From a virus: a DNA stretch of 64,000 bases. A program made the position numbers and the translations under genes. Positions within the stretch are counted from its first letter, which is position 1. Every line of letters starts with the position of its first letter. The notes under the pieces are model-generated. The model was given only the letters and a program-made list of their open reading frames with translations, did not search any database and was not told the origin of the DNA. The stretch spans positions 124,001-188,000 of the IMG/VR virus record IMGVR_UViG_3300010160_000023; one strand, 5' to 3'. Shown here one piece after another: positions 1-64,000 of this stretch.

Positions 1-1267
1 GAAAATCATAATTTTCATTATCCATAATTTTAACAATATTATCAAATAGATTATTGACCTTTTTCAAAAAACCAAATTGACAAGTATCTACACGAAGATC
101 TAGCAACATATCATCTTCAAAAAATAACATATACTTAGAACCAGACTCTGCAAAATGTTCTGCTGCTAATTGTCTTGCTCTACAGATTCCAAGATTTCCT
201 TTTCTTATTTCTTCGAAATTATATTTTTGAGAAATAGCGTCATATTTTTCGAATAGTTCTGTTTTTGTTGTGTTATTGATTAGGATTTTTCTAGTTTTGC
301 TTAGAAATTTAGAATCAAATTGCTCAAAAGAATCAAGCACCATTTGTAATTGTTCTGGAGAATTAAAAGCATTTATGTATAAAATAATATCATCATTTGA
401 ATTTTTGTATAGATTTTGATTCGCTTGTTCAATTTTTGTAGTATTATTTTTTACATTTTCAAAGAAAGTATTAATCAGTCCATCTGAATTGATTGGCTCA
501 TATGAGTATATGTCTTCGTCAAGATATGTCATTAATGTAAAAATACTCTCTTCAGTACCCATAAAGCCTGAATTTAAAGTTTCATTTAATAGAGAATAAT
601 ACAAAGTATTAGCTTCGGCTATATATTCTTTTCTACCTCCAAAAAATCCACCTCTAGCTACTCTATTAACAGAAGGAGAATTTGCAAATTTTCTCATTCC
701 ATTTATATCAAAGCCATGAATTTCTGAAGATGTTTCGTAAGGAAAAGTAACAAAAAGAAATTTTTTAGTAAATTTTTCTATTTTATCTATTACTTTATCA
801 TGACTAAGATATCCAGTGTGAACAGTATTAGATATTCCACCATCAATCCAGAAAAAATAGTCACTATCAAATGGATTAAAAATACTAGCATTATTAAGAA
901 GGAACATTTTGCTCATAACCATAGGATTGTACCATTCCATTTTTGCTTGGGTACTATCCTTTAACCATCCTGTTTGATTAAGCCAATTCTCATTTGTCCT
1001 TATTTTTTGTATTTTGTCAAAAAAAGGAAAGAAATCACCAGCAAAATTCTCTTTTCTGTGGTGATAAACAGCAGTATTACTTTTATCTCTATATTCCCAT
1101 ACTAAATTTTCTAAGCTTGGGTCTATAAAAATAGCAAGATTAATATCTTTAACAGAGAGGAGGGCTTTAAATTTATCTATATAATGCTCAAAACTCCTAC
1201 TCCAACCTTCCGATAAATCGGATCTACCCAAATCCCAGATGCCCGTGACCAGTGTTGTTTTATTCAT
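1..1267 (-). CDS. Two-domain glycosyltransferase (HtrL/WlaTC-like plus GT-A), partial
   Basis: Read on the minus strand from ATG at 1267; the frame is open to base 1, so the C-terminus lies outside the window. The start MNKTTLVTGIWDLGRSDLSE and residues to about 230 resemble the HtrL/YibB-WlaTC family of bacterial glycan enzymes, including an FFWIDGG segment. From about residue 285 a second, GT2-like domain begins (DDIILYINAFNSPEQL), with GNLGICRARQLAAEHFAESG and an acidic FFEDDM motif near residue 376 that fits a metal/nucleotide-sugar site. It points away from the rightward operon but faces glycan cassette 1, so it probably belongs to the same sugar-modification programme. Fold assignments are by eye; acceptor and donor sugars are unknown. 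Confidence 0.75.
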   Translation of the reverse strand, partial: MNKTTLVTGIWDLGRSDLSEGWSRSFEHYIDKFKALLSVKDINLAIFIDPSLENLVWEYRDKSNTAVYHHRKENFAGDFFPFFDKIQKIRTNENWLNQTGWLKDSTQAKMEWYNPMVMSKMFLLNNASIFNPFDSDYFFWIDGGISNTVHTGYLSHDKVIDKIEKFTKKFLFVTFPYETSSEIHGFDINGMRKFANSPSVNRVARGGFFGGRKEYIAEANTLYYSLLNETLNSGFMGTEESIFTLMTYLDEDIYSYEPINSDGLINTFFENVKNNTTKIEQANQNLYKNSNDDIILYINAFNSPEQLQMVLDSFEQFDSKFLSKTRKILINNTTKTELFEKYDAISQKYNFEEIRKGNLGICRARQLAAEHFAESGSKYMLFFEDDMLLDLRVDTCQFGFLKKVNNLFDNIVKIMDNENYDF

Positions 1268-1464
1268 TAGAATTATTGAGTAATTGGAGTAGTAAGTATA
1301 AGTAATATCCACCGACCTGCATCAATATTAAATCGTTCCTGTTGGTAGGCAACTTAGGGAAATTTTAGAACATATGGGCTATCTTGACAAAATGGAAGTT
1401 ATGACATATACTAATTTGTAAGTATCTAATTCCCTTTTTCGTTGAGGTTTAATTTCGATATAAA
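1268..1464. other. Divergent intergenic region
   Basis: No convincing gene. It separates the leftward glycosyltransferase from the rightward operon and holds the strong rightward promoter at 1384-1412. On the minus strand, TTGATG, 18 bases and TTATAC lie upstream of the 1267 start and may be a weaker leftward promoter. A short ribosome-binding GAGG sits before the 1465 start. Confidence 0.6.
1384..1412 (+). promoter_or_regulatory. Sigma70-like promoter of the rightward operon
   Basis: TTGACA at 1384-1389, a 17-base spacer and TATACT at 1407-1412, close to the bacterial sigma70 consensus with ideal spacing. A start point near 1419 would give a leader of about 45 bases before the first rightward gene at 1465. 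Presumably read by host RNA polymerase, hence early (inference). Confidence 0.8.
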
Positions 1465-1668
1465 ATGGCTAAAAATTTTCAAGAGGATTCTGGAGATAGG
1501 AAGGATTTTAGAAGGAAACAGCTTAAAAATAAATTCTTGGACAAGAAAGACAAATCTTTCGATGATAGAGGTGTTCCTAAGTTCAATAAAGAACTTAAAA
1601 GAAAAAAGGAGCATATGAAAGAAGAAGAAATTTGGGAAGATTGGAAGGAGAACTATAAGTATGACTAA
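1465..1668 (+). CDS. Small highly charged hypothetical protein
   Basis: 67 residues, almost entirely charged or polar (Lys, Glu, Asp, Arg), with no membrane segment or motif I recognise. It is the first gene after the 1384-1412 promoter and overlaps the next start by 8 bases, so it is probably co-translated. The composition would suit a disordered nucleic-acid- or protein-binding peptide, but no function is assigned. Confidence 0.65.
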   Translation: MAKNFQEDSGDRKDFRRKQLKNKFLDKKDKSFDDRGVPKFNKELKRKKEHMKEEEIWEDWKENYKYD

Positions 1669-1906
1669 ATATATAGAAGAGCTTAGTAATGGGGATGCTT
1701 TTATATTGAACAATAATACTTATATTCTATCTTCAGATTTTAAGAAGAATGGAGATAGACTTAGCGTGAGTCTTACTGACGGTAATTCAAGATGGGTTAA
1801 GCCAAACGAAATGATAGAAGCTGTACAATTATTTATAATGGATAAAGATAATAATATTATAGCTATTAAAGAGAGCAAAAAAGAACATGTGGATAATCAA
1901 GCTTAA
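1661..1906 (+). CDS. Small hypothetical protein, probable beta fold
   Basis: 81 residues with alternating hydrophobic and polar strands (GDAFILNNNTYILSSDF, RLSVSLTDGNSRWV), like the small beta-barrel proteins common in phages. ATG at 1661 has AAGGAG at good distance inside the previous gene. It overlaps the next gene by 20 bases. Function unknown. Confidence 0.7.
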   Translation: MTKYIEELSNGDAFILNNNTYILSSDFKKNGDRLSVSLTDGNSRWVKPNEMIEAVQLFIMDKDNNIIAIKESKKEHVDNQA

Positions 1907-2144
1907 AACATTCTTCAAGTCTTTGATGTTTCATATTTGGGCAGGGTCGCCTAAGAGTTCTCAGTCAGAAATAGATTCTAGATATCTAATATGTTTAAGT
2001 TGTGAAAAATTCAGAGTAGCAAAGTCTGAGTGCGGTATTTGTGGATGTTCTGTTAATAATAGAAAAATTTTCATGAATAAATTAGCTTGGGCAGACCAAG
2101 AGTGTCCCATAAATAAGTGGTCAAAAATAAACAAGGAAAAATAA
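1887..2144 (+). CDS. Small cysteine-cluster (zinc-binding type) protein
   Basis: 85 residues. After a basic/hydrophobic N-terminus there is a cysteine cluster: CLSC, then CGICGC, then a late Cys in QECPINKW. The spacing suits one structural zinc site, as in small phage zinc-ribbon proteins. It overlaps the preceding gene, and the macro-domain gene follows directly. Role unknown; regulation or protein-protein contact would be a guess. Confidence 0.7.
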   Translation: MWIIKLKTFFKSLMFHIWAGSPKSSQSEIDSRYLICLSCEKFRVAKSECGICGCSVNNRKIFMNKLAWADQECPINKWSKINKEK

Positions 2145-2146
2145 TT

Positions 2147-2707
2147 ATGGCTACTAGAACGCAAAATAGTAATCAATACATAATCAATAACCAAGATATA
2201 TTTGAATCTGTAAGAAAAAGAGTTTCAGCAGGCAATGGGGGTTGTACTGTTTTTGTTCCTCATGTTTGTAATAATATAGACCTATTCGGTGCGGGATTTG
2301 CTGGTCAAGTAGCAAATGAGTACCCAAGTGTAAAAGCTAATTATCATATGCTAGGAAAAACATTTCTCAAAGGAAATAGGGGACTTGGATATTCTCAAAT
2401 ACTAAACACCTATGAAGATCCAAAATATAAGCATAAACTTTATTTTGTAAATATGATTGCTCAGAACGGTGTTCGTGGCAGCAATAATACAAGACCGTTA
2501 AATTATGCAGCACTGGTGAAGTGTATGGTCGAAATTAAGCAATACATTCATCAGAATACAGGGTTCCTAAACAAGAATGAACAGATTGAAATTCATGCCC
2601 CTAAATTCGGTAGTGGATTAGCTGGTGGAAACTGGAATTTTATCAGTGATCTTATAGATGATATCTGGGGAAACCATACAGTATATATCTATAATTATAA
2701 GAAATAG
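2147..2707 (+). CDS. Macro-domain protein (ADP-ribose binding/hydrolase type)
   Basis: 186 residues. The order of motifs fits a macro domain: VPHVCNNIDLFGAGFAGQVA (ligand loop), a central LYFVNMIAQNG, and the second loop APKFGSGLAGGNW, as in Poa1/ADP-ribose-1''-phosphate phosphatase-like proteins. The ATG at 2147 is chosen because AAGGAAAA precedes it; an upstream GTG at 2117 would overlap the previous gene. Macro domains bind or remove ADP-ribose, so this could reverse ADP-ribosylation or handle ADP-ribose made by NAD-consuming defence systems (inference). It leads into the glycan cassette. Confidence 0.8.
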   Translation: MATRTQNSNQYIINNQDIFESVRKRVSAGNGGCTVFVPHVCNNIDLFGAGFAGQVANEYPSVKANYHMLGKTFLKGNRGLGYSQILNTYEDPKYKHKLYFVNMIAQNGVRGSNNTRPLNYAALVKCMVEIKQYIHQNTGFLNKNEQIEIHAPKFGSGLAGGNWNFISDLIDDIWGNHTVYIYNYKK

Positions 2708-2718
2708 TCTCCATCGAT

Positions 2719-3369
2719 ATGAATAAAGTTATATCATTTAGTCTTTGGGGCAATAATCCTAAATATACTATTGGGGCTATAAAAAATGCAGAATTAGCAT
2801 TATCTATTTATCCAGAATGGAAGTGTCTATTCTTTGTGGGGGAAGACACAAGCCAAGAGATTATTGCTCAACTCAAAAAATTTCCAAATACTAGTATTAT
2901 CCACAAAACAGAAGCTTGTGATTGGACTGGTATGTTCTGGAGATTTGAAACCTCTTATGATCCGGATATAGATATTTCTATTTTTAGAGATACTGACTCT
3001 CGTCTTAATTATAGAGAAAAATATGCTGTAGATGACTGGCTCAATTCTGATAAAACTTTTCATATAATGAGAGATCATCCTCATCATGGATTTCCAATTC
3101 TTGGAGGTATGTGGGGATATAAGAAAAATACAAAGTATGATCTAAAAAAATTATTTGATACTTTTACTCCAAATAATTCTTATGGTACTGATTATAATTT
3201 CTTAGGAAACATTCTATATCCTAGAATTGCAGAAGATAAAGTTGTTCATGATCCTTTTTTTGATAGACTACCTTTTCCAAAACCAAGAATAAATAAAGAA
3301 TTTGTTGGAGATGTTTTTGATCAATTTAATAATAGAAATCCTGAATACTGGAAATTTATAAATGACTAA
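2719..3369 (+). CDS. Glycosyltransferase, GT-A type (cassette 1)
   Basis: 216 residues. A small GT-A-like domain with a DxD-type motif in ISIFRDTDSRLN, followed by FHIMRDHPHHGFPILGGMWG and a late GTDYNFLG segment. This pattern occurs in bacterial and phage capsular-type glycosyltransferases. DxD would bind metal and nucleotide-sugar. It is the first of a run of glycan genes on the same strand with very short gaps or overlaps. Donor, acceptor and linkage cannot be read from sequence. Confidence 0.75.
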   Translation: MNKVISFSLWGNNPKYTIGAIKNAELALSIYPEWKCLFFVGEDTSQEIIAQLKKFPNTSIIHKTEACDWTGMFWRFETSYDPDIDISIFRDTDSRLNYREKYAVDDWLNSDKTFHIMRDHPHHGFPILGGMWGYKKNTKYDLKKLFDTFTPNNSYGTDYNFLGNILYPRIAEDKVVHDPFFDRLPFPKPRINKEFVGDVFDQFNNRNPEYWKFIND

Positions 3370-4138
3370 GAACTATGGATTCACTACTTTCACGACTCTG
3401 AGTCACCTCCCATTAGCACAAGTTCTTGTTGAGTCTATTTTACAATTTAGTAAATATAAGATAACAATTAATTGTATTAATTTTGCTCATGACTTTAAAC
3501 AGGAGAGAGTTGCAAGCAATACTATAGAAGTCAATCCAATATCCTTCAACGCTATTTGTATGGTTAAATGGCTATCTCTCTTAAACAATCCGTATGATAT
3601 TTGTGCAATATTAGATTCTGATATGATAGCAACAAAAGAAATAGATCAACTTTTTGAAACCAATGAAGAAAAAATCACAAAATCAAAATACCCATTATTT
3701 GCAAAGCATCCACATAATCCCTTCACTAATCCTATACACGAGGAAGCTCTTAGGAATTTAAATAAATATTTTTCCGATAATACCCCTAAAATGAAATGGG
3801 TTTATGCTTGTGGTATAGTAGCTCCACATCATAAAGAGTTTATTTCAGAAATGGTATCTAATCTTTCTTTTTTCTATCAACAAGGAATAAAATCTCATAT
3901 TGAAGATGAAGGAACTCTTAATGCTCTCTTAACAAAATATCAAGTTTGTGAAGATATTGGATATAATTACTTACCAGATTACAAATTCTTCAAAGCTTAC
4001 CTAAATAATAATCTAGAAGATAAAGATCTACAGGAACAATATTTAAAAAATGATTGTCCAGTAAGATTCTATCTACTTCATGGATGTAAAAATTTAAAGG
4101 AAGCAGAAAATATTTACTCTCAAATAAGAAACAAATAA
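3362..4138 (+). CDS. Glycosyltransferase, GT8-like
   Basis: 258 residues. Begins YGFTTFTTLSHLPLAQVLVE, then a catalytic-looking ICAILDSDMIATKEI with the DxD of retaining GT-A enzymes, and a YACGIVAPH and HIEDEGTLNALL region typical of the acceptor side. The start overlaps the previous gene by 8 bases, indicating translational coupling. GT8-like is the best match by layout, but a related GT-A family is possible. Confidence 0.7.
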   Translation: MTKNYGFTTFTTLSHLPLAQVLVESILQFSKYKITINCINFAHDFKQERVASNTIEVNPISFNAICMVKWLSLLNNPYDICAILDSDMIATKEIDQLFETNEEKITKSKYPLFAKHPHNPFTNPIHEEALRNLNKYFSDNTPKMKWVYACGIVAPHHKEFISEMVSNLSFFYQQGIKSHIEDEGTLNALLTKYQVCEDIGYNYLPDYKFFKAYLNNNLEDKDLQEQYLKNDCPVRFYLLHGCKNLKEAENIYSQIRNK

Positions 4139-4141
4139 GAA

Positions 4142-4789
4142 ATGATCACAACCTCTTTATGTATAACTTGCTATGATGAGGATTATCAACTACTATCAAA
4201 TTTATTAAACTTATTAGAAAATCATCAGACAGAACATCCAAATGAAATCATAATAGTTTGTAGCGGAAAAGACTATTTAGATATCCCTAAAATAATCAAG
4301 ATAAACAAAGAAGAAATACCTATAACGACATGTTGCATATCGAATAGAATAATTCAATCCAAAGCAAGAAATATAGGGTCTTCTATTTCGAAATATGATT
4401 TTATTATTTTCTTTGATGTTGACGATTATCCCCATAAACAAAAAATCGAAATTACTAGAAAAATAATAAAAGATACAGAATGTGATTTTTTCGTACATAA
4501 CTACTATAGTTCTACTGATGATTTTTCTAAAATACTTTTGACAGAGGACTTAGAAAATATTGAAATACATAAAATTAAAGATATAAACAGATCGTGTACT
4601 AATATTATAGTAGAGGACTATCCTATTCATCAATCTCATATTTGTGTTAAGAAATCTATTTTTAGCAAATTAAAATTCAATGAATCATGGGAATTTTATA
4701 GAACAGAAGATGGGAAATTTTGCCAAGACCTAGTTACTAATGGATACCAAGGAATCTATTGTCCTATAAAACTAGTACAATACAACTAA
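4142..4789 (+). CDS. Glycosyltransferase, GT2-like
   Basis: 215 residues. N-terminal TTSLCITCYDEDYQLLSNLL and EIIIVCSGKD are the nucleotide-binding strands of a GT2 fold; RIIQSKARNIG precedes YDFIIFFDVDDYPH, which holds the acidic metal motif. C-terminal WEFYRTEDGKFCQDLV resembles the ED catalytic-base region. Only three bases separate it from the previous gene. Probably adds one sugar in the cassette 1 glycan; the sugar is unknown. Confidence 0.78.
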   Translation: MITTSLCITCYDEDYQLLSNLLNLLENHQTEHPNEIIIVCSGKDYLDIPKIIKINKEEIPITTCCISNRIIQSKARNIGSSISKYDFIIFFDVDDYPHKQKIEITRKIIKDTECDFFVHNYYSSTDDFSKILLTEDLENIEIHKIKDINRSCTNIIVEDYPIHQSHICVKKSIFSKLKFNESWEFYRTEDGKFCQDLVTNGYQGIYCPIKLVQYN

Positions 4790-4795
4790 ATAACT

Positions 4796-5455
4796 ATGAT
4801 TATTCATCATCATCTCGGACTAGGAGATCATTTTGTATGTAATGGTCTTGTAAATTATATTTGTAAAATTTCAAAAGAGCCTATTCATTTGATTTGCAAA
4901 AAAAAGAACATAGATACTGTCAAATACTTATATTCAGAAAATGACAAAGTAATAGTTATTCCTATTGATGGATTCGATGAGATATCAGAAGTTAATAATT
5001 ATGCTTCAAAAACCAATAATAAGGTTTTACGAATTGGATTTGATTATTGTGATCTTAAAAATTGGGATATTTCATTCTATAACCAGCTGAATATAGATTT
5101 TATAGAAAGATATAGATTCTTTAAGCTACCCAAACAAAAACCTAAGAACCTAATAGAAGCTCCACACTACCCATATATACTAGTCCATAACGAAAGCAGC
5201 GAACAAAAATACAAACTTTCTATAAATACAAATCTAGAAATATTTTGTATGGATAAACAAGAGGGATATCACCTTCTTTCTTATATAGATATAATTACAA
5301 ACGCTGAAGAAATACATTGTATTGACAGTTCTATTTTTCATCTTATAGATAGTATCCCCAACACTACAAATAAATTATATTTCCATGATATAAGAAAACC
5401 TCCGACACACTTCAATAAGCCAATAAAATGGGAGATTGTTTCATATGAGTATTAA
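4796..5455 (+). CDS. Heptosyltransferase-like (GT9-type GT-B) protein
   Basis: 219 residues. Opens MIIHHHLGLGDHFVCNGLVN, a GLGD pattern like the first loop of GT9/heptosyltransferases, and near the end has EIHCIDSSIFHLIDSI, where GT9 enzymes place the donor-site D/S and the helix that follows. It is shorter than full GT9 enzymes (about 320-350 residues), so it may be a reduced form. It overlaps the methyltransferase that follows by 11 bases. The GT9 link is inference. Confidence 0.55.
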   Translation: MIIHHHLGLGDHFVCNGLVNYICKISKEPIHLICKKKNIDTVKYLYSENDKVIVIPIDGFDEISEVNNYASKTNNKVLRIGFDYCDLKNWDISFYNQLNIDFIERYRFFKLPKQKPKNLIEAPHYPYILVHNESSEQKYKLSINTNLEIFCMDKQEGYHLLSYIDIITNAEEIHCIDSSIFHLIDSIPNTTNKLYFHDIRKPPTHFNKPIKWEIVSYEY

Positions 5456-6050
5456 AGGACAAATTTTAGAAAATTCATTATTTGCAGATTTTATCGATCA
5501 AATAATACAAAAATATTCTCCCAAAAACATTGTAGAAATTGGAACGTGGAAAGGTCTTGGTTCCACAAAAAGAATAATTGATGCTCTTATTAAGAATAAT
5601 ATCAATTCTAATTTTATAAGCTTAGAAACTAATAAGATATTCTATGATGAAGCAAAACAAAACCTAAATGAATATACAAACTATGTTAATTTAATTTATG
5701 GAAGAATAGTAGAAATTATTGATGTTGAAAACTTTGTCTTATCTCATCAATTAACTTATCAAGAACAAGGCTGGTTTAATGAGGATATTTCTAATCTAAT
5801 ATTAGCCCCTAATGTAATAACCTCTATTCCAGAAGAAATAGATTTTCTATTACTAGATGGTGGCGAGTTCTCTACATATTCTGAGTGGTTAAAATTAAAA
5901 AACAGATCTAAAATTATTGCATTAGATGATACTAATACTACAAAATGTAAAAAGATTAAACAAGAAATTATATCAGGAAAATATCCTTATTATGAAATAA
6001 TTATAGATTCTAATGATAGAAATGGCTTTATGTTCCTAAAAAAGAAATAA
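5445..6050 (+). CDS. Class I SAM-dependent methyltransferase-like protein
   Basis: 201 residues. IVEIGTWKGLGSTKRIIDAL near residue 30 is a class I motif I, FISLETNKIFYDEAK the second-strand acidic residue, and DFLLLDGGEFSTYSEW the motif IV region. The fold resembles methyltransferases found in glycan clusters. ATG at 5445 is preferred over an upstream TTG because GGGAGA precedes it; it overlaps the previous gene by 11 bases. Likely substrate is a sugar of the cassette product (inference). Confidence 0.72.
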   Translation: MSIKGQILENSLFADFIDQIIQKYSPKNIVEIGTWKGLGSTKRIIDALIKNNINSNFISLETNKIFYDEAKQNLNEYTNYVNLIYGRIVEIIDVENFVLSHQLTYQEQGWFNEDISNLILAPNVITSIPEEIDFLLLDGGEFSTYSEWLKLKNRSKIIALDDTNTTKCKKIKQEIISGKYPYYEIIIDSNDRNGFMFLKKK

Positions 6051-6054
6051 TTTT

Positions 6055-6438
6055 ATGAGTCAACAAATTTTAATTTCTAATGGTGAAATACTTGATAAAT
6101 TTTCAATACTAATCATTAAGCAATCAAATATATCCGATAAAATAAAATTGACTAACATAGAGAATGAGATTGATCATTTGAGACCTATCTTCTTAGATAT
6201 ACTTAGTAGAGATTCAGAAATTGAGACACTATATAATAGTCTTAAAGATATTAACAAAAAACTTTGGATTATAGAAGATAATATTAGAGAAAAAGAAAAG
6301 CTGCAACAGTTTGATTCTGAATTTATTGATCTTGCCAGATCAGTATATATTACCAATGATGAACGAGCAAAAGTTAAAAAACAAATAAATCTTAAATCAA
6401 AATCATATTTGATTGAAGAGAAATCATATGAATCATAA
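6055..6438 (+). CDS. DUF6165-like glycan-cluster protein
   Basis: 127 residues, all-helical and highly charged. Conserved-looking blocks ISNGEILDKFSILIIK, LWIIEDNIREKEK and FIDLARSVYITNDERAKVKK match my recollection of DUF6165, a small family of unknown function that travels with bacterial glycosyltransferases. Its place here between methyltransferase and glycosyltransferase genes fits. It overlaps the next gene by 11 bases. No catalytic role is known to me. Confidence 0.72.
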   Translation: MSQQILISNGEILDKFSILIIKQSNISDKIKLTNIENEIDHLRPIFLDILSRDSEIETLYNSLKDINKKLWIIEDNIREKEKLQQFDSEFIDLARSVYITNDERAKVKKQINLKSKSYLIEEKSYES

Positions 6439-7213
6439 ATATATAGAGATCAATAAACTGTCACACCTTCATAATGGGTTTTCAATCTATTTCTGTAAAA
6501 CAGACTATCTACTTTCTGAATTTGAAAATATTAAAAAACAGAACAATAATGTTATTTTAATTACTGGAAATTCTGATTATGCTATTACTGACGAGATTAT
6601 AAGTCTTGCCCCCAGAAATATTAAAAAGTGGTACGCTCAAAATGCCCTGTCTAATAATTCTATTTTAGAACCTCTACCAATAGGACTAGAGAACAAACTC
6701 CCGTCAGTGAGAGAAGGTCACGGTATTGGTTATTTTGATAGGGCAACTCTAAAGGAATCTTTATTAGAGAAAACTAATTCAAATAATAAACAGCCAACAA
6801 AATTTGTATATGCTAACTTTAATACTAATACCAATCCTAATTATAGAAATCTAATCAAGGAAATGTGTCAAAATGCAACTTTTATTGATTGGGAAGAACC
6901 AAATCTTTCATTAGACTCTTTTTTTGACAAAGTATTAGATTACAAAATGATAGTATGTCCAGCAGGAAATGGCTTGGATACTCATAGATTATGGGAAATA
7001 TTATATTGCAATAGAATACCTATTACTTTTAAAGTTGCCAACTATAAACTTTATGAGGTGTATAATAAATTGCCTGTAATATTATTAGAAAATCAAAAAG
7101 ATCTTATGGACCAAGAGCTTCTGGAACAAAAATATTTAGAATGTATTAATAAAAAATATGACTTATCCATATTAAATATTAATTATTGGATATCTAAAAT
7201 AGAAAAGGAATAA
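6428..7213 (+). CDS. Exostosin-like glycosyltransferase
   Basis: 261 residues. VILITGNSDYAITDEII and LEPLPIGLEN occur in the first half; the second half has FVYANFNTNTNP and the diagnostic MIVCPAGNGLDTHRLWEILY followed by NRIPIT, as in the exostosin/GT47-like C-terminal donor domain. ATG at 6428 is used rather than an upstream TTG, because AAGAGAAA lies just before it. It overlaps the DUF6165-like gene, consistent with coupled translation. Confidence 0.7.
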   Translation: MNHKYIEINKLSHLHNGFSIYFCKTDYLLSEFENIKKQNNNVILITGNSDYAITDEIISLAPRNIKKWYAQNALSNNSILEPLPIGLENKLPSVREGHGIGYFDRATLKESLLEKTNSNNKQPTKFVYANFNTNTNPNYRNLIKEMCQNATFIDWEEPNLSLDSFFDKVLDYKMIVCPAGNGLDTHRLWEILYCNRIPITFKVANYKLYEVYNKLPVILLENQKDLMDQELLEQKYLECINKKYDLSILNINYWISKIEKE

Positions 7214-7227
7214 ATAAGGAAAAACGT

Positions 7228-7824
7228 ATGAAAATAGCAATAAATACTAGTGCTAGTCAAAATACTCCATGGATTAAAACAACCATATCAAATCGTTTAG
7301 AGTATTGTCTTCGACATAACTACTCAATGGTTCTTAATTGTGAATCATACGAGCAGGCACTTAACGGATTTGGAAAATTGAATTATTTGCTAGATCAATA
7401 TGATTTAGTATGGACACTAGATGCTGATTGCTTAATTACTGATTTAACTAAAAAAATTGAAGAAATACCTGAACTTGGACCCCATGTAAGCATTTGCGAA
7501 GAAGGACTTGGTCCACATTCTATCATTAATGGTGGTTCTATGGTATGGAAATCGACCAAACAATCTCATGAACTCATAAATGAAATTGTAGAGAGTAAAC
7601 CTGAATGGGAATCTCTAATGTTTAATATGCAAGATTGGTTTACGAAACATAGAGATAGGCTTTCAGACCGATTAACTATATGTCCAAAGCGTACATTTAA
7701 TTCTAGCGATTCTCCATATATATGTTTATGGGAGCCTGGAGATTTTGTATATCATCCTTGCGGCTTTCCAACAAAAGAGAGATGTAAAATATTAGAAATA
7801 ATGAATGAAAGAGTTATTAAATAA
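7228..7824 (+). CDS. GT34-like galactosyl/mannosyltransferase
   Basis: 198 residues. Motif order fits the GMA12/MNN10 (GT34) family: GFGKLNYLLDQYDLVWTLDA with the DxD (LDADC), then INGGSMVWKSTKQS, a MQDWF segment and EPGDFVYHPCGFPTKER. A clear TAAGGA ribosome site precedes the ATG. GT34 enzymes are retaining GT-A transferases best known from eukaryotes and some bacteria and viruses. The donor sugar is not predictable here. Confidence 0.78.
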   Translation: MKIAINTSASQNTPWIKTTISNRLEYCLRHNYSMVLNCESYEQALNGFGKLNYLLDQYDLVWTLDADCLITDLTKKIEEIPELGPHVSICEEGLGPHSIINGGSMVWKSTKQSHELINEIVESKPEWESLMFNMQDWFTKHRDRLSDRLTICPKRTFNSSDSPYICLWEPGDFVYHPCGFPTKERCKILEIMNERVIK

Positions 7825-7855
7825 TTTTTAATCAATAAAATTCAAAAGGGAAATT

Positions 7856-8434
7856 ATGAATAATAAAAAGATATATATAGAAGCTGGAGCTCATGATGGA
7901 ATTTTTCAATCTAGAACTTTAGATCTTATTGATAATAATGAATATTTTGGAATATTAGTAGAACCAGTACCATCTTCGTATGAAAGATGTTTACAAAATA
8001 GACCAAATAACACAAAAATATACAACTGTGCTTTAGTAGACTTTGATCATGTAGGATCAACGATAGAAATTCATCCTCACTTTCTACATAGTGCTATGAC
8101 AACCCTTATCAAGTCTAACAGCCAATTGTATAATGACAAAAAAAAAGTTTCGGCTAGAACTCTAGAATCTATTCTCGAAGAAAATAACATTAATAATATT
8201 GAAGAATTTTATCTTGATGTAGAAGGATATGAATTAAATGTTTTAAAAGGGATAGACTTTTCTAAGAGAAAATTTAACTTAATAGAAATTGAATGTCATG
8301 CTGGTCTAATTGATATTTCATTAGAAGAAGAAATAAACAATCATAAAAAGTTCCTATCCTCATATGGGTATTTCTTATTTAGTCAAAAGGATGAAGATGG
8401 CGGTAATCCTAAAATAGTCTTTAAGCATAAATAA
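7856..8434 (+). CDS. FkbM-family methyltransferase
   Basis: 192 residues. KIYIEAGAHDGIFQSRTLDL (motif I), FGILVEPVPSSYERC, NCALVDFDHVGSTIEI, then EFYLDVEGYELNVLKGIDF and a FNLIEIECH strand are the classical FkbM layout. FkbM enzymes O-methylate sugars or polyketides using SAM. Shine-Dalgarno AAAGGG precedes the ATG. With GT34- and exostosin-like neighbours it most likely caps or decorates the glycan (inference). Confidence 0.85.
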   Translation: MNNKKIYIEAGAHDGIFQSRTLDLIDNNEYFGILVEPVPSSYERCLQNRPNNTKIYNCALVDFDHVGSTIEIHPHFLHSAMTTLIKSNSQLYNDKKKVSARTLESILEENNINNIEEFYLDVEGYELNVLKGIDFSKRKFNLIEIECHAGLIDISLEEEINNHKKFLSSYGYFLFSQKDEDGGNPKIVFKHK

Positions 8435-8435
8435 A

Positions 8436-9041
8436 ATGATGTTATGGTGGCAAAAAAACTTAAATGACGGATATTCTTGGAGTGAATTTGCTACATGGCT
8501 TACAACATCTGATAAGTCTAGTAGAAAATTTTTATTTCGTTTTATCAAAGACAAGCCAGAAATTATTAAATCTGTGCTAGAAATAGGTCCAGGAATTTTT
8601 TTTGATTATGATGTCTTTTTTTCTAAATTTCCACAAATAGACTACTATTCAATTGACATTACTCCTCAGGTTGTAAATTTTGGAATTAACAAAGGAATTA
8701 AATCTAATCTTGGTTCTATAGATAATATCTTATATAGTAATTATAAATTTGATTTAGTCTATTGTAGACATGTTTTTGAGCATATACCATATTATATAGA
8801 AGCTCTAAATCAGATGATTAGAGTATCAGATAAATACGTGGTTTGTATATTTTTTCTTTTAGACACAGATTCTGAATCTGATACTATTAGTGTAGAGGAA
8901 AAAACTGGATTACATCACAATATTTATTCCAAAAAGAAAATTTCTAAATTTCTTGATACTTTAGACTTCAAATACGAATGGCATAAAACTGCCAATGACT
9001 ATATACTTATCATAGATAAACATTATGACATTACATACTAA
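8436..9041 (+). CDS. Class I SAM-dependent methyltransferase
   Basis: 201 residues. VLEIGPGIFFDYDVFF is motif I, YYSIDITPQVVNFGINKGIK the second-strand region, and FDLVYCRHVFEHIPYYIEAL the typical Methyltransf_11 motif with the H-x-F-E-H signature. VVCIFFLLDTDSESD follows on the next strand. Substrate probably a sugar or small molecule of the cassette. It overlaps the next gene by 17 bases. Confidence 0.82.
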   Translation: MMLWWQKNLNDGYSWSEFATWLTTSDKSSRKFLFRFIKDKPEIIKSVLEIGPGIFFDYDVFFSKFPQIDYYSIDITPQVVNFGINKGIKSNLGSIDNILYSNYKFDLVYCRHVFEHIPYYIEALNQMIRVSDKYVVCIFFLLDTDSESDTISVEEKTGLHHNIYSKKKISKFLDTLDFKYEWHKTANDYILIIDKHYDITY

Positions 9042-9750
9042 ATATAAATGCTCTTCTTTTTGTTCTTTTTTTAAAGGGCAAAAATTTATTCAATCATATC
9101 TAGACAATGTTTTAGAACAAAATCTTTTTAATAAGATAGAATTTATCTTTCTAGATTGTGCTTCTCCAGAAAATGAAAAAGAGTACATTCTTCCATTAAC
9201 AGAAAAATTTGAAAACATTAAATATTTCAAACTAAATAAAGACCCAGGATTATATGCTGGATGGAATGAGGCAGTAAAGTTGTGTACTTCTCCAATTATA
9301 GGAAATTGGAATATTGATGATAAAAAATCAATAAATAGTTTTGAAATATTACTAAAAGCTTTTGAAAGAGATCCAGAAGTGGATATTGTTTATGGTCTTA
9401 CATATGTTTCCCGCATAGCTAATGAAAATTATAGAGACAATGATTATCAAGAAATATACCCATGTCTACCTCATTCATTTGAAAACCTGATAAGAAACAA
9501 TTCTCCACACTGTATGCCTTTATGGAAGGCTAGTATTCACGATAGGTTTGGATACTTTGACGAATTTTATAAAACAGCATCCGATGCAGATTTATGGTTG
9601 CGTTCATGCGTCGGAGGAGCTAGAATACAAATGGTGAATCATCCTGTCGGCCTGTATTACGAAAACCCAACAGGTAGATCGTCAAATCCTGAGACTTTGC
9701 AGGAAATGATTAGAGAAGTATATAGCATGAGAAGCAAGTATATTAAATAA
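9025..9750 (+). CDS. Glycosyltransferase family 2
   Basis: 241 residues. YLDNVLEQNLFNKIEFIFLD, then YFKLNKDPGLYAGWNEAVKL and IIGNWNIDDKKSINSFEILL (the metal-site strand) show the GT2 order. LWKASIHDRFGYFDEFYKTA with ASDADLWLRS is the typical GT2 acceptor/catalytic-base region. It closes cassette 1 and overlaps the preceding methyltransferase. An inverting GT-A transferase; sugar unknown. Confidence 0.85.
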   Translation: MTLHTKYKCSSFCSFFKGQKFIQSYLDNVLEQNLFNKIEFIFLDCASPENEKEYILPLTEKFENIKYFKLNKDPGLYAGWNEAVKLCTSPIIGNWNIDDKKSINSFEILLKAFERDPEVDIVYGLTYVSRIANENYRDNDYQEIYPCLPHSFENLIRNNSPHCMPLWKASIHDRFGYFDEFYKTASDADLWLRSCVGGARIQMVNHPVGLYYENPTGRSSNPETLQEMIREVYSMRSKYIK

Positions 9751-9762
9751 TTTGGAGAAACA

Positions 9763-9906
9763 ATGACTGCATTAGGAGTATTATTTACTTTGGCATTAGT
9801 TCTAGGCTGTTTCCATGGAATAGCTATGATGTTTTTGGTTGCTATCAATCCCTCTCTAGGAGTTAAGCAGTCTAAGGGTTTATTATCTTTTCTCTTTCTA
9901 GACTAA
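9763..9906 (+). CDS. Small membrane protein
   Basis: 47 residues starting MTALGVLFTLALVLGCFHGI, followed by AMMFLVAINP and a basic C-terminal tail. One long or two short membrane helices are predicted by eye. TTTGGAGAAACA just upstream of the ATG is a strong ribosome site, which supports a real gene in what would otherwise be an unexplained 160-base gap. Function unknown. Confidence 0.68.
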   Translation: MTALGVLFTLALVLGCFHGIAMMFLVAINPSLGVKQSKGLLSFLFLD

Positions 9907-9911
9907 TATCA

Positions 9912-10442
9912 ATGAATAGACTTAAAAATCAAAGAGTATATTTGGCCGGGGCAATGGATAGAGTTCCAGATAGAGGAGCTACTTGGAGAGATAATATAAC
10001 TCCATTTCTACAAGATTTAGGAATAGAAGTATTTAATCCTATAAGTAAACCATCTAATATTGGTTTAGAAGATAAGGATGTTCATACTATCAAAACTAAA
10101 CTCAAAGATAAAGAAAATTATGATGAATTAGCATCCATGATGAAAACAATACGAGCCGTTGATCTTAGGCTAGTTGATATTAGTGATTTTTTAGTTGTTA
10201 ATATGAATTTAGATATTCATCCTTGTGGAACATATGAAGAGATCTTTTGGGCTAATAGGCAAAAAAAACCAATTATTATTCACATGGAGCAAGGCAAGAA
10301 GCATTCTCCCGACTGGTTATTTGGCACTATTCCTCACCAAATGATTTTTTCTACATGGGATGAGATTAAAGCATATCTTATACATATAGATTCATCAGAA
10401 AATATAGATACTCATAGACGCTGGTATTTTTTTTCTACATAG
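9912..10442 (+). CDS. Nucleoside 2-deoxyribosyltransferase-like protein
   Basis: 176 residues. RVYLAGAMDRVPDRGATWRD and GIEVFNPISKPSN near the N-terminus, IRAVDLRLVDISDFLVVNMN in the middle and HPCGTYEEIFWANRQKKPII are the usual pattern of the nucleoside deoxyribosyltransferase superfamily (DUF4406-like). Classical members swap bases on deoxyribose; related proteins cleave nucleotides. It lies just upstream of a GMP reductase gene, which makes a purine-salvage or base-modification role attractive, but the exact reaction is not certain. Confidence 0.72.
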   Translation: MNRLKNQRVYLAGAMDRVPDRGATWRDNITPFLQDLGIEVFNPISKPSNIGLEDKDVHTIKTKLKDKENYDELASMMKTIRAVDLRLVDISDFLVVNMNLDIHPCGTYEEIFWANRQKKPIIIHMEQGKKHSPDWLFGTIPHQMIFSTWDEIKAYLIHIDSSENIDTHRRWYFFST

Positions 10443-10449
10443 GCTAACA

Positions 10450-10653
10450 ATGCCAAAATACTATGTTAAGTCTGGTCAAATCAAATTTATTATAGATTCA
10501 AAAGATCATATAACTGCTATTTTAGCAACTCTTAAGCATTATGAAGGAAAAGGGGTCATGACAGGACTTAAAATATGTATTTCTGAGAATGGATTTGATG
10601 ATTTTCATAAATGGACATGCTATGATACAGACAAGTATATAAAGGAAATATAA
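10450..10653 (+). CDS. Small hypothetical protein
   Basis: 67 residues with a probable alpha/beta fold (KYYVKSGQIKFIIDSKDHIT, then LKICISENGFDDFHKWTCYD). No recognised motif. The start follows the previous stop by 7 bases and its stop overlaps the ATG of the GMP reductase gene by one base, so it is very likely co-translated with that enzyme. Confidence 0.65.
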   Translation: MPKYYVKSGQIKFIIDSKDHITAILATLKHYEGKGVMTGLKICISENGFDDFHKWTCYDTDKYIKEI

Positions 10654-11780
10654 TGCAAAAAATCATAAACGAAATAAAACTAGATTTTGACGACGTATTA
10701 ATCAGACCTAAACGATCAATATTATCCAGTAGATCTGAGGTTTGTTTAGTCAGGGACTTTCATTTCAAGAATTCTCCACGTAAATTTTCTGCTATTCCTG
10801 TTATTGTAGCGAATATGGATACTACAGGAACTTTTGATATGGCCAATACTGTTTGTAAGCAACAAGCTATGGTAGCACTACATAAGCACTACAAGCCTGA
10901 CCAGCTCATAGAATACTATTGTGAGCAGAGTAATGACAATAAAGACCTTACATTTTATTCTACCGGAACATCTTCTTCTGATATAGAAAAACTAACATAT
11001 GTTTTTAACGCCATAAAAACAAGAGGATGTTCATTACCAAATATTTGTGTTGATGTTGCTAATGGATATAGCGAAAAGTTTGTAAAGACAGTATCTCATA
11101 TACGAAAACTATACGAAGAAATAGTAATAATGGCCGGTAATGTTGTTACTCCAGAAATGGTAGAAGAACTCATCCTTCACGGAAAAGTAGATATAGTTAA
11201 GGTTGGTATAGGTCCGGGGTCTGTTTGTACTACACGATTAAAAACGGGCGTAGGATACGCACAGATATCAGCCTGTTTGGAATGTTCTGATGCTGCTCAC
11301 GGTCTTGGTGGACATATTTGTGGAGACGGCGGATGCAAGCATGTTGGAGATATATGTAAAGTGTTTGGTAGTAATGCTGACTTTGTAATGTGTGGAAATT
11401 TCTTTGCAGGATGTGAAGAATGTGAAGGAGAATGGGAGTATGAATTTAAATCTAAAAGAGCTGGTTTAACATCTGAATTTTGGCAACCATTTAATCCTGG
11501 ATATGAAACAGAAAAAAGAAAAACTAAACTTAAATTCTATGGGATGAGCAGTAAAGAAGCCATGGAAAAACATAGTAATGGGGTTGCTAACTATAGAACT
11601 AGTGAAGGAAGATGTGTAACCGTCCCATACAAAGGCCCAGTACAAGATGTTTTATTAGATATATTTGGAGGATTAAGAAGTGCTTGTACATATATTGGAG
11701 CGTCAAGAATGAAAGACTTTGGTAAAAAAACTACTTTCATAATGGTCAACAATACTCATACAAAAACATACGATAAATGA
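10653..11780 (+). CDS. guaC: GMP reductase (IMPDH/GMPR family)
   Basis: 375 residues forming the IMPDH/GMPR TIM barrel: [36 protein letters not shown], the catalytic loop [14 protein letters not shown] with Cys about 192, [20 protein letters not shown], and the C-terminal flap YRTSEGR with [18 protein letters not shown], which is GMPR-like rather than IMPDH-like (no CBS domains). It reduces GMP to IMP with NADPH and ammonia release. A phage copy would shift the purine pool. Extra cysteines ([13 protein letters not shown]) near residue 255 are notable. Confidence 0.88.
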
Positions 11781-12832
11781 ATATAAACTACGCAGCACCA
11801 TTGAACCAAACAGGATACGGAGTTGCAGGATACAATATCCTAAAAGCTCTACATTCTCTAAATCATAATTTAACTTATTTTCCTATAGGAACCCCCTCTG
11901 TAGATAGTAGAGAAGATTATGATATTTTAATGCAGATGATACAAAATCAAAATACTTGGGATATTTATGCTCCGTATATTAAAATATGGCATCAGTTTGA
12001 TTTGGCTGATCATGTCGGTAGAGGGAAATATTATGCTTATCCCTTTTTTGAATTAGATAATTTTAGCGAAAGAGAAAAAACACATTTGTCTATTCCAGAC
12101 GGAATTTTTGCTTCTTGTAATTGGGCTAAAGAAGTTATAGAAAATAATGGAGTTAAAACTCCAGTATCTATAGTTCCATTGGGAGTTAATAGAGAAATTT
12201 TTAATGAGAATATATTAAGAACAAGAACTGATAATAAATATGTTTTTCTCACAATAGGGAAATGGGAAATTAGAAAAGCTCATGATTTACTACCCTCTGT
12301 CTTTAAAAAAGCTTTTGCTAATAATGAAGAAGTAGAACTTTGGATTTTAGCTGCTGAACATCAATATTCTAGTGAAGAAGAAATTGCTAAGTGGAAAGAA
12401 TTCTATAAAGCAGATAATATTAAAGTTATTCCTGGTCTCAAATCTAAGAATGAAGTAGCACAACTGATTGCTAATAGTGATTGTGGGCTATATATCAGTA
12501 GAGCAGAAGGCTGGAATCTTGAACTCTTAGAAAGTATGAGTATGAATAAGCCAGTTATAGCTACAAACTATTCTGCTCATACAGAATATTGTAATTCTGA
12601 AAATTCCTTCTTGGTAGAAATAAATAATACCGAGCTTGCTTTTGATGGTAAGGCTTTTCAAAAACAAGGAAGATGGGCAAAAATAGACCAAAAACAAATA
12701 GATCAAACTATAGAATATATGAGACATGTTTATAATAATAGAATTATAACAAATATTAATGGAATAAAAACGGCTGAAAAATTATCATGGAAGAATTCAG
12801 CCAGTATAATTTCTAGGTGTATATCAAGTTAA
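11777..12832 (+). CDS. GT4-type glycosyltransferase
   Basis: 351 residues, GT-B fold. N-terminal NQTGYGVAGYNILKALHSLN, mid-protein VSIVPLGVNREIF and VFLTIGKWEIRKAHDLLPSV, then the GT4 donor motif DCGLYISRAEGWNLELLESM with the E-x7-E arrangement and NKPVIATNYSAHTEYC. It overlaps the GMP reductase stop by 4 bases. It sits outside cassette 1 but on the same strand and may add a further sugar. Confidence 0.85.
   Translation: MNINYAAPLNQTGYGVAGYNILKALHSLNHNLTYFPIGTPSVDSREDYDILMQMIQNQNTWDIYAPYIKIWHQFDLADHVGRGKYYAYPFFELDNFSEREKTHLSIPDGIFASCNWAKEVIENNGVKTPVSIVPLGVNREIFNENILRTRTDNKYVFLTIGKWEIRKAHDLLPSVFKKAFANNEEVELWILAAEHQYSSEEEIAKWKEFYKADNIKVIPGLKSKNEVAQLIANSDCGLYISRAEGWNLELLESMSMNKPVIATNYSAHTEYCNSENSFLVEINNTELAFDGKAFQKQGRWAKIDQKQIDQTIEYMRHVYNNRIITNINGIKTAEKLSWKNSASIISRCISS
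12816..12825 (+). promoter_or_regulatory. GGTGTATAT element, candidate phage promoter (copy 1)
   Basis: GGTGTATATC in the last codons of the GT4 gene, about 30 bases before the structural-block gene at 12846. The same GGTGTATAT occurs before genes at 18519, 21378 and 26431. It may be the -10 element of a phage-sigma promoter (inference). Confidence 0.4.
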
Positions 12833-12845
12833 AGGAGTTTTAATT

Positions 12846-13388
12846 ATGCCTATTCCACAACCAAATGATAATGAAAATAATGAGAAGTTTGTTTCTCGTT
12901 GTATGAGTAATCCTACAATGAAAAAAGACTATACAGACACCAAGCAAAGGGTAGCAGTTTGTCTAGGACAAACCAAAAAATCTAGCTCTTTATTACAAGA
13001 AATAGATGATCAAGTCTTTGCTTCCGTAGCAATATGGGATGATGAGTGGGATGAATTTACTAGAGACATTGATATAGATGATATCTATGATGAAGATGGT
13101 ATGCCTCTAATAACAGCAGCAGAAAAGAAAAAACAAAAAGTTACTCTGAATAAACCATCTAGAACTCCTGGAGGTCCAAAAAAGTTCACAGTATATGTGA
13201 AAAATGATAAAGGAAATGTAGTTAAAGTTAATTTTGGTGATCCAAATATGGAAATCAAAAGAGACGATCCAGAAAGAAGAAAATCTTACAGAGCAAGACA
13301 TAACTGCGACAATCCTGGACCAAAATGGAAAGCCAACTACTGGTCTTGCAAAATGTGGTCAAAAACCAATGTTTCAGATCTAACATAA
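12846..13388 (+). CDS. Conserved phage protein, probable virion/head-associated
   Basis: 180 residues. N-terminal FVSRCMSNPTMKKDYTDTKQ with a following RVAVCLGQ, an acidic middle, and a C-terminal block with KVNFGDPNMEIKRDDPERRK, ARHNCDNPGPKWKANYWSCK. I recall these blocks from phage structural or capsid-associated proteins, often as a C-terminal module. Paired cysteines could bind metal. AAAGGAG is an ideal ribosome site and a GGTGTATAT element lies 30 bases upstream, consistent with late expression. Exact role unknown. Confidence 0.7.
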   Translation: MPIPQPNDNENNEKFVSRCMSNPTMKKDYTDTKQRVAVCLGQTKKSSSLLQEIDDQVFASVAIWDDEWDEFTRDIDIDDIYDEDGMPLITAAEKKKQKVTLNKPSRTPGGPKKFTVYVKNDKGNVVKVNFGDPNMEIKRDDPERRKSYRARHNCDNPGPKWKANYWSCKMWSKTNVSDLT

Positions 13389-13398
13389 GGAATTTATT

Positions 13399-13974
13399 AT
13401 GTCAAAAGACTATCGTACTATTTCAGAATTACTTTCATCACAAGAACAAAGCCCAGAACAAGAAAAAAAGGAAACAACTGTGGAAGAGAATACTTCAGAT
13501 CAAACACAAGCAGAGAACGACAATGTAGTAGAACTATTAAAGAAATCTTTGAATATTCATTGGCAGCAAACCACAGTATTGTCTGGACAAGCTGTTCATC
13601 TTGCAAGATGGGGTTATTCAAAACTAGCAGCAGTAATTAAAGCAGATGCTTTACAAGAACATGAGCATGCTATGATTAACTTAACAAGACTAGAATTTTT
13701 TGATGCAGATTATCAGCCTTTGGTAGTACAGCCCCCAGTATGGAAACGACATGATATGGTTGCCATGATCCAATATAATCTAGATTCTGTTCAAGAAGCA
13801 GCTAGAGCAGAAAGAGCAACAATATCCGCTGCCAGAGCAGTAGGAGATGAAATGACAGCAAATGTTATGATTCCTCTACTACAAGGTAGTGAAGACGGTA
13901 TTGTTCTATATACAGGATTTCTTAAGATTATCGAAGAAATGGGTCTAGATAACTTCCTATCAATTCAAGCATAA
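13399..13974 (+). CDS. Ferritin-like (bacterioferritin-type fold) protein with degenerate di-iron site
   Basis: 191 residues: a polar 45-residue lead, then four helices that align by eye with bacterioferritin (WGYSKLAAVIKADALQEHEH; MIPLLQGSEDGIVLYTGFLK; EEMGLDNFLSIQA). Glu87 and His90 of the first ExxH pair are present, but the second-half ExxH pair reads SEDG, and the helix-A Glu appears replaced by His. A normal ferroxidase centre therefore looks unlikely. Located between structural-type genes with a good ribosome site. Could be a virion or DNA-protecting protein; iron storage is doubtful. Confidence 0.68.
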   Translation: MSKDYRTISELLSSQEQSPEQEKKETTVEENTSDQTQAENDNVVELLKKSLNIHWQQTTVLSGQAVHLARWGYSKLAAVIKADALQEHEHAMINLTRLEFFDADYQPLVVQPPVWKRHDMVAMIQYNLDSVQEAARAERATISAARAVGDEMTANVMIPLLQGSEDGIVLYTGFLKIIEEMGLDNFLSIQA

Positions 13975-13988
13975 AGGCAAGATTAACA

Positions 13989-14516
13989 ATGAATAACTTT
14001 CATAGATTATTAACAGACATAGAGCAATCAATATCGGAACAAAAAATAGTAATTAATAATCAGACTAATGCTGATGATGTTTTTGATTTAGTAGTATCTC
14101 CATCTAAAGATCCTCTCGATAATGAAGAAGATTCTTCTGTTGTAGAAAATGAACAAACTATACAAGAACTTTATGGTATGTCTTTATCTTCTTTAGAAGC
14201 TATTAGCGCTCATGTTAATGCTATTTTAAGTGCTGTTGATAATAACAACATGTCAGTAAAAGATAACTTGACAGAATCCTGGCTTCAAGGTAAAATCGCC
14301 ATAACTGAGGACTATGTGAGGACTATCCATGATTTCCTCATGTTCTCTAAGAAGGTTGACGATAGTATAGATGCTGGTTCTAGACCGGGTTTGTGGGATA
14401 ATATTCGTAAGAAGAAAGAAAAAGAAGGTAAGAAATATAGACCAGCAAAACCCGGAGATAAAGATAGACCAGATCCTGATACATGGAATAAGTTGACTAA
14501 GGACGATAAGAAGTAA
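13989..14516 (+). CDS. Conserved phage protein, probable structural
   Basis: 175 residues. Acidic N-terminal half, then a helical stretch SWLQGKIAITEDYVRTIHDF and a basic tail beginning AGSRPGLWDNIRKKKEKEGK with KYRPAKPGDKDRPDPDTWN. The PGLWDNI-type basic tail is familiar from phage head-region proteins of large phages. AAGGCAAG precedes the ATG. It follows the ferritin-like gene by 14 bases. Function unproven; scaffold or DNA-contacting role is a guess. Confidence 0.65.
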   Translation: MNNFHRLLTDIEQSISEQKIVINNQTNADDVFDLVVSPSKDPLDNEEDSSVVENEQTIQELYGMSLSSLEAISAHVNAILSAVDNNNMSVKDNLTESWLQGKIAITEDYVRTIHDFLMFSKKVDDSIDAGSRPGLWDNIRKKKEKEGKKYRPAKPGDKDRPDPDTWNKLTKDDKK

Positions 14517-14558
14517 TATTGGTATTTAATAATTAAAAGGAAACTCTAAGGAACTAAA

Positions 14559-15149
14559 ATGGAAAAAAGTTTTGATTCATTGTCTACATATATATCTCTA
14601 GCTAAAAAAACCATCTCTAAATTTGGACCAAAATTTTACAATGGTCTTTCTACAGAGATGTTAAAAAATGAAGAAGCAATCTCAGATGTTGCCACGGCTT
14701 TGATGTATGCCGATTGGAGATTTGATGAGAATAGAAAGGGTAAAACCGGTTTACAGAAAACACTTTATTCTTATCGTAATCAGTGTGCTATTTGGGCTAT
14801 AAAGACTTATGTTACTACCAAATATAAGCAGAGAAAAAACTATAGCATAGATCAAGATAATGATAATGATCAGAAGTTGGACGCTCTATTACCTGATCTT
14901 AAAGCTCAAAATCCATTAGATATTCTAATAGACAATGAATATAAGAAAGATCTTTCGATTAATATCAAAGAACTTCTGAATAATAATATTCTAAGCGATA
15001 AACAGAAACAACAAATAGAGATGTATTATTTTGATGACGAAACTCTTTCATCAATAGGAGATAAGTTTGGAGTCTCTAGGGAAGCAGTAAGACAGAATAT
15101 CAAACGTGGACTGGAACTAATAAGAGCTTGCGATGAAACTTATGCATAA
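14559..15149 (+). CDS. Phage RNA polymerase sigma factor (sigma70 family)
   Basis: 196 residues. A region-2-like core (ALMYADWRFDENRKGKTGLQ, then YSYRNQCAIWAIKTY) contacts core polymerase and the -10 element in this family, and the C-terminus carries a clear region-4 helix-turn-helix: LSDKQKQQIEMYYFDDETLS and IGDKFGVSREAVRQNIKRGL. Size and layout match small phage late sigma factors such as T4 gp55-type proteins, though no direct homology is claimed. Likely directs polymerase to phage middle or late promoters; GGTGTATAT is the candidate site. Confidence 0.85.
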   Translation: MEKSFDSLSTYISLAKKTISKFGPKFYNGLSTEMLKNEEAISDVATALMYADWRFDENRKGKTGLQKTLYSYRNQCAIWAIKTYVTTKYKQRKNYSIDQDNDNDQKLDALLPDLKAQNPLDILIDNEYKKDLSINIKELLNNNILSDKQKQQIEMYYFDDETLSSIGDKFGVSREAVRQNIKRGLELIRACDETYA

Positions 15150-15597
15150 TATCTTAAAAGTTTATAGTTATATCAAAAATCTATTTTTAAAACCAAAATC
15201 TAAGGAGACTCCTTTGGATTTAAAAAATAATATTGAAAATTCTTTAGAAGAAGAATATATTGGAGGTCTTTCTTTTAAAGTAACTCTGGATGGAGAGATA
15301 GATATTAGCTGTTCTTTGCCTGATATCTCTACAAAACCTGTCGAACAAATAACTCTTATTGCAGAGAAATATTCTGAATTTTTGTTATTCATTAACGAGG
15401 GATATGCTAAAGATGATATTATGAAAATTCTTAAGAAAAATGTTAAAGTTTCTGACGACCCTAACGATCATTTATTTTTAGAGAATTTTTTGGTTTTTTA
15501 TACTATGTTAAGTACAGAATATAAAAAGACAAAAGCTCTTAAAGAGAAATATGATCAACCTATGGTTAGGCCGACTTCTGTCTTTAGAACAGTCTGA
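15133..15597 (+). CDS. Hypothetical protein
   Basis: 154 residues; overlaps the sigma gene by 17 bases. Basic N-terminus, a beta-rich middle (GLSFKVTLDGEIDISCSLPD) and helical remainder (ITLIAEKYSEFLLFINEG; FLVFYTMLSTEYKKTKALKE). No recognised domain. The coupling to the sigma factor suggests a role in the same expression programme, but nothing in the sequence proves it. Confidence 0.7.
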   Translation: MKLMHNILKVYSYIKNLFLKPKSKETPLDLKNNIENSLEEEYIGGLSFKVTLDGEIDISCSLPDISTKPVEQITLIAEKYSEFLLFINEGYAKDDIMKILKKNVKVSDDPNDHLFLENFLVFYTMLSTEYKKTKALKEKYDQPMVRPTSVFRTV

Positions 15598-15612
15598 TTG
15601 CAATAGAGACTG
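15590..15612 (+). other. Weak hairpin at gene end
   Basis: CAGTCT and AGACTG form a 6-base stem around an 11-base loop overlapping the stop codon at 15595-15597, followed by an AT-rich stretch without a clean T run. Weak transcription attenuator at best. Confidence 0.25.
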
Positions 15613-15625
15613 ATTGTATTATTAT
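15598..15625 (+). promoter_or_regulatory. Possible sigma70-like promoter
   Basis: TTGCAA, 16 bases, TATTAT, in the 71-base gap before the gene at 15669. The -35 box is a partial match. A second possible -10, TATACT, lies nearer the gene without a -35 partner. Confidence 0.35.
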
Positions 15626-15668
15626 AAGTGGGTGTTTCTGCCTATACTTCTAACAAAAAATATCTACT

Positions 15669-16112
15669 ATGAGTTACACAGAAAATACAATTATTTGGCA
15701 GAAGTGGGTTGATCCATTTGGAGAAGACGAAATGATAGAGGTAGCTCCTGTATATGAAGATGAAGAAGAGTTTCTTGAAGAAGGAGATTCTTCTATAAGT
15801 GAAAAAGTAGAATCTATATTAAAAGATGAACTTTTTAACAAAAAAACAAAGAATATAAAAGTTATGTCAACTCCAATGGGGATTATTCCTATAACTGAGA
15901 ATACAGCTAGTGGGAAAATTTTCAATTTTTGGGTCGGTCATACTAACTTTAATATTACAAAGAAGGTTGCTTCTTTAATTGAAGATACCGAAGGAGTAGA
16001 GTGTCTAGATATTTATACTAGATATCGTTTTAGAGTGGCTATAGGAAAAGCTTTTGATGATTCTAAAGTAATGAGACATATAAACAATAATGTTTATGAA
16101 TATTTGAGATAA
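15669..16112 (+). CDS. Conserved phage hypothetical protein
   Basis: 147 residues. Acidic N-terminal half (VAPVYEDEEEFLEEGDSSIS), then a compact C-terminal domain: IKVMSTPMGIIPITENTASG, FNFWVGHTNFNITKKVASLI and ECLDIYTRYRFRVAIGKAF. I recall similar blocks in uncharacterised phage proteins. It immediately precedes the ClpP-like gene (4 bases), so may act with it. No catalytic motif. Confidence 0.68.
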   Translation: MSYTENTIIWQKWVDPFGEDEMIEVAPVYEDEEEFLEEGDSSISEKVESILKDELFNKKTKNIKVMSTPMGIIPITENTASGKIFNFWVGHTNFNITKKVASLIEDTEGVECLDIYTRYRFRVAIGKAFDDSKVMRHINNNVYEYLR

Positions 16113-16116
16113 ATAT

Positions 16117-16794
16117 ATGGTAATCAATAATCACGATCCAGACTTAGCAAATATACATTCTAATAATATAGATGTTCAAAACAGAGAAATCTATTTACAT
16201 TCTTATTTTAGTGATTCAGATCAAGAGCCTGGGGTTGATTATAGGTGTTCTGTTACTTTTGAAAAAAATCTAAGATATCTTAATCTATTATCTCTAGAGC
16301 CTATACTAGTACACATGCATTTGCCAGGAGGAGAATGGCAAGATTGTCTAGGTATGTACGACGCTATCAGACATTCTAAAGCACAAATTATTATTCTGGC
16401 TTATGCAAAAGCAGAATCTTCAAGTAGTGTTTTATTGCAAGCTGGTCATTTAAGAGTATTGATGCCCAACACTAATGTTTTGATTCATTATGGCTCTTTT
16501 AGTCTTGATGGAGAACACTCAAAAGCTGCCGCTAGTTCAATAAAATGGAATGAAGAAGAGTGCGATAAGATGGTTGAGATATTTACTGATAGGTGTATAA
16601 ATAGTAGCATATATAAGCAAAAAAATTGGAAAAGAATGATGGCCAGAAAACACATTGTTTCTCAATTAGCCAATAAGTGCGATTGGATATTAACAGCAGA
16701 AGAAGCGGTAGAATATGGTTTTGCAGATGGCGTACTTGGTAGCAAAAAATTTCCAAATATAGACTATTTAAAAACACATATAAAAAGAAAATAA
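16117..16794 (+). CDS. ClpP-like serine peptidase (S14 fold)
   Basis: 225 residues. The ClpP/crotonase-type fold is seen from LVHMHLPGGEWQDCLGMYDA onward. The catalytic triad can be placed as Ser101 (KAESSSSVLLQAG), His124 (NTNVLIHYGS) and Asp189 (NKCDWILTAEEAVEYGFADG), each in the ClpP sequence context, so it looks active. No Clp ATPase is visible nearby. In this structural neighbourhood a head-maturation (prohead) protease role is plausible; regulated degradation of host or phage proteins is the alternative. Confidence 0.83.
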   Translation: MVINNHDPDLANIHSNNIDVQNREIYLHSYFSDSDQEPGVDYRCSVTFEKNLRYLNLLSLEPILVHMHLPGGEWQDCLGMYDAIRHSKAQIIILAYAKAESSSSVLLQAGHLRVLMPNTNVLIHYGSFSLDGEHSKAAASSIKWNEEECDKMVEIFTDRCINSSIYKQKNWKRMMARKHIVSQLANKCDWILTAEEAVEYGFADGVLGSKKFPNIDYLKTHIKRK

Positions 16795-17451
16795 ATGTAT
16801 ATAGAATATGCTTGCTATGACTATACTCTATCTGATGAACAAATCAAAACAAATGTAACAACAGCTGTTAAATTTGGAATTAAAAATATAGCTACATATT
16901 CTAACAATCTTCCTCTAATCAAAAACCTTTTTCCTGATTTATCTACTCTCTCATTCTCTTGTCCGGTTGACTTCCCATGTGGAATGTCTGATCTAAAGAG
17001 TCGTAATCTGATGGTGTCACAAGCGATAAAAGCTGGGGCAAACACTATTGATCTTGTTATTCCTTCTAAATATATAGTCAATCGTAAATATGATAAATTA
17101 AGGGAAGATATTAAAAGCAACTTAGCAATCTGCAATGAAGCAGGGGTTGAGCTTCGATATATATTAGAGTATAGAGTCTTTAATCATGAAACCCTAGCTA
17201 AAACTTGCCAAATACTCAAAACTCTTCAGGTTCAATCCATATTTCCATCAACAGGTAATATGATTGACGATATTAATGACAATATCATTGCTGCTAAATA
17301 TCTTTCTTCTAAATCAGAAATTCAGGCTATTATTAATGGTAATGTTTGGACTTCTAAACAGGCTGAAACTATTAAGAGTTCTGGATCTCATGGAGTAAGA
17401 CTTCATCATTTAGCCTCTTTAGGATTATTCATTAAAAATAACGCCTCTTGA
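16795..17451 (+). CDS. DeoC-like TIM-barrel protein lacking catalytic lysines
   Basis: 218 residues matching deoxyribose-phosphate aldolase in length and layout: VDFPCGMSDLKSRNLMVSQA, IKAGANTIDLVIPSKYIVNR with the conserved Asp86, ELRYILEYRVFNHETLAKTC and SIFPSTGNMIDDI. In DeoC the Schiff-base Lys precedes the STG (KTSTG); here it is Phe150. The second active-site Lys (KPAGGVRT) reads IINGNVWT. Aldolase chemistry is therefore unlikely. It starts directly after the ClpP-like stop, suggesting coupling. A binding or altered catalytic role is inferred. Confidence 0.72.
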   Translation: MYIEYACYDYTLSDEQIKTNVTTAVKFGIKNIATYSNNLPLIKNLFPDLSTLSFSCPVDFPCGMSDLKSRNLMVSQAIKAGANTIDLVIPSKYIVNRKYDKLREDIKSNLAICNEAGVELRYILEYRVFNHETLAKTCQILKTLQVQSIFPSTGNMIDDINDNIIAAKYLSSKSEIQAIINGNVWTSKQAETIKSSGSHGVRLHHLASLGLFIKNNAS

Positions 17452-17488
17452 CAAATTTTGGGGTATAGTTAGGTGGTAAACTCACCAC
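17448..17488 (+). promoter_or_regulatory. Leader region with TTGACA box and hairpin
   Basis: TTGACA at 17448-17453 overlaps the DeoC-like stop; TATAGT follows at only 10 bases, too close for a standard sigma70 promoter. A 5-base stem hairpin GTGGT/ACCAC (17473-17488) lies just before a strong GCAGGAGA ribosome site. It may be a promoter of unusual spacing or an mRNA-stabilising leader. Confidence 0.35.
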
Positions 17489-17509
17489 ATACAATTGCAG
17501 GAGATAAAA

Positions 17510-18046
17510 ATGGCCACAGCACAAGTAAATGGGTCAGCTTCAACAGGTACCTATAATAGTGGTACAACAAAAAATAATGGTGGTGCAGCAATCAAGGCTG
17601 GATCATCAACAAAACTAACCAACCGTTCAGTAAAGGGTGTTGATGTTGGTTTTGTAGGTTCTAAGGTTGTTAATTCAACAGCAGTAGGTAGTGTCCCAGC
17701 ATTATCAAGTGGTACTTTTGCCTATAACAATAAGAGACCAGTAGCAGAAAGACTAACAACATCTTTGGCTACAGTAGCTAACAATGCTTTATTAAGAGGA
17801 GCTGATGTTCCAGGCTTAATAAGAAGTATCAATAAAATTGAATCAGTAAATACAAACCTAACATCTACAGCTTTTAGAGCAGGATTTAACTTGTACACTG
17901 GTCGCTATATCAATACAGTAACTTCACAAACAGATGCTCTTGGCAATGACGTTGCTGCTAGTCCAACCCGCAGTGTTCCAGGTCACCTTATCTACAAGAG
18001 TGGAAAAGGTCAACCAGTTGTTAATTACAAAGCAAAGACCGCCTAA
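17510..18046 (+). CDS. Ser/Thr/Gly/Ala-rich probable structural protein
   Basis: 178 residues. Low-complexity N-terminus (GSASTGTYNSGTTKNNGGAA), then ordered segments AYNNKRPVAERLTTSLATVA and TAFRAGFNLYTGRYINTVTS. No charged catalytic motif, no cysteine, no membrane helix. The strong AGGAGA ribosome site with hairpin leader and the strong terminator directly after it suggest high expression as a near-monocistronic unit, as for an abundant virion protein (inference). ATG at 17510 is used rather than an upstream TTG. Confidence 0.68.
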   Translation: MATAQVNGSASTGTYNSGTTKNNGGAAIKAGSSTKLTNRSVKGVDVGFVGSKVVNSTAVGSVPALSSGTFAYNNKRPVAERLTTSLATVANNALLRGADVPGLIRSINKIESVNTNLTSTAFRAGFNLYTGRYINTVTSQTDALGNDVAASPTRSVPGHLIYKSGKGQPVVNYKAKTA

Positions 18047-18070
18047 TATTTATTTGTCGATAAACGATAC

Positions 18071-18116
18071 AACTAAAGCCAATGATGCGTTAAGTATCGT
18101 TGGCTTTTAGTTTTTT
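18071..18116 (+). terminator. Strong intrinsic terminator
   Basis: AACTAAAGCCAATGAT pairs with ATCGTTGGCTTTTAGTT (one bulged T, one G-T pair) around a GCGTTAAGT loop and runs into TTTT. It ends the gene at 18046 and lies before the ATG at 18133. Confidence 0.88.
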
Positions 18117-18132
18117 AAATGGAGAGTCAATT

Positions 18133-18453
18133 ATGGCAGATGAATCATTAACTCACTTCTGGCAAATAGTCTCTACTACATCCATAACCATAATAGTTAC
18201 AATGGTTGGATTCTGGGTAGGTCTTGTTAAGAATATGGTTACAAAACACGACGTTACACATATGATAGAAACTCAATCTCCATATATAAATGATAGACAA
18301 TTTATTATGGATAAACTAGCAAGTAATAAAGAGGTTCAAGCTTCATTTGCTAATGCTTTACAAAGAAATAGCGAAGTAATGAATGAACTGAAGATTCAAA
18401 TCATGGTTTTAAGCAAAACTCTTGAGGCTTTAGAAGACCGAATTGAAAAATGA
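18133..18453 (+). CDS. Membrane-anchored coiled-coil protein
   Basis: 106 residues. One membrane helix near residues 12-32 (STTSITIIVTMVGFWVGLVK) followed by a polar helical region with LKIQIMVLSKTLEALEDRIE, a likely coiled coil. ATG at 18133 has GGAGAG before it; an in-frame TTG at 18100 lies inside the terminator and is rejected. First gene of a cluster of small membrane proteins. Lysis, membrane adaptation or ejection roles are possible. Confidence 0.7.
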   Translation: MADESLTHFWQIVSTTSITIIVTMVGFWVGLVKNMVTKHDVTHMIETQSPYINDRQFIMDKLASNKEVQASFANALQRNSEVMNELKIQIMVLSKTLEALEDRIEK

Positions 18454-18472
18454 TAATCGGCTAAATTAGATT

Positions 18473-18487
18473 GGTGTATATTATATA
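18473..18487 (+). promoter_or_regulatory. GGTGTATAT element, candidate phage promoter (copy 2)
   Basis: TGGTGTATATTAT in the intergenic gap, about 46 bases before the ATG at 18519. The 13-base string is identical to that before the phoH gene. Candidate phage-sigma promoter. Confidence 0.5.
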
Positions 18488-18518
18488 ACATAACAACATT
18501 TTCTTATTGGAGAAAAAC

Positions 18519-18719
18519 ATGCCAAGACCATTCACAGATATAACAAATGCAACAGCCTCTACAACCATTAAAAATGGAACAATTGTAGTAACAACAACCT
18601 TCAGAGGAAAATACTCAACTCTGAATACTTTTGTAAAAAATACTCCAACAATCTCTGCAATAGCTAGTGTGTACGGTAATAGATTCTACAACGGCATCTT
18701 TGTAAAAACATTATCTTAA
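18519..18719 (+). CDS. Small hypothetical protein
   Basis: 66 residues, beta-rich and Thr-rich (ATASTTIKNGTIVVTTTFRG, then YGNRFYNGIFVKTL). TTGGAGAAAAAC precedes ATG at 18519, a strong site; the in-frame TTG at 18507 is less likely. It has its own GGTGTATAT element upstream. Could be a small virion decoration protein; no motif supports a specific role. Confidence 0.65.
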   Translation: MPRPFTDITNATASTTIKNGTIVVTTTFRGKYSTLNTFVKNTPTISAIASVYGNRFYNGIFVKTLS

Positions 18720-18755
18720 TTTGATTATTCACAATTAATATAAAGGGTATTAATT

Positions 18756-19094
18756 ATGGTTAAACCCGGCTATAAGACTAGTGAATTTTGGTTTACTATG
18801 GTAAGTTTTGTATTTAGTGGTTTATATTTAATGGGTATTATTGGAGAAAATTCTCAAAAAGAAGATTTGATTCAAGAAACAAGCAGGGGCTTAGAAGCTA
18901 CAATTCTTATTGCAGGACAACTTACTGTTTTATTTAAGTATATCAATAGTAGATCTGAACTTAAAAAAACTTGGTGGAGTACAGCTAATCCAGAAGAAAG
19001 AAAAATAGCGAATAAGGCAAACAGAAGAAAAAAGAAACCTAAGAGTACAGGAAAAACAAATGTCAAACCAGACAGTATCATTACAGATAAATAA
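18756..19094 (+). CDS. Holin-like membrane protein (candidate)
   Basis: 112 residues. GYKTSEFWFTMVSFVFSGLY begins a first membrane helix; a second lies in LEATILIAGQLTVLFKYINS; the C-terminus is strongly basic (KANRRKKKPKSTGK). Two membrane helices with a charged tail and about 110 residues match small phage holins. AAAGGG precedes the ATG. The gene overlaps the next by 35 bases. No classical endolysin is nearby except the papain-like peptidase, so the holin role is a hypothesis. Confidence 0.5.
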   Translation: MVKPGYKTSEFWFTMVSFVFSGLYLMGIIGENSQKEDLIQETSRGLEATILIAGQLTVLFKYINSRSELKKTWWSTANPEERKIANKANRRKKKPKSTGKTNVKPDSIITDK

Positions 19095-19476
19095 TATAGT
19101 AGAACAAGCTAAAGCAATATTAAAAACAGCAAAATCAGTAGCTGCCCCGCAAGCTTGGAATTTATTGCAACTCGCTATAGCCGATGTTATTCAACAGATT
19201 CAAATAATTCATCCAGAACTAAAAGGTTCTGATAAAAAAGAAATAGCAATGAATGCTGTTTCTAGGTTTTATGATCAGGTTTTTTTAGTAGTAGAATTTC
19301 CCTTTGTTCCACAGCTACTCCAGCCTATTATACAGAGATACGTTAAACAGCTGTTGATGATTCTAGTTGGAGCTTCTATTGATGCTATGGTTACTACTTT
19401 TAGAAATACTGGAGTTTTTTCTAGCGTAACAGTTGATAAGAATGTTGATACCAACCCTAAAGTTTCAGATAAATGA
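19060..19476 (+). CDS. Hypothetical membrane-associated protein
   Basis: 138 residues. Helical N-terminus (NIVEQAKAILKTAKSVAAPQ) and a hydrophobic second half (VFLVVEFPFVPQLLQPIIQR, then LLMILVGASIDAMVTTF). The ATG lies inside the holin-like gene with ACAGGA upstream. No recognised domain. Its place among membrane proteins suggests the same compartment. Confidence 0.68.
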   Translation: MSNQTVSLQINNIVEQAKAILKTAKSVAAPQAWNLLQLAIADVIQQIQIIHPELKGSDKKEIAMNAVSRFYDQVFLVVEFPFVPQLLQPIIQRYVKQLLMILVGASIDAMVTTFRNTGVFSSVTVDKNVDTNPKVSDK

Positions 19477-19491
19477 GAAAGAAGGATTCCA

Positions 19492-19884
19492 ATGAATTTT
19501 ACAGAGAGCTTTCAAGAATTTAGTAGTAGATTGAGCACAACGGATTTAGCTCTTTATGCCGGTGCTGGTTTAGTATTATGGGTTTTGTTTAAGGATAAAC
19601 TAAGTCCTGTACAGGAATTTCTTGGTGGACTATTATCAAAAGTAAAGGGACCAACCCCAACTTCTATAGCCCCTATTGTTGTTCCATCAGTTGATACCGT
19701 AGTTGTTCCAAAGTCTGTAGTAGGGAATAAGCCAGACGATACTTTCTTTAAGCTAGTCGTTTCTTGGAAACAAACAAGAGACTTGGCTGTTCAAAGTGGT
19801 TGTGGTGAAGCAGTTAAGGTTGCCGACCAAATGTTTCCATTCCTAAGTCCTAATGTTTGCAAAAAAGAGGATAAAGTATCATGA
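19492..19884 (+). CDS. Single-pass membrane protein
   Basis: 130 residues. One membrane helix at about 18-35 (DLALYAGAGLVLWVLFKD), a Pro/Val-rich linker (SIAPIVVPSVDTVVVPKSVV) and a C-terminal helical domain with two Cys (VQSGCGEAVKVADQMF; LSPNVCKKE). Possibly anchored with the C-terminal domain on one face of the membrane. Its stop overlaps the next start (ATGA), and the next protein has the same anchor-plus-domain plan. Confidence 0.72.
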   Translation: MNFTESFQEFSSRLSTTDLALYAGAGLVLWVLFKDKLSPVQEFLGGLLSKVKGPTPTSIAPIVVPSVDTVVVPKSVVGNKPDDTFFKLVVSWKQTRDLAVQSGCGEAVKVADQMFPFLSPNVCKKEDKVS

Positions 19885-20372
19885 GTATAGATAAAAAAGT
19901 ATTACTAGGACTAGGTGGTTTACTAATCTTAGTAGGACTACTTAAGCCAGAGTTTTCTGATATTCTAAAGCCTAAACCATCTGTAGTGGATGTTTTAGAA
20001 TTATCAGTACCAACAGATGAAGCTGTCAAAAAAGAAGCTGATGATGTTGTTACTGTTCTAAAAGAAGCTGGTATCAAGTCAGAAGCAAAAAGACTAAGAG
20101 ACCTATATATTGATTTAGCAAAGCTAGTCGAACTTGATGGTGAAGATGAAGTAATCAAAAGCACTGAAGAAATTCGTCAAGCTAATAGTCTGGCTGGTAT
20201 TATGCTCAGATTGGATATGAAAGGTAAGTATCCAAATTTAGCTAAAGAAGCAAAAGAAGTAGTAGTAGCTTCTATCGGTGATGATCAAATTCTTTTATCC
20301 AAAGAGCTAAGAGTTAAAGCTGTAGAAGGTCTTGATGCTTTAGCTTGGGCTTGCAACGAAGGATCAAAATAA
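19881..20372 (+). CDS. Membrane-anchored helical protein
   Basis: 163 residues. N-terminal KVLLGLGGLLILVGLL is a short membrane helix or uncleaved signal, followed by a long acidic helical domain (EADDVVTVLKEAGIKSEAKR; AKLVELDGEDEVIKSTEEIR). It is translationally coupled on both sides, and its stop overlaps the ATG of the papain-like peptidase, so they may form one assembly. No known family. Confidence 0.7.
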   Translation: MSIDKKVLLGLGGLLILVGLLKPEFSDILKPKPSVVDVLELSVPTDEAVKKEADDVVTVLKEAGIKSEAKRLRDLYIDLAKLVELDGEDEVIKSTEEIRQANSLAGIMLRLDMKGKYPNLAKEAKEVVVASIGDDQILLSKELRVKAVEGLDALAWACNEGSK

Positions 20373-21298
20373 TGCCACGTTATTCTCCAAAAGAACTTTA
20401 CGACAACTATCGTCAAGGATTTAGTGGTTGCATATGGGAGCAACACGTATACGATCATTTTATGGAGAATGCAAAATATCCATTGTTTGGTGATGCTAGT
20501 AAAAAAATTAAGAATTCTGGTAAAGGTAAACTTTCAACACCATACAAGAGCGTGTTGAGATTTGAGAAGAATCCTTATAATGAACGACAAACTGTCGGAG
20601 ATTGTGTGAGTCATGGAACACGAAATGCTTGTGATGTTACTAGAGCGGTAGAAATAGATATACATAACGAAAGAGAAGATTGGGTAACTAAAGGAGCAAC
20701 AGAAGCTATCTATGGAGCAAGAGGATTTTCTGGGGAAGGTATGAGTTGTGCTAGGGCTGCTGAGTTTGTTAGTAAGTTTGGTGGAATAGTTCTTAGAAAG
20801 AATTATCCCGGAATTGCAGACTTTAGTAAATACAATGGTAATCTAGGTGCTGGTTGGGGAGGTCGAGGACTCCCAGATAAAGTATTAGATTTAGCCAACG
20901 ACCATCAAATTAAGACTGCTTCATTAATTAGAACAGTAGAAGAAGCTCGTGATGCTCTTGCTAATGGTTATGGAATAGCAGTATGTTCTAATTATGGCTT
21001 TAGTAATACAAGAGATAAAAATGGATTTGCTAGACAGTCTGGCAGCTGGGGACATTGCATGGCTTGGATAGCTTGTGACGATACTGGTAGTGAGCCAGCC
21101 TTTTTAGTGCAAAATAGCTGGGGTAAATGGAATGACGGAGGACATCCGGCATGGGGTCCAATCCCAGATGGTTCTTTTTTAATTCATGCTGATGTGGCTG
21201 CTGGAATGTTAGCCATGAATGGATCATATACATTTAGTGGTTTTGATGGTTTTCCTCTCCAAAAGCTACCAAGCTATGGATTTGAGGATTATCTCTAA
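20372..21298 (+). CDS. Papain-like cysteine peptidase (C1 fold)
   Basis: 308 residues. Catalytic elements are in the papain order: ERQTVGDCVSHGTRNACDV with oxyanion Gln and nucleophile Cys78; SGSWGHCMAWIACDD with His228; AFLVQNSWGKWNDGGH with Asn248. All are intact. There is no signal peptide or pro-region. ATG at 20372 overlaps the previous stop; the in-frame TTG at 20345 is less likely. The position in a membrane-protein cluster allows a lysis, virion-maturation or host-protein cleavage role; substrate unknown. Confidence 0.85.
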   Translation: MPRYSPKELYDNYRQGFSGCIWEQHVYDHFMENAKYPLFGDASKKIKNSGKGKLSTPYKSVLRFEKNPYNERQTVGDCVSHGTRNACDVTRAVEIDIHNEREDWVTKGATEAIYGARGFSGEGMSCARAAEFVSKFGGIVLRKNYPGIADFSKYNGNLGAGWGGRGLPDKVLDLANDHQIKTASLIRTVEEARDALANGYGIAVCSNYGFSNTRDKNGFARQSGSWGHCMAWIACDDTGSEPAFLVQNSWGKWNDGGHPAWGPIPDGSFLIHADVAAGMLAMNGSYTFSGFDGFPLQKLPSYGFEDYL

Positions 21299-21337
21299 AA
21301 TTCCGAATTGGCTATTTTTAAATGATCATCTCTATTA

Positions 21338-21353
21338 GGTGTATATATTTATA
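21338..21353 (+). promoter_or_regulatory. GGTGTATAT element, candidate phage promoter (copy 3)
   Basis: GGTGTATATATTTATA lies about 40 bases before the ATG at 21378. A perfect palindrome ATTCCTAGGAAT follows at 21361-21372 and could be an operator or just the AGGA ribosome-site context. Confidence 0.45.
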
Positions 21354-21377
21354 TATCTAAATTCCTAGGAATATTTT

Positions 21378-21602
21378 ATGAACCTAAGAGAAAGATTAGA
21401 ACTACGCGCTGTTATAAACATGATCATTAATATGATCGAAACTTTGGCAACACTATTTACCAAAGCTAAAGAAAAGTTCGGACCTAAACCTAAAGTTGAT
21501 ATCCCAGACTCTCCAGTTAAACCCAATAGACCACGACCCCTTAAGAGGGTTATAGATAGTATTGATAATATCATACCTCTTCCATGGAGAGATAAGAAAT
21601 GA
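21378..21602 (+). CDS. Small hypothetical protein, amphipathic
   Basis: 74 residues. N-terminal amphipathic helix (RERLELRAVINMIINMIETL), a Pro/Lys-rich middle (KFGPKPKVDIPDSPVKPNRP) and a basic C-terminus. AGGA precedes the ATG. It overlaps the secreted protein that follows by 4 bases. Function unknown. Confidence 0.65.
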   Translation: MNLRERLELRAVINMIINMIETLATLFTKAKEKFGPKPKVDIPDSPVKPNRPRPLKRVIDSIDNIIPLPWRDKK

Positions 21603-21958
21603 ATAAATTATTTGTTGGTTTATTTTGTGTAAGTCTGCTATTTACTCAATCTCATTACTATGGTTCAACAACGGCCCCAGTAACTCTTGCTGGAGGCATT
21701 ATTAAAGCCAAGCATGTGCAGGAAGTCACTCAAAAGTATAAAAGAAAAGACTGTCCAGTTTGCAAGGGTAAAGGTTGGTATATGAGTGGCGATGGTATTC
21801 TTAAAATTGATTGCACATACTGCGAACCAGATAAAGGATCTATTTCAATAGGACCTATTAAATCAGTAACACCAACAGTACCAACTACAAAAACATATTC
21901 GACCCCATCAGATTGCCCAGATGGTAATTGCCCTATTAATAAAACACCAAGGAGATAA
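21599..21958 (+). CDS. Predicted secreted Cys-rich protein with DnaJ-type zinc motifs
   Basis: 119 residues. N-terminal signal-like segment KLFVGLFCVSLLFTQSHYYG; then a DnaJ-like zinc pair CPVCKGKGWY and CTYC about 25 residues apart, a Thr/Pro/Val linker and a late CPDGNCPINK. An exported zinc-ribbon or disulfide protein is unusual for a phage and suggests action in the periplasm or on the membrane. No lipobox is clear (the early Cys lies inside the hydrophobic core). Start context GGAGAGATAAGAA is good. Confidence 0.72.
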   Translation: MNKLFVGLFCVSLLFTQSHYYGSTTAPVTLAGGIIKAKHVQEVTQKYKRKDCPVCKGKGWYMSGDGILKIDCTYCEPDKGSISIGPIKSVTPTVPTTKTYSTPSDCPDGNCPINKTPRR

Positions 21959-21960
21959 CT

Positions 21961-22359
21961 ATGGCTGATAATGACAAACTTAAAGCTATAGCTATTAAAA
22001 TTTTAGAAAAATCATCTGTACAAAAAGATGAAGTATATGGATTTGCTATTGTCACTATCTTAATGATCATCAGCATAATCCTGACTTGTGTAAGAATACT
22101 ACAAGAATGCAATAAAAACAAATTAACTGCTCAATCTACAGCAGCAGATAAATATGCAATGTATGGCGAACAGTTGCATACTTTTAGTGAGCGCAGAGGC
22201 TGGTTTACTAAAATGAGAATTAAGAAAATTTTACGCAGAGAAATGAAAAAAGAAGATTATGAGAAGTATTCATTAAGTATTTTGAATGCTTTATTAGAAA
22301 CAGGAGAAGTTCTCACGGAGGATGAGGTTCAAACACTAGTGGAGAATGCAAATGTTTAG
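21961..22359 (+). CDS. Single-pass membrane protein
   Basis: 132 residues. One membrane helix at about 26-45 (YGFAIVTILMIISIILTCVR) then a cytosolic-type helical and basic region (GWFTKMRIKKILRREMKKED) and an acidic end. I recall similar proteins in uncultured phages without a role. Two bases after the secreted protein and overlapping the next gene by 8 bases with the preferred start, so in one translational unit. Confidence 0.7.
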   Translation: MADNDKLKAIAIKILEKSSVQKDEVYGFAIVTILMIISIILTCVRILQECNKNKLTAQSTAADKYAMYGEQLHTFSERRGWFTKMRIKKILRREMKKEDYEKYSLSILNALLETGEVLTEDEVQTLVENANV

Positions 22360-22603
22360 TATATTAGTATGGTGTGTTTATGGTCTATTTGTGGGATCAA
22401 TAGCTAAAAGCTTAGTCCCCGGAGAAGAGAACTTCAATTTTGTTAAAACAGTAGCTCTTGGAGTTGCTGGATCTTATATGGGTGGAGCTATTATGTATAT
22501 GCTTGGCAAGTACGATAGTCTAAGCCCAGCCGGTATTTTTATGGGTGTCGCCGGTGCGGTATTAGCCCTTGTACTGTACAATAAACTCAATACCGTCAAA
22601 TAA
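22352..22603 (+). CDS. GlsB/YeaQ/YmgE-family membrane protein
   Basis: 83 residues. Three short membrane helices with Gly-rich cores: FSILVWCVYGLFVGSIAKSL, VALGVAGSYMGGAIMYMLG, AGIFMGVAGAVLALVLYN, plus the PGEENF turn. This matches the small transglycosylase-associated protein family found in bacterial stress loci. ATG 22352 is chosen because GGAG at 22341-22344 is 7 bases upstream; the alternative ATG at 22346 would sit too close to it. Role in a phage unknown. Confidence 0.7.
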   Translation: MFSILVWCVYGLFVGSIAKSLVPGEENFNFVKTVALGVAGSYMGGAIMYMLGKYDSLSPAGIFMGVAGAVLALVLYNKLNTVK

Positions 22604-22609
22604 TATTTC

Positions 22610-22638
22610 TTGACTCTAGGATGGTCTTGTGGTACTAT
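22610..22638 (+). promoter_or_regulatory. Sigma70-like promoter of the dNTP operon
   Basis: TTGACT (22610-22615), 17 bases, TACTAT (22633-22638). The ATG of the dCMP deaminase begins 9 bases after the -10 box, so a start 6-8 bases downstream would give a leaderless or near-leaderless mRNA. Confidence 0.75.
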
Positions 22639-22646
22639 AACCTACT

Positions 22647-23114
22647 ATGAGACCACAATGGACTGATTACTTTTTAGGAATGGCTAAGGTTGTATCACAA
22701 CGTAGTCATGATATACACACAAAGCATGGGTGTATAATCACAGATAAAAATAATAGGATTCTGGGAGTAGGATATAATGGCTTTCCCAGAGGATTAAAAG
22801 ATTCTGAATTACCAATTTCAAGGCCAGAAAAATATCCTTGGATGGTTCATTCTGAAAGAAATGCTCTTTCTAATTGTGTTGTTCGCCCAGATAACGGAAT
22901 AGCATATGTTACAGGACAGTGTTGTAATGACTGTATTATCGCCTTATGGCAAGAAGGTATTCAAACAGTTTATATGATAGATGATCATGGAACTCATTTA
23001 TTTGACGAAGAAGCACAAAAAAGATTTGATACCTTTATTGAAATGAGTGGTATGAAGATAGAGAGAATTTCACCTGATCTTTCATGGTTGAAAAATTTAT
23101 GCGGTGTAATATGA
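22647..23114 (+). CDS. dCMP deaminase
   Basis: 155 residues. W-x-x-YFLGMAKVVSQRS at the start, HGCIITDKNNRILGVGYNGF, the zinc/catalytic HSERNAL (His and Glu) and the second zinc pair in GQCCNDCIIALW are classical for deoxycytidylate deaminase. It converts dCMP to dUMP for dTMP synthesis. The gene follows a sigma70-like promoter so closely that the message is probably leaderless. First gene of the dNTP block (deaminase, RNR small and large subunits, dUTPase). Confidence 0.88.
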   Translation: MRPQWTDYFLGMAKVVSQRSHDIHTKHGCIITDKNNRILGVGYNGFPRGLKDSELPISRPEKYPWMVHSERNALSNCVVRPDNGIAYVTGQCCNDCIIALWQEGIQTVYMIDDHGTHLFDEEAQKRFDTFIEMSGMKIERISPDLSWLKNLCGVI

Positions 23115-23248
23115 TGTACTATGTTTTTATTTTTTCATTATTTATTTTGCTCTGTTTCAGATATTATGGTAATAATGACCAAGTAAGAGATCAGTTTATG
23201 ATTACCGTAATTCTTGGCTTATTAGCCAATCTACAAAACAAAAAATAA
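23111..23248 (+). CDS. Small membrane protein
   Basis: 45 residues, MMYYVFIFSLFILLCFRYYG then a polar stretch and ITVILGLLANLQNKK. Its ATG overlaps the dCMP deaminase stop (ATGA). It fills the gap before the RNR small subunit. Function unknown. Confidence 0.55.
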   Translation: MMYYVFIFSLFILLCFRYYGNNDQVRDQFMITVILGLLANLQNKK

Positions 23249-23273
23249 TACCCATTAATCCAATAGGCCAAAA

Positions 23274-24245
23274 ATGATATTTAATGAACAAATTACACGC
23301 AAACCAGACAATTATCCTTGGACGCAAGACTTTATTGAAGCTATGCATAATGGCTTTTGGACACATAAAGAATTTAATTTCCAAAGCGACATACAAGACT
23401 TTAAAGTTAATTTAACAGATCAAGAAAGAGAGATTATAACTAGGGCTCTTTCAACAGTGGGTCAATTAGAAATATCTGTTAAAAAGTTTTGGGCCAAGTT
23501 AGGAGATAATCTTCCTCACCCATCCATTAATGATATGGGATATGTGATGGCTAATACAGAAGTTATTCATGGAGATGCCTACGAAAGACTTTTAGAAGTT
23601 CTAGGTATTGATGACTCTTTTGAAGAGATTTTAAAACTAGATATGATAAAGGGAAGAGTAAACTATCTACGTAAACATTTACATAAATTTCATCTAGACA
23701 ATAAAAAGCAATTTGTTTATTCATTAATTCTATTTACATTGTTTGTAGAAAATATAGCTCTATTTTCTCAATTTTATACTATAGGATTTTTTGGCAGATA
23801 TAAGAATCTATTAAAAGATACCAATAAGCAAGTAGAGTATACTTCAAGAGAAGAGAATCTTCACGCTATTATTGGAATAAAAATTATTAATGTCATTAAG
23901 TCTGAATATCCAGAGATTTTTGATGAAGAGCTAAAAAATAAAATCATGCATGAGGCTCAGGAAGCAGTAAAATATGAATGTCAGATCGTTGAATGGATTA
24001 TCAACGGTTACAATCATGAAAAACTTAATTCAGATCTTCTAAAGCAATTTATTAAACACAGAATGAATGATTCATTAAAGCAAATTGGCTATTCTGAAGT
24101 GTTCGAAATTGATCAAGATTTATTAAGCAAAACTTCATGGTTTGATGAGCAAGTTTTGGGAAATAACATGACCGACTTCTTTCATAGTCGCCCAGTGGAA
24201 TATTCCAAAAAGTCTCAAAGCTTTTCAGAAGAAGATTTGTTTTAA
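23274..24245 (+). CDS. nrdB: Ribonucleotide reductase, class I small subunit (R2)
   Basis: 323 residues of ferritin-like R2 fold. Metal ligands and radical Tyr can be placed: Glu66 (VGQLEISVKKFW, where E. coli R2 has Asp), Glu96/His99 and Tyr103 in NTEVIHGDAYERLL, Glu159 in FVENIALFSQFY, and Glu194/His197 in SREENLHAII. The C-terminal SEEDLF tail would dock to the large subunit. It houses the metal-tyrosyl radical for ribonucleotide reduction. Good context with the large subunit 27 bases downstream. Confidence 0.9.
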   Translation: MIFNEQITRKPDNYPWTQDFIEAMHNGFWTHKEFNFQSDIQDFKVNLTDQEREIITRALSTVGQLEISVKKFWAKLGDNLPHPSINDMGYVMANTEVIHGDAYERLLEVLGIDDSFEEILKLDMIKGRVNYLRKHLHKFHLDNKKQFVYSLILFTLFVENIALFSQFYTIGFFGRYKNLLKDTNKQVEYTSREENLHAIIGIKIINVIKSEYPEIFDEELKNKIMHEAQEAVKYECQIVEWIINGYNHEKLNSDLLKQFIKHRMNDSLKQIGYSEVFEIDQDLLSKTSWFDEQVLGNNMTDFFHSRPVEYSKKSQSFSEEDLF

Positions 24246-24272
24246 TTTATTGAACCTTAGAAAGACACCCTC

Positions 24273-25925
24273 ATGAATCATAAGAGATACTATTGGCTTA
24301 ATTCTCACAGTCGAATTTTCTTGGAAAGAGGATACCTCAATGAAGGAGTAACTCCGGAAAAGAGAATCAGAGAAATAGCAGAAAACGCAGAAAAATTTCT
24401 AAATATCAAAGGTTTTGCTGATAAGTTTGAAGACTATATGGCTAGGGGCTTTTATTCACTTGCCACTCCTGTCTGGACTAATTTTGGAAACGAGAGGGGT
24501 TTACCTGTATCTTGTTTTGGTTCTTATGTCCATGATACTATGGAATCTATCTTAAATAAGACTGCTGAAGTCGGAACAATGAGTAAAATGGGTGGTGGAA
24601 CTAGTGGCTATTTTGGAGATCTCAGAAATAGAGGTGCTAAGATTAGCGTAGGAGGAGAGTCTAGCGGTCCTGTTCATTTTATGGAATTATTTGATAAGGT
24701 AGCAGACGTTGTTTCTCAAGGAGCAGCTAGAAGAGGTTCTTTTGCTGCATATCTCTCTATTGATCATCCAGATATCGAAGAGTTTTTACAAATAAGATCA
24801 GAAGGTCACTCTATTCAGAATATGAGTATTGGAGTAACTATCTCTGATCAATGGATGACAGACATGAAAAATGGAGATAAGGAGAAGAGAAGAATATGGG
24901 CTAAAGTTATTCAAAAACGCTTTGAAACTGGCTATCCTTATTTAATGTTTAGCGATACAACAAATAAAAACTCACCACAGGCATACAGAGACAAAGACTT
25001 AAAAATCAAAGCCTCAAACCTTTGCAGCGAGATACAGTTGCTATCTGATGAGAACAACTCGTTCGTTTGTGTTCTTTCTTCTCTGAACCTATTACATTGG
25101 GATGAGATCAAAGAAACAGATGCCATTGAAACGCTCATTTATTTTCTTGATACAGTTAATCAAGAGTTTATAGATAAAACAGAAAATATGAAATTTATGG
25201 AATCCGCCAATAAGTTTGCTAAAGAGCAAAGAGCTTTAGGTATGGGAGTATTAGGTTGGCATTCATTATTACAATCTAAGATGATTTCATTTGAATCTAT
25301 GGAAGCTAAATTACTTAATACTCAAATTTGGAAAACTATTAAGAGTAAAGCAGATAAGGCTTCAGAAGAACTTGCTACCTTATTAGGAGAACCACCTCTA
25401 CTAAAGGGATATGGAAGAAGGAACGTAACAACAATAGCTGTTGCACCAACAACTTCTAGTTCATTTATTCTAGGGCAAGTTAGTCCATCTATTGAACCAT
25501 TAAATTCAAACTACTTTGTTAAAAATTTAGCTAAGGGTAAATTTACATACAAGAATCCCTATTTAAAAGAAATCCTTAAAAAGCATGAAAAAAATGATGA
25601 AGAAACCTGGAAGAGTATTCTAATCCGTGGAGGTTCTGTTCAACATTTAGATTTCTTGACAGATGAAGAGAAAGTTGTATTTAAAACTTTCGGAGAGATT
25701 AGTCAGAAAGAAATTGTTATACAAGCAGCACAAAGACAAAAGTACATTGACCAGTCTCAGTCTCTGAATATTATGATAAGTCCCTCCTGCCCTCCAAAAG
25801 AGGTAAGCACTCTTTTAATAGATGGTTGGGAAATGGGAATCAAAACTTTCTACTATCAAAGATCCGCTAATCCGGCACAAGAATTAGCAAGAAGTATTTT
25901 AACCTGTGTTTCATGTGAGTCATAA
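24273..25925 (+). CDS. nrdA: Ribonucleotide reductase, class I large subunit (R1)
   Basis: 550 residues, shorter than the roughly 760 of E. coli R1 because the N-terminal ATP-cone is absent. Active-site residues are visible: Cys81 in GLPVSCFGS, the N-x-C-x-E motif in KASNLCSEIQL (Cys about 251), the second redox Cys in SFVCVLSSLNL, the radical-transfer tyrosines in KTFYYQRSAN, and C-terminal redox Cys545 and Cys548 in CVSCES. Loss of the ATP-cone suggests freedom from dATP activity control, a plausible phage advantage. Confidence 0.93.
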   Translation: MNHKRYYWLNSHSRIFLERGYLNEGVTPEKRIREIAENAEKFLNIKGFADKFEDYMARGFYSLATPVWTNFGNERGLPVSCFGSYVHDTMESILNKTAEVGTMSKMGGGTSGYFGDLRNRGAKISVGGESSGPVHFMELFDKVADVVSQGAARRGSFAAYLSIDHPDIEEFLQIRSEGHSIQNMSIGVTISDQWMTDMKNGDKEKRRIWAKVIQKRFETGYPYLMFSDTTNKNSPQAYRDKDLKIKASNLCSEIQLLSDENNSFVCVLSSLNLLHWDEIKETDAIETLIYFLDTVNQEFIDKTENMKFMESANKFAKEQRALGMGVLGWHSLLQSKMISFESMEAKLLNTQIWKTIKSKADKASEELATLLGEPPLLKGYGRRNVTTIAVAPTTSSSFILGQVSPSIEPLNSNYFVKNLAKGKFTYKNPYLKEILKKHEKNDEETWKSILIRGGSVQHLDFLTDEEKVVFKTFGEISQKEIVIQAAQRQKYIDQSQSLNIMISPSCPPKEVSTLLIDGWEMGIKTFYYQRSANPAQELARSILTCVSCES

Positions 25926-26348
25926 ATGATATTAAAGATTAAAAAATTAGATCCTAAAGCAATTATTCCGACAAGAGCAAATCCTACAGATGCTGGTGCT
26001 GACCTATATGCACTAGAGGATGTTAAAATTGCACCATCAAGTAGGGCATTAGTAAAAACTGGAATTTCATTAGAAGTTCCAGAAAGTTATTATGCAAGAA
26101 TAGCTCCACGATCTGGACTAGCATACAAAAGTGGCATAGATGTTTTAGCTGGGGTTGTTGATAGCTCGTATAGGGGTGAGGTTGGGGTTATTCTCCTGAA
26201 TACTGATACTCAAAAGATTTTTAATATCAGAGCAGGAGATAGGATAGCCCAATTAATCATAGAAGCTCATTATAATATGACAATCAAAGAGGTTGATTCA
26301 TTATCTGATACCACTCGCGGAGATGGGGGTTTTGGATCAACAGGGTAG
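25926..26348 (+). CDS. dut: dUTPase (dUTP diphosphatase)
   Basis: 140 residues with all five trimeric dUTPase motifs in order: TDAGADLYA (1), APRSGLA (2), AGVVDSSYRGEVGVILLN (3, catalytic Asp and substrate Tyr), AGDRIAQLII (4) and RGDGGFGSTG (5, the P-loop-like arm). It hydrolyses dUTP to dUMP, limiting uracil in DNA and supplying dTMP precursor made also by the dCMP deaminase. It starts right after the RNR stop. Confidence 0.95.
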   Translation: MILKIKKLDPKAIIPTRANPTDAGADLYALEDVKIAPSSRALVKTGISLEVPESYYARIAPRSGLAYKSGIDVLAGVVDSSYRGEVGVILLNTDTQKIFNIRAGDRIAQLIIEAHYNMTIKEVDSLSDTTRGDGGFGSTG

Positions 26349-26375
26349 TAATTTAATGCTAATAGAAGGTAACTT

Positions 26376-26391
26376 ATGGTGTATATTATGA
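26376..26391 (+). promoter_or_regulatory. GGTGTATAT element, candidate phage promoter (copy 4)
   Basis: TGGTGTATATTAT, identical over 13 bases to the copy before 18519, about 55 bases before the TTG start of the phoH gene. Candidate phage-sigma promoter that would restart transcription for the recombination block. Confidence 0.5.
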
Positions 26392-26430
26392 TACAAGAGT
26401 TATTTTATATCTATTAACAAGGGCTTACTC

Positions 26431-27159
26431 TTGAAAAAAAATAATAAACGGTCTTCTAGAAGATCTAAGGTGATTGATGCTACTGCTCCTATCCAAGTCC
26501 CTCATCATTATAGGAATAGATTAAAACCTAGAAGTGAAAATCAAAAAGAGTATATCAGAACTATAGCAGAAAATCATATTACTTTCTGCCAAGGCGTTGC
26601 TGGTAGTGGTAAAACACACATCGCTATAGGTATGGCTCTTGAATATCTATTAGATGAAAAAGTTAAAAAGATTGTTATCACCAGACCAGTAGTTGAATCA
26701 GGAGAAAAAATAGGATACTTACCCGGCACAGCCGAAGAAAAATTACATCCTTATCTTTTACCATTATTAGATGAGGTAAATCATTTTATTCCAAGTGCTC
26801 AGTATACTAGCCTTAAAACAAATAACAAAATAGAGATTGTTCCTCTTGGACATATGAGAGGTCGTAATTTTCATGACGCTTTCATAGTTGCAGATGAATG
26901 TCAGAATGCTTCTTATGATCAGCTAAAAATGCTTATCACAAGATTAGGGAATAATAGCAAAATGATATTAACTGGAGACGTTAGTCAATCTGATTTAAAT
27001 AGACACCTTCAAGGAGGTTTCTATTCAATGACTTCAGTTTTAGATGGTGTTGATGGAATAGGAATATCAAGATTACAAGTTTCAGATATTGTTAGAAACC
27101 CAATCATTGGAAAAATTTTAGTACGTTTAGACTCATTCGAAAATGAAGACAAAAAATAG
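26431..27159 (+). CDS. phoH: PhoH-family ATPase
   Basis: 242 residues. Basic N-terminus, then ITFCQGVAGSGKTHIAIGMA (Walker A, about 55-63), KIVITRPVVESGEKIGYLPG, Walker B in DAFIVADECQNASYDQLKML and MILTGDVSQSDLN with the arginine-finger-like region after it. PhoH proteins are RNA-helicase-like ATPases common in marine phages, with roles proposed in RNA metabolism or phosphate stress. No in-frame ATG exists before the core, so TTG at 26431 with AAGGG upstream is taken as start. It overlaps the next gene. Confidence 0.92.
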   Translation: MKKNNKRSSRRSKVIDATAPIQVPHHYRNRLKPRSENQKEYIRTIAENHITFCQGVAGSGKTHIAIGMALEYLLDEKVKKIVITRPVVESGEKIGYLPGTAEEKLHPYLLPLLDEVNHFIPSAQYTSLKTNNKIEIVPLGHMRGRNFHDAFIVADECQNASYDQLKMLITRLGNNSKMILTGDVSQSDLNRHLQGGFYSMTSVLDGVDGIGISRLQVSDIVRNPIIGKILVRLDSFENEDKK

Positions 27160-27724
27160 TAGATGCTTAGTTCTGAATGCTGATTATACCCCACTGGGTA
27201 TTATTTGTTGGAAAAGAGCATTGATATGGTCTATCAAACACGATAATGACTCAACAACAGGTGTTGAGGTTATAGATTTCTATAAAGATGATTATATTCT
27301 AGGAACTAATAATAAGAAATTTCCGATTCCAGCAGTTGTAAAAACAGCTAAGTATTTCCGAATACATAATCAACAAGTAAGTTTCTCTAGAAAAAATATT
27401 TTTATCAGAGATAATTATTCGTGTCAATATTGTGGACATAAAAAAGATATCAAAGAATTAACTTATGACCATGTTATCCCTAAATCTGTATTAAAGCACC
27501 AAAGCGTATCTCCTACTAATTGGACAAATATAGTTACTGCTTGTGTAGAATGTAATAGAAAAAAAGAGAATAGAACTCCAAAACAGGCCAATATGCCATT
27601 AAAAAATATGCCTGTGGTCCCCGTTAAGAGTTCAAAATACTTGCCACTCACTCACTTTCTTCTTAAGATAAGGTCAGACATACCCATTGAATGGACCATC
27701 TATCTTCCAGAATCCTATACATAA
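27143..27724 (+). CDS. HNH endonuclease
   Basis: 193 residues. The second half is an HNH/zinc module: NYSCQYCGHKKDIKELTYDH (Cys94, Cys97, His110), then NWTNIVTACVECNRKKENRT (Asn, Cys134, Cys137). The N-terminal half (CLVLNADYTPLGIICWKRAL) is the domain found in stand-alone bacterial HNH proteins. It overlaps phoH by 17 bases, as free-standing phage HNH genes often do. Could be a homing-type or a DNA-processing nuclease. Confidence 0.88.
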   Translation: MKTKNSRCLVLNADYTPLGIICWKRALIWSIKHDNDSTTGVEVIDFYKDDYILGTNNKKFPIPAVVKTAKYFRIHNQQVSFSRKNIFIRDNYSCQYCGHKKDIKELTYDHVIPKSVLKHQSVSPTNWTNIVTACVECNRKKENRTPKQANMPLKNMPVVPVKSSKYLPLTHFLLKIRSDIPIEWTIYLPESYT

Positions 27725-27728
27725 AATT

Positions 27729-28076
27729 ATGCCTGCTTATTCTTTTGTTTGTGAGAAATGTTCTGAGTCATTTGAAATTATCTGCTCTATCAAAGACTAT
27801 ACAGGAGCAGTTAGCTGCACAAGATGCAAAACAAATAAATATGTTCATAGGCTATATGTCGAAGACTTAAAGACTCTTAATACTTCTGTTAAGAAATCTG
27901 ATAACGAACTAAAGACTATTGGAGATTTGGCTAATAGAAATAGAGACAGAATGAGTAGCGACGAAATTAAATCATTAAAGCAAAAACATAATGAATATAA
28001 AGAAGAAGCTCCCAAGAAAGAACTACCAACAGGAATGAGTAGACTTAAGAAACAAACTAAGACTAAATGGACATAA
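27729..28076 (+). CDS. FmdB-like zinc-ribbon protein
   Basis: 115 residues. Starts MPAYSFVCEKCSESFEIICS, with CxxC pairs CEKC and CTRC as in the FmdB regulatory/zinc-ribbon family, then a charged helical tail (NRNRDRMSSDEIKSLKQKHN). ATG at 27729 is preferred; the upstream TTG at 27687 lies inside the HNH gene. Probably binds a nucleic acid or protein through zinc; function unknown. Confidence 0.78.
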   Translation: MPAYSFVCEKCSESFEIICSIKDYTGAVSCTRCKTNKYVHRLYVEDLKTLNTSVKKSDNELKTIGDLANRNRDRMSSDEIKSLKQKHNEYKEEAPKKELPTGMSRLKKQTKTKWT

Positions 28077-28077
28077 T

Positions 28078-28437
28078 ATGAAAGAATCAAAAGACAACGA
28101 CTTAGATCCTGAACTAATGGAATATCTCAAGTCCTTTGCTGGACATGGGAATATGGAACAAAATTTAGATGGATCAGTAGAAAAATTAATAGACTGCAAA
28201 CACGAAATAGTTTTTTCTATAGTAGCTAATGTTTTGGAAGAGAATGACAAAGGAGAAACCGTTAAGTCTAAAAGAATTTGTTCAAAAAATTATCATATAC
28301 CAGTACCAGAAGGTGTTGACTATGATATGTATATGGATTCCTTTTTTAGTTTTCTAGAGAATTGTTTAGCAGAATCGGCGAAACAAGCCGATCCAGAACC
28401 CGAAAATAAACCTGAAGCTGGAGAGAATAATGAGTGA
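28078..28437 (+). CDS. Hypothetical acidic protein
   Basis: 119 residues. Compact middle (KLIDCKHEIVFSIVANVLEE; ICSKNYHIPVPEGVDYDMYM) with an acidic Pro-rich C-terminus (SAKQADPEPENKPEAGENN). No known family. It overlaps the next gene by 8 bases within a run of small coupled genes before recA. Confidence 0.65.
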   Translation: MKESKDNDLDPELMEYLKSFAGHGNMEQNLDGSVEKLIDCKHEIVFSIVANVLEENDKGETVKSKRICSKNYHIPVPEGVDYDMYMDSFFSFLENCLAESAKQADPEPENKPEAGENNE

Positions 28438-28813
28438 TTTTATATTTGAGCAAAAACAAGAGATCGAAACAGAAACTCTAAATGAGTATTATTGTTCTAT
28501 CGGTTCAGAAGAATTTCTAGATTCTGATAATAATCCCAGAGTTACTAAAGAAACAGACTCAAGAGTTTTAGCTAAAAAGATAGCTAGAGACGATGGTTCT
28601 GCCAGATATTCTATCAAACTGAATAATAATGGAAAGTTACAAAACCCTGTTTCTATGTATGGGAAAGAACAACCAAATTCTTTTTTAGATAGGGTATGTA
28701 GATCTCAAAACAAATTCAAAGAAGTTAATCCAAAAGTATTCGGACTCTATGTTAATTTTTTAAGAACCAAAAACGTAGCATGGTTACACAACGCAGAAAG
28801 AGAGATGCAATAA
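28430..28813 (+). CDS. Hypothetical protein
   Basis: 127 residues, mixed alpha/beta: LNEYYCSIGSEEFLDSDNNP, RVLAKKIARDDGSARYSIKL, FGLYVNFLRTKNVAWLHNAE. I recall similar proteins in uncultured phages but not a function. Start overlaps the previous gene; stop overlaps the next ATG by one base. Confidence 0.68.
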   Translation: MSDFIFEQKQEIETETLNEYYCSIGSEEFLDSDNNPRVTKETDSRVLAKKIARDDGSARYSIKLNNNGKLQNPVSMYGKEQPNSFLDRVCRSQNKFKEVNPKVFGLYVNFLRTKNVAWLHNAEREMQ

Positions 28814-29160
28814 TGGCTAGACTAAATCAAACGCAAATTTATGCAATACGATGGCTAGAAAGTCAAGGACAAAAGAGTGATAAAATAGCAGAGGAATTGT
28901 CTTTAACAGAAAATCAAGTAATTAAAATTCTTGAAAAGAATACCTCTACTAAGCAAGATGAAACAGCTATCAAGACTAAGAAATCATCCGCAGCTAGTCG
29001 ATCACACAACCTTATGATCAGACAGACGGCTGCAAAAAAGAGCAACAATGTTTCGATCATGACCAAGGAAGCATCAGAACTAAATGATAGCACAAAAAAT
29101 CAAGGATCACCAAACCCCAAAGTTGAAAAAGGTATTTTCAGACCAAAATCTAATGGATAA
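28813..29160 (+). CDS. Small HTH-containing DNA-binding candidate
   Basis: 115 residues. An N-terminal helix-turn-helix is suggested by QTQIYAIRWLESQGQKSDKI and AEELSLTENQVIKILEK; the remainder is basic and Ser/Thr-rich, probably disordered. ATG at 28813 overlaps the previous TAA by one base and follows GAAAGAGAG; the ATG at 28780 is an alternative. May be a small regulator. Confidence 0.65.
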   Translation: MARLNQTQIYAIRWLESQGQKSDKIAEELSLTENQVIKILEKNTSTKQDETAIKTKKSSAASRSHNLMIRQTAAKKSNNVSIMTKEASELNDSTKNQGSPNPKVEKGIFRPKSNG

Positions 29161-29578
29161 TAGATATATTTCAAAGTATTCGAATGGGAAATCTGTTTCG
29201 GCGGCTCAGTATATTACTGAACTAATATGTGAGAATAAAGCAAAGAAAGATAAACTAGATTTACATTATAGGTTTTGGACTAGTAAAGCTTGGGCTACTT
29301 ATTATAGAAATCAGATAGCAACATCACATACTCTATTAAAGAAGTACCCAGCAAAAGCTATTATAGCTGCACTGACAGACAAGAAAGCAGAGAAAATATA
29401 CTCTTTGCGAGCCCCTCATCTTCCAGCTATTATAGAAGAAAAACAAAACCTACTTGAATCTCAGAATTTGGAATTGACGCTGGATATAGATAGAAAAGAA
29501 AATAAATCTTTTCGCAAGGAAACTACTAAATCTAAAACTATTCTTAGTAAACTAAAGGATCTTGATCATGGCTCTTAA
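29153..29578 (+). CDS. Conserved phage hypothetical protein upstream of recA
   Basis: 141 residues. Central conserved-looking block DLHYRFWTSKAWATYYRNQI, LLKKYPAKAIIAALTDKKAE, KIYSLRAPHLPAIIEEKQNL, with charged tail. The Trp/Tyr-rich helical core could contact DNA or protein. The chosen ATG at 29153 overlaps the previous gene; an upstream start at 29084 is possible. It overlaps the RecA-type gene by 11 bases, suggesting a recombination-linked role (inference). Confidence 0.65.
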   Translation: MDNRYISKYSNGKSVSAAQYITELICENKAKKDKLDLHYRFWTSKAWATYYRNQIATSHTLLKKYPAKAIIAALTDKKAEKIYSLRAPHLPAIIEEKQNLLESQNLELTLDIDRKENKSFRKETTKSKTILSKLKDLDHGS

Positions 29579-30581
29579 AGAGGACGTTACTAAAACATTT
29601 GGCGATAACATTATCTTAAATGGCAATGCTATAGTAGATAAGAAAATTATTACTATTCCAGTAAGTCCATCTCTAGATATTATTCTTAACGGAGGAATTC
29701 CAGAGGGTAGTTTCGTAGTATTAACTGGTCAGCCTAAATGTGGAAAGACAACAACAAGCTTGGACTTCTGTGCAACTGCTCAGAAACCAGAATATGCTTA
29801 TGGTTCTTTTAAAGAAGGTAGAGAAGTGTACTACCTTAACATAGAAGGTAGATTAAAGAAACGAGATCTTGAAGGAATTCCAGGATTAGATCTTAATAGA
29901 TTTCATGTTATAGGTTCCCAACAAGGTAAGATTCTTCATGCTGAAGAGTATTTGCAAATAGCAGAAAGAATTATTAACGAGATCCCAGGATCGGTAATGA
30001 TCATAGACTCATATTCTGCACTATGTACTGAAGCAGAAATTACATCAGATATGGATAAAATGCAAAGGGCAGATGGAGCTAAGTTATTAGCTAAATTTTG
30101 TCGAAAGGTAGCAAATGTTATTCCTGTGAATAAAAATATCGTTATAGGCATTACGCATTTAATGGGAAACCCTACAGGATATGGGGCAGAATTTAAAGAA
30201 AAGTCTGGTCAGGCTATTGCTTATCAAACAGACGTTAAGTTAAGAGCAAAAACCTTCAAGCCTTGGGTCTTAAGTGCCGATAGTACACAAATAGGACAAG
30301 AAGTTGAATGGCAAGTATTATGTTCTGCTTTGGGTGCTCCCGGAGCTACTATTACTAGCTATCTAAGGTATGGTCATGGAGTAGATAAAAATATGGAATT
30401 AATTAATTTAGCTTCTGATATTGGACTAATACAAAAAGGTGGTGCTTGGTATACCCTAATAGGAGTAGCAGACAAACCGAAATTTCAAGGAACTGAAAAA
30501 GTTAGAGCATATCTATTAGAAAACCCAAAGGTATATGAAGAATTATGGAAGTCAGTTAAGGAGACTATGGGAATAAAATGA
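29568..30581 (+). CDS. RecA/UvsX-type recombinase
   Basis: 337 residues. RecA-fold ATPase with IILNGGIPEGSFVVLTGQPK leading to Walker A GQPKCGKTT (about 52-60), EVYYLNIEGRLKKRDLEGIP, SVMIIDSYSALCTEAEI (Walker B Asp) and IVIGITHLMGNPTGYGAEFK. C-terminal IGLIQKGGAWYTLIG matches the RecA/UvsX domain that follows the core. It catalyses homologous strand exchange in phage replication and repair. AAAGGA precedes ATG 29568. Confidence 0.9.
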   Translation: MALKEDVTKTFGDNIILNGNAIVDKKIITIPVSPSLDIILNGGIPEGSFVVLTGQPKCGKTTTSLDFCATAQKPEYAYGSFKEGREVYYLNIEGRLKKRDLEGIPGLDLNRFHVIGSQQGKILHAEEYLQIAERIINEIPGSVMIIDSYSALCTEAEITSDMDKMQRADGAKLLAKFCRKVANVIPVNKNIVIGITHLMGNPTGYGAEFKEKSGQAIAYQTDVKLRAKTFKPWVLSADSTQIGQEVEWQVLCSALGAPGATITSYLRYGHGVDKNMELINLASDIGLIQKGGAWYTLIGVADKPKFQGTEKVRAYLLENPKVYEELWKSVKETMGIK

Positions 30582-30985
30582 CTATCAGAGATCTAGATGG
30601 AAATTCCCATTCTTGGCACTTGACAGGACACATGGCAAAGGGTAAAATAGATCACAAGTCTCAGTTCCATATCAAAGCTAGGGATCTAATAACTAACCAT
30701 TTTCCTACTCTACAAATCTTGGAAGAAGTTCCAATACAATTAAGAAAATCTGAAAGTCTATATTTAGACTTTTATTTGCCATTAATTAAAACCTGTATAG
30801 AAGTACATGGAGAGCAACATTATAAATTCGTTGGATTTTATCATAATACCCAATTAGGATTTTTAAAGTCTCAAAAAAGAGACAGAGAAAAGACTGAATG
30901 GTGTGAGATTAATAATATTAGACAAATTGTACTACCTTATAATGAAACTATAGAACAGTGGCAAGAAAGATTGAATAATGGCTAA
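30578..30985 (+). CDS. PD-(D/E)XK/Vsr-like endonuclease
   Basis: 135 residues. SLYLDFYLPLIKTCIEVHGE followed by QHYKF is a D-x(n)-E-x-x-G-x-Q-H restriction-endonuclease-fold core, as in Vsr/DUF559-like nucleases; FLKSQKRDREKTEWCEINNI and IVLPYNE follow as expected. It overlaps recA (ATGA) and the next gene by 8 bases. Possible recombination or Holliday/branch-processing nuclease, or a small selfish nuclease. Confidence 0.8.
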   Translation: MTIRDLDGNSHSWHLTGHMAKGKIDHKSQFHIKARDLITNHFPTLQILEEVPIQLRKSESLYLDFYLPLIKTCIEVHGEQHYKFVGFYHNTQLGFLKSQKRDREKTEWCEINNIRQIVLPYNETIEQWQERLNNG

Positions 30986-31469
30986 GACATCAAAAGAAGA
31001 ACTACAACATTGGGATACTATTCTTGATGACTATGAAAAGAGCATTTCTCTACCATCATATTCTGCTTCTGTTTTGCAAGAAGAAGAACTGAATAATTAT
31101 TTGACTATGGATAGAGATCAGTTAGAAAAACTCTCTCCAGAAGATTGTGCTCAAATAGCATATAGGTTGGCTCAGTTCTCATTTCATATCCAAAGAACTA
31201 TTAATAGAGAAACTGCCAGACATAATTGGGCCGAAGAAACAATTAAAGAGACCATAGCCGATGAAATTAACAACTATAAAGGATATGGATATATAGAGAA
31301 GTCTCTTCAGGCAATTAAACATAATGATAAAGCTACTACTCTCAGTAGTATTAGAAAATATGCCAAACAAAGAATAGATAGACTCTCTTATATCGCTAAT
31401 AGTTTAAATAATCTTTCTAGTATTCTACTCTCTATTCAAAAGACTAAGGTGAAAACACATGGATCTTAA
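30978..31469 (+). CDS. Helical hypothetical protein
   Basis: 163 residues, almost entirely helical with heptad-like stretches (AQIAYRLAQFSFHIQRTINR, RIDRLSYIANSLNNLSSILL). No motif. Located between the Vsr-like nuclease and a zinc-ribbon protein, all in one coupled run to the helicase, so possibly a replication or recombination accessory. Confidence 0.68.
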   Translation: MAKTSKEELQHWDTILDDYEKSISLPSYSASVLQEEELNNYLTMDRDQLEKLSPEDCAQIAYRLAQFSFHIQRTINRETARHNWAEETIKETIADEINNYKGYGYIEKSLQAIKHNDKATTLSSIRKYAKQRIDRLSYIANSLNNLSSILLSIQKTKVKTHGS

Positions 31470-31851
31470 TGATATAACAAAAAATCCAGAGCAACTAAAA
31501 CAGTTTATAGCTCTTTTACAGGGCTTACTACCAAAAGATGATAAATATGATCCTCCAGAAAAAAATGAGGAGGAATTTGTCAGTCCTGTTAGAACAAAAA
31601 ACCCCAAAAGAGATCCTAAAAAGCAAAGACCTAATAAGTTTTTAGATATGCCTGAAAAGGATATGCACAAAGATGATTCCGTTATAGATAAGCTTTTAAC
31701 AAAGCATCCTCCGGTAGCTAGGTCAAGAGAATTTGAGCCTATTTCTGTTAAGTGTAGGGTTTGCGGAAAAACGGAAGAAATCAACCCTGCTTTGATCTCA
31801 GACTCCCCTACTAGATATAAGTGCAACAACTGTTCAACCTCTGCGGGCTAA
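31459..31851 (+). CDS. Zinc-ribbon protein upstream of helicase
   Basis: 130 residues. Pro/Lys-rich, probably disordered first two thirds (PEKNEEEFVSPVRTKNPKRD) and a C-terminal zinc ribbon SVKCRVCGKTEEI with YKCNNCSTS. It ends 13 bases before the DnaB-type helicase. Could be a helicase loader or DNA-contact adaptor, but this is inference. Confidence 0.72.
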   Translation: MDLNDITKNPEQLKQFIALLQGLLPKDDKYDPPEKNEEEFVSPVRTKNPKRDPKKQRPNKFLDMPEKDMHKDDSVIDKLLTKHPPVARSREFEPISVKCRVCGKTEEINPALISDSPTRYKCNNCSTSAG

Positions 31852-31864
31852 ATAAAGTAATAAT

Positions 31865-33340
31865 ATGATTTTATGCGATCCTTCGGCAGAAAGAGCCGTA
31901 CTAAGTGGTATTCTCCAATATGGTGAAAATGCCTTCCTTGACATAGCAGACTTGATTCAAGAGTCTACTTTTACTATTGATAGTAATCAAATCATATATC
32001 AATGTATTAAAAATATTTGTGAAAAACAACAACAAAAAACCTCAATAGATATAGCATCGGTTTACTCTGCTGCTCAAGAACTTGGTTTTTCTCATGTTTT
32101 TGCAAAGAAAGAGGAGGCTCAACATTTAAGAGCAGTAAAGGATTTTCCTGTTAATCTTGACAATATTCGTAAGTTTGCAGCTAAAATTAAGAAGCTAGAA
32201 ATAGCAAGACTATTACATAAAGAACTAGAAACCACCCAAGAAAAGCTTCTTGATGTAAATGGTTCAGAACCAATATCATCCATCCTTGGAATAGCTGAAG
32301 ACTCTATTTTCAATTTTGCATCATCATTAAACAATGATGGAGATAATGCTCCAATGTCTGTTGGTGAGGGCATAGAAGAGTATATTCAATTTCTACAAAC
32401 TAATAGAGTAGATCAAGTTGGTATTTCAACAGGATTTCCAGTTTATGATCAAGCTATTGGTGGGGGATTAAGAAAAGGAACGGTCAATGTAATTGCTGCC
32501 AGACCTAAGACTGGAAAAACACTATTAGCAGATAATATGGGATACTATATTGCTAATAAATTAAAAATTCCGGTTCTTAATATGGATACTGAAATGAGTA
32601 AAGAAGATCATCTTAATCGTATTATGGCAATGTCTACAGAGATTGAGATTAATCATATTGAAACTGGTAAGTTTGCTGATTCTCCTATTAATCTTAGAAA
32701 GATAGAGAATGTTGCCAAAGAACTAAAAGAAACTCCACTATCATATAAGATTATTGCAGGAAAACCATTTGATGAGCAGTTGTCGATCATGAGAAGGTGG
32801 ATAGTAAAGGATGTTGGATTAAATGATGATGGAACCGCAAAAGACTGTGTTATATTTTATGACTATTTAAAACTCATGGATTCTGCTGGAATATCTCAGG
32901 ATATGAAAGAGTATCAGGTTTTAGGTTTCATGATGACAGCACTTCATAATTTTGCAGTTAAGTACAGGATTCCAATTGTAGCTTTTATTCAGCTTAATAG
33001 AGATGGAATTACAAAAGAGAGTACCGATACTGCAAGCGGTTCAGATAGGATTATTTGGCTTTGTAGTAACTTTACAATCTTTAAGAGAAAATCAGATGAG
33101 GAGATAGCGGAAGATGCTGGTAAGTCTGGAAATAGGAAGCTAATTCCTATTATTAGCAGACATGGTGGGGGCTTGGATGACAATGATTATATCAATTGTC
33201 ATATGAAGGGTTGGTGTGCCAAGATAGAAGAAGGCAGAACCAAACTAGAAATTGTTCATAATACCCAATCAGATAAGGCTGGTTTTATAGTCAATGAAAA
33301 CGACACAAATGACGAAAAAGAAGAAATACCATTCGTATGA
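31865..33340 (+). CDS. dnaB: Replicative DNA helicase, DnaB family
   Basis: 491 residues. N-terminal domain begins AERAVLSGILQYGENAFLDI, linker, then RecA-like motor with ISTGFPVYDQAIGGGLRKGT, Walker A ARPKTGKTLLAD at about 212, VLNMDTEMSKEDHLNRIMAM, Walker B in CVIFYDYLKLMD and VAFIQLNRDG. Overlaps primase by 47 bases. It unwinds DNA at the phage fork. The C-terminus ends with an acidic tail (NENDTNDEKEEIPF) that may mimic an interaction peptide. Confidence 0.92.
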   Translation: MILCDPSAERAVLSGILQYGENAFLDIADLIQESTFTIDSNQIIYQCIKNICEKQQQKTSIDIASVYSAAQELGFSHVFAKKEEAQHLRAVKDFPVNLDNIRKFAAKIKKLEIARLLHKELETTQEKLLDVNGSEPISSILGIAEDSIFNFASSLNNDGDNAPMSVGEGIEEYIQFLQTNRVDQVGISTGFPVYDQAIGGGLRKGTVNVIAARPKTGKTLLADNMGYYIANKLKIPVLNMDTEMSKEDHLNRIMAMSTEIEINHIETGKFADSPINLRKIENVAKELKETPLSYKIIAGKPFDEQLSIMRRWIVKDVGLNDDGTAKDCVIFYDYLKLMDSAGISQDMKEYQVLGFMMTALHNFAVKYRIPIVAFIQLNRDGITKESTDTASGSDRIIWLCSNFTIFKRKSDEEIAEDAGKSGNRKLIPIISRHGGGLDDNDYINCHMKGWCAKIEEGRTKLEIVHNTQSDKAGFIVNENDTNDEKEEIPFV

Positions 33341-34463
33341 TCAATCTCAACTTAAACATATTTCAGATACTCTATGCGACAACATAGAAGAGCTATTGGC
33401 TGTTTTAGGAGTTGAATCTTATAAGCTTATGGATAAGATGGTCTCAATGAGCTGTCCTATACATGGAGGAGATAATGACTCGGCTTGTAATCTATACCAT
33501 CAAGGAGATTCTTATAGAGGAAATTGGAAATGTAGAACTCATCAATGTGAAGAAACATTTAAGTCTTCTATCATAGGATTCATTAGAGGTTGTTTATCTC
33601 ATAACGAGCATAACTGGAGTAGTCCCGGAGACAAACTATGTTCATTCCAAGAAGCTGTTGATTTTGCCTCAAGCTTTCTTAAACAAGACATATCAGAAAT
33701 AAAGGTTTGTAAAAAGCAAAAAGAGAAGAATATTTTTGTTAATAGTATCAAGTATATAAATACAGAAGTGGTTGATAACTCTCCTAGAGTCACCAAAGAA
33801 CTTATTAAGAAAAGTTTAGATATACCATCAACATATTTTATTTCTAGAGGATTTAGTCCTGGAATATTAAAAACATATGATGTAGGAGAGTGTAGTAATC
33901 CAAATAAAGAGATGTATAATAGGGCGGTAGTTCCAGTATATGATATGGAAAATTCCTATATGGTCGGATGTACTGGACGTAGTATTTTTGAAAAGTGTAC
34001 AAAATGTTCATCTTTTCACGATTCTGCACAAGAATGTCCACCAGAAGAAAAATTATGGCTATTCTCTAAATGGAGACATAGCTCAGGATTTAAAACACAA
34101 GAACATTTATACAACTTTTGTAGAGCTAAAGAAAAAATCAAAAGCTCACATTCTGTAATACTTGTTGAGAGTCCGGGAAATGTTTGGAGACTAGAGGAGT
34201 CGGGAATAAATAATTCGGTGGCTGTATTTGGAGCTTCATTAAGCGATAGACAAAAAATGATTCTGGACACTTCTGGAGCTATGACTATTGTAGTTATGAT
34301 GGACAATGATAGCGCTGGTCACAAAGCAGCTGAACAGATTTACAAAAAGTGTGAAAAGACTTATAATATCAAGACTATCAAAATCAATCATGACGATATA
34401 GGATCAATGACTGTTGAACAAATTAATCAGGAAATACTACCTTTAATTAAAGACTATATATGA
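33294..34463 (+). CDS. dnaG: DNA primase (zinc finger plus Toprim)
   Basis: 389 residues. Zinc-binding end: CPIHGGDNDS (Cys54, His57) with CRTHQC (Cys80, His83, Cys85). Middle region includes VVPVYDMENSYMVGCTGRS and a Cys cluster (KCTKCSS). Toprim motifs: VILVESPGNVWRLEESGINN with catalytic Glu near 290, and VVMMDNDSAG with DxD near 332. It makes RNA primers for the phage fork. ATG 33294 is inside the helicase gene; ATG 33309 is an alternative. Confidence 0.88.
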   Translation: MKTTQMTKKKKYHSYDQSQLKHISDTLCDNIEELLAVLGVESYKLMDKMVSMSCPIHGGDNDSACNLYHQGDSYRGNWKCRTHQCEETFKSSIIGFIRGCLSHNEHNWSSPGDKLCSFQEAVDFASSFLKQDISEIKVCKKQKEKNIFVNSIKYINTEVVDNSPRVTKELIKKSLDIPSTYFISRGFSPGILKTYDVGECSNPNKEMYNRAVVPVYDMENSYMVGCTGRSIFEKCTKCSSFHDSAQECPPEEKLWLFSKWRHSSGFKTQEHLYNFCRAKEKIKSSHSVILVESPGNVWRLEESGINNSVAVFGASLSDRQKMILDTSGAMTIVVMMDNDSAGHKAAEQIYKKCEKTYNIKTIKINHDDIGSMTVEQINQEILPLIKDYI

Positions 34464-35185
34464 TATTAGGAATTTCAGGAAAGAAGCAGTCTGGAAAATC
34501 TACTTCTGGCAATTTTATTTTGTCTGTTTATATGGCTCATCTTAAAATAGCTGAAAAGATTTCCATAAATAATAATGGAGAAATTGTTGTTTCAGATTTA
34601 TTTGGGGATAAAAATTATGCTGGAGTATTTGATATAACAAAACCCAATACTTCTAATGACTATATGTTCAATAAAACATTAGATATGTTACATCCCCATA
34701 TTAGACTATATAGTTTTGCAGATACATTAAAGCAAGATATTTGTATTAATATACTAGGATTAACTTATCAACAGTGCTATGGTTCTGATGAAGATAAAAA
34801 TAATCTCACAGAAATCACATGGGATAATAAACAATTAACTGCTAGAGAAGTTATGGAGATTGTTGGAACAAATATTTTTCGCACTCTTAAAAATAATGTC
34901 TGGATAGAAGCAACCATTAATAAGATCAAAAAAGACAAACCAAAACTAGCTCTTATTGTGGATTGTAGATTTCCTAATGAGGTAGAAAGTATTAAAAATG
35001 CTGATGGAAAAGTGATAAGACTAACAAGAAATCTATTCAATTCTGATGCTGCGGCAGAAGTAGCTTTAGATAAAGAAAATTATGACTGGTCTAATTTCGA
35101 TTATATATGTTCTAATGAAGATATGAATATATATGATCAATGTATGGAAATACAAAAAATTCTAAAAGAGGTGTCCTCATTATAG
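34460..35185 (+). CDS. Deoxynucleoside monophosphate kinase-like
   Basis: 241 residues. P-loop GISGKKQSGKSTSGNFI (Walker A at about 7-15), IRLYSFADTLKQDICINILG, TAREVMEIVGTNIFRTLKNN and LALIVDCRFPNEVESIK are hallmarks of T4 gp1-type dNMP kinases. It raises dNMPs to dNDPs for the phage dNTP pool. ATG overlaps the primase stop (ATGA). Placement among replication genes fits. Confidence 0.88.
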   Translation: MILGISGKKQSGKSTSGNFILSVYMAHLKIAEKISINNNGEIVVSDLFGDKNYAGVFDITKPNTSNDYMFNKTLDMLHPHIRLYSFADTLKQDICINILGLTYQQCYGSDEDKNNLTEITWDNKQLTAREVMEIVGTNIFRTLKNNVWIEATINKIKKDKPKLALIVDCRFPNEVESIKNADGKVIRLTRNLFNSDAAAEVALDKENYDWSNFDYICSNEDMNIYDQCMEIQKILKEVSSL

Positions 35186-36222
35186 TAACATATTTTCGTA
35201 GTAGCTCATATAATACTCATAGTATGTGTGAACAGCAATATTTTGCAGAATACGTGCTTGGTTGGAGAGGGCCATCCGGATTAAAAGCAGATAAGGGGAC
35301 TATAGTACATAAAGTATTAGAAATCTTAGCAGTTATTAAAAAAGCTCTCCAAGACAACCAAGACCACATTGACGATGATATTATTGGTAAATTAAGCACC
35401 AAAAAATATAATCTAAATACTATTATAGAACAAGTTTATAAATACTATTCTGAAGCTAATCCTCACCATAAATGGGCCGTTAAAGATTACAAGGACTGTC
35501 ACGCATGGGTTTACAAAGCAATAGAATTTAACAGTGGGATGTTTGATCCAAGAAATAGGAATATCCTATGTCCAGAACAGCGTTTTGATATAGAGATAAA
35601 AAAGCCTTGGGCAAAGTATTCTTATGACACAGACGAAGGGAAGCTTGAAGGACACTTAGCTTTAAAAGGAACTATTGACTTGATCACCCTCGTCAACGAC
35701 AATACGATTGAGATCATCGACTGGAAAACTGGCCGACGCTTGGATTGGGCGACAGGACAAGAAAAAACCTTAGAGAAATTACAAGATGATCCTCAGTTAA
35801 GAATATACCATTATGCTATTAGTAATCTATATCCTAAGATAGATCATATTATATTTTCAATATACTTCATCAATGATGGTGGTCCCTTTTCAATTTGTTT
35901 CGATAAAAGTGATTTGCCAAAAACAGAAGAAATGCTAAGAAAGAAGTTTGAGATTGTTAAAAATACCAGAAAGCCTAAACTAAATAAAAGCTGGATGTGC
36001 AGTAAGCTATGTCATTTTGGTAAAACTACTTTTGAAAATTCTAATATATTACCACAGATCGAATATCGAGAAAATCAACAATGTTCAGTTGGTTCTGTTA
36101 TGACTAAATGTGAACAGATTAAGCACGATATCGACATGAATGGTATGAATAAAGTTATTGAAGAATATAAACACACCAATCACTCATTTGGAAAGTATAA
36201 AGCTCCCGGAAGTACAGAATGA
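35140..36222 (+). CDS. PD-(D/E)XK nuclease, RecB/Cas4-like
   Basis: 360 residues. SSSYNTHSMCEQQYFAEYVL with a Cys near residue 30, KGTIVHKVLE (motif I His), GTIDLITLVNDNTIEIIDWK followed by TGRR (D and E-x-K of the core, about 177-196) and DDPQLRIYHYA (QxxxY). Late cysteines (MCSKLCHF, QQCSVG, TKC) could with Cys30 hold an Fe-S cluster as in Cas4/AddB. The only ATG is at 35140 in the kinase gene; an ATT/GTA start near 35181 after AGAGGTG is possible. End-processing in recombination is likely. Confidence 0.85.
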   Translation: MYGNTKNSKRGVLIIVTYFRSSSYNTHSMCEQQYFAEYVLGWRGPSGLKADKGTIVHKVLEILAVIKKALQDNQDHIDDDIIGKLSTKKYNLNTIIEQVYKYYSEANPHHKWAVKDYKDCHAWVYKAIEFNSGMFDPRNRNILCPEQRFDIEIKKPWAKYSYDTDEGKLEGHLALKGTIDLITLVNDNTIEIIDWKTGRRLDWATGQEKTLEKLQDDPQLRIYHYAISNLYPKIDHIIFSIYFINDGGPFSICFDKSDLPKTEEMLRKKFEIVKNTRKPKLNKSWMCSKLCHFGKTTFENSNILPQIEYRENQQCSVGSVMTKCEQIKHDIDMNGMNKVIEEYKHTNHSFGKYKAPGSTE

Positions 36223-38084
36223 AAAACTATATACCTTTGCATGTACACTCACATTACAGTTTGCTTGATGGTCTTAGTAAGCCTAGTCAAATAGCAGAAA
36301 GATGCTCCAAGATAGGAGTAAAGTCTTGTGCTATCACAGATCACGGAACTATCTCAGGTTCTGTACAATTTTATCAAGCAGTCAAGAGCAAAGGCATTAA
36401 ACCAATCATAGGTTGTGAAATCTATGTTAGTAAGAATGATTCAACAATCAAGACCAAAGAGAATAATGATCTGAGTCATTTTCTATTATTAGCAAAAAAC
36501 TATGATGGTTGGAAAACTCTAATCAAGATAGTTTCTGAAACTAATAATAAGGATAATTTTTATCATAAGCCAAGACTTAGTCTTGATAAGTTAGCTCCTC
36601 TTTTAGATGGAAATATAATTGGCTTCTGTGGACATCTAGGATCTTCTTTGTCTGATTTAATTCAAGATACCAAAACGGAAATAGATAAAGCTGGAACAGA
36701 ATTTGTTAGTAAAATGAAGTCAATGTTTGGTAAAGAGAATTTTTTCCTTGAAACACAATTAATGGATCAAGAGAATTCCCCAGACCAAATTGAAATGACA
36801 GAACATATTAGAAGGATTGGTAGGATTACTAATACAAAAGTAATCTGCACACCAGATGCTCATTATTGTGAACAGTCAGATTCTATAGATCAAAGAATCC
36901 TGTTATGTAATAATCTCAAGACTACATTGGTAGATATTAATAAAAAATTATTGAACAATGAAAATATCCCCATGGGATGCTTTTTTAAGTCTGATAAATT
37001 CCATATTCTGTCTCCAGAAGAAATGGCCGAAATTCATACTTCTGAGGAGATAGAGAATACCAACTATGTAGATAGTTTGTGTGAAGAATACGATATTCTG
37101 CAAAAGCCAGCATTGCCACCATTCAAATGTCCAGAAGGATATAATCCAGACGAATATTTGAGACAATTATGCCGTAATGGATGGAGAGAGAAAATAGCTA
37201 ATAGTATATCTGTTGAAGAACAAACTCAATATGTAGACCGAATCAAATACGAACTAGAAGTATTGCAGGGTGCTGGTCTGTCTAGCTACTTCTTGATAGT
37301 GTCAGACATAGTTGATCAAGTTCGTAGGTCTGGCTGGCTTCCCGGCCCCGGCAGAGGCTCTGCTGCGGGCTGTCTGGTCTCTTATTTAATTGGTATCACA
37401 TCCATTGACCCGATCCGGTATAATTTAATTTTCGAGAGATTTTATAATTCTGGCCGAAATACAAAAGATCGTATTTCCATGCCAGATATTGATGTTGACG
37501 TACCAATTAATAAAAGAGAAGCTATTATTGAGTATATTAAAGAAAAATATGGTCAAAATAAAGTTTCTCAAATGATTACATATAATACTATGAAGGGAAG
37601 AGGGGCTTTAAAAGAAGTTTTAAGAGTATATGACAACATTTCTTTTGAAGAAATGAACAGAATAACAAAGAATATACCAGATGAAGCTAAAATTGCAGAC
37701 GAATTACAAGAAATGAAGGAAGATACCGGAGAAGCTTCTATTATTCGTTGGGCGCTAGAAAACAATATTGACAAGCTAAAAGAATGGTGTTATATTAATG
37801 AGGACAATGAATTGGCAGGGCCTTTAGCAAAGAGGTTTGAACAGGCAATCAGACTTGAAGGAACCAAATCTAATCAATCTAAACACGCCGCTGGTGTGGT
37901 TATTAGTAGTGAAGATTTATCCTCAGTTTGTCCTATGATATACGATTCCAAAAACCAACAAAGTATTGCTGGTATGGAAATGCAAGATTTAGAGTCTTTG
38001 GGGATTATTAAGTTTGATATTTTGGGTGTAGCGATGCTAGATAAAATTATGAACATATCAGATATCCTAAAAAACGGAGAATAA
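36219..38084 (+). CDS. dnaE: DNA polymerase III alpha-type polymerase, N-terminal part (PHP and catalytic core)
   Basis: 621 residues. PHP domain 1 to about 210: PLHVHSHYSLLDGLSKPSQI, AITDHGTISGSVQFYQ, KPIIGCEIYV, ICTPDAHY, with most PHP metal ligands present. Catalytic core: GPGRGSAAGCLVSYLIG (about 373), MPDIDVDV with two catalytic Asp (about 421-428), and IIKFDILGV holding the third Asp (about 600). It stops 20 residues later, where cellular DnaE continues for hundreds more. The rest is encoded at 38947. No intein start (Cys-x-x-x-x) is visible at its end. Confidence 0.93.
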   Translation: MKNYIPLHVHSHYSLLDGLSKPSQIAERCSKIGVKSCAITDHGTISGSVQFYQAVKSKGIKPIIGCEIYVSKNDSTIKTKENNDLSHFLLLAKNYDGWKTLIKIVSETNNKDNFYHKPRLSLDKLAPLLDGNIIGFCGHLGSSLSDLIQDTKTEIDKAGTEFVSKMKSMFGKENFFLETQLMDQENSPDQIEMTEHIRRIGRITNTKVICTPDAHYCEQSDSIDQRILLCNNLKTTLVDINKKLLNNENIPMGCFFKSDKFHILSPEEMAEIHTSEEIENTNYVDSLCEEYDILQKPALPPFKCPEGYNPDEYLRQLCRNGWREKIANSISVEEQTQYVDRIKYELEVLQGAGLSSYFLIVSDIVDQVRRSGWLPGPGRGSAAGCLVSYLIGITSIDPIRYNLIFERFYNSGRNTKDRISMPDIDVDVPINKREAIIEYIKEKYGQNKVSQMITYNTMKGRGALKEVLRVYDNISFEEMNRITKNIPDEAKIADELQEMKEDTGEASIIRWALENNIDKLKEWCYINEDNELAGPLAKRFEQAIRLEGTKSNQSKHAAGVVISSEDLSSVCPMIYDSKNQQSIAGMEMQDLESLGIIKFDILGVAMLDKIMNISDILKNGE

Positions 38085-38086
38085 CC

Positions 38087-38266
38087 ATGGATAAAAAGTT
38101 TGTTGATGTACCTGTCGGTGGCCGATTTATTATAGGTGGTGTCGAGTTCATCAAAACTGAGTCAGTACGAGTCAGTTGTTGTCAATCTGTTAACGCTCAG
38201 GCTGTTGACAATTCTAATAACCGTCCATTTATCCAGGATGAAACTATAGTTACCGTAAATGCCTAA
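38087..38266 (+). CDS. Small phage protein between the split polymerase halves
   Basis: 59 residues, beginning MDKKFVDVPVGGRFIIGGVE, a beta-rich small-protein pattern seen in many phages (x-F-x-D-V-P-V-G-x-x-F). GGAGAATAACC precedes ATG. It overlaps the exonuclease start by 8 bases. Function unknown; its location inside the polymerase operon may be incidental. Confidence 0.7.
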   Translation: MDKKFVDVPVGGRFIIGGVEFIKTESVRVSCCQSVNAQAVDNSNNRPFIQDETIVTVNA

Positions 38267-38954
38267 TTTCCAAAAAATCTGTGTTTTTGATCTAGAAACG
38301 GATGGAATTAATCCAGACGTTTGTAGTCCGGTTCAAATTGCTGCTGTTATGGTGGATCCTCTTAAATTAGAGGTTATACCAGACTCAGAGTTTAATACTA
38401 ACTTAAGACCTCTCGCTATTCAGGATAATCCTAAATATGATTATTCAGATAGTGATGTTTTAGATTTTCATGCCAAAGTAAGAGGATCTTCAAAAGAAGA
38501 AATTCTTAAAGGTTGGCACGAATATCAAAAGCAGGATCAGGGTTGGAAAATGTTCGTTTCTTATCTTGATATGTATCATACAAGATCGGAAAAGAAGTCT
38601 TGCTTTAGTGCTCCCATAGCTGCTGGATATAACATTAATAGGTTCGACTTAAGGATTATTGAAAGACTAAGTGTCAAGTATAATAATACCAACAAAGAAG
38701 GACGATCAAGCATCTTTTATCCAAGAGATGTTATTGATGTTATGAATGTTATTTTTTATTGGTTTGAAAATTCAAACGAGCTTAAGAACTATACGTTAGA
38801 TAATTTGAGAGACTATCTAGGAATAGATAAAGAAGGTGCCCATGACGCTCTAAAAGACGTTAAGGATACTGCTCAAATTTTGATTAGGTTTCTAAAGCTA
38901 CACAGGACAGTTTCTGCAAAAGTAAAGTTTAGAGGATCATTTTTAAATGACTGA
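38259..38954 (+). CDS. DnaQ-type 3'-5' exonuclease
   Basis: 231 residues. DEDDh-type motifs: KICVFDLETDGINPD (Asp and Glu, motif I, about 10-14), AAGYNINRFDLRIIERLSVK (motif II, Asp about 127) and KEGAHDALKDVKDTAQIL (motif III, His about 195 with the Asp 5 later). It would proofread for the split polymerase. The gene lies exactly between the two polymerase parts and overlaps both neighbours by 8 bases. Confidence 0.9.
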   Translation: MPNFQKICVFDLETDGINPDVCSPVQIAAVMVDPLKLEVIPDSEFNTNLRPLAIQDNPKYDYSDSDVLDFHAKVRGSSKEEILKGWHEYQKQDQGWKMFVSYLDMYHTRSEKKSCFSAPIAAGYNINRFDLRIIERLSVKYNNTNKEGRSSIFYPRDVIDVMNVIFYWFENSNELKNYTLDNLRDYLGIDKEGAHDALKDVKDTAQILIRFLKLHRTVSAKVKFRGSFLND

Positions 38955-40575
38955 GTATTTTGGTTTTGATTGTGGTTGTAGATTTCGTGTTTTAGAGAAG
39001 AAGAACGAAGATTTTCCAAGAATAGATTTTTCTCCTAAAATCGAAACTATTAATTTGGAGTGTTCAAGAACATGGGAATTAATCTCATCAGGCAACACTA
39101 AGGGTTGTTTTCAGTTGGAGTCTAGACTGGGCCAATCTATGGCCAAAAAACTTAAGCCAGAAAATATAGAGCAACTTTCTGCCCTCATTAGTATTATGAG
39201 GCCGGGCTGCTTGGAAGCTTTTAGAGATGGTAAATCTGTATCCAATCACTTTATGGACAAAAAGAATGGTCTAGAGAGTGTTGACTATTTTCATCCCGCT
39301 CTAGAATCTTCATTAAAGTCAAGTTATGGAGAAATGATTTATCAGGAACAGGCAATGGAAATAGCCAAGAATGTTGCTGGTTTTGATCTTAAAGAAGCCG
39401 ATATGCTCAGAAAAGCTATTGGTAAAAAGAAACCAGAAGAAATGGCAAAGGTTAAGAAAAAGTTTTTAGATGGTTCTAAATCTCTAAATATTGTCTCTGA
39501 ATCTCAAGCAGAAGAGATATTTAGCTGGATTGAAAAAAGCCAAAGATACTCCTTTAACAAATCCCATGCTGTTTCATATGCTATTAATGCTTATTTATCA
39601 GCATATACAAAAGCTCATTTTCCAAAGGTGTTCTTTGCTTCATACTTAAAATTTGCTAAAGATAAAATAGATCCACAGCAAGAGATAAAAGAATTGGTCA
39701 GAAATGCCAACGAAATGAGTGTGGATGTTCATATTCCTGATATAAGATTACTTAATGAGTATTTTACAATACATGACAAAAAAATCTTTTTTGGATTAAC
39801 AGATATAAAAGGAGTTGGAGCATCTGTTTATAAGAAGATAAAAGAGCTATCTCAAGACAAAGATATGTATAAAATGTCTTGGATGGAGGTTCTCTTAAAA
39901 ATCTTATTAAGAATTAACTCTACAGCAACCAAATCTCTCATTTCTTGTGGAGCATTAGACTTTGTTAAGATGAATAGAACAGAGATGTTATTTGAGTATG
40001 AAATATGTTCAAGTTTAACTACCAAAGAATTAGAGAATTTTCAGAATTTAGTCAACCAAGGAACATTCAAATCTATTAAAGATGTATTAGTTCATATGGT
40101 TACTACTAAGCTGGCTACTAAAAAGAGATTAGAGGTACTGATCAATCTGATTAAATCCATAGACCATCCACCATACTCTCTTATAGATAAAATAGAGTGG
40201 TTGTCTGATTCTGAGAACTCTTTGCTTGGAGCAGCAATTACATGTTCCAAGTTAGATTCTTACGATATAAGCATGGCAAATACCGATTGTAAAACCTTTA
40301 AAAATTCTGGCTTATCTTCTAATATTATTATTGCAGGAGAAATTTGTAATATTAATGTCGTGAAGACTAAAACAGGAAAAACTCCTGGGCTTGATATGGC
40401 TTTTATTAGTATAGAAGATCAAACAGGAATGTTGGATTCTATTATTATGTTTCCTGAGCAGTGGACAAAGTACAAGACTCATATGTTCATTGGAAATATT
40501 CTGATTTTTACAGGAAATAAGGCCAAGAATAAGGATGGTTTGATTGTTGAAAAATGCTTTAATCCAGTCTCTTGA
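38947..40575 (+). CDS. dnaE: DNA polymerase III alpha-type polymerase, C-terminal part
   Basis: 542 residues. After a short Cys-containing lead (FGFDCGCRFRVLEKK) it continues where the N-terminal part stops: TWELISSGNTKGCFQLESRL, ALISIMRPGCLEAFRDG, GEMIYQEQAMEIAKNVAGFD, LRKAIGKKKPEEMAKVKKKF and QRYSFNKSHAVSYAINAYLS are canonical DnaE finger/palm blocks. GLTDIKGVGASVYKKIKEL is the HhH region and NIIIAGEICNINVVKTKTGK starts the OB domain (about 455-510). It has its own ATG and must assemble with the N-terminal part to be active. Confidence 0.92.
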   Translation: MTEYFGFDCGCRFRVLEKKNEDFPRIDFSPKIETINLECSRTWELISSGNTKGCFQLESRLGQSMAKKLKPENIEQLSALISIMRPGCLEAFRDGKSVSNHFMDKKNGLESVDYFHPALESSLKSSYGEMIYQEQAMEIAKNVAGFDLKEADMLRKAIGKKKPEEMAKVKKKFLDGSKSLNIVSESQAEEIFSWIEKSQRYSFNKSHAVSYAINAYLSAYTKAHFPKVFFASYLKFAKDKIDPQQEIKELVRNANEMSVDVHIPDIRLLNEYFTIHDKKIFFGLTDIKGVGASVYKKIKELSQDKDMYKMSWMEVLLKILLRINSTATKSLISCGALDFVKMNRTEMLFEYEICSSLTTKELENFQNLVNQGTFKSIKDVLVHMVTTKLATKKRLEVLINLIKSIDHPPYSLIDKIEWLSDSENSLLGAAITCSKLDSYDISMANTDCKTFKNSGLSSNIIIAGEICNINVVKTKTGKTPGLDMAFISIEDQTGMLDSIIMFPEQWTKYKTHMFIGNILIFTGNKAKNKDGLIVEKCFNPVS

Positions 40576-40599
40576 CACTGAACACCCTGAGTTTATGAT
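40572..40599 (+). promoter_or_regulatory. Sigma70-like promoter of the SSB gene
   Basis: TTGACA (40572-40577), 16 bases, TATGAT (40594-40599), overlapping the polymerase stop codon. The predicted start near 40606 gives a leader of about 36 bases before the ATG at 40642. Confidence 0.75.
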
Positions 40600-40641
40600 A
40601 TGTTGTTGCGGACGTTTTTTGTTTTACCAAGGAGTTTGATA

Positions 40642-41013
40642 ATGAATATTACTATTTTGAGAGGAAATCTAGCTAGGGATCCAGAACTTCGCGTTGTGAA
40701 TACTGGAGGTAAGCAGACATCAGTAGTGAATTTTACTATTGCTGTATCTAGGGAATATACCAAGGCTAGTGGAGATAAGGATAAGGTCACATCTTTTATT
40801 AACTGCGAAGCATGGGATACTGGTGCTGAGATGATTGGCTCTTCTTTTAGGAAGGGTGATCTGGTCCTAGTTGAAGGCTCTTTGAGAAACGACACATGGG
40901 AGAAGGACGGTGTTAAGCATAGTAGTTTGAAGGTTCGAGTAAATAATTTCTCGAAGATTACTAAGCTTTCTAAGAATACCAAGACAGAGGAATCAGAAGC
41001 AGTAGCTTTCTGA
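40642..41013 (+). CDS. ssb: Single-stranded DNA-binding protein
   Basis: 123 residues. OB-fold SSB: MNITILRGNLARDPELRVVN, VVNFTIAVSREYTK, SFINCEAWDTGAEMI, FRKGDLVLVEGSLRNDTWEK. The usual acidic-amphipathic tip is weak: it ends in TKTEESEAVAF rather than DDDIPF. ATG 40642 with AAGGAG is clear; an upstream ATG at 40600 overlaps the promoter -10 and is rejected. It binds ssDNA in replication and recombination. Own promoter and terminator suggest separate, high expression. Confidence 0.92.
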   Translation: MNITILRGNLARDPELRVVNTGGKQTSVVNFTIAVSREYTKASGDKDKVTSFINCEAWDTGAEMIGSSFRKGDLVLVEGSLRNDTWEKDGVKHSSLKVRVNNFSKITKLSKNTKTEESEAVAF

Positions 41014-41045
41014 TTTATTATTCTCAATATCTCAAACAAGAAAAA

Positions 41046-41070
41046 GGGGGCTAAATGCCCCCTGCTTCTT
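41046..41070 (+). terminator. Intrinsic terminator after SSB
   Basis: GGGGGC, TAAAT loop, GCCCCC, followed by TGCTTCTT. The GC stem stands out in this AT-rich DNA. The T run is imperfect, so read-through into the next cassette is possible. Confidence 0.75.
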
Positions 41071-41081
41071 ATTAATATCAT

Positions 41082-42746
41082 ATGAAACAAAAATTAAAAA
41101 TCTTGATGTGTTCCGAAGCTAGTTTCTTAAGTTCTGGTTTTGCCACTTATGTTAAAGAAATATTAAATCGACTATATAAAACTGGTAAATATGATATTGC
41201 AGAATTTGCTTCTTATGGGATAGTAAATGATCCAAGAGACAGGGAGATTCCTTGGAGATACTATGCTAATGCTGTTAGAGATACTGATCCAAGACATAAA
41301 GAGTATATGTCTAGAGGAGAGAATCAGTTTGGACGATGGAGGTTTGAAAAGGTTTTATTAGACTTTCAACCAGACGTAGTAATAGACGTTAGAGACTATT
41401 GGATGACTGCTTACCAAGCACAATCTCCATTAAGGAAATATTTTCACTGGATCTTGATGCCAACTGTAGATTCAGAGCCACAACAAGAAGAATGGATAGA
41501 CACCTTCATATCTGCCGACAGTGTTTTTACCTATTCTGATTGGGGTGCAGACGTATTAAAAAGACAAAGCTCTAATCGCATAAACTATATAGATACAACT
41601 TCTCCGGGTGTTGATCTAGACACTTTCAAAATAATCCCAGAAAAAACAGAACTAAGAGGAATGTTCAATATTCCTTCGGATAGTTTTATTGTTGGATCCG
41701 TGATGCGTAATCAAAAAAGAAAACTAATTCCAGAACTCATGTCTTCTTTTAGAAAGTCCCTAGACCTACTAGAAGATAGCAATCCAGAGCTTGGAAGTAA
41801 ACTATTTCTATATCTACACACAAGTTATCCAGATGCAGGCTGGGATATCCCAGAGCTACTAAAAGAAAACAGACTAACAAATAAGGTTTTATTTACATAT
41901 GTTTGTAAAAAATGCAATACTATTAATTGTAGTACTTTTGTTGGAGCTTCAAAAGTTTGTGGTAAGTGTTTAGAAAAGTCTATGGTTATGCCGTCTGTTA
42001 CTAATGGTATTAATACAACGCAATTGAGCATGGTATATAATTTATTTGATATCTATGTTCAATATTCTATATGCGAAGGTTTTGGTATGCCACAGGTGGA
42101 AGCTGGTGCTTGCGGCCTTCCAATTATAACAGTAGATTATAGCGCTATGTGTGATATTGTTGACAAGTTAGAAGCAACCCCTATTGTACCAAAAACAAAG
42201 TTTAAAGAGCTGGAGACAAAAGCAATAAGGGTATATCCAGACAATGATCAGCTAACTCAAGAAATTATCAAGTATGCTACTATGCCAAAACCAGTACTTT
42301 CTAAAAAGGGACAAGAAACTAGAAGTTTAACTGAGAAACACTATAACTGGGATACAATAGCTTCAAAATGGGAAAAGCATCTTGATAAAATTGACTCAAG
42401 TTACAGAGCAGACTGGAATACTAATCCTCAATATCTTTTACAGATTCCTGATGATATTAAACCTGATCACAAGAGTTTTTTCGAGACAACCAATAAAATA
42501 TGTTCTTTGTCTTTAAAAGATCCTTCACAAATGAGTTCCATGTCTTTTTTAACCATGTTGAAAGAAGCTGATTATGGTTTCTCTTTGCATGGAACTAATA
42601 TACAAAAATATCCCTATACGAATATCTTGGATTACATTAAAACAGTTATAGACAATAATAATCAGGCAGAACAGGTCAGATCTAATAAGCTAAAATTTAG
42701 TGATGATTTTATTGAATATGCCCACATTAAAGAACAAACAAAATGA
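41082..42746 (+). CDS. GT4-type glycosyltransferase with inserted zinc ribbon
   Basis: 554 residues. N-terminal ILMCSEASFLSSGFATYVKE and a PTVDSEPQQEEW segment, then the donor-domain blocks NYIDTTSPGVDLDTFKI, FIVGSVMRNQKRKLIPELM and the GT4 site YSICEGFGMPQVEAGACGLP. Between them, about 275-305, lies VCKKCNTINCSTF with CGKCLEK, a four-Cys zinc-ribbon insertion that ordinary GT4 enzymes lack. First gene of cassette 2, with an ATGA overlap to the next. It is the most canonical enzyme of this cassette. Confidence 0.83.
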   Translation: MKQKLKILMCSEASFLSSGFATYVKEILNRLYKTGKYDIAEFASYGIVNDPRDREIPWRYYANAVRDTDPRHKEYMSRGENQFGRWRFEKVLLDFQPDVVIDVRDYWMTAYQAQSPLRKYFHWILMPTVDSEPQQEEWIDTFISADSVFTYSDWGADVLKRQSSNRINYIDTTSPGVDLDTFKIIPEKTELRGMFNIPSDSFIVGSVMRNQKRKLIPELMSSFRKSLDLLEDSNPELGSKLFLYLHTSYPDAGWDIPELLKENRLTNKVLFTYVCKKCNTINCSTFVGASKVCGKCLEKSMVMPSVTNGINTTQLSMVYNLFDIYVQYSICEGFGMPQVEAGACGLPIITVDYSAMCDIVDKLEATPIVPKTKFKELETKAIRVYPDNDQLTQEIIKYATMPKPVLSKKGQETRSLTEKHYNWDTIASKWEKHLDKIDSSYRADWNTNPQYLLQIPDDIKPDHKSFFETTNKICSLSLKDPSQMSSMSFLTMLKEADYGFSLHGTNIQKYPYTNILDYIKTVIDNNNQAEQVRSNKLKFSDDFIEYAHIKEQTK

Positions 42747-43774
42747 ATATACTTTATATAGGACCATATAGACAGTTGGATTATATAGGACAAGCTTCTA
42801 GAAGATATATTCAATCTCTTTTAGATCAAACAAAAAAGAAAAATGAGATTCTTAAACTACATACAAGACCTATTTGTATCGAATCAAACTTAATAATTAA
42901 GGACTATTCTAGTCTTTATGAAAAATTTGATGAATCAGTAGAAAAGTATTCTATAATTGTTCAGCATCTCCCTTTGGAATATTTATCTGTATATAAAAAC
43001 TGCTATAATATAGCAATACCTATAGTGGATGCTAGATTAGTTGATGCTTCCAATAATAATCATTATTCTAAACTGAATGAGTTTGATTATCTATTAATAG
43101 ATAGTATTAGAACTAAAGAGTTCTTAAAAAGATCTAATATAAAAACTAAACTAGATATTTTTTCAGAACATCTTATACCAGATCCCAGAACTCTCAATCA
43201 AAGATACAATCTAGGAGAGGCTAATGACTTATTTAAGTTTGGATTTATAGGACCATATAAAAAAAATGAACAAATTATTCAAAAACTTATCATAGCCTAT
43301 ACTATTGCTTTTAGATCAGATATAAAGACTCATTTAGTTTTATTTTTAAGAGGAACAGCCCAAGATAAATCTGATATAGAAACATTCTATAAAAATACTC
43401 TGAAAAGACTGAATATAGTAAATGATGAAAATAGAATATCTTTTATTTTTAGCGACCTAAATGAAACCGAAAGTTTTGTAGCTATAAATAGTATAGATTG
43501 TTACTTATCAATCAATGATGATATTCAATATGTTTTATATGAAAACTATGCAATGAGTTCAAAAAAGCTAGTTTTATCCAACAAAGATATTTCTATTATT
43601 AAAACGCCAGCTATTGATATTGGTGATCACTATTTTAGCGGAAATATTATAGGCTCTCTAACAACAGAAGATATTATGCAGAAAATGCTACTAGCAGCGA
43701 ACAATAACCATAAGAGGAGCAAGTCTCCAGATTACCCAAAACTAGGAGGATTTATATGCAAAAATCCTTTATAA
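42743..43774 (+). CDS. GT-B-like sugar-cassette protein
   Basis: 343 residues. Starts MNILYIGPYRQLDYIGQASR, as GT4 N-domains do, with FKFGFIGPYKKNEQIIQKLI as a donor-domain start, but the E-x7-E donor motif is replaced by YLSINDDIQYVLYENYAMSS. Probably a divergent or non-catalytic GT-B. ATGA overlap upstream, 19-base overlap downstream. Confidence 0.6.
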   Translation: MNILYIGPYRQLDYIGQASRRYIQSLLDQTKKKNEILKLHTRPICIESNLIIKDYSSLYEKFDESVEKYSIIVQHLPLEYLSVYKNCYNIAIPIVDARLVDASNNNHYSKLNEFDYLLIDSIRTKEFLKRSNIKTKLDIFSEHLIPDPRTLNQRYNLGEANDLFKFGFIGPYKKNEQIIQKLIIAYTIAFRSDIKTHLVLFLRGTAQDKSDIETFYKNTLKRLNIVNDENRISFIFSDLNETESFVAINSIDCYLSINDDIQYVLYENYAMSSKKLVLSNKDISIIKTPAIDIGDHYFSGNIIGSLTTEDIMQKMLLAANNNHKRSKSPDYPKLGGFICKNPL

Positions 43775-44643
43775 CTAATAATATTATTAAGGCAGCAATA
43801 TCTAATACTTCTAAGTATAAAAATTTTAATATTCTATATACGAAATCTAATACTTTATTTGATATGTTATTATCTCAAGTAGACGGTATTTGTCTTACAG
43901 AGATATCAAAACTACCAGAAAATATACTATATAGTTTTTCATATGATTTTTTTCTATCTAATAATCCTATAGAATACTCAGACCTTCTACCTACTATCAA
44001 AAATTTCCATCTTAAAGATATTGTACTGTTCCATTCTTTCCCTGATAGTTCAGTAAAAAAAGAGGACAAATTTCTAATTCGTCAAACCTTCAAAAATAGT
44101 AAAACAATATCAACTAAAGAAGATATAAAGGATAGTTGGGAAATACCAAATTCAGAGGTTATAAAGTATGGTATTCCAAAATCAGATAGGCTAGACATAT
44201 CATCACCAATCAAGAAATCTGTTATTCTATTAAATTTAGAACAGTCCAGGTCAATAGATATGCTATATCATCATATAAAAAATTATATTCCTAATGTTGA
44301 TATGATTAAAGATATTAGTAACTCTTCACTAGAAGAAATTTATAGTGTTTTAAGTCAATATAAGGTATGTATAGATATAAAATCAGAGATTAATTGTTTA
44401 ATTGCTATATATTGTGGATGTAAGACTATTTCATCAGCCAATATGTTTGAGTCTGGCGCTTTAGTTTTAGATGACTATAATAATATAGTTGAGATTCTTA
44501 GTAAAGAAATAGAATCATACTCTCTAGAAAAAAGTCTCGAAAATCAAAATACTATATTAGAAAAATATAATTTCCAAACTTTTAATAATTCTTTTCTCTC
44601 TATATTTAATGATTTAATTAAGGAATCTTTTGTATATGAATAA
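43756..44643 (+). CDS. Divergent GT-B-like protein
   Basis: 295 residues. DIVLFHSFPDSSVKKEDKFL, VIKYGIPKSDRL (like the V-I-x-x-G-V linker of GT-B), SVILLNLEQSRSIDMLYHHI and VCIDIKSEINCLIAIYCGCK (donor-domain region without the usual acidic pair). Likely a GT-B relative that has lost canonical catalytic residues. AAGGAG-like site inside the previous gene. Confidence 0.55.
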   Translation: MQKSFITNNIIKAAISNTSKYKNFNILYTKSNTLFDMLLSQVDGICLTEISKLPENILYSFSYDFFLSNNPIEYSDLLPTIKNFHLKDIVLFHSFPDSSVKKEDKFLIRQTFKNSKTISTKEDIKDSWEIPNSEVIKYGIPKSDRLDISSPIKKSVILLNLEQSRSIDMLYHHIKNYIPNVDMIKDISNSSLEEIYSVLSQYKVCIDIKSEINCLIAIYCGCKTISSANMFESGALVLDDYNNIVEILSKEIESYSLEKSLENQNTILEKYNFQTFNNSFLSIFNDLIKESFVYE

Positions 44644-45061
44644 GCCAATTAATATCTACTACAATAAACATAAAAATATTATACAGGAATTTGACAACAT
44701 AGAGATTAACGATATTGAAAATTTAGTAAATTTTTCTGTCTCTAATATCTATTGTTCATGCTTGAACTATTTTGAAAAATCTATAATTAATGCTATTTTA
44801 GTGTTGCTCTTTAAAAAACTAAAGCCAGAGGGTCTTCTTGTTATCAGTTTTACTGATTTAAAAGAATCCTCAAAAAGATATTACGAGAATAGTATCAGTG
44901 ACGAGCAATTGATGGAGAATCTTTTAAGTCACAAATCCATTCTTTCTATATCAGCAATTAAAAAGATGATAGAAGACGACCCCTCTGTTAAAATAGTAAA
45001 AATTGATTACGATCATCAAAATCTTAAAATTAATCTCACCCTACAGAGAATATCTATATGA
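44636..45061 (+). CDS. Truncated methyltransferase-fold protein
   Basis: 141 residues. SNIYCSCLNYFEKSIINAIL and VLLFKKLKPEGLLVISFTDL match the second half of class I methyltransferases (motif V/VI, K-L-K-P-x-G-x-L), but the N-terminal SAM-binding motif I is absent, so it cannot bind SAM normally. AAGGAA lies before ATG 44636. It overlaps both neighbours. Confidence 0.6.
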   Translation: MNKPINIYYNKHKNIIQEFDNIEINDIENLVNFSVSNIYCSCLNYFEKSIINAILVLLFKKLKPEGLLVISFTDLKESSKRYYENSISDEQLMENLLSHKSILSISAIKKMIEDDPSVKIVKIDYDHQNLKINLTLQRISI

Positions 45062-45798
45062 GTAATACTAATTGTGAAAAATGTTTGTTTGCAGATTACG
45101 CCGATAGTGCTGAACCATGCAAAATTCATATCATAGATATGATAAAAGATGAACATGCCACTTCTGTAAAAAATAACTTCTATTATATCCAAAATTATAA
45201 GTGTCATTATGGGTTTGATTTGAAAACATACGATGAAAATAAAAATAAAATTGGATCTATAGAAGATCTTAAAAAAACCATTAAAAACAATAACATTATC
45301 TCTTATTATCTAATAATAGAAACAGATCTATCAAAAATAGAAGAATTATGCGATAGTATAAATTCTTTGACTATTCCTCCAAGGTGCGTATCTCTGATAA
45401 TGCACAAAAATGATAATACTGACCAAACTATTCAAACTCTAAAAACAAAAATTAATAAAGAGATAGAATGGAAAATTCATAATTTCTTAGAAGAAATATC
45501 TTTAGCAGAAGCTATTTATACGATACTGGATACAAATATGAATAAAAATCAATCTGTTTATTTTTGGGTAAATTGTAATAATGATTACTCCTCATGGAAT
45601 AAAGATATTGAAAATATTAGCGATTACATTACTATTAAACAGCCTGTATGTCATGTTTTATTAAGAAATCCATCAGATAGTTTGGATGGTTTATTTTTAC
45701 CTTTTGATAATTATAGGACTTTGATCCAAGAATTAGATCCTGACATCTCCAAAGCTATATCCTTAATTAAAAATCCAAGAATCATATACTATGCTTGA
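45058..45798 (+). CDS. Cys-cluster protein with degenerate GT2-like domain
   Basis: 246 residues. N-terminal CEKCLFADYADSAEPCKIHI is a possible metal site. From about 85 a GT-A-like order appears (YYLIIETDLSKIEELCDSIN, RCVSLIMHKNDNTDQT, SLAEAIYTILDTNMNKN), yet the place of DxD reads YFWVNCNNDYSSW. Probably non-catalytic. ATGA overlaps on both sides. Role unknown. Confidence 0.55.
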   Translation: MSNTNCEKCLFADYADSAEPCKIHIIDMIKDEHATSVKNNFYYIQNYKCHYGFDLKTYDENKNKIGSIEDLKKTIKNNNIISYYLIIETDLSKIEELCDSINSLTIPPRCVSLIMHKNDNTDQTIQTLKTKINKEIEWKIHNFLEEISLAEAIYTILDTNMNKNQSVYFWVNCNNDYSSWNKDIENISDYITIKQPVCHVLLRNPSDSLDGLFLPFDNYRTLIQELDPDISKAISLIKNPRIIYYA

Positions 45799-46453
45799 TG
45801 CTTTAATAATAGCCCCAGAAATTACTAAAGGAATGAAATCAGTAGGATCCAAAGCATTACTAAAAATACGCAGTTCTTTGTTCGTTTTAGAATATCAAAT
45901 ACAACAGCTTAAAAAGTTAGATAAGAAAATAAACATAACCATAGCTACTGGTTTTGAGTCAGATAAGATCAAGAAAATATTCGGGACCCAACCAAGAATA
46001 GACATTATCTATAATGAACATTATCAAAAAACCAATCAAGCAAAATGTTTGGGTTTATTTTTAGAACAATATGGCCCAAAGCCTTTGCTAGTTATTAGTA
46101 ATGGGGTTCTATTTAAAAACTTTCCCTTCTTCGATACCGATAGATCTAAAATTTTCTTGATAGACAAACCAAAAGCTAATTTTACCATAGGTTGTAGTGA
46201 ATCTGAAAAGATAGAATATCTATTCTACGATTTACCTACGCAATGGTCTGAGTGCGTATTTTTGAATCAAGAAGCAACTAGCACATTAAAAGATATGTTT
46301 GATAAGCATCTCTATGATCAAATGTATCTCTTTGAACTACTAAATACTTTAATATCTCATAATATACATTTTGATAAAAATATACTATCGAAAAAAAATA
46401 TTATGAAAATCAATGGGACCAAGGATATCTCTAGGGCTAAAATCTTTATATGA
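45791..46453 (+). CDS. Degenerate sugar-nucleotidyltransferase-like protein
   Basis: 220 residues. KALLKIRSSLFVLEYQIQQL with ITIATGFESDKIKKIF is the start of a sugar-1-phosphate nucleotidyltransferase fold, but the G-x-G-T-R signature reads APEITKGMKSVG and the metal-binding Asp strand reads LLVISNGVLFKN. Activity is therefore doubtful. It would otherwise supply NDP-sugars to the cassette. Coupled on both sides by ATGA overlaps. Confidence 0.55.
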   Translation: MLDALIIAPEITKGMKSVGSKALLKIRSSLFVLEYQIQQLKKLDKKINITIATGFESDKIKKIFGTQPRIDIIYNEHYQKTNQAKCLGLFLEQYGPKPLLVISNGVLFKNFPFFDTDRSKIFLIDKPKANFTIGCSESEKIEYLFYDLPTQWSECVFLNQEATSTLKDMFDKHLYDQMYLFELLNTLISHNIHFDKNILSKKNIMKINGTKDISRAKIFI

Positions 46454-47148
46454 AAATTTTTATACAGAACGCCGACGATAAGTTTATTAATAATTTAAGT
46501 CTTATTAAGGATGATGAAAATTTAATTGCTTGTGGAGATATACAAGACAATCTTTATCAAATTTATTATAGGTATGGATTTGACTGTTATATCTTTTTAG
46601 CTTCTAAATTCCACAAAGAAACTTTTCAATTCATTTTAGAATTTGGTCAAAAAACAAAGTGTTTTATTTACCATGATATTTTTAGACCAGAAATTATAGA
46701 AAATAATAAAGGGCTCTGTAAGCATCTTGTAAACGAAAAAGGAATTGATAATACTATTCTAATTCCAACATTAGTTAATAGAGAAATTTTTAACAATCAA
46801 AAACTTGAACGTTTTCACAAAATATCTTGTTTTATTGATAAGATAGAAGAAATACCAGAACAACTTTTAAAGAAAATATATCCTAACTCTAAGCTTGAAA
46901 TCAAGCTTTTTAATAATGAAAAAATCAAACACCCTCTTAATATAGGAAAACTACAAGAAAAAGAAAAAGCAGAAATTTTAAATAAATCTGAATTTTTCCT
47001 TTCTTTAGATGGATTTTATGAGACAGAAGCCTTTTGTTGTGGAGCTAAAGTGATTGATATTGAATCAGTAGAAACTCTAGAATCAAAAAATATTAGTCTC
47101 GAAAATGTTCAATCTTATCAAAACTTTTTTAGAGATCTTTTAGTATGA
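46450..47148 (+). CDS. Divergent GT-B-like protein
   Basis: 232 residues. CFIYHDIFRPEIIENNKGLC, ILIPTLVNREIFNNQKLERF (interdomain P-x-x-V-N-x-E-x-F as in GT4) and FFLSLDGFYETEAFCCGAKV. The last segment resembles a GT4 donor region lacking one acidic residue. Short for a GT-B enzyme (usually 350 or more). ATGA overlap to the next gene. Confidence 0.55.
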   Translation: MKIFIQNADDKFINNLSLIKDDENLIACGDIQDNLYQIYYRYGFDCYIFLASKFHKETFQFILEFGQKTKCFIYHDIFRPEIIENNKGLCKHLVNEKGIDNTILIPTLVNREIFNNQKLERFHKISCFIDKIEEIPEQLLKKIYPNSKLEIKLFNNEKIKHPLNIGKLQEKEKAEILNKSEFFLSLDGFYETEAFCCGAKVIDIESVETLESKNISLENVQSYQNFFRDLLV

Positions 47149-47609
47149 AACAAAATATGAACGACCTAGGTTTGTTAATGATCAAGCTAGAGAACAATCA
47201 AAGAAATAGCAGAATACTAGATACTGCTAAAAAAATATATGAAAATAATCCGTATTCTCAGGTGTGTATTTTTAATAGCTATTCTGAGCTTATAGATAAT
47301 AAAAATATACCGATACTACATATTAGTGATAGTAAATTTTTTAATGGCAACTTACTAGTATTAGACATCCCCTCTTTAATTTTATCCAAAAATTTTCCTA
47401 ATATTCAAAATAGATTTTTTTATGCTGAAAATATTCCTTGGACTGAATCTTATGAAGATTACAGTTATTGGGAATCTATTTTTAAGCATCCAAATTTAAA
47501 AATTATAACCAAGAATCAAACACTTAGCGATATATATGAAATTTGTTGGACCAAGCCTTTAGGAATATCGGAGAACTTAGATTATGACGACATCAAACAC
47601 TTCCTATAA
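47145..47609 (+). CDS. Hypothetical cassette 2 protein
   Basis: 154 residues. VCIFNSYSELIDNKNIPILH and FFYAENIPWTESYEDYSYWE, then LKIITKNQTLSDIYEICWTK. The last block resembles the acceptor-side region of GT-B proteins, but the length allows only one domain. It overlaps the nuclease that follows by 26 bases. Function unknown. Confidence 0.6.
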   Translation: MKQNMNDLGLLMIKLENNQRNSRILDTAKKIYENNPYSQVCIFNSYSELIDNKNIPILHISDSKFFNGNLLVLDIPSLILSKNFPNIQNRFFYAENIPWTESYEDYSYWESIFKHPNLKIITKNQTLSDIYEICWTKPLGISENLDYDDIKHFL

Positions 47610-48390
47610 TCATCTTTCAGATCCTGAAAAGAAAAAGATTATTACTCAATTATATGTAGATAAGCAAAAAAGTTTTGCTGATATTGCTAAAGAATATGGG
47701 ACTTATGCTAATAAAATTAGGAGAGATGCTGTATCTTTTAATCTTCCAATCAGAGACAAGTCGGCTGCTCAAAAGAACGCACTAAAAACAGGCAAACACA
47801 AGCACCCAACCAAAGGACAAAAAAGAACAGATGATGAAAAGAACAAAATAGGTTTGGGGGTTATGAAATCTTGGGAGGATTTGGATGATGCAACACTAGA
47901 GAGTCGCAAGCAAAAAAGCAAAGAGTCTTGGGAAAAAATGGATCAAGACACTAAGCAAAATATTATAAGGTTGGCAAATAATGCAGTTAGAGAAAGTAGT
48001 AAGGCTGGTTCAAAACTAGAGAAGTTCATGTTGCAAAATCTGATAGCTGATGGATTCAGAGTTGATTTTCATAAAGAGCAAACTCTATCAAATACCAAGT
48101 TGCAAATAGACCTGTTTCTTCCTACAATGAATACAGCTATAGAAATAGACGGCCCATCTCACTTTCTTCCAGTTTGGGGAGAAGATGCCTTGGCTAAGAA
48201 TATATCTTATGATCAAAAAAAGCAAGGACTGATTTTAGGAAAAGGTTTAGCTCTTATAAGAATCAAACAAACTAAAGATTTTTCAAAGACCAGAGCTTCA
48301 TTATTGTATAGCGGACTTAAAGAACTCTTGATTAAAATTTCAAATAAATTTCCAGAACCAGACAATAGGAATTTCCAAATAGAGGATTAA
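47584..48390 (+). CDS. HTH plus Vsr-like endonuclease (free-standing, homing-type candidate)
   Basis: 268 residues. N-terminal HTH (LYVDKQKSFADIAKEYGTYA), NUMOD3-like repeats (HPTKGQKRTDDEKNKIGLGV; LESRKQKSKESWEKMDQDTK), then a C-terminal nuclease with KLQIDLFLPTMNTAIEIDGP, SHFLPVWGEDAL and GLALIRIKQTKDF, the D-E-x-D-G core of Vsr/PD-(D/E)XK enzymes. The DNA-binding repeats plus nuclease plan is that of mobile phage endonucleases. It overlaps the end of cassette 2. Confidence 0.82.
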   Translation: MTTSNTSYNHLSDPEKKKIITQLYVDKQKSFADIAKEYGTYANKIRRDAVSFNLPIRDKSAAQKNALKTGKHKHPTKGQKRTDDEKNKIGLGVMKSWEDLDDATLESRKQKSKESWEKMDQDTKQNIIRLANNAVRESSKAGSKLEKFMLQNLIADGFRVDFHKEQTLSNTKLQIDLFLPTMNTAIEIDGPSHFLPVWGEDALAKNISYDQKKQGLILGKGLALIRIKQTKDFSKTRASLLYSGLKELLIKISNKFPEPDNRNFQIED

Positions 48391-48395
48391 TAATT

Positions 48396-49136
48396 ATGAT
48401 GGCAAAAAATAAGAAAGAAACTGAAGAAAAGATTGTTCCAGAAAAAGAGGAGGCAGATGTAGTGGTTAGGGTTGTCTCTCCTAATGATTTAGAGTGGACA
48501 GATCATGTTCTAGGTTTATTGAGCGACGATGAAAAGATAGCCGGAAATCCTACAACAGACGGATTAAGACGTATATTTGAAGTGGCATTAAATTGTGATG
48601 TTATTGAAGCTATCACAGAAATAGTTCAAGCTCCAACTCCAGAGAACGAAAAAAGAGCTACCGCCACTCACACCATACGCTATGTATTAAAAGGAGATGT
48701 CTCAGATGACATGAACGTTAAATATCGGGCTGTCACAGGCGCTGCTGACGTTTATTGGGGCAACTGTGACAAGATCTACCGTAATCATCCTACTGCTGTA
48801 GCAGAAACACGAGCAGAGGGACGAGCATTACGTCGAGCTTTAAAGCTTAGGAAAGTTGTTGCAGCAGAAGAGATTGCCAAGGATATTGAGGATCATCCTG
48901 ATGAAAATTCTGTATCTAAAATTACAAATAATCAGATAAATTTCATTGACGTAATGGCAAAAAGGCTTAATATAAATGTTAGTAAGCTCTTGGAGACTAA
49001 CTCTCTGGAGTTTAAGAATATCTATGTTTTGTCTCATGAAGATGCTGTAACGGTTATACGATTGCTATCATCTTATCAGCAGAATATGGATAAAATACCA
49101 CAAGAATTATCTGGCTATAATAATGAATGGAAATAA
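48396..49136 (+). CDS. Conserved phage protein, possible ssDNA-annealing type
   Basis: 246 residues. Charged N-terminus; core RVVSPNDLEWTDHVLGLLSD, NPTTDGLRRIFEVALNCDVI, YRAVTGAADVYWGNC and NHPTAVAETRAEGRALRRAL, then a C-terminal small domain (ITNNQINFIDVMAKRLNINV). The AETRAEGRALR block and the separate tail recall Rad52/ERF-type annealing proteins, but I am not sure. GAGGA precedes ATG. With recA and ssb in the window, recombination is a reasonable guess. Confidence 0.6.
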   Translation: MMAKNKKETEEKIVPEKEEADVVVRVVSPNDLEWTDHVLGLLSDDEKIAGNPTTDGLRRIFEVALNCDVIEAITEIVQAPTPENEKRATATHTIRYVLKGDVSDDMNVKYRAVTGAADVYWGNCDKIYRNHPTAVAETRAEGRALRRALKLRKVVAAEEIAKDIEDHPDENSVSKITNNQINFIDVMAKRLNINVSKLLETNSLEFKNIYVLSHEDAVTVIRLLSSYQQNMDKIPQELSGYNNEWK

Positions 49137-49138
49137 CT

Positions 49139-49462
49139 ATGAAAGTAAAATATAAGGCTAATGATAAGTTGGAATTTGAACTAGAAGGTTCTGGTCAAAA
49201 GGAAGTATTTAAGGAATTGGCACTAATTCAAGAGATCTTCTCTGAAGATAAGTGCGGACTTTGTGGATGTTCCAGCATTAAGTTCGTTGTTAGGAATGTT
49301 GATGCTAATGATTATTATGAGCTAAGATGCACAGAACCTAAGTGTGGTGCTACTCTTTCTTTTGGTCAACACAAGAAGGGTGGAACATTATTTCCCAAGA
49401 GAAAAGATGATGAAAATAATTATCTTCCAAATAAGGGTTGGCATAAATATAAGAAAGAATGA
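49139..49462 (+). CDS. Zinc-ribbon phage protein
   Basis: 107 residues. LEGSGQKEVFKELALIQEIF, then zinc pairs KCGLCGCSS and CTEPKCGATLSFGQHKKGGT with LFPKR, as seen in small phage proteins that travel with annealing-type proteins. ATG 49139 is used; an upstream in-frame ATG at 49127 overlaps the previous gene. Last rightward gene; it converges on the giant genes. Confidence 0.75.
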   Translation: MKVKYKANDKLEFELEGSGQKEVFKELALIQEIFSEDKCGLCGCSSIKFVVRNVDANDYYELRCTEPKCGATLSFGQHKKGGTLFPKRKDDENNYLPNKGWHKYKKE

Positions 49463-49463
49463 A

Positions 49464-52400
49464 TTAATTGCCTTCACAAGGCAATCTTATAAAAGTTGCC
49501 ATACCTTTACTAATAGTTTTATTTGACGTTATAATAATATTAACATCCCGATCTCCTTCTGGTTCAATAAGTTCTATTGTAGGTACTCCCTCTTCTCCTT
49601 CGTCTTTGAAAGTTTTAAAAACTGTTGGGGGTTCTTCTGTAGAACAACTGGTAGAATCTCTTAAGCACGCAACATCTTTAGTAATTAATCTAGTCTTAAT
49701 AAGACCTTCTCCAGAAGATTTTTGAGAAAAGCTATAGACCCCTAAAGGATTTACAGTAAAAGTTTGTTTTGGTTTAATTGGAGGAAAAACATTAAGATTA
49801 TGGGTGGAAAGAAAAGAGATAGTTCTTTTTCTATATCCAACGGGAAGTTCTATCGGGTCTCCCTCTTCTTTCTCTATATGATAATATTTATCTTCAATAG
49901 TCCCTCCTCCTCCACCTCCTAATCCATAAGATGGTAGTGACCCAGAGTAACTATACTTCATAGCCTGACGTACTTTCCATATATACTCATATTTTTTTGG
50001 CACTTTTTGACCAACATCTGCATTATATGTCATTATCACTTCCGTTTGAGTTGCAATTACAGCCCCATTAAAATCAGCAGTAGTATTTCCAGGATCTAAA
50101 CATCCTAAACTACACATTATTTCTGCATAGTCAGATTTATCATCTAAAATAACTGGTGAATCATTACATCTATTCCATGCTGAGTGTATTGTCCAGTATC
50201 TAAATTTGGTTTTGTCCTCTTCGCTTTGTGGAGAACAATTTTGAAATTCTGGCCGTCCGCCTACTGATCCGAGTGTTCTGCTCATGATAAGTAAAGGTGG
50301 TAGCTCACCTGGTCTAATCTCCCATTTCTCAAATTTATAATCTACAATAGTTTTTAATATTCCATCTTCTATCGAATACAATCCTCCAGGAGTATGAGTC
50401 ATGCTACTTCCACCTTCATTCCAATAATATTCAAAATCTGTTTCTATACCAGTAATTGTTTCTCCTTCAACTTGAGTATAGGTTCTAAACCATCTTAATG
50501 TTGGTGGGTCTCCTTCGTCTGGTGGTTCAACAAGAGGACAATAACCACCTCCAGCAAAATCTATACTTTTTCCTTCGGAATGATCAATATTAAACGGTAT
50601 ATTAAGAACACATGGAGTAGTAAAATACTCATATGGAATCCACTCCCAAGCATTCTGACTATCTGTATATTTATCTTTATTTTCTATACCATCAGTACTT
50701 CCAAAGAATGCTCTATAAAGCATTTCATTTTGTGCTTTATAAAAATCTGGAGGAATAACAAACCTACCTTGTTTATCTATACAATGCCAACATGTAAAAT
50801 TATTTGCAATATAGCCGACTGACTTCTCAATATTTGGACTGGCTAATATAAGATTCCCTTTATTATCATAAGTATATCTATCAAAAAATTCTGTATCTAT
50901 TCCTTTAATTTTTCTTGGTAGATTTCGGAATTGAATCTTCAAATTATTTGAGTGTAAGTCTAATACTTCACGAATCTTTTTGACTCCCGTTGTAGATATT
51001 CCATACGGTCTTATATATTCTTCTTCAACGTCAAACAAAGTATCATTAGGAAGCTGATCAAAAGCTATCATTAATTTTTTACAATCATCTTTATTATCTC
51101 CCTGTATGCTTCCATAACGAAAAATTTCATCGTTATCCCAAACCAAATTAGGAAATTTAGTTTTAATAGCAGTTTTTTCTTGTTCTTTTTTAGGATTAAA
51201 ATATATATCTTTTCCACCATCATGCTGATAATATTCATCAGCACCAACACTATTTATTATAGACTCTGCTGCTGGTGGTTGTGGAGTAATATGTGACTTG
51301 TATACAAATTTATCAACAATTGGTGTTGCTTGAGAAGTGACTTTATTTAAAACCCTAACTGTCAATTCATCAGCAATACTACATTTTTGTTCTGGGTCTA
51401 TATTAATCCAATATAGGTCTTTATTTTCTTTATATGATACTTTAATATCTCCAATAACATTAGAATTAGCAGATATTTTAGGTTTAATAACATCAGGAAT
51501 TCCATAAACAAAAATACTCCCGCTAATATGTGGTATTAGATCACTTATTTCATTTTGTATAGTTAAAACTCTACTTAATTCATCCCTTTCTGCATATAAG
51601 GAAGATAGTCTTTGTTTAGTATATTGCTTTGGACAACCAGTAGTTATAGGATATCCACGACTAAAGCATATATTATCATCTGCTTGTAACTCATCATAAT
51701 AAGAGATTAATGAATTAATACCCATAGCATATTCAACTTGATCAATTCCTGTAATTTTAATAGAGACATGATCAGCATCAACTTCTTGAATAAAACTTAA
51801 TCTTGATCTAATCCTATTTATATCTTCCTGATTAAACTTGATAGAAGTAGTATTTAAAAAATCATCAAATATTTTTATTTGTCCAGAAAGTCCAACAAAA
51901 TCAGTTTTAAACTCAGAGTATTTTAATTCTATATAAGTATTGTCTTTTCTATTTTTAATCATGGAACCAATACCCAAAGCACTCTTTAGCTTTTGGACAT
52001 TAACACTATCATCAGCTTCATTTGTTATTAGATTATAATTTTCATTATCAAATTTATAAACATAATCATCAGAAGAATAAGACCATCCTTTAAAATTTCC
52101 TTGTCCTATTATTGCTCTATTACTATCAGAAATATTTTCATTATCTATATCCTGACCAATATCTGCTCGTATAAGTTGATATGTTAAGATTGTATCAGAA
52201 ATCTGATTATTTATCATTTCTTGAGTATCTAATAATTTATTATCTTTTAAACCAATCTTATATAGAGTATCGGCAGTTGTTAGATTAGTACCAGCACCAA
52301 TAGAACCTTCTCCATAGGCTGAAAAATGGCTTTCAGGATCTTTATTAACTATTTTTTCAGAAGAGCTCTTATAAAAAGTCCATTTATTAATATCATTATC

Positions 52401-55400
52401 AGAGACTGTTGTTCTATCATCTTTATAAAGCCAGATAACACTAGAAGGTCCATCCAAATAAACAAAACCAGAGGGGATAGGTTTTTCATCCTTATCTTTA
52501 AGTTCAGAGTCTACTTGTAAAATTGTTTTTATTCCGTTCTTAGTTAAAAAATAAGATTTTCCTAATATTTTTTTAGTAGATTTAGTCCCATCAATATTAA
52601 AACCAATAGTCTCATTAACATCAAAAAAACGATATGGTCTTATGCCATTAATAACTATAGATTTATTATCTTTAAAACATTCTGAGGTAAAATCTCTATC
52701 AACATTATTATATTGTAAAAATTCTAAAGAATCTTGGTTAGGACCCTTTATCCAAGCATTTTCTTTAACAAAATAATATCCATTTTCATCTTTATTAGTT
52801 TGTTTTTCAACAGATATTAAATTGTCTTTTTTAAGGATAATATTATTTATTGTTTGAATACCTACTAATGATATATTTCCAGTAGTAGAAGTTATACTTT
52901 GAGCTAATTTTAAACCACTAGCAGAGGTCATGCCTTTGGCTACTTCTAAATCAGTACCAGTAGGAGAAGCTAGAAGAGAAAAAGAAAAATTCGAAATACT
53001 ATTATTTTTGAGCGATGGAGATATTTTTTCAGCTATATCAGAATCTAGTCTAATATATTTGTATACATTCTTTTTAAGAATTGGAGTATTTGTATATCTA
53101 AAAATTGGAGTTTCAAACTTCCACCAAATAGCTCCATCATTGCTAGCACAAATAATCGCTCTTTCAGCAGATCCAAAATTTTGCTTCCTATATACTGGCT
53201 TGTAAACTTGTGAATTAAGAGCTTGAGTTTGATTAGATAATTTGGTTTCAATGAAATAATTTATGATTGGATCATTTCTTCCTCCAGTACCATACAAACT
53301 TGCCATTAATTCCATTGTAACCATACTACCGGCCAAACCAGCTCCTGTCATCAGGCCACCAAAAACTATAGGCATTAATAAATAAGGAATTAAACTAGGA
53401 AAAGTAGGTGGTACATAAGTTATATTTTTAGTTAACTCATCATCATCATATATACAAGAGCTAGTATTAGCAAAATAATGATAAGGAGCATTAATATTAG
53501 CTTGTGGAATTAAATAATTCTTATTGGTAAAATCACCAATAAACTGAAAACCAATAGAGTTAGTATATGGTATTATACTATCTTGAATAGTTGGTAAATA
53601 AAATGGCATATTAACAAGATTATAATCAATTTTTCCCAAAACATCAGATTTATTCTGAATAGTAGAACGTCGATCATCCGCATTAATTATTACTTCCCAA
53701 CTGCATATACTATTTGATAAAGCATTAGACTTCTCTACTTTCTCAGTTTTTTGTAGACCAGATACTAAATCATTAATATACAAATTATCTAATACTGATA
53801 TTTCATGAGATATAGAGTCTACAACAGCAATATTTAGTATAAATTGAGTATTTTTAAGTGGGACATTATAAAATTTGCCCAAGCTATTTTTGATTTGATT
53901 TAATTGATTGATTTTTATAGCATTTTTGTATTTAGAAATTTCTATATCATTATATCCAGAACAAGCTAATGAGGGTAGACATAGTTCTTTATCTTTTAAG
54001 GTTTCATTATTAGGACTTAAATATCCTAAAGAATTAGAAGTATTATTATCTGGAGAAATAAATTTGTTTGCAAAGTCTGAGAACTTAAAGCTAAAATTAT
54101 ATTTGTAATTTGCTATATTCTCTTGATTTAATAGATATAGTCTTAGAGTATCTGGAGATGTAGTAGTATTGAGATTTTCAACATCAGAAATAAACTTAGT
54201 TAAATCTGGATTATTAATAGAATCTCTATAGGAAGACCCCTCACGAGGCATTTTGGGATTTTTAACATCTAACCAAATTATCAAATTTTTAGGATTAGGA
54301 TAGTTTAAAAAATTAATTTTAATTTCTATATCTCTGATTGTAGTATTATCTGTAATATCTGTGGGAAAGATGTATTTCTTTGTTGGTAGTACGCAACTCT
54401 CAGTTCCAGTAAATTCATCAACCTCACCATTAACTGACCATTGATTCCTAATATCTTCTGTAATAAAATTAGGCTCATCAAACGTTAAAAGATTCTTATA
54501 TCCATATCTACGATCTACAGATATTGGTATCGTAGTATCTGAAGTAACATATATTCTACTTTGATAAATATTAGAAGAACTAGTAAGTGATGGTCTAATA
54601 TCTACTAATCCTGGTCCTTTAAAAGTTAAAGAAGTTGAATGGTAAGCACTAAATATATGATAATCATCTCCAATATAAGTTGTTCCACTAATTTTAACTC
54701 CATTATTTCTAGGATAATAACTACTACTATATGGTATCCATCCAGACTGTGGAACGAATAGTCCTCTAGAGAAATTAATAGTTGTTCCATTTCCAGTAGG
54801 AAGAACCTCTCTTAAGTGACAATATATCCCACTAGAACTTTCCACAGAAGGTTTATTTACACTATTCCTAGTCCAAAGAGTAGGCATAATAGACTCAATG
54901 TTATCACATGGTTCGGGATGTCCCGACATTTTGATGCCTATAGTATCAATAACTGCTTTTTTATATCCTCCATAAGCTTTGATAGAAGGAGCAAATGCTG
55001 TAGAAATCTCTGGTTCTTGATATGTTATTTTTCTATTACGATCATAGCCAGCCAATGTATGATAGTAAAAATCATAGCTATCTCTATAAGATCGGTTAAA
55101 ATCACTATTTCCTAAAATTACATCAAATGGCTTTGCACTTTCATGAGAAATTTTATGACGAAAAAATGATTGACATTGACCAAAATCATAATCAGAATCT
55201 CTCATGTTCTGTAAATCAATATAGTTTAATAGAATCTCTGTATACTTTCCTGGAATAAAATATAGTTTTAGATCAGCATCGCTATCTTGAACAGGAATGT
55301 CTGTTGATCTATTATTACTTAAAAAATCAAATTTTATATCCTTAATTTTGAAAATACCAAGACCATAACCCTCTTGCTGATAATAGATATTTTGAGTATC

Positions 55401-57575
55401 TATATAATTTTCTGAATCAAGAAACCAAACCAAGCCCCTTTTATTAAAAGCTATTTGTTTAATGTTAGAAAAAATATTCTTATTATTTTTCAGAACTGTA
55501 ATAGGATTATTTTGCAGATCAATATCTGGGTCTAGTTGTTCGTTGGGGTCATTGGTAATTTTAATGGTATCTGATTGTATTAGTCCATTTAAAGATCTTG
55601 TACATTTAAGCTCATAGGTTCCTGAGCTTCTAATATAGACTACTGGAGATGAGTCTAAAGAATCAGGATATCTCTTTTGTCTATTTGGATTTCTACTAAA
55701 ATCTTGGAATCTTAAACATTGCGATCCTCCAGTTTGTTCCCAGCTATAAGAAAAATCAGGATTACTATCTTGGTTTATATCAGTACCAGGAATAGATATT
55801 TCTCTATCTGTTGATAAAAACTGTTTATAAATTCCGCTTCCCAAATAAAATGGAGCGGGTTCATCTCTAGTCAAAGAAATATCTGCAAATGGCAAATCAG
55901 AAGTTGCCAGAATATTGGGAGTATCACTTGTTGGATCATAAGTTTTGAATCTTGATATGGATCCTGTTGAGCTAATATCTGTTTCGTAAGTGAAATTACC
56001 AATTTCTATTTTGTGATTATTATAGAATATAGTATTTGGTTGTTTTCCAAGAGCTATATCTTCTGCTTCAATAGAATTATTGTATAAAGAGGTACTATTT
56101 ACTCCAATAAGAGCATGAGGGCCATTAGCTAGGGGTTTTTTATATGTTAAAACAAGTCCATTATTATAAATCTTAGAAGAGTCTGTTTCGCTCAGATCAC
56201 CAATAGATAATTGAACAGGATACTTATTTAAGATTTTTTGAGTAAGAGCAGTATAGCTTTGTATATAATTTCCAGAAATATTTTGTTTGCTAAAGTAAAA
56301 ATTAAATTTAGCATACTTACTCAATATAAAATTAAGAATTTCTTTGAGTTTAGTTATTTCTGTTGCTCTATTCTGTGGAATTGGGTTTATATTAATATAT
56401 TCTTGAACTCTATTATAAATTTCTTCAGTATCTAAAAGATCTATAGTTGTTCGATCTATTAATGGAGAAGAACTTAGGAAATAACAAAGTTTTTGAAAAT
56501 TTAAACTTTTAGTCTTATTCAATCCAGAATTACTTTTAATTCTTCTTAAAGTTAATGTATTATATATTTCTCTATAGATATTGAATAAAGCTGGAGATAG
56601 ATATGTTTTTGATTGTTGTTGTTTTAATTTTGATCTTCTTTTATCGATAATATTATCATAATAAGAAAAACATTCACCATCACTAATCCATATATCAAAG
56701 AGAAAATTATTTTTTATAACGTTGTTCTTATAAAGATAAAATTTAGGAGGATTATTTGTCGGATCATTAGTAGTATTTACTTTAGATAAATCAAATATTT
56801 CACTTTCCCCATTAAATACTGTATCGTTACTAGTTATTAAACTAGCGTCTCTATCTGTTCTTTTCAAGATAGTATCTGTTATTTTTATTAAGATAGTATT
56901 AGCAGTTATTGATTGAGAACCATCTGAGTACGTTAGTGGTTTTTTGGACCTAACAACAGAATTAACTGGTAGCTCTGATAATAAAAATTCTTTAGATATG
57001 GATCTTCTAATATTATTTGAACTAAAATCAGCGCCATTGGATGTTTTTTTATACCAGAATAAGATCCCATACTCTGCTAGTTTTGTTGGAAAAGAAGAAC
57101 TAATATCCCAACTTGCTGTCATTTTACCAACCGGCCTGGGATCACTATTAGTTATCTCATGATTTTGAAAACGATTAGTATCATTAGGTTTGGTGATCCA
57201 CCAATTTTGGAATCTAGGCTCAAATTGAATAAAATCACTTATTCCTAGAATAGGATCTCTTATATTTCTTTTATTTAAAATCGGACTCTTTATTCTTGTT
57301 ATATCTTCTGGAGTTATTATTGCTGGTGTCCAAATATCATAAGAGATAGAACTATCTATCATATCTATTAAATAATTTTTAGATATATCACAACGAGCAG
57401 AATATCCGGACTGATATTTAAAAAACAAGTAAGCTTTGGAAGTGCTGCTAATTTGATCAGGTAAAGAAGTATCATTAAATGATGAAACCTCATCCATTAT
57501 ATTATAGGGTTCCAAATCCTGATACAGAGATTTGCTAAAAATAGAACATTTTTTAGTATTGTTTATCGAGTACAT
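49464..57575 (-). CDS. Giant virion-type structural protein (2703 aa)
   Basis: Single open frame of 2703 residues on the minus strand. Recognisable parts: a PKD/Ig-like domain around 600-665 (FSYSWEQTGGSQCLRFQDFS; SGTYELKCTRSLNGL), a hydrophobic Gly-rich segment around 1393-1427 (IPYLLMPIVFGGLMTGAGLA), further beta-rich domains (for example KISANSNVIGDIKVSYKENK) and a Cys-containing C-terminal region. Rich in Asn, Ser, Thr, Tyr. This fits a tail fibre, tail-tip or baseplate protein of a large phage. It is 2 bases downstream of the next giant gene and probably co-transcribed. Exact role unknown. Confidence 0.75.
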   Translation of the reverse strand: MYSINNTKKCSIFSKSLYQDLEPYNIMDEVSSFNDTSLPDQISSTSKAYLFFKYQSGYSARCDISKNYLIDMIDSSISYDIWTPAIITPEDITRIKSPILNKRNIRDPILGISDFIQFEPRFQNWWITKPNDTNRFQNHEITNSDPRPVGKMTASWDISSSFPTKLAEYGILFWYKKTSNGADFSSNNIRRSISKEFLLSELPVNSVVRSKKPLTYSDGSQSITANTILIKITDTILKRTDRDASLITSNDTVFNGESEIFDLSKVNTTNDPTNNPPKFYLYKNNVIKNNFLFDIWISDGECFSYYDNIIDKRRSKLKQQQSKTYLSPALFNIYREIYNTLTLRRIKSNSGLNKTKSLNFQKLCYFLSSSPLIDRTTIDLLDTEEIYNRVQEYININPIPQNRATEITKLKEILNFILSKYAKFNFYFSKQNISGNYIQSYTALTQKILNKYPVQLSIGDLSETDSSKIYNNGLVLTYKKPLANGPHALIGVNSTSLYNNSIEAEDIALGKQPNTIFYNNHKIEIGNFTYETDISSTGSISRFKTYDPTSDTPNILATSDLPFADISLTRDEPAPFYLGSGIYKQFLSTDREISIPGTDINQDSNPDFSYSWEQTGGSQCLRFQDFSRNPNRQKRYPDSLDSSPVVYIRSSGTYELKCTRSLNGLIQSDTIKITNDPNEQLDPDIDLQNNPITVLKNNKNIFSNIKQIAFNKRGLVWFLDSENYIDTQNIYYQQEGYGLGIFKIKDIKFDFLSNNRSTDIPVQDSDADLKLYFIPGKYTEILLNYIDLQNMRDSDYDFGQCQSFFRHKISHESAKPFDVILGNSDFNRSYRDSYDFYYHTLAGYDRNRKITYQEPEISTAFAPSIKAYGGYKKAVIDTIGIKMSGHPEPCDNIESIMPTLWTRNSVNKPSVESSSGIYCHLREVLPTGNGTTINFSRGLFVPQSGWIPYSSSYYPRNNGVKISGTTYIGDDYHIFSAYHSTSLTFKGPGLVDIRPSLTSSSNIYQSRIYVTSDTTIPISVDRRYGYKNLLTFDEPNFITEDIRNQWSVNGEVDEFTGTESCVLPTKKYIFPTDITDNTTIRDIEIKINFLNYPNPKNLIIWLDVKNPKMPREGSSYRDSINNPDLTKFISDVENLNTTTSPDTLRLYLLNQENIANYKYNFSFKFSDFANKFISPDNNTSNSLGYLSPNNETLKDKELCLPSLACSGYNDIEISKYKNAIKINQLNQIKNSLGKFYNVPLKNTQFILNIAVVDSISHEISVLDNLYINDLVSGLQKTEKVEKSNALSNSICSWEVIINADDRRSTIQNKSDVLGKIDYNLVNMPFYLPTIQDSIIPYTNSIGFQFIGDFTNKNYLIPQANINAPYHYFANTSSCIYDDDELTKNITYVPPTFPSLIPYLLMPIVFGGLMTGAGLAGSMVTMELMASLYGTGGRNDPIINYFIETKLSNQTQALNSQVYKPVYRKQNFGSAERAIICASNDGAIWWKFETPIFRYTNTPILKKNVYKYIRLDSDIAEKISPSLKNNSISNFSFSLLASPTGTDLEVAKGMTSASGLKLAQSITSTTGNISLVGIQTINNIILKKDNLISVEKQTNKDENGYYFVKENAWIKGPNQDSLEFLQYNNVDRDFTSECFKDNKSIVINGIRPYRFFDVNETIGFNIDGTKSTKKILGKSYFLTKNGIKTILQVDSELKDKDEKPIPSGFVYLDGPSSVIWLYKDDRTTVSDNDINKWTFYKSSSEKIVNKDPESHFSAYGEGSIGAGTNLTTADTLYKIGLKDNKLLDTQEMINNQISDTILTYQLIRADIGQDIDNENISDSNRAIIGQGNFKGWSYSSDDYVYKFDNENYNLITNEADDSVNVQKLKSALGIGSMIKNRKDNTYIELKYSEFKTDFVGLSGQIKIFDDFLNTTSIKFNQEDINRIRSRLSFIQEVDADHVSIKITGIDQVEYAMGINSLISYYDELQADDNICFSRGYPITTGCPKQYTKQRLSSLYAERDELSRVLTIQNEISDLIPHISGSIFVYGIPDVIKPKISANSNVIGDIKVSYKENKDLYWINIDPEQKCSIADELTVRVLNKVTSQATPIVDKFVYKSHITPQPPAAESIINSVGADEYYQHDGGKDIYFNPKKEQEKTAIKTKFPNLVWDNDEIFRYGSIQGDNKDDCKKLMIAFDQLPNDTLFDVEEEYIRPYGISTTGVKKIREVLDLHSNNLKIQFRNLPRKIKGIDTEFFDRYTYDNKGNLILASPNIEKSVGYIANNFTCWHCIDKQGRFVIPPDFYKAQNEMLYRAFFGSTDGIENKDKYTDSQNAWEWIPYEYFTTPCVLNIPFNIDHSEGKSIDFAGGGYCPLVEPPDEGDPPTLRWFRTYTQVEGETITGIETDFEYYWNEGGSSMTHTPGGLYSIEDGILKTIVDYKFEKWEIRPGELPPLLIMSRTLGSVGGRPEFQNCSPQSEEDKTKFRYWTIHSAWNRCNDSPVILDDKSDYAEIMCSLGCLDPGNTTADFNGAVIATQTEVIMTYNADVGQKVPKKYEYIWKVRQAMKYSYSGSLPSYGLGGGGGGTIEDKYYHIEKEEGDPIELPVGYRKRTISFLSTHNLNVFPPIKPKQTFTVNPLGVYSFSQKSSGEGLIKTRLITKDVACLRDSTSCSTEEPPTVFKTFKDEGEEGVPTIELIEPEGDRDVNIIITSNKTISKGMATFIRLPCEGN
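49467..49485. terminator. Palindrome at convergent gene ends (candidate bidirectional terminator)
   Basis: ATTGCCTT, CAC, AAGGCAAT: a perfect 8-base stem four bases after the rightward stop and inside the last codons of the leftward giant gene. T runs are poor on both sides, so termination strength is uncertain. Confidence 0.5.
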
Positions 57576-57577
57576 AA

Positions 57578-60500
57578 TTAGCTACTTGCTGTTAATGTCC
57601 ATTTTCCATTAATAAAAGTAAATAATCCAATTCCTCCAATAGTAGATAGAGAAAAAGGATTATCAAAATTAACTAACATTGTTGGTGCGGATTCTCCCCT
57701 CTTCTTTCCTTGAACAAATGTCATTTCTATATTTGCTTGTGATGATCCAGGAGTAATTGTTCCTTTGGCCACATATGAAGGCTTGCTGACTGGCTCATAA
57801 AATCCAGCATCTTTATCGTATCTACATAATATTTTTGCTCCTCTTGGAGCAGTATATCCTACTTTGTCTTTTACATACACCAATCTCCTATATCCAGCTT
57901 CCAGTGGGTCCGTTGAATATTCTAAGTCATCCAAAAATCCTCTGGTAGGATAAGTCTCGTCCATATTTTCATCTTTTACTAAATCTTCTTCTAAAGTGAC
58001 GTATACCATTTTGTATATGCTAGCAGCAGAATCAGACTTTGTGGCCCACACTTTACGACTTTCGTCCCATCTTAAATCTATCGGTCCAACAGGCCAAAGA
58101 TCAGTTCGTTCTGCCCAGTTTAAATAAAACTGACCCAACTTCTTTTTAGCCGACCACTTTCCTGCTCCAGTTGGATTATTTGGGTCTGTAGGAGTAAATT
58201 TTTGAGTTTTACTAATAATACTACCTTGATAACCAACTGTTCTATCATTTTTATATGTTTCTGCCCCAGTTGGAGCATCATTGTCCATAAATCCTCCGGG
58301 AACAGTTAGATCATCTGCGTATACTAATTTTATTAGTGCAGTAGTGTCGTTGAATAAAGGATTATTGTTACTATCTTTAGGAATCACAAAATCAATAGTC
58401 TTACAGTATACTTTTGGATCATTGGAGGTTTTGAAAAACTCATTAATTTTAATATCTGGATATTTTAAATTAGGTGTTTCTGTCACTTTAATCTTAAATC
58501 TTTTTGGTCTTCCCCAGGTATCAATATCAGCTGGTTCATCAGCAGCATTAGGAACAGGATATCCTTCTAAATCATATCCCCAACCATGAAGAACCAAAGG
58601 CCCCCTTAATCCAAGGAATCTTTGATTCATCATATAATTTACATCAATATTTTCTCTCTTTTTTCTTTCTGCTTGAAGATGAAGATCTCTATGATAAAAA
58701 TCTATATTTCTTCCATCTTTATACTTTGTTAAATTATTATGAAGAATAGTGTCCGTTTCTACTCCTCCAGTTGTTACCTCTCCAGGATTCACAGCTCCTC
58801 TACCGACAATTTCAATACTATGTCTCATTCTGTCATAAAAAGGCCTACTAGTTGACTCATATGCTGATCCGGGTTTTCCAGAAAGAACTCCATGAATACC
58901 ACTATTAGGAGCATATGGATAAATTCCACTATAAGATTGAGTATTGGGGTTTTTAAATTCACTATAAGGAACAACAATAGGATTTAAACTTACCAAATTA
59001 ATTGGAATAGAAACTCCTGCTGCTGAGGACGAAGCTGAACTGGTACTTGCTGCTTGTGTTGTGCTAATTGATACTGTTGATCCAATATTAGAATTAAATT
59101 CTAATAAAGTACCAATGTCTGTTGAATTTGTTATGATATAAGGAGGTAAACTTTCAATAGACTGTACAGAAGATACTGAAGTTACGCTTCCTTTAAGTTT
59201 AACGTTAAGTTTTTCATCTGGAGTTCCACATTTATCACAGTATAAATATTTATCATCATCTAGACTAATATATCCTGTTGTTCCATCTCCCCTAGCAACT
59301 GGTCTATATGAATATTTATTAACGAAAAAATTAATCTTTTTGGTTCCAGTACAGAACGGACACTTATCAGTATCATAAACACTAAAGCTATATGTACTAT
59401 CTTTAAGAGTTGGATAAAAAGAAACTGGAGAAAAAATTCCATCAATACTCATTACTGACTGTAAACCATGATCATTATTTAATTGAGCTTCTACTTCTTT
59501 AAGCTCATAAAGACCAACACTAGTTTTAACTCTACGAGTATTTGCTAATGTGGCAATGCTAGCTTGAGCGGTTAAATACTGTTCTGCATCTTTTGTCTTG
59601 GCATCATCTCCAGGATCTAATCCTGTTGGTAATGTTAATGCGTCTACTAGTGATCCTAATTTATCTCCAGCAACTACAGTCTCCCCATCTTCTTTCAATC
59701 TATTTCCATTAAATACTCCTTGTCTTTCAGCTCTTATTGCTATTTTTTGTTTTTCTCCGTTAACAACGGGGAAATTATCTCCGAGTACTTCCAACGTGAG
59801 TAATAATTCTCCTTTTCCAATTAATGCTTTATCCTCAATTCCAGATGCCCAAGCTTTTATTGTTATCTCAGGTTGTATCTGAGGAGGACTTTTACTTAAA
59901 TATGTTCTAGTTAATTCTCTTGGAACAATGATATCGGTATTTGTTGGTGTTGGTGGTTCAAGGTACTCTATATATGGATGTGATTGGCCTATTAATACTG
60001 TTGAAGGACTCCAACCAAATAGTTTGCTTCTTAAGTCTTTACCACTAAAATTAGCCTTGGCTAATCTTTGCTCTTCTAAAAACTTAGACTGTGTATTGAT
60101 AATATTTGTTGATTGTTGAGCCAAACTAGAAATTTGTTTACTTCTTTTAATATTATCAGCAGCCAATTTTTTAATTCGATCACTATTTTCTTTATTAAAC
60201 AACCCAAGTTTACGAGTATATGTTCTAAATGAGTATGTTGTAGATATCCCTCCTTGTCCTATATTAGTTTGTATATTAGTAATAATAGGACCGCTATTAG
60301 AACTATTATCTAATGCTAGAGCAATAGTTTTATATTCAATAACGTCTATTCCTGTTGTAGAAATTACTCCACTATATAGTCTTGCTAAATTAGAAGGCAA
60401 AGCAGCTAACGGATCTGCTCGTCTTTTCTTGTCTAAATAAGTAAACTTTTGAGCATAAACTCCTGTTGGAACAAAAGCAAAATTTCCATAAGAAAAAGAT

Positions 60501-63500
60501 CCTCCAAGATTAAATATTGGTAATCCGGGCATCTCCAATTGTGCTGTCTCAATAATATTTTGATAATTGATTTTGGTTTGAATTTCACTAAAAGCAACTC
60601 TATCTAAAAAAGAAATGCCTCCATAATTCCATGGAACAAAATCATCTCTAACTTCTATTGAGGTTGGAGTTATCCAATTATTAATGGCTCTTTTAGCAGC
60701 TGCTGCTGATACGTCTAGACCACTACTAGAGCAAATTGGATTAATATCATTACTTAATGTAATTGTTTCGCCGCTAGGCAATATGCTTTCTGGATTAATT
60801 AAATATTCTACATATGGATAATTGGTCCAAGGACCATATGTAAATTGATTAGATCTTAATGGAATACCAGCAAAAAAAGGATGAGCTGCTTTTGGTGCTA
60901 TTTCAACATGACTAGAAGCACGATTAGCTGAAGCAGCAAGATTTCCCTTCAGTGGAGTTATTCCTCCTCTCGGACCTGCTACTGGAGCAACATAATATAA
61001 CCATAAGTCTATTCTGTCAAAGTTCCAATACCTAACCTCTGTGCTTTTCAAATAAATAGCCAAATCTTCAATAGCTATATTTGAAATTACTGTTCTATTT
61101 GGATCTTTAGCATATTGGTTTGAGCTTGTGCTAGCTGTTAAGTTAATTCCTGGTGAATCTATTAATATTCTTGGACCTTCCAGCTTCTCTGGGTCTAAAT
61201 AAACAAATTTTTCATCAACACTGGTAGTTAAATAAAGTTTTTTAACAGGAATTGGATTTCCACTTAAATTAACTAGTCCACTACCCCAAGCATCTTTAGC
61301 TTGTGTATTAGTCCAAGTATAACTTAAAGGCATAAATCGACTTGGAGATGGAAGACCAAATTGATTATATGTTCCAGGAAGCTGTGTCTCTTCTGCCATA
61401 CCAGAAACTTCGGTTATGATATAATCAGTAGCACTTAAATTAGAAATATCAATAGAAGGAATAACGAAATTACCAAGATTACACTCCCCGTCTCTTTTGT
61501 CTAATAAAAATTTCCAATTTTTATAACTCCAGTATGGATTAGCTCGGTCCTTTTTATATTTTTCAAAAGAAGCAATTTCCATTTTGCAAATATTATATCT
61601 TATGTAATCAAAGGTTTCACTAGCATTATATCCTAATATTGGCTTAATTTTCCCGGAGTCATCACTAAGAGCAAATCCATTTTTGCTGCCAACAGCGATA
61701 CTATCATCAATAATATTTCCTGGTTCTTCCCATGCTCCGTCATTAGTAGGCTGATAATTGTAATGAAGAGAGCCTCCACCGCTAAAAACATAAGCATCTC
61801 CGGCTTGTGTGGGCAAAACAATATCTGCAAAACTATCATCTCTATATGATTTGACCATAGGAGCCATTACCATATATTTTTTACCATAATATTTTGCTAT
61901 ATCATTAATGAACGAATGAAGAATTTGTAAATCCATTGTTACTTCTTCACCAAGCTTACTCGACCCATCAGACTTATCAGGAACAACTCTAATAGAATTT
62001 CCGAAAGGTCCAGAAATATTTCCATTCATCAAGTTCCAATACCAATTGTGTTCATCTTCAGCAGCCTTCCAAGCATATGAGGATGACCAGCTAGGATTTG
62101 CTATTTTCAGTTGTTTTGCGGTTTTTATAACGTAAGCATTTCTTAGCATTTCTATAAGATCTGGCTTATAGTCTTTGGATAAACAATAAACAACAAAGTT
62201 ATCAAAACCAGCAATAGCTGCTCTTATTTCGGATTCTGTTAATAAGAAATATTTTGTTCCACTACCATAAATACCCTCTAAATTTGCTGATGTTACTGGA
62301 AGTTCATCGACTCTTAAAACTACAACTATCTGCCCAGTCCATGTATCAAACCATACTGGTCTAATTCTTCTAAAATCATTATTGTCTCCACTAGTATTAA
62401 GCTGTAGCTCATTTTCCATTACAAAACCAAAGAATGGACAAATAACATCTCTATGAATAGGGAAATATCTTTGATTTCTTGCATCCCCCCATGTACTAAC
62501 GTCTTCAGCATTAGCTCCCACTTCTTCCTGCTTTACTATAATTCCTTCTGCATAGTTTCCTGTTAATTTACTTGATTGATTTCCTAATATTTGGTTACGA
62601 TCACTCCATTTGGGGTCTTTAGTACTAAAATCATATGTTATTCCAGGAATTATTTTTTTTACTTCTTCTTCGTGCTTGTATAACCCACTATAAGCAGGAT
62701 TGATAATATCAGATAGCTGTTTATTTCTAACTGAAAAAGCTGTTGGGGTTTTTATCTTCCCATAATGGAATTGTTTTCTTCCCGTAATATGGGTTGATCT
62801 AGTCATATTATTTAAAGCATCAAAAGTCCCCAACTGCATATAATCAACGAATTGATATGTTCTAGGATTAAAAATAAAATTATTTTGAGTATATGCTAGT
62901 CTATAACTCTTAGCTTGATATAGTCTTTGTTGAGGACCTCCAACTATCATACTACGAGCATTAGTTTCGTTTTTTTCTTTTCCTGTTGTTGCTGAACTAA
63001 TAGCATAACCAGCACATTGAAGTTTTTTAATAGTATTGCTAATTTCATTTTGTCTTGGTTGTTTTAGTCTAGATATTATTTTAATCTTAATGACATTGTA
63101 TAAAATATCGTTAATAGATAGTGGAACCAAATCAACATAATAGTCACAGCCCATTTGTTCAGTAACTAAATTGATTAAATCAGTAATACTTATTACAGGA
63201 CCTGGGACTCTAAAATCATTTGGAAGTCTGGGGATTTCACTTAGGTCTAAAACAAATTGACATCTATCACTTTTAGCACTCTGAGAAACAGAGGTATTTG
63301 TTTCATCGTTTAATACTGTTGTAGGAGGAATAACTCCAAATCTATTAAAAGCACTAGTAATTTGAGTATAGGTATCATTTTCTTGCATACACTTTGTTAT
63401 TATTCTACCAAAAGGAGAAAAAGCTGTTCTTTTTCCAACCTCTCCATGAGAGTCAACAAGAGAGTTCCCTGCTCTATAAGTTAAAAGAGGACCTCCTCCA

Positions 63501-64000
63501 TCGTCAGATGGGAAAGTTGAAGTTAATACGCTCAAAGCATCCAAAACACTATTAGCAGAAATGCCGTCACTGGTGGATCTTGAACCTCCAAAGTGGTCCA
63601 TACCCATAGACTCTAAAAATCCATAAACATTAAATACATTTGGAAGATTGCCTTCATATATTTGTCCAAAATAATCAATATTCCCAGAAGCATGTCCGGT
63701 ATAGTTTCTTGGTCCTCCAAAAATAGAATTGACTTCAGTTCTTGTTAAATCAATATTAAATGTAGCAGAGTGCAGTTTACTATAAAGAGATCCAGCATAT
63801 TGAGAAAGAATAATATAGCAATTATTTAATACGCTAGTCATACTATTAATAACAACGCTATAGCTCCGTCCGCCAGCACTCAAATTTTTATTCCAAGATT
63901 GAACCACTCCACCAAAAGAGAAATCTCCCATTTTAAAAATAACAGGAGTATCAATTATATCATATCCATTATTTAGAGCAGTACCAGAATACTGTCGTAA
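57578..64000 (-). CDS. Giant virion-type structural protein, 5' end outside window
   Basis: At least 2140 residues. The Met at 63931 is not the true start: the frame stays open to base 64000 and reads as normal protein (GYDIIDTPVIFKMGDFSFGG). Features: beta-rich domains, a Cys-pair zinc-type module near 1520-1570 counted from that Met (DKCPFCTGTKKI and YLYCDKCGTPDE), a Ser/Thr/Ala-rich linker at about 1620-1650 (TTQAASTSSASSSAAG) and a C-terminal region with WDESRKVWATKSD, as seen in phage tail proteins. Likely tail or baseplate protein, co-transcribed with the 2703-residue gene. Confidence 0.75.
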   Translation of the reverse strand, partial: LRQYSGTALNNGYDIIDTPVIFKMGDFSFGGVVQSWNKNLSAGGRSYSVVINSMTSVLNNCYIILSQYAGSLYSKLHSATFNIDLTRTEVNSIFGGPRNYTGHASGNIDYFGQIYEGNLPNVFNVYGFLESMGMDHFGGSRSTSDGISANSVLDALSVLTSTFPSDDGGGPLLTYRAGNSLVDSHGEVGKRTAFSPFGRIITKCMQENDTYTQITSAFNRFGVIPPTTVLNDETNTSVSQSAKSDRCQFVLDLSEIPRLPNDFRVPGPVISITDLINLVTEQMGCDYYVDLVPLSINDILYNVIKIKIISRLKQPRQNEISNTIKKLQCAGYAISSATTGKEKNETNARSMIVGGPQQRLYQAKSYRLAYTQNNFIFNPRTYQFVDYMQLGTFDALNNMTRSTHITGRKQFHYGKIKTPTAFSVRNKQLSDIINPAYSGLYKHEEEVKKIIPGITYDFSTKDPKWSDRNQILGNQSSKLTGNYAEGIIVKQEEVGANAEDVSTWGDARNQRYFPIHRDVICPFFGFVMENELQLNTSGDNNDFRRIRPVWFDTWTGQIVVVLRVDELPVTSANLEGIYGSGTKYFLLTESEIRAAIAGFDNFVVYCLSKDYKPDLIEMLRNAYVIKTAKQLKIANPSWSSSYAWKAAEDEHNWYWNLMNGNISGPFGNSIRVVPDKSDGSSKLGEEVTMDLQILHSFINDIAKYYGKKYMVMAPMVKSYRDDSFADIVLPTQAGDAYVFSGGGSLHYNYQPTNDGAWEEPGNIIDDSIAVGSKNGFALSDDSGKIKPILGYNASETFDYIRYNICKMEIASFEKYKKDRANPYWSYKNWKFLLDKRDGECNLGNFVIPSIDISNLSATDYIITEVSGMAEETQLPGTYNQFGLPSPSRFMPLSYTWTNTQAKDAWGSGLVNLSGNPIPVKKLYLTTSVDEKFVYLDPEKLEGPRILIDSPGINLTASTSSNQYAKDPNRTVISNIAIEDLAIYLKSTEVRYWNFDRIDLWLYYVAPVAGPRGGITPLKGNLAASANRASSHVEIAPKAAHPFFAGIPLRSNQFTYGPWTNYPYVEYLINPESILPSGETITLSNDINPICSSSGLDVSAAAAKRAINNWITPTSIEVRDDFVPWNYGGISFLDRVAFSEIQTKINYQNIIETAQLEMPGLPIFNLGGSFSYGNFAFVPTGVYAQKFTYLDKKRRADPLAALPSNLARLYSGVISTTGIDVIEYKTIALALDNSSNSGPIITNIQTNIGQGGISTTYSFRTYTRKLGLFNKENSDRIKKLAADNIKRSKQISSLAQQSTNIINTQSKFLEEQRLAKANFSGKDLRSKLFGWSPSTVLIGQSHPYIEYLEPPTPTNTDIIVPRELTRTYLSKSPPQIQPEITIKAWASGIEDKALIGKGELLLTLEVLGDNFPVVNGEKQKIAIRAERQGVFNGNRLKEDGETVVAGDKLGSLVDALTLPTGLDPGDDAKTKDAEQYLTAQASIATLANTRRVKTSVGLYELKEVEAQLNNDHGLQSVMSIDGIFSPVSFYPTLKDSTYSFSVYDTDKCPFCTGTKKINFFVNKYSYRPVARGDGTTGYISLDDDKYLYCDKCGTPDEKLNVKLKGSVTSVSSVQSIESLPPYIITNSTDIGTLLEFNSNIGSTVSISTTQAASTSSASSSAAGVSIPINLVSLNPIVVPYSEFKNPNTQSYSGIYPYAPNSGIHGVLSGKPGSAYESTSRPFYDRMRHSIEIVGRGAVNPGEVTTGGVETDTILHNNLTKYKDGRNIDFYHRDLHLQAERKKRENIDVNYMMNQRFLGLRGPLVLHGWGYDLEGYPVPNAADEPADIDTWGRPKRFKIKVTETPNLKYPDIKINEFFKTSNDPKVYCKTIDFVIPKDSNNNPLFNDTTALIKLVYADDLTVPGGFMDNDAPTGAETYKNDRTVGYQGSIISKTQKFTPTDPNNPTGAGKWSAKKKLGQFYLNWAERTDLWPVGPIDLRWDESRKVWATKSDSAASIYKMVYVTLEEDLVKDENMDETYPTRGFLDDLEYSTDPLEAGYRRLVYVKDKVGYTAPRGAKILCRYDKDAGFYEPVSKPSYVAKGTITPGSSQANIEMTFVQGKKRGESAPTMLVNFDNPFSLSTIGGIGLFTFINGKWTLTASS

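Follow-up and report, generated by a model that had tools for sequence, protein, structure and literature searches.

A DnaE-type polymerase predicted to be encoded in two unspliced halves, with a DnaQ-like exonuclease gene between them, in a clade of phages

We analyzed a stretch of viral DNA of 64,000 nt, hereafter the window, which covers positions 124,001 to 188,000 of the IMG/VR virus record IMGVR_UViG_3300010160_000023, a linear record of 199,884 bases that may be incomplete. An earlier note had described in it a DnaE-type polymerase split in two with a DnaQ exonuclease gene between the halves. Our profile searches and the comparison with relatives confirmed this description, and the four ORFs concerned (the N-terminal half, N; a 59-aa ORF; the exonuclease, X; and the C-terminal half, C) were all found where the note had placed them. 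With their neighbors, they are arranged as follows (window coordinates):

31865-33340, plus strand: replicative helicase of the DnaB type, clustered with the split polymerase genes
33294-34463, plus strand: TOPRIM DNA primase (profile match)
34460-35185, plus strand: deoxynucleoside monophosphate kinase, conserved upstream gene K (profile match, relatives)
35140-36222, plus strand: PD-(D/E)XK exonuclease, conserved upstream gene E (profile match, relatives)
36219-38084, plus strand: DnaE N half, 621 aa, with PHP, palm and thumb (profiles, E. coli alpha alignment, AlphaFold2/Foldseek)
38085-38946, plus strand: stretch separating N from C, which falls in the palm-to-fingers linker, between E. 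coli alpha residues 563 and 586 (alignments)
38087-38266, plus strand: 59-aa protein with a weak match to phrog_2183, kept in most relatives and missing in some
38259-38954, plus strand: DnaQ-like DEDDh 3'-5' exonuclease (X), 231 aa (RNase_T match, invariant active site)
38947-40575, plus strand: DnaE C half, 542 aa, with a 24-aa hairpin, fingers, HhH and OB fold (profiles, alignment, AlphaFold2/Foldseek)
40600-41013, plus strand: single-strand binding protein (SSB), conserved downstream gene B (profile match, relatives)

Besides the helicase, the primase and the SSB, an RNR, a RuvB-like ATPase and a ligase are also encoded. The window further carries a GMP reductase gene (10653-11780; PRK05096, above the curated cut-off) and two giant minus-strand ORFs (49464-57575, 2703 aa, and 57578-63931, 2117 aa), which have more large minus-strand ORFs beside them, toward the ends of the record.

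The claim that short overlaps couple the four ORFs stood except at one junction: N and the 59-aa ORF are separated by a gap of 2 bases. In the window DNA, the overlap is 8 bases both between the 59-aa ORF and X and between X and C. Among the relatives, the overlap of the small ORF with X measures 8 bases in 81/115 loci, and that of X with C measures 8 or 4 bases in 60/119. These stop-start overlaps suggest that translation at the small ORF-X and X-C junctions may be coupled.

Profile searches matched N to PHP and DNA_pol3_alpha (E=1.7e-73) and C to DNA_pol3_finger (E=3e-44) and HHH_6. On TIGR00594, a model of full-length DnaE with 1022 positions, N covers 1-573 and C covers 581-1021, which leaves about 7 positions between the halves. 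The full-length PHROG model is likewise shared out between N (41-615) and C (622-1051), and in the alignment with E. coli alpha N corresponds to residues 6-563 and C to residues 586-897 plus the OB region. The palm of E. coli alpha gives way to the fingers at about residue 560, which we take to be the boundary in the solved structures, and this places the break in the palm-to-fingers linker. The domain order of Pol III alpha (PHP, palm with three catalytic Asp, fingers, HhH, OB) is thus found intact over two ORFs, and C stops after the OB fold. Judged by these alignments, N and C together are one complete predicted DnaE core, split in the palm-fingers loop.

The residues expected of such an enzyme are divided between the two ORFs. 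N holds all three catalytic Asp (D423, D425 and D600; codons at 37485, 37491 and 38016) and a complete PHP metal site (H8, H10, D17, H42, E67, H87, H139, D213 and H215). It had been noted that N ends about 20 residues past the third catalytic Asp, which agrees with D600 and a last residue at 621. C carries FQLES and an intact YSFNKSH, of which FNKSH occupies residues 203-207 (codons 39553-39567). The catalytic Asp of N are kept in 67/67 aligned relatives, as are F55 and E58 of FQLES and the F, N, S and H of FNKSH; the Lys of FNKSH, present in 55/67, is the exception among the otherwise invariant key residues that we tested. C starts with an extra hairpin of about 24 aa with a CGCxF motif (codons from 38971), whose two Cys and Phe are kept in 63/67 relatives. 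No other ORF in the genome was found to have a hairpin of this kind close to its start.

Modeled as single chains with AlphaFold2, N and C gave pLDDT values of 91.8 and 90.3. Foldseek matched N to the Taq Pol III alpha structure 2hpi (E=3.9e-47) and C to 4iqj_D (E=2.7e-23) and 7pu7_A (E=4.3e-23). Each half folds alone with high confidence, and the two resemble different, complementary portions of the Pol III alpha structures.

The active site of X (DxE, D and HxxxxD) is intact, and D11, E13, D130, H195 and D200 are invariant in the family. Its C-terminal tail has the pattern K-x2-F-x3-F (221-228), with K221, F224 and F228 conserved at 93-98%. X is present between the halves at every locus with a complete region. 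We considered whether the 59-aa protein is a needed linker or subunit and rejected this, as it is absent in L044, L046 and L187. Extra genes stand between the halves in the distant relatives L195 (5161-5721), L220 (8121-8405) and L279 (8269-8649), and in L104/L105 (two ORFs). From the sequence and without a profile match, we take those of L195, L220 and L279 to be uracil-DNA-glycosylase-like, GroES-like and HNH/endonuclease-VII-like, respectively. Since the small ORF is dispensable and the cargo variable, the junction acts like any intergenic site. Among the predicted genes between the halves, the exonuclease alone is constant.

Relatives were collected by three viral-contig scans plus one alignment-based scan, which returned over 200 overlapping loci. 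The N-X-C order, which the earlier note had proposed to look for in related phages, is kept across 119 loci, a number that counts those with distinct exonuclease sequences. Nearly all loci share the longer order kinase, PDDEXK nuclease, N, small ORF, exonuclease, C and SSB. Even distant relatives such as L119 (37% identity in N) and L279 (42%; a contig of a SAR202 MAG) keep N-X-C. N and C are joined in no relative of the window's clade, and every clade relative with a complete region has them as separate ORFs. A tree built from palm plus fingers sets the split-with-exonuclease sequences apart by a branch whose support is 100%. Within this large phage clade, even strongly diverged relatives retain the predicted split in unaltered form.

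This clade is known from metagenomic records throughout. No isolated phage lies close to it; the best isolate match is 34% for N and 27% for the exonuclease. The only isolate relatives of the exonuclease are found in Bacteroides phages, where they lie about 14 kb from an intact dnaE. From the sample types of the relatives, we read the phages of the clade as water-dwelling. Contigs with the same operon also sit in MAGs of Flavobacteriales, Chitinophagia, Alphaproteobacteria and SAR202, and may be mis-binned phage contigs. The genome of L202 encodes an RIIA-like protein (896 aa, 5894-8584) and a volactin-type actin homologue (13869-14870).

Estimates of dN/dS were 0.037 for N, 0.028 for C and 0.031 for the exonuclease, compared to 0.125 for the small 59-aa ORF. 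N, C and the exonuclease are under strong purifying selection. The distances of N and C are correlated (r=0.916, and 0.76 as a partial correlation after removing SSB; 73 loci), which fits co-evolution and equally fits co-inheritance in one operon rather than contact.

A full-length dnaE elsewhere, which the earlier note had named as evidence against its reading, is not present in the window's record, where N is the only DNA_pol3_alpha match among the 199,884 bases. No family A or B polymerase was recognized in that record, where a very diverged one could escape detection. Each of twelve related records, all of them large (the longest has 243,821 bases), has one palm locus and one fingers match and no PolA or PolB; in one of them (G008), the palm locus, that is the N gene, is broken into pieces. 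We found no beta clamp in the phage records examined, and no clamp loader of the delta-prime/tau type in the window's record.

Profile searches of N and C in the window detected neither intein nor homing domains, and Rfam gave no intron match at the break; an intein or intron at this point is largely refuted by these searches. Such elements are seen at other places in the polymerase genes of relatives. PF14890 (Intein_splicing) gave split-intein matches within those of L063, L115 and L161. A split intein lies between FNK and SHAVSY of the C half in L063:4112-6999, L116:8711-11373, L161:6690-9640 and L068, about 3 residues from the cyanobacterial DnaE split-intein site; added to the permanent palm/fingers break, it leaves the polymerase in three gene pieces. 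L115:5941-9071 has another three-piece polymerase, in which the split intein sits in the N half at about residue 380. In L112:5983-8982, L167:2752-5823 and L278:1861-4932, the catalytic PDIDVD motif of N is interrupted, and about 770 bases separate the resulting pieces. This break had no Rfam intron match in L112 and L167 and looks like an unlisted intron or split element. The C half and the PDDEXK nuclease gene also have in-frame inteins or intein-like insertions among the relatives (L058:5989-8325, L220:9072-11987 and L150:1966-3957), and those of L220 and L150 have LAGLIDADG domains.

These observations bear on whether the split is what it seems. A normal dnaE divided by a sequencing or assembly artefact has nothing in its favor beyond the rarity of the arrangement, and its probability is practically negligible: the 119 loci come from different samples and have conserved genes between the halves, and their number excludes chance or sequencing error as the source of the split. 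The presence of split inteins elsewhere in these two genes among the relatives (matches in L063, L115 and L161) would agree with a break that is the remnant of a mobile element, an intein or intron, with halves that are still ligated. We consider this highly improbable given the absence of such elements from the window's halves and the conserved proteins encoded in the interval, and the relatives with split inteins have the palm/fingers break as well, itself without an intein. The broken N gene of one relative (L052/G008), possibly an assembly error, could be taken to mean that dnaE is degenerating or non-functional and that a host polymerase copies the phage. Against this stand dN/dS values of 0.03-0.04, invariant catalytic residues and the retention of the genes in every large related record checked, and we hold such decay to be most improbable.

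The best overall explanation, and to us a very probable one, is a family C (DnaE-type) replicative polymerase in two unspliced chains with an exonuclease proofreader. We infer that the halves must act together because the catalytic Asp lie in N and the fingers and FNKSH in C, near-invariant on both sides, and no other polymerase was recognized. Neither half is expected to polymerize alone, so that an active enzyme would have to form from both chains. Because neither an intein nor an intron was found at the break, N and C most likely come together in trans to form an enzyme that needs both. That the two chains make an active polymerase appears very probable from the gene sequences. Chain N would bring PHP, palm, thumb and the three catalytic Asp, and chain C the fingers, HhH, OB fold and the residues contacting nucleotide and template. 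A break in a surface loop would leave each chain as a set of whole domains, and an active site would require contact between the N palm and the C fingers. Translation would follow the order N, small ORF (where present), exonuclease and C over stop-start overlaps of 4-8 bases, and the chains would be made together, probably assembling during synthesis. The DEDDh exonuclease would serve as the proofreader of this polymerase.

The role of X could also be read differently. The PHP domain of the window (36219-36866) keeps its full metal site despite the DnaQ-type exonuclease alongside. A PHP with all nine metal-site residues, as here, is counted as an active proofreader, and most DnaE1-only bacteria carry one proofreader, PHP or DnaQ, two being uncommon (PMC12926913). 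Two proofreaders are thus possible in the window; alternatively, the PHP of N would proofread for the two-chain polymerase, and X would be an operon neighbor, a general repair or recombination nuclease that is neither proofreader nor stable subunit. Other genes can indeed occupy the interval between the halves, but every complete region has X there. About 10/67 relatives have other residues in place of the first PHP histidines, and the PHP match is only partial in L119 and L279, whereas the DEDDh residues of X never change. We favor X as the main proofreader because of this contrast, and consider a mere neighbor unlikely. The exonuclease probably proofreads for the split polymerase, and the chances that N, C and X form a stable three-chain particle appear evenly balanced from their sequences. 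More tentatively, a three-chain replicase may assemble in translation order, with the CGCxF hairpin and the tail of X docking, work without a phage clamp or clamp loader and be the only replicase of the clade; we regard this fuller picture as possible though doubtful.

Splits at nearly the same point occur in two isolated phages. In Mycobacterium phage Fowlmouth, gp85 and gp86 are adjacent genes with an ATGA overlap, and in Rossellomorea phage phiT1, a 49-aa ORF stands between gp20 and gp18. As in the window, no splicing element is annotated in either; unlike the window, both lack an exonuclease between the halves and the CGCxF hairpin. The tree places Fowlmouth outside the window's clade, together with Gordonia phage Lambo (100%), whose polymerase is intact, and the Fowlmouth split is therefore independent. 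PhiT1 also falls outside the clade, at an exact tree position that is poorly supported. Its 49-aa ORF has no detectable kinship to the 59-aa protein of the window, and no relatives of its half were found in viral contigs. As these two breaks, both outside the clade, come to within a few residues of that in the window, the palm-fingers loop is a recurrent breakpoint. The remaining sampled isolates have dnaE intact or broken elsewhere. The latter include Bacillus phage Jayan (L213), a Staphylococcus SPbeta-like phage (L209), Bacillus phage vB_BpsS-140 (L281) and Bacillus phage KLEB27-3 (L214), with break sites at the catalytic motif, at the PHP/palm border and in the early fingers with an HNH gene. 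The simplest path to the window's arrangement would be a start-stop break in the linker, followed by the entry of other genes.

We know of no characterized replicative polymerase whose palm and fingers are permanently on different chains. If the enzyme is active, the palm-fingers hinge of family C tolerates a clean break that independent phage lineages have used; repeated independent splits at the linker, if true, would mean that family C polymerases can assemble in trans at this hinge. The system would offer a natural test of how such a polymerase assembles and of whether its proofreader is built along with it. The split will be missed by annotation pipelines, or each half labeled a complete polymerase, as with the Fowlmouth and phiT1 genes.

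Compared to the bacterial Pol III alpha of E. coli, Thermus aquaticus and M. tuberculosis, the window has the same domains, order and catalytic residues, and E. coli likewise has a separate DnaQ-type exonuclease. The differences are two chains instead of one, the missing tau-binding C-terminal domain after OB and the extra N-terminal CGCxF hairpin of chain C. The cyanobacterial split DnaE (Ssp/Npu) is also encoded by two genes, but it is broken just before CFNKSH and rejoined by a split intein. The break in the window is unlike it, as the earlier note had held: it lies about 180 aligned residues upstream of FNKSH, which is intact in C, and neither a break at FNKSH nor a split intein on both halves was found. 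Of the NCBIfam models NF007079 and NF005616, which we take to be the two cyanobacterial DnaE halves, the former ends within C (31-204) and the latter begins there (202-535).

Genes fractured by split inteins were reportedly described by Dassa and colleagues in 2009. They resemble the window in being phage-type genes with ORFs between the parts; the window differs in having no intein at the break, and a replication-type exonuclease and a small ORF in place of a homing endonuclease. A literature search of limited coverage for a described N-X-C arrangement returned only the minimal split Pol III of jumbo phages. In group 2.2 jumbo phages, a minimal Pol III alpha is made as two proteins, the NTP-binding and the Mg/template-binding parts, without other Pol III domains, from distant genes and alongside a family B polymerase (Iyer et al., 2021; PMC7824862). 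By that paper's description, the window differs in its full PHP-to-OB core and in its single operon, with halves 862 bases apart; PHP and OB are present, and the genome has no PF00136 match. In PolC and Bacteroidetes DnaE1, the exonuclease domain belongs to the same polypeptide, inserted in PHP or fused N-terminally (PMC3919608). The proofreader thus lies inside the polymerase locus in these enzymes as in the window, where it is a separate gene.
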